Assembly (NCBI RefSeq): GCF_963675165.1
Contig: NC_087393.1
Coordinates: forward strand, 5,552,202-5,616,201
Direction of reading: 5' to 3'
Length of the DNA: 64,000 bases
Origin: Halichondria panicea
Taxonomy: Eukaryota; Porifera; Demospongiae; Suberitida; Halichondriidae
Part shown: one piece after another, positions 1 through 64,000 of the stretch
How positions within the stretch are numbered: position 1 is the first letter of the stretch
Layout of the letters: every line of letters starts with the position of its first letter
Program-made: the position numbers and the translations under genes
Notes under the pieces: generated by a model
The model's input: the letters and a program-made list of their open reading frames with translations, nothing else
The model's database searches: none
What the model was told of the DNA's origin: nothing

Positions 1-1802
1 TCTTTGAGGAGTGTGAGACGTACTGGGCACCGTCCTCACAGGCTAACGAACTCTATGAGCAGCTGGCAACAAGGAAGTACCGGGAGATACTCAGAGAACA
101 AATACAGTATGAAGAAATATTGCTTGCATCGATAATAACAAGGCTGCTAAAAGGAGGCTATAGAATGTTGCAGGCCTGTACACAGTGGGGGGGGGTGTGC
201 TACAATCACCATGGTAATGTATGTATCATGAAATCATACTGTTCTCCAGGATCACCGAGTTCCTAGGGAGTGGAGCATTTGGAACAGTCAACAAGGGACT
301 GTGGCAGAGCCCGGGGGGAGCCATGGAGGTGGCCATCAAGACAAACCAGAGCAAAGACGAGGAAGACAAAGTCAAGTTTCTCCAGGAGGCGGCCATCATG
401 GGTCAGTTCAGACATCCCAACGTGGTCAAGCTGTATGGAGTAGTCACTGTGGGGGAACCAGTGAGTTATTTGTTTACTTTAAACTTTGCACATTTGAATC
501 ACTACCTGTTTGAAAAACTGATGTATAGGTGATGATTGTTTTGGATTTACTGTCAAATGGAGACTTGCGAAACTTTCTCATAAAGATACAACCGGAGTAA
601 GTGCTGTTAAAACTAATTGCATACAGCTGTCAATGTGCCTTCGTGCATGATAACAGGCCAGGAGAGATGGTTCCTTCAAACACTCCTAAACTATTGTTGA
701 AGTTCTGTCAGCAAATCTCGAGTGGAATGGACTATCTTGCCAGGAAAGCATTTGTGCACAGAGATCTTGCAGCCAGGAACATACTGGTGTCAGAGGACAA
801 AGTGTGCAAGGTGGGGAACTATATGTAGTGTTACCATCTTTGTAATCGTTAGTGAATTTACAGATCAGTGATTTTGGCATGTCACGTGATCTGATGGACG
901 AGAGTTACTATGTGTCCCAGGGAGGCAAGATACCAGTCAAGTGGACAGCCCCAGAGGTAAGAGCTCCATTGCTAAAGCTAGGGTGGGTCATGCTCTGTTG
1001 TTGTTGCTACAGGCACTCCACTACAAGAAGTATTCGGTGGCCAGTGATGTGTGGAGCTTTGGTTGTGTCATGTACGAGATATGGAGTCTGGGGCACAAAC
1101 CATTTGAGGCTTTCTCTAATGTGGAGGTATAATTGAATGGCTACTACGTACTAAATTACCAGCTTAACTATTGTTTTAAATATACAGACGATCAAGATGG
1201 TAGACAAGGGAGTTCGGTTGGCACCTCCACCTGGGTGCCCTCGAGAGCTATACAAACTCATGGTTGAGTGCTGGTGAGTGGCTCTTTGTACTCCTAGTTC
1301 AACTCACTTAAGGCCTAGTATTATTATGGCGTTGAATCAATGCAACTATATTATTATTGATATTTTGCAATTGTTATTAGTGGCAGGTCTGTAAGATTAG
1401 AGAGGCCAATCAGATTATGTGTTAAAATTCAACATTTTGTCAGGGCCATAATTTGTCAGTTTTCGGCCTTAAACCATAGGGAATAAAATCTATAGTATCG
1501 TCACAGAACTCTATAGCTACAGAGCCAATTTTCTAGCGACCATAACTACAGTCCTGTTAGTGCATTGCAAGTGATGATACTCGTGCTCTGCACACTGCAG
1601 GCATTCTGAGACGTCTAGACGTCCCTCGTTCCACCAGCTGGTGGAGATGCTCTCACAGGCGGACTTTGAACTGCTCCTCTGGAATAAGACTGACAGTGGA
1701 GTGGGGCCGCAGGTGACGGTGGTGGGGGCGTCATTGGAGGCAGCAAAGAACTTGTACACTGACTTGCAGAATGCGTATATTAAGCAACCAAACAAAGATT
1801 AA
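1..1802 (+). CDS. Receptor tyrosine kinase, 3' part (juxtamembrane plus kinase domain)
   Basis: This is the 3' end of an RTK gene whose ectodomain lies left of the window. Exons by splice sites: 1-106, 250-460, 529-596, 657-810, 864-956, 1013-1126, 1188-1273 and 1601-1802 (stop TAA 1800-1802), giving 343 residues. The first exon is the conserved juxtamembrane block (YWAP near its start, KYREI near its end). The kinase has a Gly loop [13 protein letters not shown] lysine, QEAAIMGQF helix C, HRDLAARN catalytic loop, DFG, and WTAPE. The HRDLAARN form is typical of receptor-type tyrosine kinases. All catalytic residues are present, so it should phosphorylate Tyr on itself and on substrates at the plasma membrane. 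A short tail ends after KQPNKD. It is a close paralog of the next gene; the last exons are nearly identical. Very sure of the family, less sure of the exact splice sites. Confidence 0.9.
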
Positions 1803-1934
1803 ATTTATGTTTGTGTCCATGTGTTATTTTTATTTGTTTGTTGTGTGTACATTCTATATACATTGTCCTAATCATTGCACCCCCATATTTTGCATTATTG
1901 TCAATGAAACCTTACAATGTGCATGGTCTAATAT

Positions 1935-2029
1935 TGTGTGGCTATAGCAACGAGAAGGTGCTAACTTATTTCCTGAGTGTAGATCTATAGCTAGCTGTCT
2001 GTACAAAGTTGTCATCTCAAGTTAGAGAG
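1935..2029 (+). promoter_or_regulatory. Putative promoter/5' UTR block, duplicated upstream of the next gene
   Basis: The bases just before the ATG at 2030 recur with few differences before the ATG at 6077 (about 5970-6076): the text around gagaaggtg, cctgagtgtaga, caaagttgtcatct and gttagagag. Conservation of noncoding sequence directly upstream of two paralogous start codons suggests a co-duplicated promoter. No TATA box is obvious. Inference only. Confidence 0.35.
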
Positions 2030-5000
2030 ATGTCCACCATTACAGTCTACCTTTTGCTCTCACTGTCTGTGCTGTGCACTATCACTGGGAAAGGTATACG
2101 GTAAAAGATCAAGTGTGCTCACCGCACTTCAGTGTATGCATGTAGATCTAGATGCAATATTAATTATGATATGCAAGACTATGTAAATTCAAATGCATCA
2201 TAATTTATGTAATTATCCTTGTGGTCTGCAGGTCAGAGCTGCCTTGATGGGTTTTCTTCAGTCTCCGCCTGTACATCATCATCATGTCCCTTCCAGGGGG
2301 AATCTGGTAACTCCCGGCAACTACGACTCTTTCCTTCCATGAGGATTACTTGTAATGGGACGCTAGTGGGATTGTCTGTAGCAGGAAAGACTCGAAATGG
2401 AGGAGCTTACCCTATTCTGCAGATTTGGAGACTCAATGGCTCCGCGTCCAATGAATATGAGAGAATCAGTGAATACACATTCCCAAACGTTGGATGCACT
2501 CAGCAACCTAACAATGTCTGGCAGTGTACAGTCAGTCCATCCATTGACGTTGAGGTGGGAGACATCATTGGAATCAATCTCCCTCGCAATCATATGAACT
2601 TCGCAGCATTTGGAATTTACTTTACCCCATCATCTTTTACCAGCTACATACTAGGCAGTACATCAAACACAACATTCTCAGTACCTGGATCTACTACTGC
2701 CAGTGCTCAACCTGTGCTTACTCTGGACATTCTGAAACAAGGTATCAATAATTATTATGATGATTTAGATTTAATACTGTTCTATACAGATACTGAGACC
2801 ACTACTCCTGAGCTGACAACACAGGCCCCAACTACTCAATTGGAAACAGAAGGTCCTGCTACTCAGCCCGCAACACAGGCCCCAACTACTCAACCAGAAA
2901 ACCAAACTATTTCACAAGGTGCTGGGCAGTCAGGTAGAGGTACAGGGATAGCTGGTCTGTTGGTTGGTGGTGTGGTTGGTGTGCTACTGTTAGTGCTGAT
3001 TGTTGTAATTGTTGTCATATTTCTGTTGTGGAACCGAAAGAGAAGTAGATATAACACGAACAATACCAAACGTCGTGGTACACATATTGAGAACATGACG
3101 TATGATGATGTTAACACTGCTCATGTGAATGATTCTGTTTTCCTACCAATGGATAATGTCAACTATGATTGTCACAGTAAGTTCATGCAGCTCCTTCAAT
3201 TTGTGCATACCTTGCTTTGCGTATTGCAAGAAAGCAAATACCTTTCACAGTAGCTACTTATTGTAATATCACGCACTAACAGACATGATTATGGAGAACT
3301 GTGGTGACTATGACGAGATAAATGATAATGTACCCGTGGGAGATTACGAAACAACGATTGATCCGAATGACTATTGCTCCACCCCTCTACCACCTCTCTC
3401 TGCTTATAAGGACCCCATGGCAGGTTTGGAATACGAGACCCCAGTCTCCACTCTGGGAAAGGTGTGTTGTATAATGTAGAATCATGTTATTTTCTTTGTC
3501 GGTGATTATATGAAAACTTCCTTGTTGAAAGTAAACCTGTGAAATGATAGTGTGCTGATGAGGTATTGTTTGCAGGGGGTCAGCCCCCCCGGAGAGTGGG
3601 GGTTGGTGGTGCCGTCACAGGAGCAGAGGAGCAAGGCCTCAACTCAGAATGGTGTCTCTGGGAAAGACCTCTATGCTGCCATCAAAACAGTGAGCTCATA
3701 TAATTATACCTTCATAGAGCGGTGTGCATGGAATGTCAATATTTACACATTTACGTGTTAATCCACTGCTTCATACCACCGGACAGTCAAATACATGTTT
3801 TTATCTCACCTTTATTATTAGCATATGCTAATTGCTCAAAATTATCTTCTTTTATCAGTACAAAGTGCAGTATTTTCACTATTCACTAGATGTGAAAGTT
3901 CACGCACGCATATGCTGCATATTGTCACCCTAATTTATAGAGAATGGTTTTCGTTTACAATGGAAACTGGAGGTTTTAGTTTATCATACCATACCCATTC
4001 TGCATATAGCAACACCACCCACACACACATGCCCACACCACCCACACACACATGCCCACACCACCCACACACATGCCCACACACACATGCCCACACCACC
4101 CACACACATTCCCACACCACACACACACGCCCACACCACCCACACACACAGTCTCAGTACAGCTATGCGGGACCAGCTCCTAAGTTCTTTGAGGAGTGTG
4201 AAACGTATTGGGCACCGTCCTCACAGGCTAACGAACTCTATAAGCAGCTGGCAGCAAGGAAGTACCGGGAGATACTCAGAGAACAAATACAGTACGGAGT
4301 AACATTGCTTGCATCGTTAACACAAGGCCTGAATTAAATGAGGCTAGAGAATGTTCCAGGCCTGTACACAGTGGGGGGGGGGGGGGGAGTGCTACAATCA
4401 CCATGGTATGTATCATGAAATCATATTGTTCTCCAGGATCACCGAGTTCCTAGGGAGTGGAGCATTTGGAACAGTCAACAAGGGACTGTGGCAGAGCCCG
4501 GGGGGAGCCATGGAGGTGGCCATCAAAACCAACCAGAGCAAAGATGAGGAAGAAAAAGTCAAGTTCCTCCAGGAGGCGGCCATCATGGGACAGTTTAGAC
4601 ATCCCAACGTTGTCAAGCTGTACGGAGTGGTCACTGTGGGGGAACCAGTGAGTTACTTGCTTAAGGCCTTTGAAATTGGCACATTTGAATCACTACCTGT
4701 TATGTATAGGTGATGATTGTTTTGGATTTGCTGTCAAATGGAGACTTGCAAAACTTTCTCATAAAGATGCAACCAGAGTAAGTGCAGTTCAAACTATAAT
4801 TGCATACAGCTGTCAATGTGCCTCCGTGCATGATAGCAGGCCAGGAGAGATGGTTCCTTCAAACACTCCTAAACTATTGTTGAAGTTCTGCCAGCAAATC
4901 TCGAGTGGAATGGACTATCTCGCCAGGAAAGCATTTGTGCACAGAGATCTTGCAGCCAGGAACATACTGGTGTCAGAGGACAAAGTGTGCAAGGTGGGGA

Positions 5001-5846
5001 ACTATATGTAGTGTTGAAATCTATCTTTGTAACCGTCGAATTAACAGATCAGTGATTTTGGTATGTCACGTGATCTGATGGACGAGAGTTACTATGTGTC
5101 CCAGGGAGGCAAGATACCAGTCAAGTGGACAGCCCTTGAGGTGAGTGTACAACAGATCAGTGTTCCTTTGAAATGTTGTTGCTACAGGCGCTCCATTACA
5201 GTAAATACTCGACAGCCAGTGATGTGTGGAGCTTTGGTTGTGTCATGTACGAGATATGGAGTCTGGGACACAAACCATTTGAAGCTTTCTCTAATGTGGA
5301 GGTATATAAATTAATGGAATTACTAAATAACCAGCTTGATAATTACTACAGACGATCAAGATGGTAGACAAGGGAGTTCGACTGCCACCACCACCTGGGT
5401 GCCCTCGAGAGCTGTACAAGCTCATGGTTGAGTGTTGGTGAGTGCTTCTTGTACTTCTACTATTATATATGCGGGAATATGCCCTAACATATAAAAAAAG
5501 TTGTACAAGTATTTCTATGGAGAGTTGAACCAATGTAAACAGTTTTTATTGAATCTGTTATTGTAGTGCACATGCAAGAGTGATAAATTATTGGCCTAGC
5601 GCATGCACGACTGTGCATTTCAAATGATGATCTGCACACTGCAGGCATTCTGAGACGTCTAGACGTCCCTCGTTCCACCAGCTGGTGGAGATGCTCTCAC
5701 AGGCGGACTTTGAACTGCTCCTCTGGAATAAGACTGACAGTGGAGTGGGGCCGCAGGTGACGGTGGTGGGGGCGTCATTGGAGGCAGCAAAGAACTTGTA
5801 CACTGACTTGCAGAATGCGTATATTAAGCAACCAAACAAAGATTAA
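2030..5846 (+). CDS. Receptor tyrosine kinase with one ectodomain module
   Basis: Complete 773-residue RTK. Exons: 2030-2093, 2232-2741, 2790-3176, 3283-3461, 3576-3689, 4152-4291, 4437-4647, 4710-4777, 4840-4993, 5048-5140, 5188-5301, 5352-5437, 5645-5846. The ATG at 2030 starts a signal peptide ([14 protein letters not shown]...). Residues about 22-191 are the array's ectodomain module (MRITCNG, ILQIWR and [10 protein letters not shown]). A Thr/Pro stalk leads to a membrane span at about 245-272, followed by basic NRKRSR. The cytoplasmic part has Tyr sites (MTYDDV, YDEI, YETP) and the juxtamembrane block. The kinase starts near residue 466 with [21 protein letters not shown] and DFG. The APE motif reads ALE (5132-5140), a Pro-to-Leu change absent from its paralogs; activity may be altered. 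The ectodomain is closest to the following gene, and the kinase is closest to the preceding one. Confidence 0.9.
4011..4151. repeat. CA-rich microsatellite in an RTK intron
   Basis: A run of cacaccacccacacac-like units fills the 3' end of the intron 3690-4151 and supplies the acceptor AG at 4150-4151. A second simple run, about 15 G, lies at 4373-4387 in the next intron; the paralogous intron of the first gene has a shorter G run near 187. Confidence 0.9.
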
Positions 5847-5969
5847 ATTTATTTTCGTGTGTATGTGTTATTTTTATTTTGTTGTGTGTATATACAATGT
5901 CCTAATCATTGCACCCTTATTTGCATTTGTGGATATTGTCAATGAAACCATACAATGCATGCATGGTCT

Positions 5970-6076
5970 AATTGTGTGGCTAGATAAGCAATGAGAAGGT
6001 GATCCGATCACTTAATTCCTGAGTGTAGATTCTTTAGCTAGCTATCTATACAAAGTTGTCATCTTAAGTTAGAGAG
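5970..6076 (+). promoter_or_regulatory. Putative promoter/5' UTR block, paralogous to 1935-2029
   Basis: Noncoding block preceding the ATG at 6077 that matches the one before the ATG at 2030 (shared caaagttgtcatct and gttagagagatgtccacc, among others). It probably arrived with the gene duplication. Promoter function is inferred from position and conservation only. Confidence 0.35.
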
Positions 6077-9000
6077 ATGTCCACCATTACAGTCTACCTT
6101 TTGCTCTCACTGTCTGTGCTGAGCACCATCAATGGACAAGGTATGCAACTTATATAGACTAGATCTAGATGCAATTTAAATGCATCATCTTCTTGTGGTC
6201 TGCAGGTCAGAGCTGCCTTGATGGATTTGCTTCAGTGACTAACAACACCTGTACATCATCATCATGCCCCTTCCAGGGGTTAACTGGTAACTCACGGCAA
6301 CTACAACTCTTCCCTTCCATGAGGATTACTTGTAATGGGATGCTAGTGGGATTGTCTGTAGCAGGAGAGACTCGAAAGGCAGGAAATAGCAATTACCCTA
6401 TTCTGCAGATTTGGAGACCCACTGGCCCCATGTCCAATGACTATGAGAAAATCAGTGAATACATGTACACATTCCCAAACGTTGGATGCACCCAGACTAA
6501 CAATGTCTGGCAGTGTACAGTCAGTCCATCCATTGACGTTGAGGTGGGAGACATCATTGGAATCAATCTCCCTCGCAATCATATGAACTTCGCAGCATTT
6601 GGAATTTACTTTACCCCATCATCTTTTACCAGCTACATACTAGGCAGTACAACAGCCTCAACATTCTCAGTACCTGGATCTACTACTGCCAGTGCTCAAC
6701 CTGTGCTTACTCTGAACATTCAGGAACAAGGTATTAATATTATATCATCGATATATATTTGATGCTGTTTCTATACATACAGTCACTGAGGCCACTACTC
6801 TTGAACCGACAACACAGGCCTCAACTACTGAACAAGGTGAGTCAGACGTATTGCAGCATATCCACACCTACACCCTTCTCAACCTCAACCCCCACTCCTA
6901 ATCCCTGACCATTATTCCTCCTGCAGCGTCCCCTTCTACACCTTCTAGTGATCCCCCAGCAGCCACTGGAGATGGCTCTACAGGTTCACCCCCAGAGGAC
7001 ACCTCCGTCTCTTCTGTTGCAACCAGTACTAGTACCAGTACTAATGGAGATGTCTCCACAACTCCACCCCAGGATGACACTTATGTCTCTTCTGTTGCAG
7101 CCACGAGTGCTCATACCGGTACTCCCTCTATGATACAGGTTGATGCAACTACCACTACCGCCAGTGCTAGCGGAGCTAGTTCAAAGAATCAGACTGGAAC
7201 AGAAGCCGTTGTAATTGTCCTAATACTCTTACTGCTCCTTGCTCTAGGAACTGTGACTGTTGTTCTGATTCTATATTGGAGGAAACACAGACGCAATGCG
7301 AGGATAAAGACTCTACAATTTCAAGGCACTGGGTCTACTAGGAGCAATGCAATTGGAATGAGAATATTAACCACTGACTCCAAAATAGAACCATTACTGG
7401 AACGAAAGTCTCGTAAGTAGTGCAGTCATAATATCAGCTTAAGGAATGTATCTCTCATTTTACAGTTGATGAGTTGGAGACGGATAAGCTGCACTATGAC
7501 TACGTGGTGGACAGCCAGTATTCAATGATTACCACCAGTCAAATGTACGAGGCCCCAGGCCCAGACCTGTCCAGTGAACCAGAGTATCAGTACGCCACTG
7601 TTGAAGCTACTACCCCCTCACGACTGAACCAGGTGACCATCATTATACGGCATTGCTTTTATGGGATTACTGTGTACACAGCATATTGTGTACTTCAGCC
7701 TCACATGCTCTGATTTCAGGTGGCTATGTATACAGCATTTGCTTTTTTAGAATAACATTGTTTGTAAACTATGCTACAGAACCGTACTGGTCCAGTAGCA
7801 GACCGTGCGGTGGACTGGGGTGTGGTCGTACCCTCGCTGGAACAGAGACAGCTGTACAACACTATGAGGTATGAATGCTCACCCTTGAGCGAAAGTGAAA
7901 GCATCTACGATGTTATCAAGTCGGTGAGTGCTGTTGTTGACTATCAATACACATACACAATTCTCCATTGTGTATCTCTTATGGTAAACATTTGTAGCAC
8001 CTGATTACAAACAATGATATTGTCATAGCGATTGTATTGATGGAGCAGTCATAACAATATAATCTGATGATGTACTTCATTAGATGTGTCTTCCTTATAG
8101 AACACACTGCAACAGGAGCAGTTGTCCTTCTTTGAAGAGGCGGACGTCTACTGGGCGCCTTCATCAGACGCTAAAGAGCTGTATAAGCAACTCTCCTTGA
8201 AGAGATACCGGGAAATCCTCAGACAGAGTGTCCAGTAAGATCCCCATAGTACAAGCATCGTATTACTGACTGTATTTGGCAGGATTGTCGATGTGTTAGG
8301 CAGTGGAGCGTTTGGTACTGTTAGTCAGGGTGTGTGGCAGAGCCCGGGGGGAGCCATGGAGGTGGCCATTAAGACCAACCAGAGCAAAGAGGAGGGAGAC
8401 AGAATCAAGTTCCTCCAGGAGGCGGCCATCATGGGTCAGTTTAGACATCCCAATATCGTGAAGCTGATAGGAGTGGTCACATTGGGAGAGCCGGTGAGTC
8501 TGCTAAACAGTGCATTTATTTATGTATATTCACGTACATATTCATAATTAGGTGATGATAGTTCTTGAGCTTCTATCAAATGGTGATCTGCACAAGTTTC
8601 TAAACAAAATGAGACCACGGTTGGTGATTTATAATTTCTATTCATTACTGACTGTCATGGTGATCGCATTGCCCCAGGCCGAATGGAATGGTACCTTCCA
8701 GCACTCCCAAGCTCTTATTGGGCTTCTGCAAGCAAGTATCTTGTGGGATGAAGTACTTGGCTGAGAAAGGTTTTGTTCACAGGGACCTAGCAGCTCGAAA
8801 TGTCCTCCTGTCCCAGGACAAATGTTGCAAGGTTAGACAATTAATTACATTGTGGGTATCTTTTTGTGATACAGATCAGTGATTTTGGTATGTCACGTGA
8901 TCTGATGGACGAGAGTTACTATGTGTCTCAGGGAGGCAAGATACCAGTCAAGTGGACAGCCCCAGAGGTGAGTGTACTAACAGATCAGTGTTCCTTTGAA

Positions 9001-9612
9001 ATGTTGTTGCTACAGGCGCTCTATTACAGTAAATACTCGACAGCCAGTGATGTGTGGAGCTTTGGTTGTGTCATGTACGAGATATGGAGTCTGGGGCACA
9101 AACCATTTGAAGCTTTCTCTAACAACGAAGTAAATAGAACATTCATGCAGCATTAATTAAAAATACATAACAATGTTAACAGTTGATAATTGTAATAATT
9201 ATACTAGACGTTGCGGAAGGTTGAGAAGGGTCTTCGACTGCCCCCTCCTCCCGGCTGCTCTAGAGAGCTGTACAAAGTTATGATAGCATGTTGGTGAGTT
9301 GATATATACACAGGGAGAGCAAAAATAGCAATTAAGTGTTGTCTGCTGAGCTTAACTGTGCAGTATGAATGCAGTCTGTGTTGTCTTTACTGCAGGAATC
9401 CTGACTCCTCTGAGCGTCCATCCTTCCCCCAGCTGGTAGAGAAGCTCTCTCATGCTGACTTTGAGTTGCTTCTCTGGAAGAGTGAGGATATTGGGGTGGG
9501 GCCTAAAGTCTCGTTGGTGGGGTCTCCACTGAAGGCTGGACAACATCTCTACAGAGACTTGCAATTGACTTACTTGACATCTCCGAATGTAGTTTTGGAT
9601 TGGTTTGCTTAA
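6077..9612 (+). CDS. Receptor tyrosine kinase with one ectodomain module and long Ser/Thr stalk
   Basis: Complete 838-residue RTK. Exons: 6077-6140, 6206-6730, 6783-6836, 6927-7412, 7466-7632, 7780-7923, 8101-8234, 8283-8493, 8552-8619, 8678-8831, 8875-8967, 9016-9129, 9208-9293, 9396-9612. The signal peptide and ectodomain (about residues 22-196) are close copies of the preceding gene's. The stalk is longer and contains a short internal repeat (DTYVSS and DTSVSS blocks). The membrane span is at about 307-331, followed by YWRKHRR. Cytoplasmic Tyr sites include YDYVV, MYEAP and IYDVI. The juxtamembrane block (VYWAP...RYREI) precedes a kinase starting near 525 with [24 protein letters not shown] and WTAPE, all intact. 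The intron 8968-9015 and its downstream exon are almost the same as in the preceding gene although other kinase exons differ, which suggests gene conversion. Confidence 0.9.
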
Positions 9613-9912
9613 AATTTTTTCACATTGTTTTTGATTTGTTTGTACGTTTGACTAGTTTCTACAGCTGCAAATATATTTCCCACTTTTTTGTAATCCTCTT
9701 TATAAGGAATAACTCCTCTGGATTCGAATTCTGCCTGCATATGCATGCTAATTTAAATGCAAAAATGCAATTAATTTATGAAGCCTCATTCAAAGCCTAG
9801 GCTAATTCTCCAGTTGCCCAAGTCTCAAGTAATGTTGTAGGCAGGGCATTTCCCTTTTATCATAAACAGCTAGCTATAGTCTAGCTATACTGTACTATAC
9901 TATAGCAAGAAA

Positions 9913-12900
9913 ATGAATGAGCTGGTGATCTTGTCCCAGTGTGCCGTGGCTGCAGTCCTCCTGCTAGCCAGTGTGAATGTGAATGGACTTGAAACAGCTC
10001 AAGGTGAGATGTGTGGAATGAACCAGTGCATGATGCATCATAGATCTAGATCTACATTTCTATCTCCTGAGCTACAATCTCCTTGGAGCATGTGTAAATA
10101 ATAGGAATTATGATATCTTGCCAGTTTGTGTAGTCGGTGATAAATAATACTCGGCCTAGCCGTTTAATAAGTTTTCTACTTATTCTGCAGGTTTTCCAAC
10201 TGTTGACTCAATTCGCATAAGAGCCAGCAGATTAAACACGTCACCCTCCCAGCTGCCTGACTTTACAGAGTACTCCGACCCTCGACAGTCACAAGCATTG
10301 TATCCTACAATAGGGTTCACCTGCAGTGGCACGATAGAGAGAATACTATTCATTGGAAGAGTGTCCGCTACTGACTCAGCTGATGGTACTGCAACTACTG
10401 CAACTACTCCATCCTTTCAGATGTGGAGACAAGCGACGGGTGATGATCTAATGGAACTGGGTGTCGATTATGTACAAGTCAACATTGTACAGAGTATGCA
10501 AGTTCCAGTGGATGGGTCAGAGATAGGTGTGTTTGAAGTCAGTGTTGATACTCCATCCTCAGGAATGGGATTTGGCGCGGGTGAGATGCTTGGCTCTCGT
10601 GCTAGTACATCGTCTCCTGGTACTATTACCAATCCGAGAATTGCTCCGCTCTATTTACCACATCCCGGTGGTAATATTGTTCTTGGGTCCTTACATACAC
10701 AAACATTCTTCACAATGGTGGAAACAGTTAGGAGCTTGCCTCTGATTGCAGTTGAGTCAGGTAAAGTTGTTTTTTTTATTAATTCAATTCTCATTATCTT
10801 CTCTCCCCCAGATTCTCCCCACTGTGTACACGGAGCTCTACAGATGTCAGTGTTGAACAGTTTAGTGACTAGAATGGCATCTAATGTGGAGCAAATCCGA
10901 GTTGTGCCAGAACTGAGCTTCAACTGTAATGTCTCCTTCTCCAGTATTTACATTGGAGCAAACTTTGTCCAACCAGCAGAAACAGATGATAAAGACTTGC
11001 AACTAGTGATCTGGAACTGCATAAACTCTAATTGTGAGCGACTATATTCCACTGCAATAGGGAGGGAGCAATTGTCTCTAGATACTCCGAGTGTGTACAA
11101 AGCTGTGTTTAACTATGAGCTGAGAGTGACTGAAGGAAGAGATTACGTATTTGGTATTGATCAACCGGCTGGTGCTAGTGTATTAATACAGTATCAACAA
11201 GACTTTGGGCCAATCAACTATCACAAAGAATACTCACAAGTCAGTACTATTCAATATGATAATTCAAGCTTCTCACAGAGTCGAGCTCTACCTCTCATAC
11301 ATCCAGAGTACAGTAAGTTACTTATTAGCATGCCCTCAGTATTGCTTTATGATCACTAAACAGGTGATGGGGAAAGTTGCAGCAGTATTGGTAGTTTTAT
11401 CAATCTCGAAACTTTGAGAAGAAGAGCTCTTCTAATTCAGCCAATATTCACACCCTCTATCTCCTCCGGATCTCGTAAACGCCAGAAAATGTTGATCAAT
11501 GGATATCAGTACCTCTTCATCAGTTCTCCTTTCCAAACTTCAGGCAGTCTTTCAAGTTTCGTTTTTGCAGCAGCAAATGGATCTCAAACTGGAAATCAAT
11601 ATCCTCAATTTCAAATCTGGAGATGTAATGGTGATAATGAACTTATGAAAGTGTTTGAAACACAAATTGGAGCAGAACTGATATCAAGTGGAATAAACTT
11701 ATACCAGTCCACTCGACAGTTTGAGTACATGGCTGGTGACGTTGTGGGTCTATTTCAACCTCATTCTGAGCAATCTGCACTAGTAGTAGCCTTCCAAATG
11801 CTCAATGATATTGAGTCAAACACTCCGAGCAGCTTCAGAATTCCCAGTGATGCATCTCTGAGTACCTATACATATGACGTAAGTGATTCATCTCGAGAGG
11901 ACCTTAACTATACACCCTTGGTAACCGTGGAGACAACAGCACAAATGCCGTCAAGTGGAAACGTTGATGTACTACAATCCTGTGTTCCCAATACTGTTTT
12001 GCCCACCTCAACCGTATCGTCTGTCACTACTAGCCAAGAAACTGACCCACCATCAACGAATGAGCCTGGGGGTAATGGTGGCTCTCCACTGAGTGTGGTC
12101 ACTATAGCTGGGTCTACTGTGGGCGCTGTGATTGGACTGCTCCTCGTCATGGTGATGGCGTTGGTTGTATTTATTCTAGCGTTGAAATGCAAGAAAAAGA
12201 GAGACAAGTTTGAAATGAGCTCAGTGGAGAATCCCCAATATTCCTCTGGTGGTGGTAAGGATGCACACTTGGGCTTACACACATGTGTGTGTGTGTGTAT
12301 GTGGCCACAATAGAATCACTATATAGGTCTAGCTTGATAAGGCTTTACACACTAATGTAATTGTGCCATTTTTGATCATGCATTGTCATACAAATAACAA
12401 TTATTCCCGTAATCCAGGTCAAAATGGCACCAACTCTGCAACCAACAGCTATGCACAAGATTACGCCATCCCCATCCCAAGGAGTGCTGACAATGCTATA
12501 TACCAGACAGTTGGACAAGCTCCACAGCCGTACGAAGCACCATCTGTTTCCATGGCAATGGCCAATCAGATGAGTGCCGGGGCGTACGAAGTACCGTCCA
12601 TCACCAGGGCAACAACAAATGGAAGAGGAAACGAGTATCAAACAATAGAGCCGGGAAGCCCCACAAGAGTCTATCACACACTGGAACCCACTGTGGTATG
12701 TGTATTTGAATTTTAGCAAAATTAATTAGCTTAATCTTAAATTATTATTGGCTTCTGGTTCTGTCTTGGATTGTATTTACATTTTATGCATAGCTCCAAA
12801 ACACCCAAGGCAATGGTAGATCAGCTGCTGAAGAGATTGAAATGAGTATCATTGTCCCTACTGGCGTGAGTGTTTGTGACTATAGCCGTCCGTCCATTAC

Positions 12901-14898
12901 CTCACCCCTGATCTCTATTAATAGGATCAGAGAAATAATTTGAGGGCTGCTAATGAGCGAGATATCTACGCATCATTGAAAATTATTCAGGTATGATGAT
13001 GAGGAAACACTAAACTCTTTAAATACAAGAAATTCTATTTCAGTCCACCACCAGTAGTACTACTAGAACCTCGTTCTTTGAAGAAACTGAAGTGTTCTGG
13101 AGACCAGCCTCCAGTCAAACACAAATATACGAGCAGCTGGCCAGTAGGAAATACCGAGAGATACCAAGACACAAGATTCAGTAAGTTTGTAATACTGGTT
13201 GGTAGAAACGATCGTTTTATTAATTGCTTTGTTGCTTCATTTCCCTAACCGTTTCTCTACCATGGTTTACATTTTTGCATCATACAGGATAATGGAGGAA
13301 ATTGGATCTGGTAACTTTGGTGATGTTCACAAGGGTGTGTGGGAGATGCCCGGAGAGAGCAGGCTAGTGGCTGTCAAGACAATGAAACATGGCACTAATA
13401 GCACAGACCAAGTCATGTTCCTCCAGGAGGCTGCAGTGAATGGCCAGTTCAGACATCCCAACGTGGTCAAACTGTACGGAGTGGTCACTGTGGGGGAACC
13501 GGTGAGTGGAGACATGATAGTCGCGTGTTCAACCACACCTACCTACTTGTTTTGAAAGGTTGTAACTTTAGTTATATCTTGAAATTCTAAAAGCCTGAAG
13601 TGAGATCATTCAAAATTAATGATGGTTTAAAATCAATTACAGATCTGTTAGAATGTTCATAATAATTCATTTCTCTGTGGTAGGTCATGATTGTCTTGGA
13701 GCTGATGGAACATGGGGACCTTCTCTCATATCTCAAGAACCACTTCACTGGGTACAAGAATTGTTTTTGTTGTTAGTTTTAACTGTCAGTTTGTCAAGTA
13801 TCACTATAATGTATTTGCTGTGCATGACGTGCGTCCCTCTTATTGCACTCCTCCCTCAGGTCGGTGTTACCTGACTGGCCACATCTGTTGCTAGGTTACT
13901 GTCGGCACATTGCAGCTGGTATGGACTACCTCTCTAAGAAAGGGTTCGTCCATCGTGACCTAGCAGCAAGGAATGTTCTCCTGTCTGCAGAGGGCACTTG
14001 CAAAGTAAGTTCTTGTGATCAATACTTGACAACTCTGGATTTGTAATCAGTAATGTCGTTGTGATGTCTATTGGCAACCACTCTGGTGTGAATTTTTTGC
14101 AGATAACTGATTTTGGAATGTCTCGAGAGATTGAAAATTTCTATGTGGCAAAGGGGGGCGTGGTTCCAGTCAAGTGGACAGCACCTGAGGCACTCAATTA
14201 CAAGACCTTCTCGACAGCCAGTGATGTGTGGAGCTTTGGTTGTGTCATGTACGAGATATGGAGTCTGGGGCACAAACCATTTGAAAAGAACAGAAATATC
14301 GAGGTCAGTATATTGTGTATAAAATCTTAGTGCAGTGTATGATGGTAGTTTTGCATAGGTGCTAAAGTTGGTTGAGGAGGGATATCGACTTCCACCACCT
14401 CCTGGTTGCCCTCGTGCAGTGTACCAGGTCATGATACAATGTTGGTACGTCACCCATTGTGTGTGTGTGTGTGTGTGTGTGCAGTGTTGTAGAGAAGCAC
14501 TTGTTCTCAAGAAAGCTTATTGTGTTTAGAATGTAATATGAAAGTTGTGCAATCATTGTTCTTTAAACGTGTTCTAATAATTGTTGTGTTTAGATTGTAC
14601 TACTTGTGAGCAGGATTTATTCTAGCCTCATTCCCAGGCCGAGTTGTCTCTAAAATAACGCTAGCTTTATTGCTACTCTCCCTTGCCATTGTGCAGGCAC
14701 CCAGAGGCCAGCTCCAGACCATCCTTCATGGAGCTACTAGCCTCCTTGTTGAAACCAGTAGAAGAGCTACTGACAATGGAGGTGGTGCGTGCAGACAACG
14801 CTAGAGCTGCTGTCATTGGGGCTCCCCTCAAGCACAGCAAGAATCTATATCTGGACCTTCAGAACGTTTATAAGTGTACAGAGGACAATACAGATTAG
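9913..14898 (+). CDS. Large receptor tyrosine kinase with three ectodomain modules
   Basis: Complete 1173-residue RTK. Exons: 9913-10003, 10191-10760, 10812-11312, 11364-12254, 12418-12695, 12794-12865, 12925-12990, 13044-13180, 13288-13501, 13684-13751, 13860-14004, 14103-14303, 14359-14444, 14697-14898. The ATG at 9913 begins a signal peptide. Exons 2, 3 and 4 each carry a diverged ectodomain module ([10 protein letters not shown] with [14 protein letters not shown] with LVIWN; a third with FQIWR and [10 protein letters not shown]). All three exons begin and end in phase 1. The membrane span is at about 635-660, followed by KCKKKRDK and an NPQY site (12230-12241). Further Tyr sites are AIYQT, PYEAP, AYEVP and VYHTLEP. 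The kinase starts near 869 with [24 protein letters not shown] and WTAPE. The intron that other members have just after APE is missing here. Confidence 0.88.
14459..14482. repeat. GT microsatellite in an RTK intron
   Basis: Twelve perfect GT units in the intron 14445-14696. The same intron has, near 14621-14645, a fragment (tctagcctcattcccaggcc) that resembles the termini of the foldback elements at 28882 and 53925. Confidence 0.9.
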
Positions 14899-15137
14899 TT
14901 AAAAAAATGTTGTGAGCACATCCCCTTATTTTTTTATATTCCACAAATCAGAAAGAGGGGTGGGGCTGGTGTTACAACAAGTGGGTGGTGCCATCCTGCC
15001 ACTGGTCTGGCAGAGATCACACACATGGCTTTGCCAAGAAGATTGATTGATAGATGATCTCATAGATAGATAATAGCAGAGGAAGAACTGTTCATACTTT
15101 TGCTGCATGTGAATGTCTATGAGCTAGTGTGTGAGAG

Positions 15138-15205
15138 AAGTTGCCAGGAGTCAAGGCTAACAGAGGAATGAAGATGCCAGGAGTCAAGACTAACAGAGGA
15201 ATGAA
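15138..15205. repeat. 33-base direct repeat at the 5' end of the sushi RTK gene
   Basis: Two 33-base units (tgccaggagtcaaggctaac...) run from about 15142 to 15207. The unit is a multiple of three and carries ATGAAG, so it creates extra in-frame ATG codons at 15168 and 15174 ahead of the ATG at 15201. Confidence 0.8.
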
Positions 15206-18200
15206 GTTGCTGCTTCTCTGCACTATGTATCTGCAGCTCACTCATGGAGAAGGTATCAAAAATGTGTACAGATTTTGTAGTCAGGTTGTATACAAGGATT
15301 GCTATGAAATTCATAAAACCTCCATTTAATTCAGCAATTGTACTGCATTTTAATAGCCACTGGTGAACTGTATAGATGTACTGCTTGTATATATGACGTA
15401 TTACATGCAAGATCTTAGTGCAATAAAGCTGTAATAGTGTCGTCCAAGATTGTGTATGCATCCATAGTGATGATGAACAATGTGAATAGCTCACAATAGT
15501 CCGTGTGTAACCAACCACTGCATATACTTCACTCATTCTCTGATGGCTCACTGTGATGCCATTCTGTTCTATGGGACAATTACATTAGCAAATCAATTAA
15601 TTGCAATTCTTTGGCAAGTGCAGTGAGTCATCAAGAGGAGGGGTAAAAGCTTCTATTCAACACCCTGGTTTTGTGGTTGTCTGCATTTCTGACCCCTCAC
15701 CATGCTAAGGCACTTCAATAACAGCTGGTACTAGTAACTGTGTTGTCTGCAGGTATCAAGTGTGACAGCCTAGCCGTCCCGCAACATGGAAGTGTGGAGG
15801 TACATGGAGGGTTGAGCAGGGACACTCAAGTAGGGGCCGTGGCAGTGTACAGCTGCAACGTTGATCACGTTCTGGTGGGTGTGGTCAATCGCACATGTAC
15901 CATGGACAGTTCATGGACTGGAGCCCCACCCACTTGTGGTTAGTAAACCTGGTCACGCCCCCAAACCACTAGCTCCCGTTCTTTTTTTTACTGCATCACT
16001 TATTTCTTGGTGTGTAGTTGCTGCTTGCCCACCTCCACCACCACTGGCAAAAGGGCGTATGTTGCGGACATGGACATCAAGTGATCCATTAGGTACTGTA
16101 GCTGTCTATGGCTGTGTGGAGGGCTTCACCACGGCTACTGGGAGACCTACTATTAGTATCAATTGTGGCAAAGACAGGCAGTGGGGAGAGCTGCCCGTGT
16201 GTGAAGGTATGTGTAATAAAGGTAGCTGTGTTTGACTGTGGTAACATTGGATACAGTTGTGAGATGTGAGGAATTGAAGTCACCTGATAATGGACTTGTG
16301 TACTTGACCAATGAAACGTTAGTCGGCTCTGTAGCCTACTATAACTGCAGCCATGGTTACCAGATTAGTGGTAACAGTGCTCGTACCTGCTCTGGTGATG
16401 GACAATGGTCTGGCAATGCAACACTGTGTAAGAGTGATAATTATGGGCCCACACATGTATAGGCACATTTATACAGGCACTGCTAGTGGCACTGATATAG
16501 GCACTTCTACAGGCACTACAGGCACTGATACAGGCACTACTACAGGCACTACTACAGGCACTGATACAAGCACTACTACAGGCACTGCTACAGGCACTGA
16601 TACAAGCACTTCTACAGGCACTGATACAAGCACTGATACAAGCACTTCTACAGGCACTGATGCAGGTGGTGTTTCCACCGCTCCAAGAACTGCACTGACT
16701 TGGCTCTACCAGGCTGTCATATCCGTCATATGTGTCCTTACAATGATCGTTCTCATCATGGTGGCAACTATCGCCGTACTTTGTGTTAAGAGGAGGAAAT
16801 ATAAAACAATGCAGATGACCATGGACCTGACAACTCTGAACGATACTTCACTCAACAATCCAGTATACGAAGGCGAGACAAAACTGTGATATTTAAGGCA
16901 TATAATTATTGTTCTAATTTAGGTAATCAAAGGCTGTCGTTCCATCTGTCGGGTTCGAATGTCAATATGAGTCAATACCAGATCCAAGATTCCATTCGTG
17001 GTTCCAGTGAGTCCATTTATGAACAGCTCTCTGAGCAAGGGACGCTAAGACCACCACCAGCATCTCTACCACGCCCCAGCCTTCACTACGCACCATCTCT
17101 ACCACCCCCCAACCTTCACTACGAGATGGCCTCACTTGTAACACCGTCTTCTCTGCAGTCAGTGGATTACCTGTACGATGTGTGGGCGGATAGCGGGCAT
17201 CACTATGACACTGCTAGCAACTACAAGTCAAGTCTGTACGATCTACCAGCGTCACCCTATGAGATACCCACACCCACAGTGCGTGAAATTGCCATACAAT
17301 AATAATAATTATAGGTAGTTGGTATCTTATGCTGCACCCCCCTTGTCTTTTATAAGGCCATAATATTGTTTTGTGCGTACAGAGCAAAGTGTCCATGGCT
17401 GATATCTATGGTAGTCTATACAACATTCTTCATGATCATGTGACCTCTCCCTCGTCATCACCTGCTGGTTCACCACTCAAGCTCTGCAGAAAGGTACGGA
17501 ACAGTTAATTATTCTCTAGCAGCCATTCCTGTCACGATGTAGCTTATATTCAAGTGTACGCCTTTCCTTACATATTGCTCATTTTCCACACACAGAAGTC
17601 AACAGGTTTTTTATGTACACATAGTGGCAGTTGTACGGGTTATGATAATTACCCGTATGGTAACTATTATACAGCCTATACATTACAATCTCTGCTATCT
17701 AACTTATAGAGCCAGTCACGATCTTCCCTGGACCAAGTGTTCTTTACTGAGAGTGATGTGTACTGGAGACCAGCCACCAACTCTGCCAGTCTCTATGAGC
17801 AGCTGGCTAGGAACAGATACAGGGAAATACTCAGAGAACAAATACAGTAAGTGACACAATGATGTGATTCTGTTGCATTGCTTGCTTTGACTGCACACAA
17901 CTTAAGTAGGATTGTCCATTTAAAATCTTTGCCATGCAGAGTGACTGTACACTTGGGCTCTGGCCAGTTTGGTATGGTGAACAAAGGTTTGTGGCAATCT
18001 CCAGTGGGTGTGAAGGAGGTAGCTATCAAGACTCTCAAGACCACCTCCAATGAGGAAGACAAAGTCAAGTTCCTCCAGGAGGCGGCCATTAATGGACAGT
18101 TCCAGCATCCCAACGTGGTCAAGTTGTACGGGGTGGTCACCATGGGAGACCCTGTGAGTGGGCAGAGGGAAATGTGATATTTTGCTGATCAACGGTTTAG

Positions 18201-19475
18201 GGATTCTTTAAGCTTCTGTTTTCACTCCAGGTGATGATTGTACTGGAGATTCTCGTGAATGGAGACCTTCGAAACTATCTTATCAAACTACGGCCAGAGT
18301 AAGTCTTCACTTTCACTTCTATCAATCTAACAACCACTACCCCTCAGGCCAGGAGAGCTAGTGCCATCAAACACTCCACAGATGCTGCTCCAGTTCTGTA
18401 CTGACGTAGCCGCTGGGATGGTGTACCTCTCTAGCAAAGCATTCGTACACAGGGACCTAGCTGCCAGGAACATACTGCTCACTAAAGGCAAGACATGCAA
18501 GGTAAGGGAGGATATGGTGCAACCAACTGTCACTATATATACTGATTGGTCACAATGTTACTATATATACAGATTGGTCACAATGTTACTATATATACAG
18601 ATAGGTGATTATCTAACTAACTTTGTTAATCTACAGATTGGTGATTTTGGCCTCTCGAGAGATTTGGAGGATGAGAGTTACTACATATCTCACGGAGGGG
18701 AAATCCCTGTCAAGTGGACAGCCCCAGAGGTGAGCACATAAGCCATTGCTAGAGTTAGGGTGGGTCATGTTCTGTTGTTGTTGCTACAGGCGCTCCATTA
18801 CAAGAAATACTCGACAGCCAGTGATGTGTGGAGCTTTGGTTGTGTAATGTACGAGATATGGAGTCTGGGGCACAAACCATTCAGAGGGTGTTCCAACACC
18901 GAGGTGTGCTACACATGCGCTAGCTAAGTCTCTGTAATTGTTATACCTCAGGGCATAGCAACAGGAGGCGTAACAGTTTGAACCCTGACAGTGTTTAGTA
19001 TAGCTACTGTGTCCCCTTCATTGATGAATAGTCTCCATTGTATAGATAGTTGTCTTTACAGTATTTTACTATTTTACCGTTTGTGATCTACTTGCAGGCG
19101 GTGAATTTGCTTGACCGTGGGTTTCGACTTCCTCCTCCACCTGGCTCTGCCAGAGAGGTGTACCAGATCATGATACAATGCTGGTAAGTAACTCTAGTAT
19201 GCTCTAAAGTGCCCCTTCAATAAACCTAACATGTCTACATGTACAAAAATATTTTGGTAAATAAGTTTACCCACAAAATCACATTCTGTAGGCATCCTGC
19301 TACATTTCACAGACCAACATTTACTGAGCTGTATCAGAGGGTCTGTGTCGACATGTCCCCCCTCCCACAAGAGACCACACCCAGTGAAGCCGCACCCCAT
19401 CACCTGACTGTGCTCGGAGGATCACTGGAGACTGGCAAAGACTTGTATCCCGACCTGCAGAACTTGTACACTTGA
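15201..19475 (+). CDS. Receptor tyrosine kinase with three sushi (CCP) domains
   Basis: Complete 836-residue RTK. Exons: 15201-15252, 15753-15938, 16018-16206, 16257-16427, 16477-16872, 16923-17278, 17383-17493, 17710-17846, 17940-18153, 18231-18298, 18348-18501, 18637-18729, 18790-18903, 19098-19183, 19292-19475. The start at 15201 gives a clean signal peptide ([16 protein letters not shown]); ATGs at 15168 and 15174 are in frame too. Exons 2-4 each encode one sushi/CCP domain with the family's four-Cys spacing and late Trp (for example C...YSC...RTC...W...PPTC), instead of the usual module. A Thr/Gly repeat stalk and a membrane span at about 274-300 follow, then NPVY (16857-16868) and many Tyr motifs (IYEQL, YDLP, PYEIP, IYGSLY). 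The kinase starts near 533: [29 protein letters not shown], all intact. The intron 16873-16922 needs a GC donor to stay open. Confidence 0.87.
16477..16664 (+). repeat. Coding minisatellite (GT-D/S-T units) in the extracellular stalk
   Basis: Tandem 6-, 9- and 12-base steps of ggcact, gataca and tctaca encode a Gly-Thr-Asp-Thr/Ser-Thr stalk between the third sushi domain and the membrane span. The pattern stays in frame throughout. It would be heavily O-glycosylated by analogy with other Thr-rich stalks; unit number is likely to vary between alleles. Confidence 0.85.
18534..18605. repeat. 28-base tandem repeat in an RTK intron
   Basis: About 2.5 units of actatatatac-agattggtcac-aatgtt within the intron 18502-18636. 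Confidence 0.85.
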
Positions 19476-19629
19476 CAAGGCAATTGCTAAATAACATTTT
19501 GCATTATACTTGAAAAAATACTCTTATCTTATGTTTCCATTTCATTTTCAATTCACAGCTAGTATACAATATGTAAGTACATGTAGACCAATGTTGTAAT
19601 TAAGCTTTGTGGTTAAGTTGTACACCCAC

Positions 19630-19806
19630 TCACATTGAGGAAGCCCATCAACCGGGGGAGGGGCTTGTATGAGCTCAGGTCTCAGGGGAATTCTTTGCAG
19701 ATAAATGTTTTTCATTTCCAGCTAGACTAGCTATAGCTCTCTCACCTGTGCTGCTGTAACTGCACTACTAATAGTCCGATTGTGTAGTGTTTAGAGCATT
19801 GAAGAT
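19630..19806 (+). promoter_or_regulatory. Putative promoter block of the kinase-less receptor, duplicated before 23094
   Basis: The block with aagcccatcaac, ggggaggggcttgtatgag and ctcaggtctcaggggaa, and the block gtagtgtttagagc, recur at about 22940-23093 before the near-identical first exon of the next gene. They are co-duplicated upstream regions; regulatory role inferred. Confidence 0.35.
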
Positions 19807-21715
19807 ATGGCTGCCTTATTGAAGTACCTGGTATTTCTAACACTGGCAGCTACTGTAGTCCTGCAGGTGCAAGCCCAGACAGGTGAGGTCATTGACTTGG
19901 TACTCTACTAGCTACTGCACTCTATTCTCATGCAGGAGTCCATTGCCTCAGATGCTTCAGTGGTGTGTGTGATGCAACCACCAGTCAACTATTCAGCTTG
20001 GTGAATGATTCTGACCTCCGTTGCTGCGAATGTTTTGAATCCCTCTCTGTCAGTTTATGTGCAGATGACCTCAACTCGACTGTTTCTGCTATTGAGAACA
20101 CATTTAGTAGCTCATCACTGGAACAATGTTGCAGTAATGTGAGTACTACAGTGACTACAGAATCCTATGTGCTTAGCACTGTTGATGAAGTTACTAGCCA
20201 TACTGAAGAAGAGCTTGAAACAGCGAATATAGATAATGAAATAGGAGCAGGAGAGTACATTATACCGTCTTTTCGATTTGATCGTAATGATTGCATCAGG
20301 TCTATACTAGTGAGGCCAGTTGAGGGGATCCAGTCCAGTGGAAACAACATACTCACATTCGCACTTTACAGAACATATCAAAATGGTGGTACATTCACGT
20401 CCCAGCTATATGAGTTGAAAACAAGTTTCTCAGTGACTTTAGTACAGCAGGAATCATCTAATATAGCTACTGCAATGTTGCCAGAGGAACCAGTGTGTGT
20501 GGAAACAGGAGATACTCTTGGATTCTCAATTCCACCAATGTCCGACTTCAAGTTGGGAATTGTGCTATCAGATGGTACAAATGACTTCTTTACGCACAAT
20601 ATAACGGACATTGCAATCGAGCAACCTTGCCAACAACTGAACGGATTTTATGAGGTTGTACGCTCGGATCAGTTTGGGTTTCTTGGCACTTTGTATAATC
20701 CCTTAATCAAAGTGGAATTGGGTGAGTAAGAATCATAGACAATTATAAGCAACTATCTATTTCTCATATCAGGTCCACTGGATATGCAGCCTACATCTGT
20801 CCCCACGACAACCCCTCCCACTTCTGCCCCCTCGTCTGACCCCCCACAGAGCACCACCTCCTCTCCCTCACCACCTGAGCAGCCAGATTTAGCTCTACCA
20901 CTCTACGCCATCATAGCCATTGGAGCTGGGAGTGGTGTGTGTGTCTTGTTACTGTTGGTCATCTTACTACTTGCTGTCTGTCTGTGTGTCAGGAGAAGCC
21001 GGCGAAGAAGCAGCTCCCACAGTGAGTTATGAGTATGTCTGTACACTTGGTATGTGTCTCAGCACGGTTATAAGTATAGAAGGCTGCATGGTTGCATGGG
21101 CAATGGGTTCAGATGCAGCAATTGCAACTGCAGCAAATTTGTTGAAACACCCTTAATTAAAGTACACACAATGTATAGCCATGCAGTCTGTGTATTATAT
21201 AGTTCCCTGTGTCATTATTCTGTTGTGTCTTATTAAGCGTTTTGCTAGCACACGTACACGTAAACAAAACACACACACACACACACACACGCACGCACGC
21301 ACGCACACACGCACGCACGCACGCACACACGCACGCACGCACGCACACACGCACACACACAGGAGAGGAGGTGATTGAGCTAAACTCTGTAAGGCAACCG
21401 ACTGACAGTATGTCCAGGAATCCATTGTACATGTCCAACACACATGCATCCATCAACTATGAGGGAGAGCATGAATATTCTTACATTGATCCAGAAGATA
21501 TTCTAGCAAGAAATCCGATTGTTGAGATTGAAACAGACCGAGTAGCCACTTCAAGCAACATTGCTTATTCTATAGCAAGGAGATCTGGAGACAGCTCAGA
21601 AATGGCCACATCAGCACCATTGACCAGAGAAGAAATGCACTCTGATCAAGTACCTACTGCTGACAACATTTGTTATGAGTCAGCTATTCCACGAGAAAAT
21701 GGACTCAATAGCTAA
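19807..21715 (+). CDS. Single-pass receptor with RTK-type ectodomain but no kinase
   Basis: Exons 19807-19882, 19936-20721, 20773-21021 and 21363-21715 close in frame at 487 residues. The signal peptide MAALLKYLVFLTLAATVVLQ is followed by a Cys-rich start (HCLRCFSGVCD, CCECF), then the array's ectodomain module in divergent form (FRFDRNDC, FALYRT, TGDTLGFSIP). A Pro/Ser/Thr stalk and a membrane span at about 331-357 follow, then RRSRRRS. The last exon gives a cytoplasmic tail of about 118 residues with NPLY (21419-21430), EYSYID and CYES, then a stop. No kinase exons lie before the next gene at 23094. It is almost identical through the span to that gene, so it may act as a kinase-less partner or decoy, or be a truncated duplicate. 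Its third exon ends in phase 1, compatible with splicing onto the next gene's cytoplasmic exons. Confidence 0.82.
21268..21361. repeat. CA/CGCA microsatellite at an intron 3' end
   Basis: A run of ca and cgca units ends in the acceptor AG at 21361-21362 of the last intron of the kinase-less receptor. Confidence 0.9.
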
Positions 21716-22298
21716 CTGAAGCACTTGTACTCCCTTAAAATTATTTAAATCTATGCTTAATGACCCTGTAGTATACTTAGCATGCTTTGAATAGGTATAT
21801 AGTTACACTATTATTATTATTATAATAACTTATTAGCTTCTGCTATTTTATTGTATCCTGGCTTTGCGGAATTGTTAAAAAAAAAACCCAGTTAGAGTAA
21901 GTATCTCCACGTTGACTATTATTATACTTTCTTTAATTTTGCTTAGATTAGTGGTTAGTAAAGTCATATTGTATCAAATTGTGTCATTCTCCTAAAGCTA
22001 GCTATATATACACCATGCAATGGGACCATTATATACTAATATATAGTATTACTGTACTCATTACCTTTAATTTCTTCTATACTTTAGGAACATCTACACT
22101 ATAATTATAGCCTAGGGTATATGGATGTGTGTGTATGTGTGTGTATGTTGCCACAATAGAATACCTTTTTTAGTCTGGCTTGACAATCTTTAGATGCATT
22201 TTGTCACTTTTGATTAGCTAGATAACGGCTATGCCAGTTTACTACTTGTGCAAGTTAAAATAACAACAGGTAAACAACGATTGGAAGATGAACACGTG
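21716..22298. other. Gene-free stretch
   Basis: AT-rich sequence after the stop of the kinase-less receptor. I see no exon with splice signals and no kinase remnant, only simple tracts such as the tta run near 21811 and an A run near 21878. Confidence 0.6.
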
Positions 22299-22864
22299 TA
22301 CAGCTGTTTGCATAGACCTTGCAAAATACAACATGTAAATCATTCACTGTATTCCACAAAACCACCATGCAATGTTGCTATGCAAACAAATAGCATTGGG
22401 TACATTCACATTCATAAAAAGTGAGCAATGGTGCATGACTTCAAGAAATAGACTACATGGAGAGTCATAGAACCAGGAGGATTTGAAGTAGAGAATGATC
22501 TACCAACGCCTTATGCTGAGACTTGTGCTGTATGAAAAATTGTTACGCTAAAGAGCCTACTAACTTGCTCACTGCGGTATACCGGTTTTGACCATCAAGT
22601 CCGAACATATTTCTCTACTAGATTAGCACCAAACAATATTTTGTGATCTGTTAGTGTTTAAGGTACTTTGTACTAACAGTTTCTTTAGCCCGTATTTTTC
22701 GAGGGTCTACTCAAAAAGTACCTGTTATACAAGTTCTAGAAACCATCATTGCTCAGGACTGCATGTTGTTTGCATAGCAACATTGTATGGTGATTTTGTG
22801 GTTTTGTGGTAATGCATGCAGTGAGCTGATTTAGTATTTTGCAAGGTCTATGCAAACAGCTGTA
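22299..22864. mobile_element. Foldback (MITE-like) element, about 566 bases
   Basis: The left arm begins tacagctgtttgcatagacc at 22299. The right arm ends with its reverse complement at 22864, perfect over about 31 bases. A second inverted match (cacaaaaccaccatgcaat near 22356, attgtatggtgattttgtgg near 22783) extends the arms to about 100 bases. No coding capacity is visible. It lies between the two duplicated receptor genes. Confidence 0.7.
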
Positions 22865-22939
22865 TTAAGTATCATACACTGGAATCAATCTACTACATGT
22901 ACATGATAATGACAGATTGTTTTGTACACCCACGCATAT

Positions 22940-23093
22940 TGAGGAAGCCCACCAACATCAACTGGGGAGGGGCTTGTATGAGCTCAGGTCTCAGGGGAAT
23001 ATGCATCTGACCATTCTTGCAGAATTTTCAACTGTACAACCAATAGTCCAGTAGTGTAGTGTTTAGAGCCTTGAAAATAACGTCCTTGAAGAT
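22940..23093 (+). promoter_or_regulatory. Putative promoter block, duplicate of 19630-19806
   Basis: Repeats the gaagccca, ggggaggggcttgtatgag and caggtctcaggggaa block seen before the kinase-less receptor, directly upstream of the ATG at 23094. Regulatory role inferred from position and conservation. Confidence 0.35.
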
Positions 23094-28758
<5,665 letters not shown>

Positions 28759-29302
28759 TGCAGGGGCAGGACATGCATTGTGTGTGTTTGCAAAGTATAT
28801 ATTATATATATTTTTTTATGTATGCTCTCTATATGACTGTGTGTGAATGAGCTATAATTATCATTTTCCTTATAACATAAATTAGCCTCGACTCCAGCCC
28901 CTTGAATAGTGGCCTTTCTCAGCGGCCTGGAATCTAGGCTAAACATAAATGTAATGTAAAATGGTATTTTTTACTGTGCATGCGCAAGTCATTCTTAGTG
29001 GTTTGTGGGATCATGTGGGATGCAAGGTTTTCCCATGGCTGGATTCACATGGTTAGCCACAGTCAGGCAAAGCCATCTGTTCGCAGCCCCACACCACTCG
29101 CTGGAGGACACATCCCACTGCACCGTAACAAAGTGCCATACAACTACTAGACCTACAAAAAGCAAGAGTGCTAAACTGACAATTGCTGTGAACAAATAAA
29201 ACCACTAGACTAGCCCCCAAGCTTCATCTGTAAGGCTTCCGGTAGATAGAGTATAAAACCACCACTTACAGTCACTGTGTATACAGACTAAATTAGTTCA
29301 AG
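28759..29302. other. Intergenic stretch without a supported gene
   Basis: Between two RTK genes. It holds an AT tract near 28797, the foldback at 28882-28942 and, from about 29000 to 29190, sequence with short open frames on both strands but no splice or domain support. Confidence 0.55.
28882..28942. mobile_element. Tiny foldback element (about 61 bases)
   Basis: The end ttagcctcgactccag and the opposite end ctggaatctaggctaa are imperfect inverted repeats. The ends resemble those of the 136-base foldback at 53925-54060, so both may belong to one MITE family. Confidence 0.55.
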
Positions 29303-32300
29303 ATGACCTCTCTGCTAAGAACGGCAGTGTACTTACTACTGTTAACAGAGCTGTTTCTAGGTAAGTTATGTAGTCTAGCTTAATTGCTAGCATGAATCTC
29401 ATTCTCAGTTAGAGCTAGCTGCAGTATTGTGTGGCTTTGTTGCTGTGTCTATGTAAGCTATGAATAACTATAACACTAACTTTTACTTGTCTCTATACAG
29501 CTAACCATGGTGCAGCTCAAACTACAGCTGAAGTGATTCCTCAATGCTCTACTGGATTCCCAGCCGTTGACTCTCTCCAACCAAGTGCAGATCTCACTGA
29601 GATAGCTCCAGATTCCGGGACACAAGATGGAATACAAGTCATTGCTCCAGGAATAAAGTTTGAGTGCAATGGGCAAATCACAGAATGGAATGCTCTAGTC
29701 ACTGTTGAAGATTACAACACCGGTCTAATACTTACCCACCTATTATATCTCCAAGTTTGGAGGCCAAGTCAAGATTTTGATGGAAAATTTGATCTAGTTG
29801 GGTCTAACCTGTTAAAGTATCGCCCTCGAACTGAAACAGTGACACCTGATAATTCCAACATCACATTCGCAACGCTCACTAGTCAAATTTCTGAAAACGA
29901 ACAAATTCAATTCCAACCAGATGATGTACTGGGCTGGTACAGTCCACAAGCACAAAGACTTACACAAGGTTTTGGTGTAGCCTTGCATAGCAACGAATCA
30001 AGCTCAGAACTGCTTATCAAAGTGTTATCAAACGATCCCTGTGAGCTGTATACATGCGATGAAGAAGTCCAACAACAATCGTCTCTCCCACTCATTACTC
30101 TGCAGTATGGTGAGTTGATAAACATTTTAATTAAACACTCAATAATCCATTTTTCTTACAGAACCAACTAATGCCTCGTCCAGTGTTTCCCCTAATAATC
30201 TGACGTGCACAGAAGAAATCTCTCTCCCTGCATCATGTGTTGACTCCACTACCCCCGGCAACACCTCACCACCCACACCACTACCAACCATGCCGAGGGC
30301 TACCACTACACCCACCTATCTCTATATTGTTGCTGGTGTGGTACCTGGTGCTGTCATCATCCTTGTGGCCATTGTCGTGTTTATAGTGTGCCTCAAGTGC
30401 CACAAGAGTGAGAGGAAATGTAGCAACTGCTTCAATAGCATCACCAAGAGTGAGCATAACCCAAACTATTCTTCTACCTACGCTGATCCTGGTATGTGTG
30501 CATGATACTGCTGTATGCATAGTTGAATGTATGCATGATAATGTGGCTGTATGGTTGAATGCGTGCGCATGATGATAATGGTTGGATAGTTATAATGACT
30601 GTGGTTGTTAGATGATGCTAGGCTAAAGGTTGGAGTTGTTTGCATAACTCAATGCTAAGGTTGGTCTGTTATTTGATAATCTTTTGCAAGCGGTGATAAT
30701 TTACTACTATTAAGTGTTTCTGTTTGAAGTGTCTTAAGGTGCCCTAACCTTGAGTAAAGGTCTTAATTAATGCGTTAAATCGTTTCAATCATAATTATGC
30801 TAGAGTGTCAATAGACGCTTGTAAAGAGTGAACAAGGTTTGAGTGAATGGAGAACACAATGCAATGCTGTCACAGTTTAGCCTAGGTATCTTTAAATCCT
30901 TATAAAGAGCGTTGTATTAGATACTATCAAAATGGACTTCCTTCAAAATACCCTCCGCCCTTCCCTCGCTGATAAGTCTCTGATAAGAAAAGGCTGACTA
31001 TTTGTCATGCATTAGCTGTCATGGAATGATTCCCCTATACTCTATCTCTCTGAGCTTTCATTGTCGTAATTGCTTGCTTTCAATATGCAGTGTGTATTGC
31101 GCATAATTAGTAGTTAAGTGGTTTGTACAACTTATATACGCACTGTCCTGTGAGGCAGTACATGAAACATTACTTGTTGAATGGTGGATAATGTTCACAT
31201 CCTGAACCCTAAGGAAGAGGTCCTTGAACATAATTAAATATCAGGGCATCCACTTAACTCTACCATTGTCTGCCAGTAGCTGCTCTCTAGCTCACTTTCT
31301 ATTATTACTGGAATATTTTGTTAGCTAGTACACAAAGCCCGTTGTTGTGGCTCATGTTATGATAATTATTCTTGTTCTTTCAGATGACTTTATTCGACTG
31401 CGTCAACCACCAACGAAACTTCCTCCTCAGAATAGCATGTTCTTTAACAACACAGGGGATTCCCCCATCCCCCATACACCTGTGGGATTTACAGAATACG
31501 AGACTGACGGCCATAACCACACCACCACGTACCAAGCCAACGGAGAGAACCATATCTACCACGAGTTAGTCAAGACGCCGGAACCACCACCTCTGCCAGA
31601 TAGGACATCTTTCGGCTCTTTCAAGAAGACTGCCTCTCTGAGATTTTCCATTCATTCTATAAATCAGTTCCCGTACACTATGCCCAACACGCCAGCCCCC
31701 AGCTGCCCCTACATAGAGGCAGTGCCCACCGTGGGAGGAGGTCAACCATACACACCTCAGGACACACCAGTGAGTCACCACACTCTGCCATTCTACTGCT
31801 CATTCTAGTGCTATAGTTGTTGCATCACCACTGGGGGAACTATGCTGTTGGCTTTTGATACAATATAATTATTGTTAGTGTTTCGATGTGTTAATGTTAT
31901 GCCTACCTGTGTTGACATTTGTTAAGCATAAACGCATGGATTGCAAGTTATGTCTTGTCACTATGTTTGGCTGTGTGGGGCCAAACCTTGCTAGCTGTTG
32001 TAATGGTTGACTGGGCAGGCATGTTGGTTGTGAACACATGCTAACAAGTGTCTAGTGATGTCTGTCGAGGGTGTATTGCCTACACTGCATTAGATTCCCC
32101 CACCGTTCTACTCATTGTGTCATAAGATGGTTTTGCATGAGATTATCTTATCTCTGTGTAAGATCACACACTACAACACTTCTTTTTATTAATACGGAAA
32201 AATGAAAGTTGTAGTGTCATTGGAACAATAGCTAACTGTTTCTCAATAAATCTCCCCACTACAATAAGTAACCACTGAGCAAAATAGTCCGTGTGTGTAA

Positions 32301-35300
32301 CGTAGTACCCTCCATGCACAACCACCTGACTATGTCACACCATGTCACATGACCTCCCCCCGCCCACACAGCCGAGCAGTGCCAGTGATGTGTCTCAAGG
32401 GAAGTTAACAATGAGAAAACTGTTCCATTCTCTGGACGATGAGGGACTCAGAGTACCCACTGCAGTAAGTACACCAGCCCACACAATATTATTATAGATA
32501 TTACAATACTTAGAATTCAAGTTTTTGTTTGTACTGTTTCATAATTTGCAACTGATAATCGGATACGTATGATCAATTAATTATTCCCAAAATGGTTATT
32601 TGTTTGTTGACTGGCGTCCATGAGCTGTGTGTAGGAGGAGGTCAACATGTTGTTGAGGAGTGTTGGATCATGATTGCCTATTGTCGTCTTGGAAGTGTTA
32701 GCAAACACAGTAGCTCATAACCACGCACGGCAATAGCCATCATTATACTCTCATTAATTACAAGAATATGATTGCTAGTTATGTGGTTAAAGAACACAGT
32801 GTTGCTATGGCAACCGACACATCTGAGGGACTAGCTTGGCAATATGTATATACAATTATTCTCTTTCATGTTTACAAGTGTTGACTTTGTCTTGCAGGAG
32901 GAGAGAGAGTTGTATGATGATACACGAGTGGAGGAGCTCTACTCAAAGCTACACCGCCCTGGCACCAAGGTACAGGCTAGGGGGAGGTGCTCTCATTGTA
33001 CACATGTCCCTGGATAGGGGGAGGTGCTCTCATTGTACACATGTCCCTGGCTAGGGGGAGGTGCTCTCATTGTACACATGTCCCTGGCTAGGGGGAGGTG
33101 CTCTCATTGTACACATGTCCCTGGCTAGGGGGAGGTGCTCTCGTTGTACACATGTCCCTGGGGTATAGTAGAATTGCATTATGCAATTAGTATAATAAAA
33201 TTGTAGTATGAGCTGACAAGAGTTACTAAACTGCCCTTGCACACATGCACACAGGTTCGTGACAGCAGAGACGATACTTTCTTTGATCAGTCTGACATAT
33301 ACTGGGAACCCTCCCACTCGTCCTCAGAGCTGTTCAATCAGCTGGCAAAGAGAAAATATAGAGAGATCAAGAGATCTGATATTAGGTAAGAGGATGGTAC
33401 ACACTGGCTGGCCAGGGATGGTAGATACCGAGTGTCTATAACTTTATAGTGGATTGTCTGATTCCTAATAAAAGAATGTATCTGCTATTTTTAGATAGTG
33501 ATGTATGTTTTGAATTTGAAGAATTCAAGGGCTCTATAATGATATGCATGTTGTGTAGACAGCTCTAGGCTCAAGCTCATAGTACACAGAATCCATATAA
33601 GCTCTACCACGGCATGCTGTGTGTGGGGGGATCGTGGCTCATTTAATGGTTCACTGGTCTCTTTCAAACGTGCTCCACAAAGCGTGAAGCACTAGGCAGG
33701 TTGTATTACCATGTAGCGTGTATTCCCACACACGTGGTGTATATGGAGGGGCCTGTGGTGGGGGGAGGGAGAGTGGGGTAATGGAGTGTAGACTGTCTGT
33801 CAACAAGAAGGGTAGTTTATGTGGCATATGCGTCAGCTTTGTTAGCTAATGGACTCATGATCGAACTCTTGAGGTGATTGAGTATAATTATGTGTAGCAG
33901 CTCATCCGCTCAACGCTTGCATGCATTGGCTGATTGTATTACTGATGGCTAAACTTCACTTTGTCGCATGCCATATTAATAGCTACAGACCTACCAACAC
34001 AAACGGTAGTTGTACCTTGCTGACCACTCCCCCTGCCTCTATAGAACTCTAGATGCACTGGGAGGAGGTCACTTCAGTTCAGTGCACCGTGGTGTCTGGG
34101 AGGTTCCTGGGGGGAGCGTGGAGGTGGCCGTCAAGAGACTCAAATCAAAAGCCTCTGAGACAGACAAAGTCAAGTTCCTCCAGGAGGCGGCCATCATGGG
34201 CCAGTTCCTACATCCCAACGTCATTAAACTACAAGGAGTGGTCACCATCGGAGAACCAGTGAGTCCAATACAGTAGCTTTATTGATCACCATTTAAGGAG
34301 ATTAGAGCCAATTAAAATACCTACTGCAGTGGTAGCTGTTGCATGCATGCATAGTAGCTAGCTATGTACATGTAAGTACTTGAAGCTAAGACCCCTACAC
34401 ACAATTTTCACACACCACTGACACTCATATTAAGCGTGGAATACCTCCTCTCCCCTCAGGTCATGATTGTTCTGGAGGTCATGCCCAAAGGTGATCTCAA
34501 GAATTTTGTCAGAAGTTTGAGGTAATTATTGGCTCATTAAACATGTCATGAGAACATCACATGCTTGAGCTTAATAATCTCATATTTATATGTTCACATA
34601 TAATAATGTGTTGTTGAATAATTGAGGGAGTACAATATTATCTTTAAACGGCCATAGCTTTACTGATAAAAAGATTTTCTAGAAGCTTATGGAGAGGCCT
34701 TCAGATGATGTGTTAAAATCAAATCTATTTTTTGAGCCTCTGTTTTTGACAAAATACTGTAGCAGTCTCAACTTCCCTAGACACACAAATTAGGCTCACC
34801 TTCTCATTGCAGATCAAAGCCCAAACCTGACGACCTCCCCAACATGTTCGTGCGGTTCTGTCGAGAGGTTGCATTTGGTATGAACTACTTGTCCAACAAA
34901 GGCTACGTGCACAGAGACCTGGCAGCCAGGAACATACTGCTCACTGAGGACCTCACTTGCAAGGTACGTGAAATTACGTATTATAAGTTCAAGCATCTGA
35001 CTGTATAATTACATAGATACGTAGAGCAAATAATAAGTGTTTAGAAAATTTCCATACATGCTCAGACTTTAAAAAGTTGAATAGCTATATCTATCCACAC
35101 AAGGCTATAATTATGAACATTCACTGATTCTTGTCGCTAAAATTAATAGATTGCTGATTTTGGAATGGCTCGGGATCTTGACGTGGACCATATCTATCAA
35201 TCTCAGGGAGGGAAGATCCCCATTAAGTGGACTGCTCCTGAGGGCCTCAAGCACAGACAATACAGCTCAGCCAGTGATGTGTGGGCCTATGGCATGTGCC

Positions 35301-35963
35301 TGTTTGAGATATGGACTCTAGGACGCAAACCCTACGAGGGCACATCCACTGATGAGGTAAGGAGCACTGCATATTGGAGTGGCAGAGTCCATAGTTACCC
35401 TAAACTGTATACTTTTGCTGAATGAAGGCCTGCATGGGGGTACGTGGTGGTGGCCTGTTGCTATGGTATTATGCCCCATTACACACGTTATACCTTTATT
35501 TCCTGCAGCTTATGAACTTTATGGAGAGCTTTCACTGTCAGACCCCTCCCCCTGGGACCCCCCGCGAAGTCTACAGACTCATGGTCCAATGCTGGTGAGT
35601 GTTGCTACACAAGGCTTGGCATGACATTATCTTGTATGTGGGCCTGGGGACATGAAATGCCCATAGATCTAGTAGTGTAGCTATTCTGACTTGTTAATGG
35701 GAACTGGCTGATAGTAATGTCCGTCCCTATCTCCCCTCAGGCATCCAGTACCAACCTCACGACCTCGTTTCTCTGAGGTATGCACATTCCTCAACTCAAC
35801 GGACGAGGTCCTCTTGAACTGGAGTATTGCTGACAAGGCAATCGGTGCAAGAGTGATGGAGATCGGAGCCTCCCTATCTGAGGGTAACAATCTGTACCTT
35901 GACCTCCAGTACATGTACTCCAGCAGCAATCAAGACACTAGTGTCAACATCACTGATGTGTGA
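29303..35963 (+). CDS. Receptor tyrosine kinase with one ectodomain module and unusual Gly loop
   Basis: Complete 873-residue RTK. Exons: 29303-29360, 29501-30109, 30162-30491, 31384-31769, 32372-32464, 32898-32969, 33255-33385, 34045-34258, 34460-34521, 34813-34963, 35150-35356, 35509-35594, 35741-35963. A signal peptide is followed by one module ([28 protein letters not shown]), a Thr/Pro stalk, and a span at about 275-300. Then come [12 protein letters not shown] (30458-30469) and IYHELV. The juxtamembrane block (IYWEP...KYREI) precedes a kinase starting near 560. The Gly loop reads LGGGHFSSV, so Ser replaces the third loop Gly; [15 protein letters not shown] and WTAPE are intact. The intron just after APE is absent, as in the gene at 9913. 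Introns are longer than elsewhere (892 bases at 30492-31383, 602 at 31770-32371, 659 at 33386-34044); I see no gene inside them. Confidence 0.87.
32976..33160. repeat. 37-base minisatellite, five copies, in an RTK intron
   Basis: Five head-to-tail copies of gctagggggaggtgctctca plus ttgtacacatgtccctg, with two or three single-base differences, fill most of the intron 32970-33254. Confidence 0.93.
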
Positions 35964-37136
35964 TGCATATACATGTATCACTTATGTTACTTTTATACAT
36001 AGTTAATTGCTTCATTTTTAGATCACTTATCAAGCTCATGCAATCATAATCATGCATGTATACTTTTCATTGTGTGTGTGTGTGTGTGTGCGTGTGCGTG
36101 CGTGTGTGTGGTGTGTGCAAATAACCATGATTTCTCTTATAATTTTATTATAAATATACACAATTCTTGCTTAATCGAATTCTCTATCTTAAAAGTGATG
36201 ATGATTATTATCTACTGAATTGAACCATCGAAGGCCACTATACACATTCCAAATTAATGATATTCATATTCCAATTCTTCTACAAGTATGGGGGTGGAGC
36301 TGCTCTTGCACATGCAGTAAATATATCATAATGAGCTAGGAAGAGGAGATTAAATTACCAGCAGCAGCAAGTAACCAGCTGTGCTGTCTAGTAGCTAGGT
36401 CAGGTACTGTTTCATGGCCAAATGCTGTGTTTTTGTGCAATGCGTACGCTAGCTTAGGTATGTATATATGCCGGGATGTTTAGAACAGTGCTGTACGGTA
36501 CATGGCATTTAATATGACACATCAGATAGCAATCAAACTCTGTACCTTGATGTATAATTATACATACATCGTTTCATAGGGCGGCCCAACTCCGTGCCAA
36601 GTTGTTGTGTGTACTGTGGGTATTCTGTTGATATTGCACAGCAGCTGTAACTATTCAGCCTAATGAGTGTGGAGGGATAACTATTAAAGGATGATAGATA
36701 TAATTGCGTGGTGTCAGTTATCATTCTCTTGTTTTCATTTCTGTACAGAATCAACCCATCAGTTGACTATGGTGGTGTGTGGTGTCACTGATGGTATCTC
36801 CTAGCAACCGGGTGGTATGTGTAATGCATGGTATTTCTGATTGATCGACACTGCATTCCAGTACTAAATTGTCCTCTATAACATTTTGTGGCGGCCACGT
36901 TGCAATACTAGTAGATCTTATTCATCTCATTCCCTAGTAAGTGACGAGTCATATTCATCATGTGTTGTAACCAGCAGTGTTCCTATAAGGTATGTAGGAT
37001 GCACATGTATGGTAGTGTAGACCTCATGGTTCTCATTAGCACTGACACACCTCCCCTAGCTAGGGTGTATTGCTACATGGTAGCTAGCTAGCTCAGTACA
37101 AGGTTATAGTGCATGTTATAGATTATAAGCTCAGCC
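35964..37136. other. Gene-free spacer
   Basis: No exon with domain or splice support. It contains a GT/GC microsatellite at about 36071-36118 and otherwise AT-rich sequence. It separates the RTK at 29303 from the ectodomain cassette region. Confidence 0.6.
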
Positions 37137-39419
37137 ATGAGCTGTTTAAAGATGCTTTCTTTGGTTGCCATTGTTCTCACAACTCTGCAGCTCTCTTCAG
37201 GTGGGTTATTATACTAGCCAGCATCATGTCATGTACCATGGTCAACTAGAGATCAGCTTATTTACTGCGGTACTTGTTAGCCGGAATGTTATTCCAATTT
37301 AAGAGGTTATGATCGATGAGTTGCGAGAAACAACTGACTTAATTTATTTAGCCTGGTGGTACGTACATGTACCTCAAGGCTGTACGTACTACTGGATCGT
37401 AATAATAGAAACCTAGAATATATAGCTTATAATTATTATAGATATCCAATAATTGTACTCTATAAATAATTACATTGTTGTTACTGACTGCAGCTCAGGA
37501 CTGTGTCCGTGCTAACTCTGATGGAGCGGACAGTTTGCCTAGCTTTTCAGACCCAGGAGGAAATGCCCCTCGAATTGAAGTGAATCCGATCCAAGCCATT
37601 ATTAAAAGCTACGAGTTCCACTGCTGTGGGAAAGTTGGTGGTTGGGCTGCGTATGTGGAGCCTGGTGGTGGTGGTCATACTACTGCGTACTCAATAAAGT
37701 TCCAGATATGGAGGCCTATGGGGAACAACATGTTTATGAAAATTGGAGAGAATTCATTTCCTTCACTAACTCTGGGTGATGCTAGTCTCATTGAAGAAGC
37801 ACTAACCAACAGTGAACAACTTGACTTCCAACAAGGAGATGTAGTCGGCTACTATCTTGAAGACAGCAGCAACCAAAATGGAGGTGTGCAATTTGATACC
37901 GGGTTCACTTCTGAAGAGCTATGGTATGCGACTGGTAACCCTGACCTACAAACTGAGTGCTTACTGGAAGTGGGCAATGCAGGGGACCTCAGCATGTCTG
38001 CAAGCCTTGGACCAATCATCTCAATATCACTTAGTGAGTATAACCCATTGGCTTACATATAACTTTGCACATAAACATCACTATGTCTGTGTGATCAAAT
38101 TACTAGTGTACAGATGTGTATTCCAATGTATAATGAGTTACTGATACTTCCCTCACTATAGCAACCACTATTAATGATAACTGCCCCTCCACCTTCACCT
38201 CGACCATGTTCTGCCCCACTCCCACCTCCATCCCCACTGGACCTGGTACTCCAGTGGTTGTAGATGGTGAGTATGTTGAAAACATGCTCTGCTATAAAAC
38301 AGCCTTGTGTGATTTTGCGTGTGTATTATTATAGTGTTTGATAATAATGAAGGAAATTACCTGCTCATTAGAAGTGTGTCTAAATATATATTGTTTTGCA
38401 GACTGTCTGATGGCAACAGATGGCACCCACCCTCTACCAAACTTTGTCAGACCTGGTGGTGGGGGAGAGCCACGGTTTGAGGTGACACCAGTACAGGTCA
38501 TTATACCTAGCTACCAGTTCGACTGTTACGGACAAATCACCGAGTGGAAAGCATTTGTGGAAAGAAGTGGACGTGGACATTTTGGCGATCAGCCTTATTC
38601 CATTACTTTCCAAGTGTGGAGACCAAGCTCACCCCCTGATGGTCAATACACTATTGTTGGTCTTAATGATTTCTCACCCATTTTACTGGCTGATCCTGAT
38701 GTTGATAATGGCGTTAACCAAGGAATAGTGACTGGGGTACCACTAGAGAGTGAGAGGATTGAGGTCCAACCAGGAGATGTGGTCGGGTTCTATTTTTCAA
38801 GTAGTCGAGATGACGATAATGGTATCCAGTTTGCTAAACCTAGTGACAATGCAAGTCCGTATGCAGCAGAGACTGTTTGGTTTGGTTCTACTCGTTGTTC
38901 TACACTCGACCCACCTTGTGTGTATTCGGCTGGTGATTTCAGCGCCATGACTAACCTTGCTCCACTTATCACTGTGACAGTTAGTAAGTGACAATGTCTG
39001 TTTGTGTCATTCTTCATTCATTCATTCTGCTCAAATATCTATCCTCTCTTACAGTGAGCACTCCGACCATCCCATCCTCCATCCTACTGCCACAAGTCCC
39101 CTCCTCCACTAATGGTGTGTAAAACAGTCACTGTATTGTTCAAATTTGGCAAATTTTGTGAAACTCTTTTCGTGATCAGTATATTAATTAGCTACTGCCC
39201 TTTTAGCAAAATGATTCTTAACTCCCCAATTTTTGTTTTTTGCAGTGAATGCTCAGACCAGTTCATTCGCACCTCCCCCCTCAAGCACACCCCCTGTTGT
39301 CATGCCTCCTGTCTCCACACCCACCGCTGCTGCACCCCCCACTTCAACCCCCACCGTGATCTCTACGCCCCCTGTCTCCACATCCTCTGGTGTGGCTTTA
39401 TCCTCTATTGATTGCGATG
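37137..39419 (+). CDS. Signal peptide plus two ectodomain modules; no span or kinase found (open 3' end)
   Basis: Exons 37137-37200, 37494-38033, 38162-38266, 38402-38983, 39055-39114 and 39246-39419 join in frame (508 residues). The signal peptide MSCLKMLSLVAIVLTTLQLS is followed by module 1 (DCVRANSDG, YEFHCCGKVGGW, FQIWRP, QGDVVGYY), a Thr/Pro linker, module 2 ([36 protein letters not shown]) and Pro/Ser/Thr linkers. All internal exons are phase 1 to phase 1, and the last one ends in a good donor (gat g|gtgagt). I find no terminal, membrane or kinase exon before the next cassette at 41134. It could splice to ectodomain exons at 41254, 45355, 47234 or 48208, or directly to the stalk/span exon at 48894, all of which accept phase 1. 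Otherwise it is an incomplete duplicate. Confidence 0.7.
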
Positions 39420-40039
39420 GTGAGTCACACTACTAGTTAAGTCAGCCTTAGTTTAAGGGAGGTACTATACATGCTCGAATAGTGGCCAGGGGATTCCATG
39501 TATTGAGAACTGCCTTACAGCAGGGAACTTTTTACAAAGCATTATTTAGGCCTCTGTTTACTAAGCAACTTTCGCCTTCAGTTTAGGCCTCTATTAGGGC
39601 ATAATTTGAGCATTCGGATGTTTGCACAATTAAGCCAATACTATGCCTCTGGTTACTGTACATTCTTGTCAATGTTTCTTTGATTAGAGATTGCGATATT
39701 GAGTATATGAAGTTGTTTAATGCACAACGCATAGCCGTCAGTACAATCATCACGTCAGTACAATCATCACGCTATCAACTTCTCTTGAGATGCATACAGT
39801 TCTGGTAACTGGATTTATTCTATAGTGTACTTTGTTTGGTGTCAAGTGTACAGCTGTGATACATACAGCTGTGTTTATGGTTGTGGTTGGTGCAGTACAG
39901 TGATAGTGTTAGAGTGTACAATTCGACAACTCACAAGAAACAACTTTCAGTTTGTGTGGATACTATGGACATGCACACTGCAGGCAGTGTATAACATGTG
40001 GGAGCAACAGTAGTAAGAGGAGATGAATCCCAATGTCAT
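39420..40039. other. Gene-free stretch after the two-module gene
   Basis: No supported exon. A short direct repeat (cgtcagtacaatcatca, twice) lies near 39737-39770. I see no membrane or kinase exon here. Confidence 0.5.
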
Positions 40040-41030
40040 AGCTTGCCTTCCATGCATTTAGTGCACTGTGTCAGCATATACATGTACAGTTATTGTTAGT
40101 ACTCTTCCCCCATGCCATTCATGTGATGCTCACTGAAAGCTATACTTGTAGATCTACTTGGTAATAACTTCCTTTGGTGAGCTGAGCACCAACAGCCCCC
40201 ATGCAATCATTTAGTGTATCTATGTCACAGATTGTATTTAGCAAAAGAAATATATAGCTTATAAGGATTTCTCCGTGCAGTTTCTACTTGAATGATTGTG
40301 TCAGCCTATAGCGTGTGTGTATAGGTGGATTTTGATGTTCGACACTATCAGGCTATTGGTACTTTCAACATGACTTCTATTACCGTATCTCTTTGCTCAG
40401 CTACAAGTCTTGATGCTACATTTGCTATATCACACTCTTATCTACTCTTGTCAGTACCTATTGTAACGTTTACAACCTCCGTTGTTGTGTGCAGATGATT
40501 ATGTGTGCTCAACTGCTATGCTTCCTTAATTGTCAGAAGTAACCAACTTTTAGCTTTGTGTACATGTACACCTAGCTCTATGGACATGTACGTATGAATG
40601 CAACCTGTACATTCCTGTATGGTGGTATGGAGCATGTCAACAATGTGTGTGGAAGATCCCTAGTACACACCTTGCATGGTTGTTTGATTGGAGTGTGCAT
40701 GGGTATTAACTATGTGTACTGCTTGATATAAAATTGTAGGGAATCTGTTGCAAGGAAACTGTTATAGTGCACCTCTGTGTACTAGTACTACTCTGAGGCT
40801 ATATAATGATAGGTGTAGAAAATCAAATTCATAGCTAATGGCGGTTGAAATGGCTCCAGTGTATGTATCCAAGAGATCATTTTATGACTGCAGTGATGGT
40901 AAAGCCTCTCTACCAGATTCTGTGATACTTAGAAGTAATGGAAGCCACCACAATTACAGACAGACACATCATAGCACATTCTTTCAGTTAGTGTTTGGTT
41001 TCTTAATCAATTCCCTACTGTTGATATAGT
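40040..41030. repeat. Cassette spacer repeat, copy 1
   Basis: This is the first of four related stretches of about 1 kb (others from about 41885, 42857 and 45990). They share tttagtgcactgtgtcagca, cttcctttggtgagctgagc, gttgttgtgtgcagatgatt and, near the end, tggcggttgaaatggctcc. The last part, near 40890, reads like a degenerate start of the ectodomain exon (SDGKASLPDS). Together with the signal-peptide cassettes this marks a tandemly amplified unit. Confidence 0.75.
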
Positions 41031-41035
41031 ATAGT

Positions 41036-41133
41036 GCGTTATGATGACTTCTGTCCTTATAAGGCGCATTAGAAGTAGCTAGCTTATAATAGTAGCTATG
41101 ATATTCAGACACTAGCTGTGACAGTCGAACAAG
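41036..41133 (+). promoter_or_regulatory. Putative promoter of ectodomain cassette A
   Basis: Sequence before the ATG at 41134 (cttctgtccttataa, gaagtagctagctta, agctgtgacagtc) recurs before the ATGs at 47118 and, more loosely, 45235. A conserved upstream block for each cassette suggests separate transcription starts. Inference. Confidence 0.4.
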
Positions 41134-41841
41134 ATGTATGCCAAACTTTGCTTGCTGTTTATCTCCTGCTTCCTGTCTTGCTCTCAGACTAATGGTAGGT
41201 GGATGGTAGTGTGTGTGTGTGGATGGGTAAATCATGCAGCAATTCCTTTAAAGCTCAGCAATGTCTTCGTGCAACCAATGGTGACAGAGATCTACCAAGC
41301 TTTGTCAGACGAGGAGGTAGGGGAGAGCCACGGTTCGAGGCTGAGTCAATCCAAGCCATCATCACTAGCTATAGGTTCAACTGCTGTGGAGTGGTGACTC
41401 AATGGAGAGCATTTGTCCACAATAGTAATGATGATCACAGGAATGCCTATGACATCTCCTTCCAAGTGTGGAGACCCAACTCCCCCTCACCCGTGGACAC
41501 TGATGGCTGCTACACTATGCAAGGCACTAACTATTTCCCATCCATTCCACTGGGTGATCCTGACACTGACAGAGGAATAGTGACTGGGATACCACCAGAT
41601 AGTGAGATGATTGAGGTCCAACCAGGAGATGTGGTCGGGTTCTATCTGGAGAATACAATTAATCATGATAATGATGGTATCCAGTTTGCTAGAGATACGA
41701 GTCCGTACACTGATGAGACAGTTTGGTTTGCTACTGGTTCACTGACTCCTCGCCCTGAGGCAGCTTGCATGTATCCTGTCGGCACATCTGGTCTACTCAG
41801 TATCTCCACTAACCTAGCTCCACTCATCACAGCAACTGTGT
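41134..41841 (+). CDS. Ectodomain cassette A (signal peptide plus one module)
   Basis: Exon 41134-41194 encodes a signal peptide (MYAKLCLLFISCFLSCS) and exon 41254-41841 encodes one 196-residue module ([36 protein letters not shown], and a last Cys before LLSISTNLAPL). The module exon is phase 1 at both ends and finishes with donor t|gtgagt. Reading through the donor meets a stop after four codons, so intron retention would give a secreted protein. Splicing to the stalk/span exon at 48894 would keep frame. No kinase of its own. Either a secreted decoy, a variable first part of a longer transcript, or a duplicate in decay. Confidence 0.7.
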
Positions 41842-41884
41842 GTGAGTCATAGCTGTATGGACAATATGGGTATACATTCATGCA

Positions 41885-42820
41885 ATGTCAGCTTCCAAGC
41901 ATTTAGTGCACTGTGTCAGCATATACATGTACAGTTCTTGTTAGTACTCCCCCCATGCCATTCATGTGATGCTCACTGAAAGCTATACTTGTAGATCTAC
42001 TTGGTAATAACTTCCTTTGGTGAGCTGAGCACCAACAGCCCCCATGCAATCATTTAGTGTATCTATGTCACAGATTGTATTTAGCAAAAGAAATATATAG
42101 CTTATAAGGATTTCTCCATGCATTCTACTTGAATGATTGTGTCAGCCTATAGCGTGTGTGTATAGGTGATGATTATTGTTTGATTTTGATGTCATAGTTT
42201 TCGACACTATCAGGCTATAGATACTTTCAACATGACTTCTATTACCGTATCTCTTTGCTCAGCTACAATTCTTGATGCTACATTTGCTATATCACACTCT
42301 TATCTACTCTTGTCAGTACCTATTGTAACGTTTAAGTACGTTGAAACCCCCGTTGTTGTGTGCAGATGATTATGTGTGCTCAACTGCTACGCTTCCTTTA
42401 ATTGTCGAAGTAACCAACTTTCAGCTTTGTGTGTGCATGTACACCTAGCTCTATGGACATGTACGTATGAATGCAACCTGTACATTCCTGTGTGGTGGTA
42501 TGGAGCATGTCAACAATGTGTGTGTGTGGGAGATCCCTAGTACACCGTGCATGGTTGTGGTTGAGTGTGGGTATGTACTGCTTGATATAAATTGTAGGGA
42601 ATCTGTTGCAAGGAAACTGTTATAGTGCACCTCTGTGTACTGCTGGGGATCACAGTACTACTCTGAAGCTATATAATGATAGGTGTACAAAATCAGATTC
42701 ATAGCTAATGGCGGTTGAAATGGCTCCATGGAGTGTATCCAAGAGATTGTCTTATATCCAGTGCATAATGGTGAAGCCTCTCTACCAGACTCTGTGATAC
42801 TTAGAAGCCACCATGTAGCT
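41885..42820. repeat. Cassette spacer repeat, copy 2
   Basis: Closely matches copy 1 over most of its length (tttagtgcactgtgtcagca near 41900, gtgtgcagatgattatgtgt near 42358, ggcggttgaaatggctcc near 42711, and the degenerate ectodomain-like end near 42765). No supported exon inside. Confidence 0.75.
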
Positions 42821-42856
42821 GTATGGCATGGGCGTACAAATGTCATTTAATGCATT

Positions 42857-43960
42857 CCAATGTCGTAGCTTCCATACATTTAGTGCACTGTATGTTAGCA
42901 TAATTATACATGTATACAGTTCTGTTGTTAGTACTTCCCATGCCATTCTAACTTGGTAATAACTTCCTTTGGTGAGCTGAGCCCCAAAAGCCCCCAATCT
43001 GTGTATAAATGTCACAGATTGTAAGTACTATTAAATTTTTAGCAAAAGAAATAACAACAATAGTTTGTTAACTTGTAGGCTCAGTTTCTACTTAGACTCT
43101 TGCATGATTGTATAAGTCAACCATATAACTGTGGTTTTCTTTGATAGGTGTATTTGTTTGTTGTTGTTGTTGTTTTGATAGTTTCGACACTATCAGGATA
43201 TACGATTTCTATTACCGCAGGGGCGTAGCCAAGGGGGGTGCTAGGGGTGCTCGAGCACCCCCAACCAGTCTGAGTCAAGTATACAAATCACAGAGAAATG
43301 TATCTGATTATCCAGCTGAGCACCCCTTCTCTTCCAGATCTTGCTGCTGTTAGCTAGCTAGTATAGCAAGGAAAACGATTCAGTCTCTAAACTGTGAGGT
43401 ATTTTGGCTTAAATCTATAAACTAGTTCTCTTTTGTGATCGTGGCCAGCTTCTCTATGTAAATAAACGTTCAGCCACGCCCAACTTGGCAGATAAGTTAA
43501 TTATGACGCCATTAATAAGAGGTGTGGCTTCCGGTCAACCAAATTTCGGCGCTGCGTGGCTAAAAATCGGGCGCTTTGCGCCCTCTTTCATCTGTGATAG
43601 CACCCCTTTCTCCAAAATCCTGGCTACGCCCCTGTACCATATCTCTTTGTTCAGCTACAAGTCTTGATGCTACATTTGCTATATTTATCATACTCTTATC
43701 TCTCAGTACCTATATTGATTATTGTAAACGTTATGCAACCCTGTATGTGTTGGTGTGGTGTGCAGTTTAATGTGAGTGCGTAATTTGAAAACTCAACTGC
43801 TGTGCTTTTTTTTTTATTGTCAGAAGTAACCAACTTTCAGCTTTGTGTACATGTACACCTAGCTCTATGGACATGTACGTATGAATACAGCCTGTACATT
43901 CCTGTATGGTGGTATGGAGCATGTCAACAATGTGTGTGTGGAAGATCAACCTATAGTACA
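42857..43960. repeat. Cassette spacer repeat, copy 3, interrupted by a small transposon
   Basis: A more diverged copy (tttagtgcactgta near 42880, gtgagctgagccccaa near 42970, ctttgtgtacatgtacacc near 43841). It is split by the element at 43218-43634, which the other copies lack at the same place. A further related fragment, with the degenerate ectodomain-like stretch, lies near 44400-44530. Confidence 0.65.
43218..43634. mobile_element. Non-autonomous DNA transposon (about 417 bases) inside spacer repeat copy 3
   Basis: Ends are inverted repeats: caggggcgtagcca at 43218-43231 and tggctacgcccctg at 43621-43634. The paralogous copies (near 40380 and 42240) read continuously attaccgtatctc. Here tacc is found on both sides of the element, consistent with a short target duplication. 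No transposase is encoded. A degenerate match to its right end lies near 56255-56278. Confidence 0.8.
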
Positions 43961-44122
43961 CCTTATATAGATAATGTTTGCCATAAATACTGCAATCTGA
44001 TTGGTTAGAGGAAGTGTTCTAGAAAATCATGTACTTACTTAGACAATCAGACAACACTTATACAATCATGTAGCAAAGATTAGATAGAGCATTCAAGCTA
44101 GATACTCATGGTTGCTATGATC

Positions 44123-44248
44123 TAGACACTGTTTAGGTGATTTAGAAGTCCTCAGGGCTAGTAGAACCCTCACTGCGTTTGGAATACTACAACCTTGTAC
44201 TAACCTTTGGGCTTCTAAATCATGTAGAAACTTCCTAAACAGTGTCTA
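44123..44248. mobile_element. Short foldback element (126 bases)
   Basis: Inverted ends tagacactgtttagg and cctaaacagtgtcta are perfect over 15 bases, with further internal complementarity (gatttagaag, cttctaaatc). Non-coding. Confidence 0.7.
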
Positions 44249-44689
44249 ACTATTATGTACATGGCTATTGTGGTTGATAGCATTGAGTGGATATTAATTG
44301 TTTATAGGGAGTCAATAATTCTGTTAAACTGTTATAGTGTACTCTCTTCTAGTCTTCTCTTGCTTGCTTTGTCTGAGGCTATAATGATCAAAATCAGATT
44401 CATAGCTAACAGTGGTTGAAATGGTTCCAGTGTATCCAAGAGATTGTCTTATGGCCAGTGATGGTGAAACCTCTCTATCAGAATCTGTGATACCAGGGAG
44501 GAAGTAATGGAAGCCACCACCATTTCGGACAGATGTATCACAATTATAAGCACATCCTTTCGTTAGTGTTTTGTTTCAGAATCAATTTCATACTACTGTT
44601 ATAGTAGTGTTAGTGTTTGTGATGACTTCATAATAATAGTCCTTATATAAAGGCGCATGATCATTAGATAAAGTAGCTAGCTATTACCG

Positions 44690-44790
44690 TATAGCAGGTA
44701 ATTTTCGTGGGGGCAAAATGTTCGTGGATTTCGTGGTTAGCGACCTTACCTACCTTTACCTGCAGTGCAAGCAGAAAATATTACAAACGA
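44690..44790. repeat. Possible dispersed repeat fragment
   Basis: The stretch with accgtatagcaggtaatttt and cgtgggggcaaaatgttcg has the look of a dispersed element fragment. It is absent from the other cassette copies. I cannot place it in a named family. Confidence 0.35.
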
Positions 44791-45139
44791 AATGTCTCAA
44801 TTGCGTGCATTGATGTCATTAATGTGTGTACTGCATGGAAACTGTTATAGTGCACGTCTCTTCTAGTCTGCACTTGCTAAGTATTGTATACTGCTAATTA
44901 TTCATTAGATGAACACCATTTCATTAGTGTATTGTGTCAGTGTTGACTAATGGTTGTCAGTCAGACTATAACATGTATGCTTTTCTTTCGGTGAAAATCA
45001 GGTTGTTGGTTTTACATTCAATATGACTTCCTGGCATACAATGTTTTTGCAGATGATAGATTTGTATAGATTGTGGGCATGTTCTCAGTAAACCATTAGG
45101 TATGCTCGCCCATGCATAAATTAATTTATCATTGTTAAT

Positions 45140-45234
45140 TCATATAATGATGGCCCTTATAAAGATGGTCATGAGATTCTAAAATCTCAAAGCAGTAAGT
45201 TATAGTAGAGCTATAGCTGTGACAGTCAAACAAG
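45140..45234 (+). promoter_or_regulatory. Putative promoter of ectodomain cassette B
   Basis: Upstream block resembling those before the ATGs at 41134 and 47118 (cttataaa, agctgtgacagtc, caagatg). Inference from conservation. Confidence 0.35.
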
Positions 45235-45942
45235 ATGTATGCCAAACTTTGCTTGCTGTTTATCTCCTGCTTCCTGTCTTGCTCTCTGGCTAATGGTAGG
45301 TGGATGGTAGTGTGTGTGTGGATGAGTAAATCATGTACAGCAATTCCTTTAAAGCTCAGCAATGTCTTCGTGCAACCAATGGTAACAGAGATCTACCAAA
45401 CTTTGTCAGACCAGGAGGTGGGGGAGAGCCACAGTTTAGAGACAACCCAATCCAGGCCATCATCACTAGCTACAGGTTCGACTGCTGTGGAGTGGTCACT
45501 GAGTGGAGAGCCTTTGTGGAGGGCAGTGGTGATAATCGACGTAATGCATACACCATCTCCTTCCAAGTGTGGAGACCCAACTCCCCCTCACCCATGGACA
45601 CTGATGGCTGCTACACTATGCAAGGCAATAACCATTTCTCACCCATTCCACTGGCTGATCGCGACACTGATGACAGAGGAATAGTGACTGGGATACCACT
45701 AGAGAATGAGAGGGTTGAGGTCCAACCAGGAGATGTGGTTGGGTTCTATCTTGAGAGTAGTGACAATGGTGATGATGGTATCCAGTTTGCTAGAGATATG
45801 AGTCCTTACACTGATGAGAGAGTTTGGTTTGCTACTGATTCACTGACTTCTCGCCCTGAGGCAACTTGCATGTATCCTGTCGGCACATCTGGTCTACTCA
45901 GTTCCTCCACTAACCTAGCTCCACTCATCACAGCAACTGTTT
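45235..45942 (+). CDS. Ectodomain cassette B (signal peptide plus one module)
   Basis: Exons 45235-45295 (signal peptide MYAKLCLLFISCFLSCS) and 45355-45942 (196-residue module). It is nearly the same as cassettes A and C, with matching intron length, exon lengths (61 and 588 bases) and phases. Module landmarks: [36 protein letters not shown]. The donor t|gtaagt is strong. Read-through reaches a stop after four codons (CKS then stop), as in cassette A. The frame is open with no damage, which argues for recent duplication or selection. Same three interpretations as for cassette A. Confidence 0.7.
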
Positions 45943-45989
45943 GTAAGTCATAGCTGTATTATCAAGATGGGTACACAAATGCATCCCAT

Positions 45990-46990
45990 GCAATGTCAGC
46001 TTCCAAGCATTTAGTGCACTGTGTCAGCATATACATGTACAGTTCTTGTTAGTACTCCCCCCATGCCATTCATGTGATGCTCACTGAAAGCTATACTTGT
46101 AGATCTACTTGGTAGTAACTTCCTTTGGTGAGCTGAGCACCAACAGCCCCCAATCAGCTAGTGTATACCTAATATAATTTTATGTCGCAGTATTAACTGT
46201 TTAGCAAAAGAAATAACATACTTATAACAACAGTCAGTGTTCTTTTGTTAACTTAATTAGGCTTTCTCCAGTTTATGCTTAGACTCTGCATGATTGTAAG
46301 TCAGCCTATATAGCGTGTGGTGTGGTACGGTACATGATAATTGTTGCGTTTGTTTGATGTATAGTTTTCAACACTATCAGGCTATAGATACTTTCAACAT
46401 AACTTCTATTACCATATCTTTTTGCTCAACTACAAGTTTTGATGCTACATTTGCTATATCACACTCTTATCTACTCTTGTCAGTACCTATTGTAACCTTT
46501 AAGTACGTTGCAACCCCTGTTGTTGTGTGCAGATGATTGTGTGTGGGCAACTGCTATGCTTCCTTTAATTGTCAGAAGTAACCAACTTTCAGCTTTGTGT
46601 GCATGTACACCTAGCTGTATGGACATGTACGTATGAATACAACCTGTACATTCCTGTATGGTGGTATGGAGCATGTCAACAATGTGTGTGTGGGAGATCC
46701 CTATAGTACACCGTGCATGGCTGTTGTGGTTGAGTGTGGGTATTAATTATGAGTACTGCTTGATATAAAATTGTAGGGAATCTGTTGCAAATAATTCTAG
46801 GAAACTGTTATAGTACACTTCTCCTTCTATTGTATACTGCTGGGGATCACAGTACTACTCTAAGGCTATATAATGATAGGTGTAAAAAATCAAATTTATA
46901 GCTATAATGGCGGTTGAAGTGGCTCCAGTGTATGTATCCAAGAGATCATCTTATGACCGGTGATGGTGAAGCCTCTCTATCAGAATCTGT
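45990..46990. repeat. Cassette spacer repeat, copy 4
   Basis: Follows cassette B and matches copies 1 and 2 (tttagtgcactgtgtcagca near 46010, gttgttgtgtgcagatgatt near 46519, ggcggttgaagtggctcc near 46909). No supported exon. Confidence 0.75.
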
Positions 46991-47017
46991 GATATATATA
47001 CTGTTGATAGTAGTGCG

Positions 47018-47117
47018 TTATGATGACTTCTGTCCTTATAAAGAAATGATTATTAGAAGTAGCTAGCTTATAATAGTAGCTATGATATTCAGACACTAGC
47101 TGTGACAGTCGAACAAG
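47018..47117 (+). promoter_or_regulatory. Putative promoter of ectodomain cassette C
   Basis: Almost identical to the block at 41036-41133 before cassette A (cttctgtccttataa, agctagcttataatagtagc, agctgtgacagtcgaac). Inference. Confidence 0.4.
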
Positions 47118-47821
47118 ATGTATGCCAAACTTTGCTTGCTGTTTATCTCCTGCTTCCTGTCTTTCTTTGTGGCTAATGGTAGGTGGATGGTAGTGTGTGT
47201 GGATGGGTAAATCATGCAGCAATTCCTTTAAAGCTCAGCAATGTCTTCGTGCAACCAATGGTAACAGAGATCTACCAAACTTTGTCAGACCAGGAGGTGG
47301 GAAAGAGCCACGGTTTGAAGATAATCCAATCCAAGCCATCATCACTAGCTATAAGTTCGACTGTTGTGGAGTGGTCACTGAGTGGACAGCCTTAGTGGAG
47401 AAAAATGATGAACCTGATGCATACACCATCTCCTTCCAAGTGTGGAGACCCAACTCCCCCTCACCCGTGGACACTGATGGCTGCTATACTATGCAAGGCA
47501 CTAATGATTTCTCACCCATTTCACTGGGTGATCGTGACACTGCCAGAGGAATAGTGACTGGGGTACCACAAGTGAGTGAGAGGATTGAGGTCCAACCAGG
47601 AGATGTGGTCGGGTTCTATCTGGAGAGTAGTGACAGTAGTGATGATGGTATCCAGTTTGCTGGAAATGGAGACAACTCTAGTCCGTACACTGATGAGACA
47701 GTTTGGTTTGCTACTGGTTCACTGAGTTCTCGCTCTGAGGCAACTTGCATGTATCCTGTCGGCACATCTGGTCTACTCAGTTCCTCCACTAACCTAGCTC
47801 CACTCATCACAGCAGCTGTGT
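47118..47821 (+). CDS. Ectodomain cassette C (signal peptide plus one module)
   Basis: Exons 47118-47178 (signal peptide) and 47234-47821 (196-residue module: [36 protein letters not shown]). It ends with donor t|gtgagt in phase 1. Only 200 bases separate it from the first exon of the complete RTK at 48022, so splicing past that exon to 48208 or 48894 is feasible and keeps frame. Unlike A and B, read-through of the donor stays open for about 45 codons of low-complexity intronic sequence. No membrane span or kinase of its own. Confidence 0.7.
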
Positions 47822-48021
47822 GTGAGTCGTTTGTGAAAACCATGGATATACAATGTCATGTGGTCCATGTTAAGTGTACAATTAGCCAAATAGCTAGATT
47901 TCCAATGCGCATTCTCTCCCAAATAAGCAAAAACCCACTTCCTGTGTTTTTGGCTTAAATATCCCACAACAATTGGCTAGCTCAGATATCATGTCAGTAG
48001 CTCATAGGAAAACGAACAACC

Positions 48022-51000
48022 ATGCAAACAAGTAATCTAGTTCTGTGTCTTAGTTTCTTATGTCTGACATCAAATGGTGAGTTGAGTTGAAAATAAGGCT
48101 TCTAGCTATATAAGCTGTAGCATTTCTAGTTATAGGTGCTCCATGCAATGCAGCTCAGTTCCTAAGCAGTCTCCTAATATTCTTGCAACTACCATTATAC
48201 CTTATAGCCCAAGAATGTCTTCTGGCTAGTGATGGAACCAGATCTCTACCAAACTTTGTCAGACCAGGAGGTAGGGAAGAGCCACGGTTTGAAGATAATC
48301 CAATCCAAGCCATCATCACTAGCTATAAGTTCAACTGTTGTGGAGTAGTCACTGAGTGGAGAGCCTTTGTGGAGGGAAGTGGTCGTGGGCACGTTGCTGA
48401 TCAGCCCTACACCATCTCCTTCCAAGTGTGGAGACCCAACTCCCCCTCACCCGTGGACACTGATGGCTGCTACACTATGCAAGGCACTAACCATTTCTCA
48501 CCCATTCCACTGGCTGATAGAATAGTGACTGGGGTACCACCAGATAGTGAGAGGATTGAGGTCCAACCAGGAGATGTGGTCGGGTTCTATCTTAAGAGTA
48601 GTAGAGAAGATGATGATGGTATTCAGTTTGCTAGAGATCAAGATAATGAATCAGAATATGATAGTGAATCAGTTTGGTACGCTACTGGTGATGTCACTAG
48701 TGGTGGTCAAACTTGTCTATTTCCAGTCGGCACAGGAAGAACTCTCAGTTTGTTTACTAACTTAGCTCCACTCATCACTGCAACTGTTTGTGAGTCAAAA
48801 ATCAATCACAAATCCCTCAAAAGATGCGCTCATGCAATTTGTCATTTTGTATTAAAGCAAAACTTAACATGTGATTTCTTTCCTCCTCTACAGCATCCAT
48901 GGCTTGCCCGGTGTCATCAACTGCCACAACTTCCACAATGATGGTGCAACGAACTCCCCTGGGTACTCCCGCCCCCACCCCCACTCCTTCCCCCTCCACC
49001 ACCTCCACTTCTGACTCCACTTCCGACTCTACCTCCACCACTGACTCCACCTCCACCACCACCACTGAGTCCACCTCCGAGCCCCCTCCTGACACTAATG
49101 CTGCTACAACCACACAAGCTCCCCCTGCTCAGACTAGTGGAAACAGTGGCCTAATCGTAGGGTTTGTGGTGGCTCTACTAGTCATTATTGTAATTGCTGT
49201 GTCGGCCATTGTGATTGTTGTGGTCATCATGAAGAGGAGGCAGAGCAAGCAAGGCAGTATGGACACCACCGCATGGTCCAACCCAAGCTATGAAGATCGT
49301 GAGTTGCTACATTGATTAGTGCTTTGTTAACATTACATATTTACTATTCAACTTTACTGTTAATTGGCTCTAGGCCGTGATATTCATTTCACACAACAGT
49401 TGGTACTAACTATTGTGAAGCTCTAGCAGTAAGCACTAAAGCCCCTCTCTATAGTGATAGTGCAAAGCCCCTCTCTCTAGTGCAAGCCTGGCCTGTTATT
49501 AACTTTCCCATGCATGCTATTTGCATGCTATCATTTCCTGGCACAATTTTCAAACAACCTTGGCAACGTCAATCACAACAGTGAATGCCTCTATCTGCCT
49601 GCATGCAAGAGCCTAGTGTTGCCATTGGTAATGACTATACAATCTCACACGCTCACACACACAGCTGCGAACATTACCAAACCAACAAAGAAATCGAAGC
49701 AGAAGCCTAAAGCCAAGCCACTGGTGCTCAACGTGAATGGAGACAACTCAGTGTACGATGTTATAGGGGGTGACTATGAGGGAATCCCCCCAGCACTGGA
49801 CTACACCTACCCCACACCCTCACCCACTGTGAAATATAATCGTAAATCGGAAGAAGTGTTTGTTTCTGATGGAAAGGGAGGAGCAGCGTATCACGATCAG
49901 GGACCCGATGTTGGGAATGTGTATGACTATTGTGGCAATGGATCAGTTTATCACACGTTGGAGTCCAGTGGTCAGTACGAGGACCAGGAGGAGTCTAATC
50001 AATACGAGGCTCCAACTCTACCAAAGTTTAGGGTAAGTACTTGGCTTTGTACAGACATTCTTGTAATTGACACCAAATACATGTAAGCTGGATTCCCTTT
50101 GAAGCATTGTGTTGTCACCATCTTTAGCTGCACTGTTAGTAGGTGGTAATTGTCTCTAATCAAATGTTGTGTTCTAGTGAACACATTGCTAATTGTGTCA
50201 TTCAATCTCATCTGTTCCGTTTATCAGAAGAGCACTCTCAAGAACAGTCCATTTGATGGCCATGGCACCTACGTACCCACACTGGTGAGCAGCTGTACCT
50301 AGCAAAGCCACTGGAAATACGTGTTTATGGAAATGTGTTTAAAAATATGTGTACTGATATCTTGATTCCACATTCTGCACACATGTGTTAATGTATCTAC
50401 CCCCATGCATGCATGCAGGCACAGCGCCAGATCATGGGGGCTCACTATGAGTTGCAGGAAGGAACTGAAAGTGTAAGCCTCGATGATAATATTAGTGTAA
50501 CTGTACCAGTGATTGAGACAATTACTCACGGTGTTATGTGTTGACTGTGTGTGTGTGATTGTTGTGATGGTCTCCTTGGGTGACCTAATGTGTAGTGTGG
50601 GAGACAGTCTGCACTTCTGGCAGACACGGGTAGTAACATAATGAAACACAACATCTGCAGTGAAATAGCACGATTGTGATCTTCATTGTGTAGTTGACAT
50701 GCCACTAATTTGTATTTCTATGATCTACAGACACAAACATACAACACTCTCAACTTCTTTGTGGAGGATCAGGTATTCTGGGCCCCTGCTGACACAGCTA
50801 ATGACCTCTATCAGCAACTGGCTAGTAAGAAGTACCGGGAGATCCCTCGCACGGAAGTCACGTGAGTCCAGTCCCTCTATTTCTGTATAGTAATTATTGT
50901 TATGTATTTATTATTTGATTACTCATTCCCCCATCCACACATATACGTATTTAGTATCCTGGAGCAGTTGGGCTCTGGTCAGTTTGGACAAGTGTGTAAG

Positions 51001-53408
51001 GGCATATGGTCCATCTCTGGCAACTCTCTACAGCTGGCTGTAAAGACGCTCAAACCAGACGCTCCCTCAGGAGACAAAGTCAAGTTCCTCCAGGAGGCGG
51101 CCATCATGGGCCAGTTCCTGCATCCCAACGTGGTCAAGCTGTACGGAGTGGTCACTGTGGGGGAACCAGTGAGTGGGGCTGGCATGATAGTCGTGTATTC
51201 AACCACATGTTTTGAAAGGCCGTAACTTTAGTTATGATGGTCCAATGTCAGATTTTCTGAAAGCCTGAAGTGAGATTTTTCAAATGATGGGTTAAAATCA
51301 AAGGTCTATTTTGGGGGTGATTTCGGCAAAAAACCATGGTCTATAGGTGGGGGAAAAATCCAAAATTTGATCCGATTATAAAATCTGAGCTGAACATACC
51401 TTCTGAAAGAGCTCGCTGAGAGCTTTCAGAAAAGCATAAATTTTTTGAAATTGGACCAACTAATCAAAAGTTATGGGCAATTAGCTATAGAGTGTCCAGA
51501 CTTATTGTATGATGTCATGCATGCGATAAGTCCAACTATCCGTATATGAGGTTGTTCTGTTTACTACTGCAATAGTGGCCCCATCCCGTGTGGTCTGGCC
51601 AAGCACTGTGGTTGAGTGCATAATGACCAGTAGCTACATATGGCCACCTATTGTGTGGGACTACACTATGTTTAAGTAGCTAGGCCCATATAACAACACA
51701 CTTTAGTTCTGTCTTCTTAAAATAGGCTTCGTCCATTGCCAACAACTAGTGTAAGTAAGAAGCTGTGTATGGCCCACACACCACTATGTTTGGTTCTCTA
51801 TTTGTATTCATTCTATTGTCCATGTGTTGCATGGTATGAGTGAGTGTTGCTTGTGTACAGGTGATGATATGCCTCGAGATTATGTCTAATGGAGATCTCA
51901 GAAGTTACCTCAGAAGCATTGATGCTGGGTAAGTGAGTGTTCATCATTATTGTGGTCAACCTCTAGCCAGATATCCCATAGCTCAACCTGTGTTTCAATA
52001 CGCCACCTCTTTATTGCAACCACTGTGTTGGTCTACCCAACGATTATCCCGGCTATGTAGTAGGGTTCACTGTACTTATACGCATTATTGTAGTCTTATG
52101 TCACCCCATAATTATAGTCTTGTTTAGTAAATCACTATAGCTATACATTGTAATGTCTCTCCATTCAGTTCCAGCTCTTCAAGAAGCTCGCACGATCTTC
52201 AACTCTTGTTTCTGAGATTTGCCAAGGAGATAGCTGCTGGGATGGAGTATCTCTCAACCAAAGCGTTTGTGCATCGTGACCTAGCTGCCAGGAATGTGCT
52301 CATCAATGAAGCTCTGTCATGCAAGGTACACACATTAGTACAAACAACTGTTATTGGCAGCTCTAAACCTGTTGCTAAAAAACAACCGTTGCTAGTAGCA
52401 ACAGTTAAGTGGTTTTGGCTACCGCCTGCTATTCTGCATTGAGCAACTATAGAGCATATTGTGTAGAGATAACATAAACACTGTATTATGCTGACAGTGC
52501 AATCGCATACTGTGTACACATTTATTGCTAGCACTTCAATTATTTCATATTGCCGGGATAGATTGGAGACTTTGGAATGGCCAGAGATCTGATGGATGAT
52601 ACCTACTACACTTCAAAGGGAGGCAAGATCCCTGTCAAGTGGACTGCACCAGAGGTACATAGCCTCTCATATAATGAACCTGCCAAAAGTGGTCCATAGC
52701 TACTGTTAAGTCTTAGTGCACCATTGCTTAAGATAATTGAACGCCCAGAAGAGAAGAAAAGTTGTATTTATTAACTAGCTCTTAGGAAGCCCTATCAGAT
52801 AGTGTCTTATGATCAGCATTTTTATGTATTTAACTACCGGTATATCCATACACTCATGCAGGCTCTCTTGTACAAGAAGTACTCTACAGACAGTGATGTA
52901 TGGAGCTACGCAATGGTGCTGTTTGAGATATGGTCTGTTGGTCAGAAACCATTCTCCATGCATACCAACAACGAGGTCCTCAAGCTCATACAGAGTGGGC
53001 ACCTCCAGGCCCCACCCCCGGGATGCCCCCGGGAAATATACAAACTCATGGTCGACTGCTGGTAAGTGGAGTAGTAAACACATTTTTACTTTTAGTTTTT
53101 GTAAATAATCAGCCAACATAAATTATGATTGAGTACGTATGTCAAGACTTGGTAAAAAGTACAGCCATGTAGATTTCAGTGTAGATTGTCTGTTTTGTCA
53201 TTTCCATAGGAACCCTGAACATCAGTACCGACCTAAGTTTGGTGAGATCAGCTCTCAGCTCCGTGCCCCTGCCACTAAGCTGCTCTACTGGTCTGCTCAA
53301 GACAGCAAGCTCTCAGAAGGGGCGGCTGTACTCGGAGCATCGCTGGAGGAGGGATACAAGCTGCACGACGATTTGAGAGAGAAATACAAACAATATGAAT
53401 CCATTTGA
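48022..53408 (+). CDS. Receptor tyrosine kinase with one ectodomain module; possible constant part of the cassette cluster
   Basis: Complete 860-residue RTK. Exons: 48022-48076, 48208-48789, 48894-49298, 49665-50032, 50228-50284, 50419-50472, 50731-50861, 50955-51168, 51861-51928, 52169-52325, 52562-52654, 52862-53061, 53210-53408. Signal peptide [19 protein letters not shown]; a module very close to cassettes A-C ([24 protein letters not shown]); Ser/Thr/Pro stalk; span at about 298-323 followed by MKRRQSK; NPSY (49280-49291). Tyr sites include VYDVI, YEGIPP, VYHTLES and QYEAP. The juxtamembrane block (FWAP...KYREI) precedes a kinase starting near 551 with [23 protein letters not shown] and WTAPE, all intact. 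The intron other members have after NNE is missing, so 52862-53061 is one fused exon. The 692-base intron 51169-51860 holds a dispersed repeat. Confidence 0.88.
51215..51480. repeat. Intronic dispersed repeat
   Basis: The text ggccgtaactttagttatga, gaaagcctgaagtgagat and atgatgggttaaaatcaaa recurs in diverged form in introns near 13553-13640, 25845-26020 and 34640-34780, always in the same orientation as the host genes. Non-coding; family unknown. Confidence 0.6.
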
Positions 53409-53633
53409 ACACTTATACATAAGTGCTTTGTTTATCTGTAATATAATATGTTTAACCGTCATTGCACTGTTGCCTTGTATATAGACCCCACACCTACTTA
53501 ACTTATGCTCACTTTTTATCTCACACAAATTCTCATGCTTATAATAATATTATTGTGCGGCATTATCGAGTCAAAGTGAACAGAGTTCCCAGCTACAAAA
53601 TAAAATGAAAGCACCACTGCCGCACGGGTGCAT

Positions 53634-53762
53634 GCTGATGCCTCGGTGGAGGTGTCAAAGTTACATAAGCTAATGCCTCGGTGGAGGTGTCAAAGCTGTA
53701 CTAAGTCTTAGCTTGAATGAATGCACCGCAGGTGCTGATGCCTTGGTGGAGATGCCAAAGCT
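53634..53762. repeat. Three copies of a 25-base repeat
   Basis: Units atgcctcggtggaggtgtca plus aag lie near 53638, 53672 and (diverged) 53736. Confidence 0.8.
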
Positions 53763-53924
53763 ACATAACATAAAGCTACTATAAATAGCTTTTATGCACA
53801 TGTGATAAATAATTTAATTTTTTTGCTGCATGCAAAAACTCAGAGAGTGGGTAATGATCGACCATGATTGTTGTTAAAAACGATCGATGCCAAAAGTTCA
53901 AGGCATTAGCAGAGCCTAGCCTAG

Positions 53925-54060
53925 CCTCGATCCCAGGCCGCACTTCACTTATAGGGAGTGGCCAGAGCCGAGTTTTCGCTTTTATAACGGTTATAAAAGC
54001 GAAAACTCGATCCAGGCCGCACTTCCCACTCCCTAAGTGAAGTGCGGCCTGGGATCGAGG
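53925..54060. mobile_element. Foldback MITE (136 bases) with 27-base perfect inverted ends
   Basis: cctcgatcccaggccgcac (53925 onward) is matched in reverse complement by sequence ending at 54060, perfect over 27 bases. A central palindrome (gttttcgcttttataac / gttataaaagcgaaaac) lies inside. Relics with similar ends are seen near 14621, 25388 and 28882. Confidence 0.8.
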
Positions 54061-54344
54061 CCACCTCTTGCAGCTACCAATAGAGCGTTCTACTTCTAGT
54101 GCAGAGCTAACTACTAAGTAGAGTAGCAACACTCGGTAAACAAGTTTGGCTACGTGCTCTTCTGAAAAGGCTGCAATGGCATTCCAAGTAAGCAAAACTA
54201 GGCATAACTCGAGAACGAAGCATTATTTTGCAAATCCACGAATTAAAATCCAAGTAAACATGACTAGAAGCCTATAGAAGCTCTTACTTGCACTTGATTC
54301 ATCCTTGAGCAGCTGTAACAGTCTACACACACAGACACACAAAC

Positions 54345-54377
54345 CATAGATTGAAGAGTTAGACTCTTCAATCTATG
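54345..54377. repeat. Perfect 15-base hairpin
   Basis: catagattgaagagt (54345-54359) and its reverse complement (54363-54377) are separated by three bases. It lies in gene-free DNA, so a terminator or RNA role cannot be claimed. Confidence 0.8.
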
Positions 54378-54935
54378 CACAAACACACTACCGTATACCT
54401 CGCTTGCGCATGCGCACCGAGGCATAATCACCGTGCATGATCGAGAGCTGTGCAGTATTGGATCTTTATACCAGTTATACAGTTATACAACATAGGTATT
54501 TGCTTGCTATTATACCAGCTATACTGTATAATATACTGTATAATCTAAGTATATTTATGAATTAACCGAGCCTTTTGTATCCAGCTGTCTCCTGTTAGTT
54601 TATGAGTCGTATAGTACTATAATAATATGATTACTATACCTGCTACACCAAAACAGGAGTAAAAAAACAAAGGCAAATGCAGCAATAACTCGAAGTTTGC
54701 GACTAATCTTAAGTTTCTCTCATTGTTTCTAGTATGATTATGCCACTCAGTTTCTAGTTTCACTGGGTATTTTTAGCATCCTTTACTACTATAGTATATA
54801 TATATGGAGTGCTAAAATCGTTTGCAGTCTTTTGACTTGGCTGAATAGCTACTCTTCTCTGCAAGTTTCCGTATATCTCTCCATGCACGCACATTTCCTC
54901 CGTAAAACATTATGATGCGTGTCCAACCTCCTCTG

Positions 54936-55012
54936 CCCTAACTCTATATCCTTATCCCTAACTCCTATACAGCTAACTCTATCCCTATCCCTAACCCCTC
55001 CTAAACCTAACT
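54936..55012. repeat. Degenerate telomere-like (CCCTAA) run
   Basis: Interspersed ccctaac, ccctatccctaac and cctaac units on the + strand, the C-rich complement of the metazoan TTAGGG repeat, but poorly phased. A further ccctaacc lies near 55409. Confidence 0.5.
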
Positions 55013-55717
55013 ATTACATACCCTGTTGGTGCATACATGTTATACCTTATTACGTAATATTTACTACAATTTAAACCATAATTTGCTGCTGTCAAGTTGT
55101 ACTTTTGGACTCTAGCATTTAGCCTCACTATTGTTAACATTTCCTCTCTTTGTTCATGTGAGCCCCACCCAGGGCCTCCATCACTGTATTTTGTGCTCCT
55201 GCAGCCATTTTGTACTCACTTTGCTCTCTATCTAAGAATTGTTGGCACAGCAATAGTGAAGTCAATTTGCATGAATGCTTGCTATAGTTTAGCTACAGTA
55301 TTTCAATTGCATATAGCGGAATAGAACCTGTTTCTATTTAGATCTAGCCTGTCTAGTATCACTTATCTAACTATTTGTCTATACCGAGAAAGGGCTCAAA
55401 CATACCCCTACCCTAACCTCAAGTAATCATTACAGTTATACAAGTTATACATTTCACAAATATATTGTATAGTGTATAACTGTGTATAATTGTTCAACAT
55501 TCATTGTATAATTGATGTATATTTCTGTATAATTATACAAGTTATACAACACATTCGGAATGAAAACAAAAAATAAATATTTTTTACTATAATATTATTA
55601 TTATGTCGGCACCACTATACAGTTATACCTATTATTGTATATTTGAGTATAGTTGGTAGAAATTTTCACCACTATACAGTTATACAATATAGTGGTTGTA
55701 TAGTTGTGTATAGCTGT

Positions 55718-55841
55718 ATAAAGATCCAATCCTGCACCCTTATGGCATGATGCTGACTGCTGAGGAAAAGGATGACCTGATAAAGATCCAATCCTGCACC
55801 CTTATGGCATGATGCTGACTGCTGAGGAAAAGGATGACCTG
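55718..55841. repeat. 62-base tandem duplication
   Basis: Two adjacent copies of ataaagatccaatcctgcac ... aaaggatgacctg, identical in what I can see. Confidence 0.92.
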
Positions 55842-56290
55842 TTTTTAGGTACAATTCCATGCCTGTAAGGCCTAGTTTCGAATACCCGCCTCAACCTAAA
55901 AGCTTGTAGGTAGACTATGTAAGGCCACTACAATGTAGCACTAAACTGAAACAGGAACGCACTAAACAACGGAAATGAAACCAATAATGACCTCGCAAGG
56001 ACCACGCCCGTTTATATATATAAAGCTTTACAGTATGACTTTACATTTACACAAAGTGAATAGATTGTTGTGCTTCAGAAATTAAACATACAGACAGGAA
56101 GTTCCTAGAAGGAACACCTGACTAGATCTACATAAAATGTATACATAATTATACAGTTATACAGAGCAACAGGGACAGACTAGGTGATAAGTGCTGTTTA
56201 GTGGCCCTACAAGTGCCTGCTCCGGTCCTGCTCAACTGATTTGAGCCCTGCCCTTCCCAAAATCCTAGCTACGTCCATATATCTACTGCA

Positions 56291-58949
56291 ATGGAAACTG
56301 GAATCAAAGGTATTGCTACATACTTGGTTGACTATAAGTATGTACTCTAGTCTACAAGTTTTAAACCCTTAGTGTAAGTCTTATGTATGTGCTGGTGTAT
56401 ATACTTGGCACACTACTCATTACATGTCATTGAATGTGTGTCCTTTGCATGCAGTAGAGACATCAAGGCGATGCACACCGCTGGGCCAAAGATGTCAGCT
56501 CCATCTCAACCTCTTCATTGTTGCCTTCATGCAACTACTACTGGCCATCATATTTTCCACTCCTATCTCATCATTCTACCTCTTTGTGACAAGTCAACCT
56601 CCATCCTCTAACAACACTGACGAGATTGTGAGTGGCTCAGTTGATTGTTCGAAACCTCCCTCAGGCTCCCTGTCACACACACCACACTCACCACACTCAC
56701 CACCCACACCACACTCACCACCCTCACCCACCACCCACACACATGCAGGTGGATTGGCAGGGCCTGGGGCAATCAGACACCTTCTACTCCTGGGTCATAA
56801 CACTCCTTGGAATAGCCATCCTCTCCACTTCTCTGGTTCTAATGTGTCTACCATTCCTTTCATTTTTTCGAGTTTTGATGGTGTTCAATTTTCTCATCCT
56901 TATCACAAGTGGTCTCACCTATGCATTAGCGTTCAGACCCTGGGTCATCTTGGCTTCATATTGTATTCGTGGTGTTGGATTCAGCATGTCCGAAGTGTTG
57001 GTGATAGGTTACATCAGTGTCACTCCCAGATTACTGCCTCGGGTGGACAACAAGAGAAGAATAAAATCTACGTTCAGTGTCAAGGACAGATATCTTGCAA
57101 TTACCCTCATGTTTCGAGCAATTGGGTGGCCCATAGGACTAGGTTAGTTGAAATGTACGGTGACTGTACACTATAGTTAGTGTTTTCAAATACACTCTTC
57201 AAAGTTGCACAAGTTTCTAAATTGCAATTTCATGATTGCAGGTATTGCAGCGCTGATGGCACAGTACAGGGACACAGTGGACCAGTTTCGATGGCCAGGG
57301 TGGGCTAACGCAACAGTTAGTATTCTGTATGCATTTATCTTCTTCATCACGTTTCGTAAAGTGGAGAGTGGTACTGCCAAAGCTGGAGAAGGGAGATCTA
57401 CTACAACATGGTGTCACTGTCAGTGTGTGTTCTTCAAGGACCATCTTTCTACAGACAAAATGAAGTCAACGCTCAAGAAAATACGACTAAGAAATGTCTT
57501 AGTAAGTATCCCTAAACACAACGAAGCATAATCCATAAAGAAAATTGACAGGCTATATATACCACGTACATGTGCTGTGCGTCCTAGTGTAATTAACCAT
57601 GCAGCTATAGAAATACAATTTTCAATGTCTTCTTTCCCAATGTATAGGTGTGCGTGTACCTGGCTTTGTCTGGGCACCTAATGACGTCCACTGGCTCTAT
57701 CCTCGGCACCCTCGTACCTCCCATCCTTAGTGACCACTTTGGATTTGATATTGACTTCATCTCTTACTTTACACTCGGTGTCTTGGCTACTTCATTCGTT
57801 GGTGCTATAATACTGTGAGAACAATGGAGCTGATCTAATAGACTAGCGTGCATGTTCGTCTGATGCAGTATAACACCATACTTGTCTAAGACATTGTCTT
57901 CCATGTTGTGCTAGAATGTATGCACCTGAATGCACAATAATTGCTCTATTTTCCCTACATAATTTATATAGGATTGTCCTAAAATGCCTGAGGGTGAACA
58001 ATCGTTATTTGTTTGCTGTGGTACTTGCAGCTAGTATATGCGGGACTGTTCTGGCATCTGATTGGCAGGCTATTGGCGAGGATCCATGTACATTGTCAGG
58101 TTTCAATTCAAGCCAGCATTTTGAACCACCTGAAGCTCTGTCTGAGCTAAGAGATGTGTGCTTGTCTCAGAATGGAGATTGTTACTGGAACCAAGATTCA
58201 GAGCTGACAGGAACTTATTGCTCTCTTTGTCGGCCAATATGTCGCTCAACTTCCATGACCATCAACCTTGCTCAGTTCTGTGTAGCAGTGGTCCTGATTC
58301 ACCTGTCCGGACTAATTGGTTGGACGGCCATTTTGGGAGTGGCCACAGACTACACCCCTCATCACCTTCGGGTGAGTACACTAGCTTGTCTAATTCACCT
58401 GGTTCCCATGCACCGGGCCTCATAATGTGTACTTACAATGATGTTTGTCAAATTACTGGTTTTTCTGTAGAGTGTGGTTGTTGCACTAATGTTCATGATG
58501 GATGGTGCTTCATGGCTGCTAACACCTCTGTGGAGTAAGTTGCATGACAATGCTAATAATTATAAAGATTAGTGGCAAGTCTCTTTAGTGATATGTCTTA
58601 GTGGTGTTCCCTTAATGGCGTCCACCATGGAAGCTGGGCATAATAAAATTAGTATGCAGCCAGTCCCAAATCCTAGCCCTCAATATAATGCAAGTTTCAA
58701 CTCATGTTAAATAACAAGCCCACCTAATTATCTAACATACAACCACTGTTGAGAAAGCACTGATGTCGATGCTCCCGTATTCTAACACTACCCCCTCACA
58801 CACATGCAGGTATCTCCATATATAACCTGGTAGGCAGACGGACGTTTGCACCAATGTCAGTGTGGAGTGGGATGCAGCTGGTCAGTCTCATCGGACTACT
58901 GCTGCTCTACAAACTGTTGGGACCTATCAAGAAGCCACAAATGACTTAA
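56291..58949 (+). CDS. Twelve-span membrane protein, MFS-like, copy 1
   Basis: Exons 56291-56309, 56455-56627, 56749-57142, 57242-57501, 57648-57814, 57972-58371, 58471-58534 and 58810-58949 join in frame to 538 residues. The short first exon (METGIK) is supported by a matching one in copy 2 (METEPAIK). About twelve hydrophobic spans are visible, for example LNLFIVAFMQLLLAI, WVITLLGIAILSTS, FNFLILITSGLTYAL, VLAASICGTVLA and LVSLIGLLLLY. The sixth and seventh are split by a cytosolic-looking loop with WCHCQCVFF. A Cys-rich loop (CTLSG, CLSQNGDCYW, CSLCRPIC) lies between late spans. Number and spacing suggest a major facilitator superfamily transporter; the substrate and exact family are not recognised. 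It lies after the RTK array and is unrelated to it. Confidence 0.78.
56672..56745. repeat. CA/CACC simple repeat in an intron
   Basis: cacacaccacactcaccac-type run in the intron 56628-56748. The paralogous intron at 62068-62179 has a shorter version, so the tract length differs between the two gene copies. Confidence 0.9.
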
Positions 58950-59152
58950 ATTTATGCCTGATTTTTTATTTCTTCAACAATTGGTGCAATAATTAAATGA
59001 TGTGTCACAAATTTGTCAAGATGAGATGACGTGTAAAAAAATAATGCAAATTGCTTAAGAATTGTGTGAGTTTTTGCATAATTATTATTATTTTCGGTTA
59101 ATGATTAGATGGGCGTGACCGTCTAATCGACAGGTGCAAGGCCAAGGGAAAC
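58950..59152. other. 3' flank of MFS-like copy 1
   Basis: AT-rich sequence between the stop codon at 58947-58949 and the transposon end; no gene seen. The matching flank of copy 2 lies beyond the window. Confidence 0.5.
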
Positions 59153-61728
59153 CATAGGGGTAGGAAGATGTTTTACCTAAGGGGGGCAAACAATATGTTA
59201 TACCAATATCACTGAGACACAATTTAAAATTCTCCAAAATATCTTTGTCTTCTAGAATTAACAGAAATAAAATCCTTCGCTATAGCTAATAAATCTATCC
59301 TGTCTGTCCTATGTTTGTGTACATAAAGCAAAAAAAGATTGTTAAGTCTACATTCAGTCATTGTGCTCCTCAAGAATGTTTTGAGCCTTCGCAGTGCTGA
59401 AAACGATCTTTCGGCTGAAGCTGTTGTTACAGGGAAGGTAAAGTACAATGAGAGTAGCATAAACACTTCAGACAGCATTTTCTTGTAAATATGATTGCTA
59501 TTAATCGCTTGAGCTATAGTCCTTATATTTGTCACAGTTGTTACTTGTGGAGTAGCTTGCTTAACCATATCAGCAACTAGTGCAAGATGTGTACACAAAC
59601 GTTTCAAATCAAAGTCCTTCTCAAGGAAACTTTTTACGGAGGGAGGAAGGATCTCAATATCATATGGTCTTCCATTTGCAGCATTCAGCAGGAGTATTTC
59701 AATTTCTTTTATAATTTTCATATCTTTCTGATCAAATCTTCTATCGATCTCACCTCCAGCAAGTTCTAGTACTTCATAATACGCACGTCTAAACCTTGAC
59801 TTAGGGTCTGTGTATTGGTGTGCAGTACTTCCAGTATTATACCTCTTGGGTAATTTCCTTTGGCGAGGCAATTTGGGCTCTTCAGTGAAATGCTTGCTTT
59901 CCTCACATACTGAACTATAAAACTGATCAAATTTAGATTCAGTCCGAAGAGCTTTTAGGTGGGATGCAAGTAGACTAGCACCTGTAGTTGCTTCCTGAAT
60001 TGTTAGGTCCACTGCTTGCAAGTTAATGGACAACTGCTCAGAAGCAGAAAATACCAAGTAAGCAAGTTTCAGTGCAAAGTACGTGTCAAAGCATTCCATA
60101 CGCCCAAGTAGACCGTTGGCTTTTGCTGCGTACTCATCATGGCCTTTCTGAATAATTTCCAAAGCATCAATCAACACCTGATAATTTCTCAAGATAGAAT
60201 TTATAGCAGTATGACGAACAGTCCAGCGTGTGGGACAAAGCACTCTCAGTGATGGAGTACTCCCATCTCCTTGTAGAGCAATATCTTTACGGAGTGAATC
60301 GAACAAGGATAGCCGCTTGGGAGAAAAGCGTATGAGCTGTACAAGATTGTATATGAAATCCATTACATTCCTGACCAGTTCAGATTTGTTTGTAACATCT
60401 TTGAGGACGAGATTAAGATTATGAGCTAAGCAATGAACATACAATGCCTCAGGAACTTCAGATTTCATTAGGGCTTGTACACCATTTCTTATCCCACTCA
60501 TTGTAGAAGCACCGTCGTATGCTTGACCTCGTATTGAACACAAAGGTAAGGTACATCTAATTAGAATGTCCTTGATAGCAGAGAAAACAGTACAGGCTTT
60601 AGTATCAGGTAATTGAAACAATCCTAATCCATCTTCATGAACATTTAGATCTTCATCAATCCAGCGAACAGAGAGACACATTTGCTCTTGGTGGGATACG
60701 TCAGTGGCTTCATCAGCTAAGATTGAATAAAAACGACTCTCTTTCACATGTGACAGTATATCTCTAAGTACAAACTGCCCCATTTTGGTAATAATTTCAT
60801 TCACAATCTCGGGCGAAAGATAATCACGCTGTTTAAGCCATCTCAGCATTTTTTTATCTTCTTCAGCCCTAAGTAGAAGAAGTTGGGCTAGATTTCCTTC
60901 AGGATCATCACCGTCATGTTTTCCACGAAGAGGCAATCCTTGTCTTACAAGGAACTTAATGGTAGAGAGTAGTTTCATAAGCATTGTTCTATGATAAAGT
61001 TGATCAGTTGCAAGCTGTGTGCTCAGCAGAGTGTCTACCCTCACACCTGTAGATCTCTTCAGCACAACTTCTTTATGCATGTTACTATCTTCGTGAGCAC
61101 GAAACCTGTCTATGGCTTTCTTAAAATTGTTGAAACCATCTTCCACGAATGCTGGCTGATACTTCCTTGTAGGAGTCACACTCAGCAAATTGTTTGCCTT
61201 AGCAGCTCTGCACAAATAGCAAAATATTTTCCTATTTTCTGAACACACAGTTATCCATGGGTAGAGCTCATACCATCTCGTCAAAATAGGTCTCTCATCC
61301 TTCACAGCTGGTAGCTGAGGTTGAAAAGGAATGTTAATGTCTTTACACCCCTGGCAATTGCAAGCAGCTTGGGTACTCGAAGCTTCAGACTCTATGGGTA
61401 TAAAACATTCTCATTAAATCATGTCACTACATAGCTGTAAGGCTAGAGAGCATTGTCAATTTGAGCAAGCTGTTTAAGCTAGATAGCTACATTTAAGCTT
61501 ATACTGGGGCTATAATTCACTTACCTGCTTGATCCAAAGAAGCACTGGTAGTACTACTGTCAGACAGACTTGAAAAAGTAATCTTGGCCTGATACATTGT
61601 TATTTTTGCCACATGCTCACAATATTTTTTCAATTAGAGAGCAGTGCTGGCTAAGGGGGGCGAAAAAGCAAAATATTTGGCTGAGGGGGGCAACTGCCCC
61701 CCTTGCCCCCCTGGTTCCTACGCCTATG
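59153..61728 (-). mobile_element. hAT-family DNA transposon, apparently full length
   Basis: Inverted ends cataggggtaggaa (59153 onward) and, at the right, ttcctacgcctatg (ending 61728) match at all but one position. Inside each end are G-rich subterminal stretches (aaggggggcaaa on the left; ctgaggggggcaactgcccc on the right). It carries one intact transposase gene on the - strand. The flanks show only a short gaaac match on both sides, so an 8-base hAT target duplication is not clear and the exact ends may be off by a few bases. Confidence 0.75.
59224..61597 (-). CDS. hAT transposase with TTF-type zinc finger
   Basis: On the - strand, exon 1 is 61597-61525 (ATG, MYQAKITFSS) and exon 2 is 61391-59224, joined in phase 1 to give 746 residues with no stop or frameshift. 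The N-terminal part has a TTF-type zinc-finger pattern (W..C...KIFCYLC ... GFNNFKKA..RFRAHE.S.MH). The middle matches the DUF4371/RNase H-like core seen in hAT and ZMYM1-like proteins, with candidate catalytic Asp residues in SILADEATDVS and GQAYDGASTMSG. The C-terminus has the hAT dimerisation motif (TTASAERSFSALRRLK, RLNNLFLLYVHK). It would excise and insert the element. The alternative, a domesticated ZMYM1/ZNF862-like gene, is less likely because inverted ends flank it closely. Confidence 0.85.
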
Positions 61729-61735
61729 GAAACTA

Positions 61736-64000
61736 ATGGAAACTGAACCAGCTATCAAAGGTATTGCGACTTGGTTGACTAGTACAGTACTCTGTCCGTA
61801 GTTTCTTATTAACCCTTAGTGTATGTATGTGCTGGTGTATATACTTGGCACACTACTCATTACATGTCATTGAATGTGTGTCCTTTGCATGCAGTAGAGA
61901 CATCAAGGCGATGCACACCGCTGGGCCGAAGATGTCAGCTCCATCTCAACCTCTTCATTGTTGCCTTCATGCAACTACCACTGGCCATCATGTTTGCCAC
62001 TCCTATCTCATCATTCTACCTCTTTGTGACAAGTCAACCTCCATCCTCTAACAACACTGACGAGATTGTGAGTGGCTCAGTTGATTGTTCGAAACCTCCC
62101 TCAGGCTCCCTGTCACACACACCACACTCACCACCCACACCACACTCACCACCCTCACCCACCACCCACACACATGCAGGTGGATTGGCAGGGCCTGGGG
62201 CAATCAGACACCTTCTACTCCTGGGTCATAACACTCCTTGGAATAGCCATCCTCTCCACTTCTCTGGTTCTAATGTGTCTACCATTCCTTTCATTTTTTC
62301 GAGTTTTGATAGTGTTCAATTTTCTCATCCTCATCACAAGTGGTCTCACCTATGCATTAGCGTTCAGACCCTGGGTCATCTTGGCTTCATATTGTATTCG
62401 TGGTGTTGGATTCAGCATGTCCGAAGTGTTGCTGATAGGTTACATCAGTGTCACTCCCAGATTACTGCCTCGGGTGGACAACAAGAGAAGAATAAAATCT
62501 ACGTTCAGTGTCAAGGACAGATATCTTGCAATTACCCTCATATTTCGAGCAATTGGGTGGCCCATAGGACTAGGTTAGTTGAAATGTACGGTGACTGTAC
62601 ACTCTTCAAAGTTGCACAAGTTTCTAAATTGCAATTTCATGATTGCAGGTATTTCAGCGCTGATGGCACAGTACAGGGACACAGTGGACCAGTTTCGATG
62701 GCCAGGGTGGGCTAACGCAACAGTTAGTATTCTGTATGCATTTATCTTCTTCATCACGTTTCGTAAAGTGGAGAGTGGTACTGCCAAAGCTGGAGAAGGG
62801 AGATCTACTACAACATGGTGTCACTGTCAGTGTGTGTTCTTCAAGGACCATCTTTCTACAGACAAAATGAAGTCAACGCTCAAGAAAATACGACTAAGAA
62901 ATGTCTTAGTAAGTATCCCTAAACACAACGAAGCATAATCCACAAAGAAAATTGACTGGCTATATATACCACGTACGTGTGCTGTGCATGCAGTCCTAGT
63001 GTAATTAACCATGCAGCTATAGAAATACAATTTTCAATGTCTTCTTTCCCAATGTATAGGTGTGCGTGTACCTGGCTTTCTCTGGGCACCTAATGACGTC
63101 CACTGGCTCTATCCTCGGCACCCTTGTACCTCTTATCCTTAGTGACCACTTTGGATTCGATATTGACTTCATCTCTTACTTCACACTCGGTGTCTTGGCT
63201 ACTTCATTCGTTGGTGCTATAATACTGTGAGAACAATGGAGCTGATCTAATAGACTAGCGTGCATGTTCGTCTGATGCAGTATAACACCATACTTGTCTA
63301 AGACATTGTCTTCCATGTTGTGCTAGAATGTATGCACCTGAATGCACAATAATTGCTCTATTTTCCCTACATAATTTATATAGGATTGTCCTAAAATGCC
63401 TGAGGGTGAACAATCGTTATTTGTTTGCTGTGGTACTTGCAGCTAGTATATGCGGGACTGTTCTGGCATCTGATTGGCAGGCTATTGGCGAGGATCCATG
63501 TACATTGTCAGGTTTCAATTCAAGCCAGCATTTTGAACCACCTGAAGCTCTGTCTGAGCTAAGAGATGTGTGCTTGTCTCAGAATGGAGATTGTTACTGG
63601 AACCAAGATTCAGAGCTGACAGGAACTTATTGCTCTCTTTGTCGGCCAGTATGTCGCTCAACTTCCATGACCATCAACCTTGCTCAGTTCTGTGTAGCAG
63701 TGGTCCTGATTCACCTGTCCGGACTAATTGGTTGGACGGCCATTTTGGGAGTGGCCACAGACTACACCCCTCATCACCTTCGGGTGAGTACACTAGGTTG
63801 TCTAATTCATCAGGTTCCCATGCACCGGGCCTCATAACGTGTACTTACAATGATGTTTGTCAAATTACTGGTTTTTCTGTAGAGTGTGGTTGTTGGACTA
63901 ATGTTTATGATGGATGGTGCTTCATGGCTGCTAACACCTCTGTGGAGTAAGTTGCATGACAATGCTAATAATTATAAAGATTAGTGGCAAGTCTCTTTAG
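61736..64000 (+). CDS. Twelve-span membrane protein, MFS-like, copy 2 (3' end beyond window)
   Basis: Exons 61736-61760 (METEPAIK), 61895-62067, 62180-62573, 62649-62908, 63060-63226, 63384-63783 and 63883-63946. The last exon of copy 1 has no counterpart before base 64000, so the gene is cut by the window. Sequence is nearly the same as copy 1, including introns, with small changes (MFATPISS for IFSTPISS, VLLIGY for VLVIGY, GISAL for GIAAL, RPVCRS for RPICRS, VVVGLMF for VVVALMF). Splice sites are all kept and no frame damage is seen, so both copies look functional. The start codon lies only 7 bases from the right end of the hAT element. Same uncertain MFS-like assignment as copy 1. Confidence 0.75.

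Follow-up and report, generated by a model that had tools for sequence, protein, structure and literature searches.

A candidate variable/constant receptor array upstream of a single receptor tyrosine kinase gene

Does a row of ectodomain cassettes lying upstream of one receptor tyrosine kinase gene supply that gene with alternative heads? Vertebrates have variable/constant arrays in Pcdh and UGT1, and chelicerates have them in sDscam. The question arises in a window of 64,000 nucleotides (C17:5552202-5616201, from a genome of 131 Mb in 39 contigs), in which kinase-family matches are present. Judged by Wnt, for which PF00110 gave 10 exon matches, the genome belongs to an animal, presumably a sponge. 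Receptor tyrosine kinase genes with differing ectodomains stand in a row in the window, and the gene considered here, D, is the last of them. In the first-pass annotation, gene M and cassettes A, B and C, all upstream of D, were each described as having a signal-peptide exon, an undamaged ectodomain exon and a phase-1 donor, and the layout was likened to that of clustered protocadherins. Our analysis confirmed these boundaries, frames and donors, and we regard a small variable/constant receptor array made up of M, A, B, C and D as the single best reading, at a little under an even chance. The idea of several ectodomains served by one constant part gained from the anatomy, the reading frame, the lack of another span, the constraint on the cassettes and the exceptional acceptor at 48894. 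The earlier interpretation is thus supported in part. The protocadherin likeness is limited, and since an internal 3' splice site is present in every cassette, the two-exon cassette of sDscam-alpha is a better analogue than the protocadherin variable exon.

Anatomy of the cassettes and of the constant part

The features are as follows, all on the + strand.

37137-39419, +, gene M, six exons, phase 1 at every exit
37137-37200, +, M signal exon
37494-38033, +, M module 1
38162-38266, +, M linker
38402-38983, +, M module 2
39055-39114, +, M linker
39246-39419, +, M stalk exon without membrane span
40030-41133, +, upstream block of A, ending in a TATA-like CCTTATAA (by eye) and a conserved ATG context
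41134-41194, +, cassette A signal-peptide exon
41254-41841, +, cassette A ectodomain exon, phase 1-1
41892-42807, +, upstream block without a cassette, 89% identity to 40047-40935
42850-44682, +, broken upstream block with insertions
45235-45295, +, cassette B signal-peptide exon
45355-45942, +, cassette B ectodomain exon, phase 1-1
46000-47117, +, upstream block of C
47118-47178, +, cassette C signal-peptide exon
47234-47821, +, cassette C ectodomain exon, phase 1-1
48022-53408, +, gene D, 13 exons, 860 aa plus stop
48022-48076, +, D signal exon
48208-48789, +, D ectodomain exon
48894-49298, +, first constant exon, stalk and transmembrane span, its acceptor with a 15-nt pyrimidine run
49665-53408, +, remaining constant exons, juxtamembrane region and tyrosine kinase

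In A, B and C, a signal exon of 61 nt is separated by an intron of 55-59 nt from an open ectodomain exon of 588 nt, which ends at the phase-1 donor GTGAGT, GTAAGT and GTGAGT, respectively. M runs from its signal exon through module 1, linker, module 2 and linker to a stalk exon that ends in GATG at 39419, followed by the donor GTGAGT. D by itself encodes a signal peptide, an ectodomain, a span and a tyrosine kinase domain; signal peptides were called by eye throughout. The donors of the units are in frame with the first constant exon, and M, A, B, C and D each form one open frame with exons 3-13 of D. The variable units thus stand in tandem 5' of a single constant set, and every one has a translation start of its own.

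It had been claimed that M and A-C carry no span or kinase, that the only stalk, span and kinase exons downstream are those of D, and that the exon at 48894 accepts phase 1. We scanned for acceptors rich in pyrimidines that open a phase-1 frame containing a 20-residue segment of mean hydropathy at least 2.0. The D stalk/transmembrane exon at 48894 was recovered as a positive control, and no such exon was found on the + strand of the gaps 39420-41133, 41842-45234, 45943-47117 and 47822-48021, nor on the - strand of the same four gaps, which served as a control. The scan of these gaps thus gave no hidden span exon 3' of a cassette, and the claims hold, the only in-phase span found being that of 48894-49298. 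The D stalk and the first juxtamembrane exon have no other match in the genome at E 1e-8.

The 15-nt pyrimidine run of the 48894 acceptor is the longest among the 4126 AGs on the + strand of the window; on the - strand (4528 AGs) the longest is 14. Runs are at most 7 in the 17 other measured acceptors of M and A-D (two M linker acceptors left out) and at most 9 in eight stalk acceptors of clP, a related cluster about 1 Mb from the window. The ectodomain acceptors have runs of 7, 7 and 7 in A-C and of 4 in D, and the ordinary internal acceptors of D, which are presumably used, have runs of 3-7. The cassette ectodomain acceptors are no weaker than these, so that their skipping is not guaranteed. 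Joining to 48894 requires introns of 1072, 2951, 7052 and 9474 nt, compared with 93-692 nt for those of D itself. It is plausible but not compelled that the short introns within the cassettes are removed locally and that the cassette donor then seeks 48894.

Under the array reading, every upstream unit would start its own transcript, presumably from its own promoter, with a signal peptide and a single hypervariable ectodomain, or two modules in the case of M. Long-range splicing would then join the phase-1 donor of the unit to the strong 48894 acceptor. The outcome would be differing heads that share a stalk, a span and a tyrosine kinase, and the different heads may bind different ligands. The promoter-like evidence at the cassettes consists only of the TATA-like motif and the conserved upstream blocks. 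The latter, already noted for A-C in the first-pass annotation, do exist, and when 40030-41133 was searched against the genome, all 8 matches (the query itself counted) fell within the window. That one block has no cassette and another is broken indicates that cassette units are born and lost. The start context is similar at A, B and C, and the upstream region of D has no visible likeness to those of A-C.

Selection on the ectodomains and the wider receptor family

The ectodomain exons of A, B and C contain no stop, for which a rough neutral estimate is 0.037, and differ at 69 of 585 (A-B), 68 of 579 (A-C) and 50 of 579 (B-C) positions. Gaps in the three pairwise alignments (3, 3; 9, 6, 3; 9, 6, 3) are in frame in 8 of 8 cases, versus 13 of 47 in alignments of the upstream blocks, although the pairs are not independent. 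Diversifying sites were detected with a self-written codon-site test (M1a versus M2a, fixed FastTree topology), with LRT values of 109 for 11 sequences, 83 for six sequences, 40 once codons within two of a gap were removed, 67 for the seven clP copies alone, and 18.5 for A, B and C alone, in which the sites fall at loops that vary across the family; recombination or gene conversion inflates such site-model tests, and may account for part of the intactness of A-C. The loops concerned lie at B residues 22-29, 55-63, 95-103 and 136-152. At sites picked from clP alone, the A-C pairs have pN of 0.33-0.42 versus 0.06-0.09 elsewhere (Fisher p 1e-5 to 5e-8). Counted by hand, the 20 numbered variable sites all lie outside the predicted strands of the middling-confidence model, within which about 6 were expected; four more fall in gaps of B. 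With no stops, in-frame gaps and patterned selection, which is more than chance, no decay is visible in the sequences of A-C. Outside the variable sites, where pN is 0.06-0.09 and pS 0.10-0.14, there is little purifying selection, which may leave room for relaxed constraint.

The intron between signal and ectodomain exon differs at 0 of 55 (A-C), 1 of 57 (A-B) and 1 of 55 (B-C) positions, and is less diverged than the ectodomain synonymous sites (p 0.006 for A-C, 0.005 for A-B and 0.07 for B-C). This pattern is likely due to gene conversion, either between the cassettes and other receptors or among the cassettes in their 5' part.

A search of the genome with the B ectodomain gave 50 matches, 49 of them on contig C17, and we read the stretches clP (C17:4600001-4660000), clN (4503001-4573000), clR (5216001-5236000) and clS (3462001-3470000). 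Like A-C, the receptors there have the same module, with up to 85% amino-acid identity to B, a phase-1 ectodomain donor and a similar stalk start; unlike A-C, they have their own span and tyrosine-rich tails. A hydrophobic span (a 20-residue segment of mean hydropathy at least 2.0 in any open frame of 35 codons, by which some clN positives may be chance) lies within 1.5 kb 3' of the ectodomain in 10 of 10 cases in clP, 7 of 7 in clR and 14 of 18 in clN, and the remaining four clN ectodomains have another module within 166-426 nt. By the same scan none of M2, A, B and C has its own span, the maximum hydropathy being 1.95, 1.76, 1.88 and 0.87, respectively, and 3.64 for D. In eight clP copies the stalk exon begins 47-62 nt past the ectodomain exon. 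Tails with NEAY-like tyrosine motifs lie 3' of the relatives' spans, and tblastn of the six kinase exons of D against clP, clN, clR and clS gave no match at E 0.01. An ectodomain followed by stalk, span and tyrosine tail is thus the norm, and the units of the window are the exception. The clN counterpart of M has a span within the matching stalk exon, so M, most simply, lost its span; M is under constraint too, with dN/dS between the two of 0.27 and 0.50. By eye, no second such array was seen in the 60-kb receptor array on C4, where 9 of 9 ectodomain-like ORFs are followed by a span.

The ectodomain passed the cut-off for no Pfam family (B gave one row at E 0.15, below the cut-off), and PDB sequences gave no match to profile A3 at E up to 1. 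Among bacterial and archaeal genome contigs and viral contigs, no relative was confirmed. A first structure model of the ectodomain was poor (pLDDT 46.7). In a test for a jelly-roll or carbohydrate-binding-like beta-sandwich with a model of pLDDT 65 and pTM 0.73, a fold search had a best Z of 10.3 and listed phage fibre, CBM-like, PHR and SUN domains, and Foldseek gave no E under 0.001; judged from this model, the searches appear to give only a common beta-sandwich class. Whatever the splicing, there is a receptor family here with an ectodomain outside Pfam, hypervariable in its loops, and carried on a kinase or on tyrosine-rich tails.

A-C have 86.9-90.5% nucleotide identity to the distant receptor P41 and 78.0-80.7% to D, so they are not simple copies of the first exons of D. 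In the nucleotide tree, A, B and C form a clade (0.909) separate from D, which groups with P10, P21 and P43 (1.000), and the origin of A-C as plain copies of the first two D exons is not favoured. P41 stands beside A-C in this tree without support (0.053), and in the protein tree A groups with P31 (0.916) and B and C with P41 (0.853); recombination is the likely cause of the disagreement. Identical tracts shared by C and D were considered as conversion and set aside, longer ones being shared by D with P31 and with P18, so that they may be framework.

Alternative readings

The same exons could also be strung together from an upstream promoter, with ectodomain exon spliced to ectodomain exon (A-B-C-D) and one to several modules placed on the D kinase; later signal exons would be skipped because they have no acceptor. 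This would suit ectodomain exons that are all phase 1-1, with acceptors no weaker than the ordinary ones of D, and A-B-C-D with the constant exons forms an open frame of 1450 aa. Two-module genes exist, as M shows, and in the portion of the sDscam account available module number is varied by the same route (PMC4835542). We nevertheless consider it improbable, because A, B and C have intact signal exons and start contexts that are alike, which suggests separate starts, the modules of M are joined via a linker exon rather than directly, and the strongest acceptor is that of 48894. Secreted decoys would result if the ectodomain donor were unused and the intron kept, with A and B (and C and M) giving soluble heads that end a few to about 46 codons on and compete with the receptors. 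A and B had been reported to reach a stop within four codons on read-through, and indeed VCES and VCKS precede it, respectively; in M the stop comes after a few codons, and sDscam, in the same partial account, shows intron retention after variable cassettes (PMC4835542). However, A, B, C and M all have well-preserved donors, which would be pointless for decoys, and read-through is longer in C, where the stop ends at 47961. AATAAA or ATTAAA follows the read-through stops of A, B, C and M only at +1177, +2897, +890 and +3595, a weak test, since poly(A) hexamers lie within 500 nt in only three of eight kinase genes and are uninformative on separate 3' ends. Decoys are, in our view, unlikely.

Rather improbable is that the cassettes are partial duplicates that yield no product and have stayed similar to working receptors through gene conversion. 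Partial copies do occur nearby, since the gene at 23.2-24.3 kb has a near-copy of its ectodomain-and-span part at 19.9-21.0 kb, and no kinase comes before the second of the two. One upstream block has also lost its cassette. The greater divergence of synonymous sites than of the intron in A-C and A-B, and less clearly in B-C, is also what conversion from elsewhere would give. Against it stand the lack of stops, the in-frame gaps and the concentration of nonsynonymous change at the variable sites of the family, as well as the retained signal exons and splice sites. Returning to the variable/constant array, the absence of a span before 48894, the open joins, the spans in relatives, the constraint, the diversifying sites, the 48894 acceptor, the unique D stalk and the sDscam precedent all fit it, whereas the cassettes' own acceptors, the introns of 1-9 kb, the fact that no second array was seen by eye on C4, gene conversion and the upstream region of D, unlike those of A-C, count against it.

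Comparison with known arrays

By its layout, the closest known design is that of chelicerate sDscam-alpha, in which, according to the part of the paper available, variable cassettes of two exons, for a leader and a single ectodomain module, each have a promoter and are spliced to constant exons, neighbouring cassettes can be combined, and the post-cassette intron can be retained (PMC4835542). Like the A-D locus, sDscam-alpha and sDscam-beta have tandem 5' cassettes upstream of one constant set bearing the span; unlike it, they are described there as having immunoglobulin modules, to which the ectodomain here is unrelated, and no kinase, and their splicing and promoters are demonstrated, whereas those of the A-D locus are predicted (PMC4835542). 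In clustered protocadherins, too, variable units stand in tandem before one constant set, but in the excerpts available the variable unit is a single large first exon that includes the span (PMC7811963, PMC8787164). A-C, by contrast, have two exons each and no span, which is placed in the constant part. UGT1, as far as the available text of its report goes, shares with the A-D locus tandem variable units, positively selected hypervariable regions and shared constant exons, but its variable units are single first exons, its products are enzymes rather than receptors, and gene conversion, likely at the A-D locus, is not prevalent (PMC1885805).

In a limited literature search, neither an array of this kind feeding a receptor tyrosine kinase nor on-point work on hypervariable sponge receptors came up. 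It is a fair possibility, held slightly less firmly than the array itself, that an early-branching animal diversifies a receptor tyrosine kinase by a cassette array, hypervariable domains shared with distant tyrosine-tailed receptors being put on one kinase by promoter choice and long-range splicing; cells could then differ in their heads and share a signal. If true, an array feeding a receptor tyrosine kinase in a probably non-bilaterian animal would mean that the same device arose separately there, and would provide a concrete candidate for self/non-self or microbe recognition in such an animal.

Partial duplication and mobile-element-like sequences

19896-21032, ectodomain-and-span copy 1, near-identical to copy 2
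23199-24329, ectodomain-and-span copy 2, near-identical to copy 1
43220-43640, insertion bounded at both ends by ggggcgtagcca-like inverted ends, lying within the broken upstream block
59224-61410, minus strand, 728-aa ORF

The first two features form a further partial 5' duplication within the RTK array of the window. No kinase exon matches were found between the two copies, and the copy at 23199-24329 is followed by kinase exons starting at 27140. Judged by eye, the insertion at 43220-43640 is probably a small DNA transposon. The 728-aa ORF resembles a hAT-type transposase. It sits between two nearly identical gene copies for a multi-pass-like membrane protein, the whole arrangement spanning 56373-63950.

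Receptor arrays elsewhere in the genome

C17:5216001-5236000, seven tandem ectodomain copies
C4:2640001-2700000, second receptor array, one ectodomain family unlike A-D

The seven C17 copies are spaced by ~1.5 kb, each with a span and a tail of repeated NNAY-like tyrosine units. Along the C4 array, the ectodomains lead into a span, after which comes a kinase in some receptors and a tyrosine-rich tail in others, the two receptor types being intermixed as neighbours.

Ectodomains of the other window RTKs

The RTK ectodomains near 2231, 6196, 10172, 10775, 11375, 20142, and 29560 align weakly to the module common to cassettes A-C and RTK D (alignment A3), with 17-26% identity to cassette B and a shared 'WRP ... 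GDVxG' pattern. Because of this weak alignment around the pattern, a single ectodomain superfamily may be common to most kinases of the window array.
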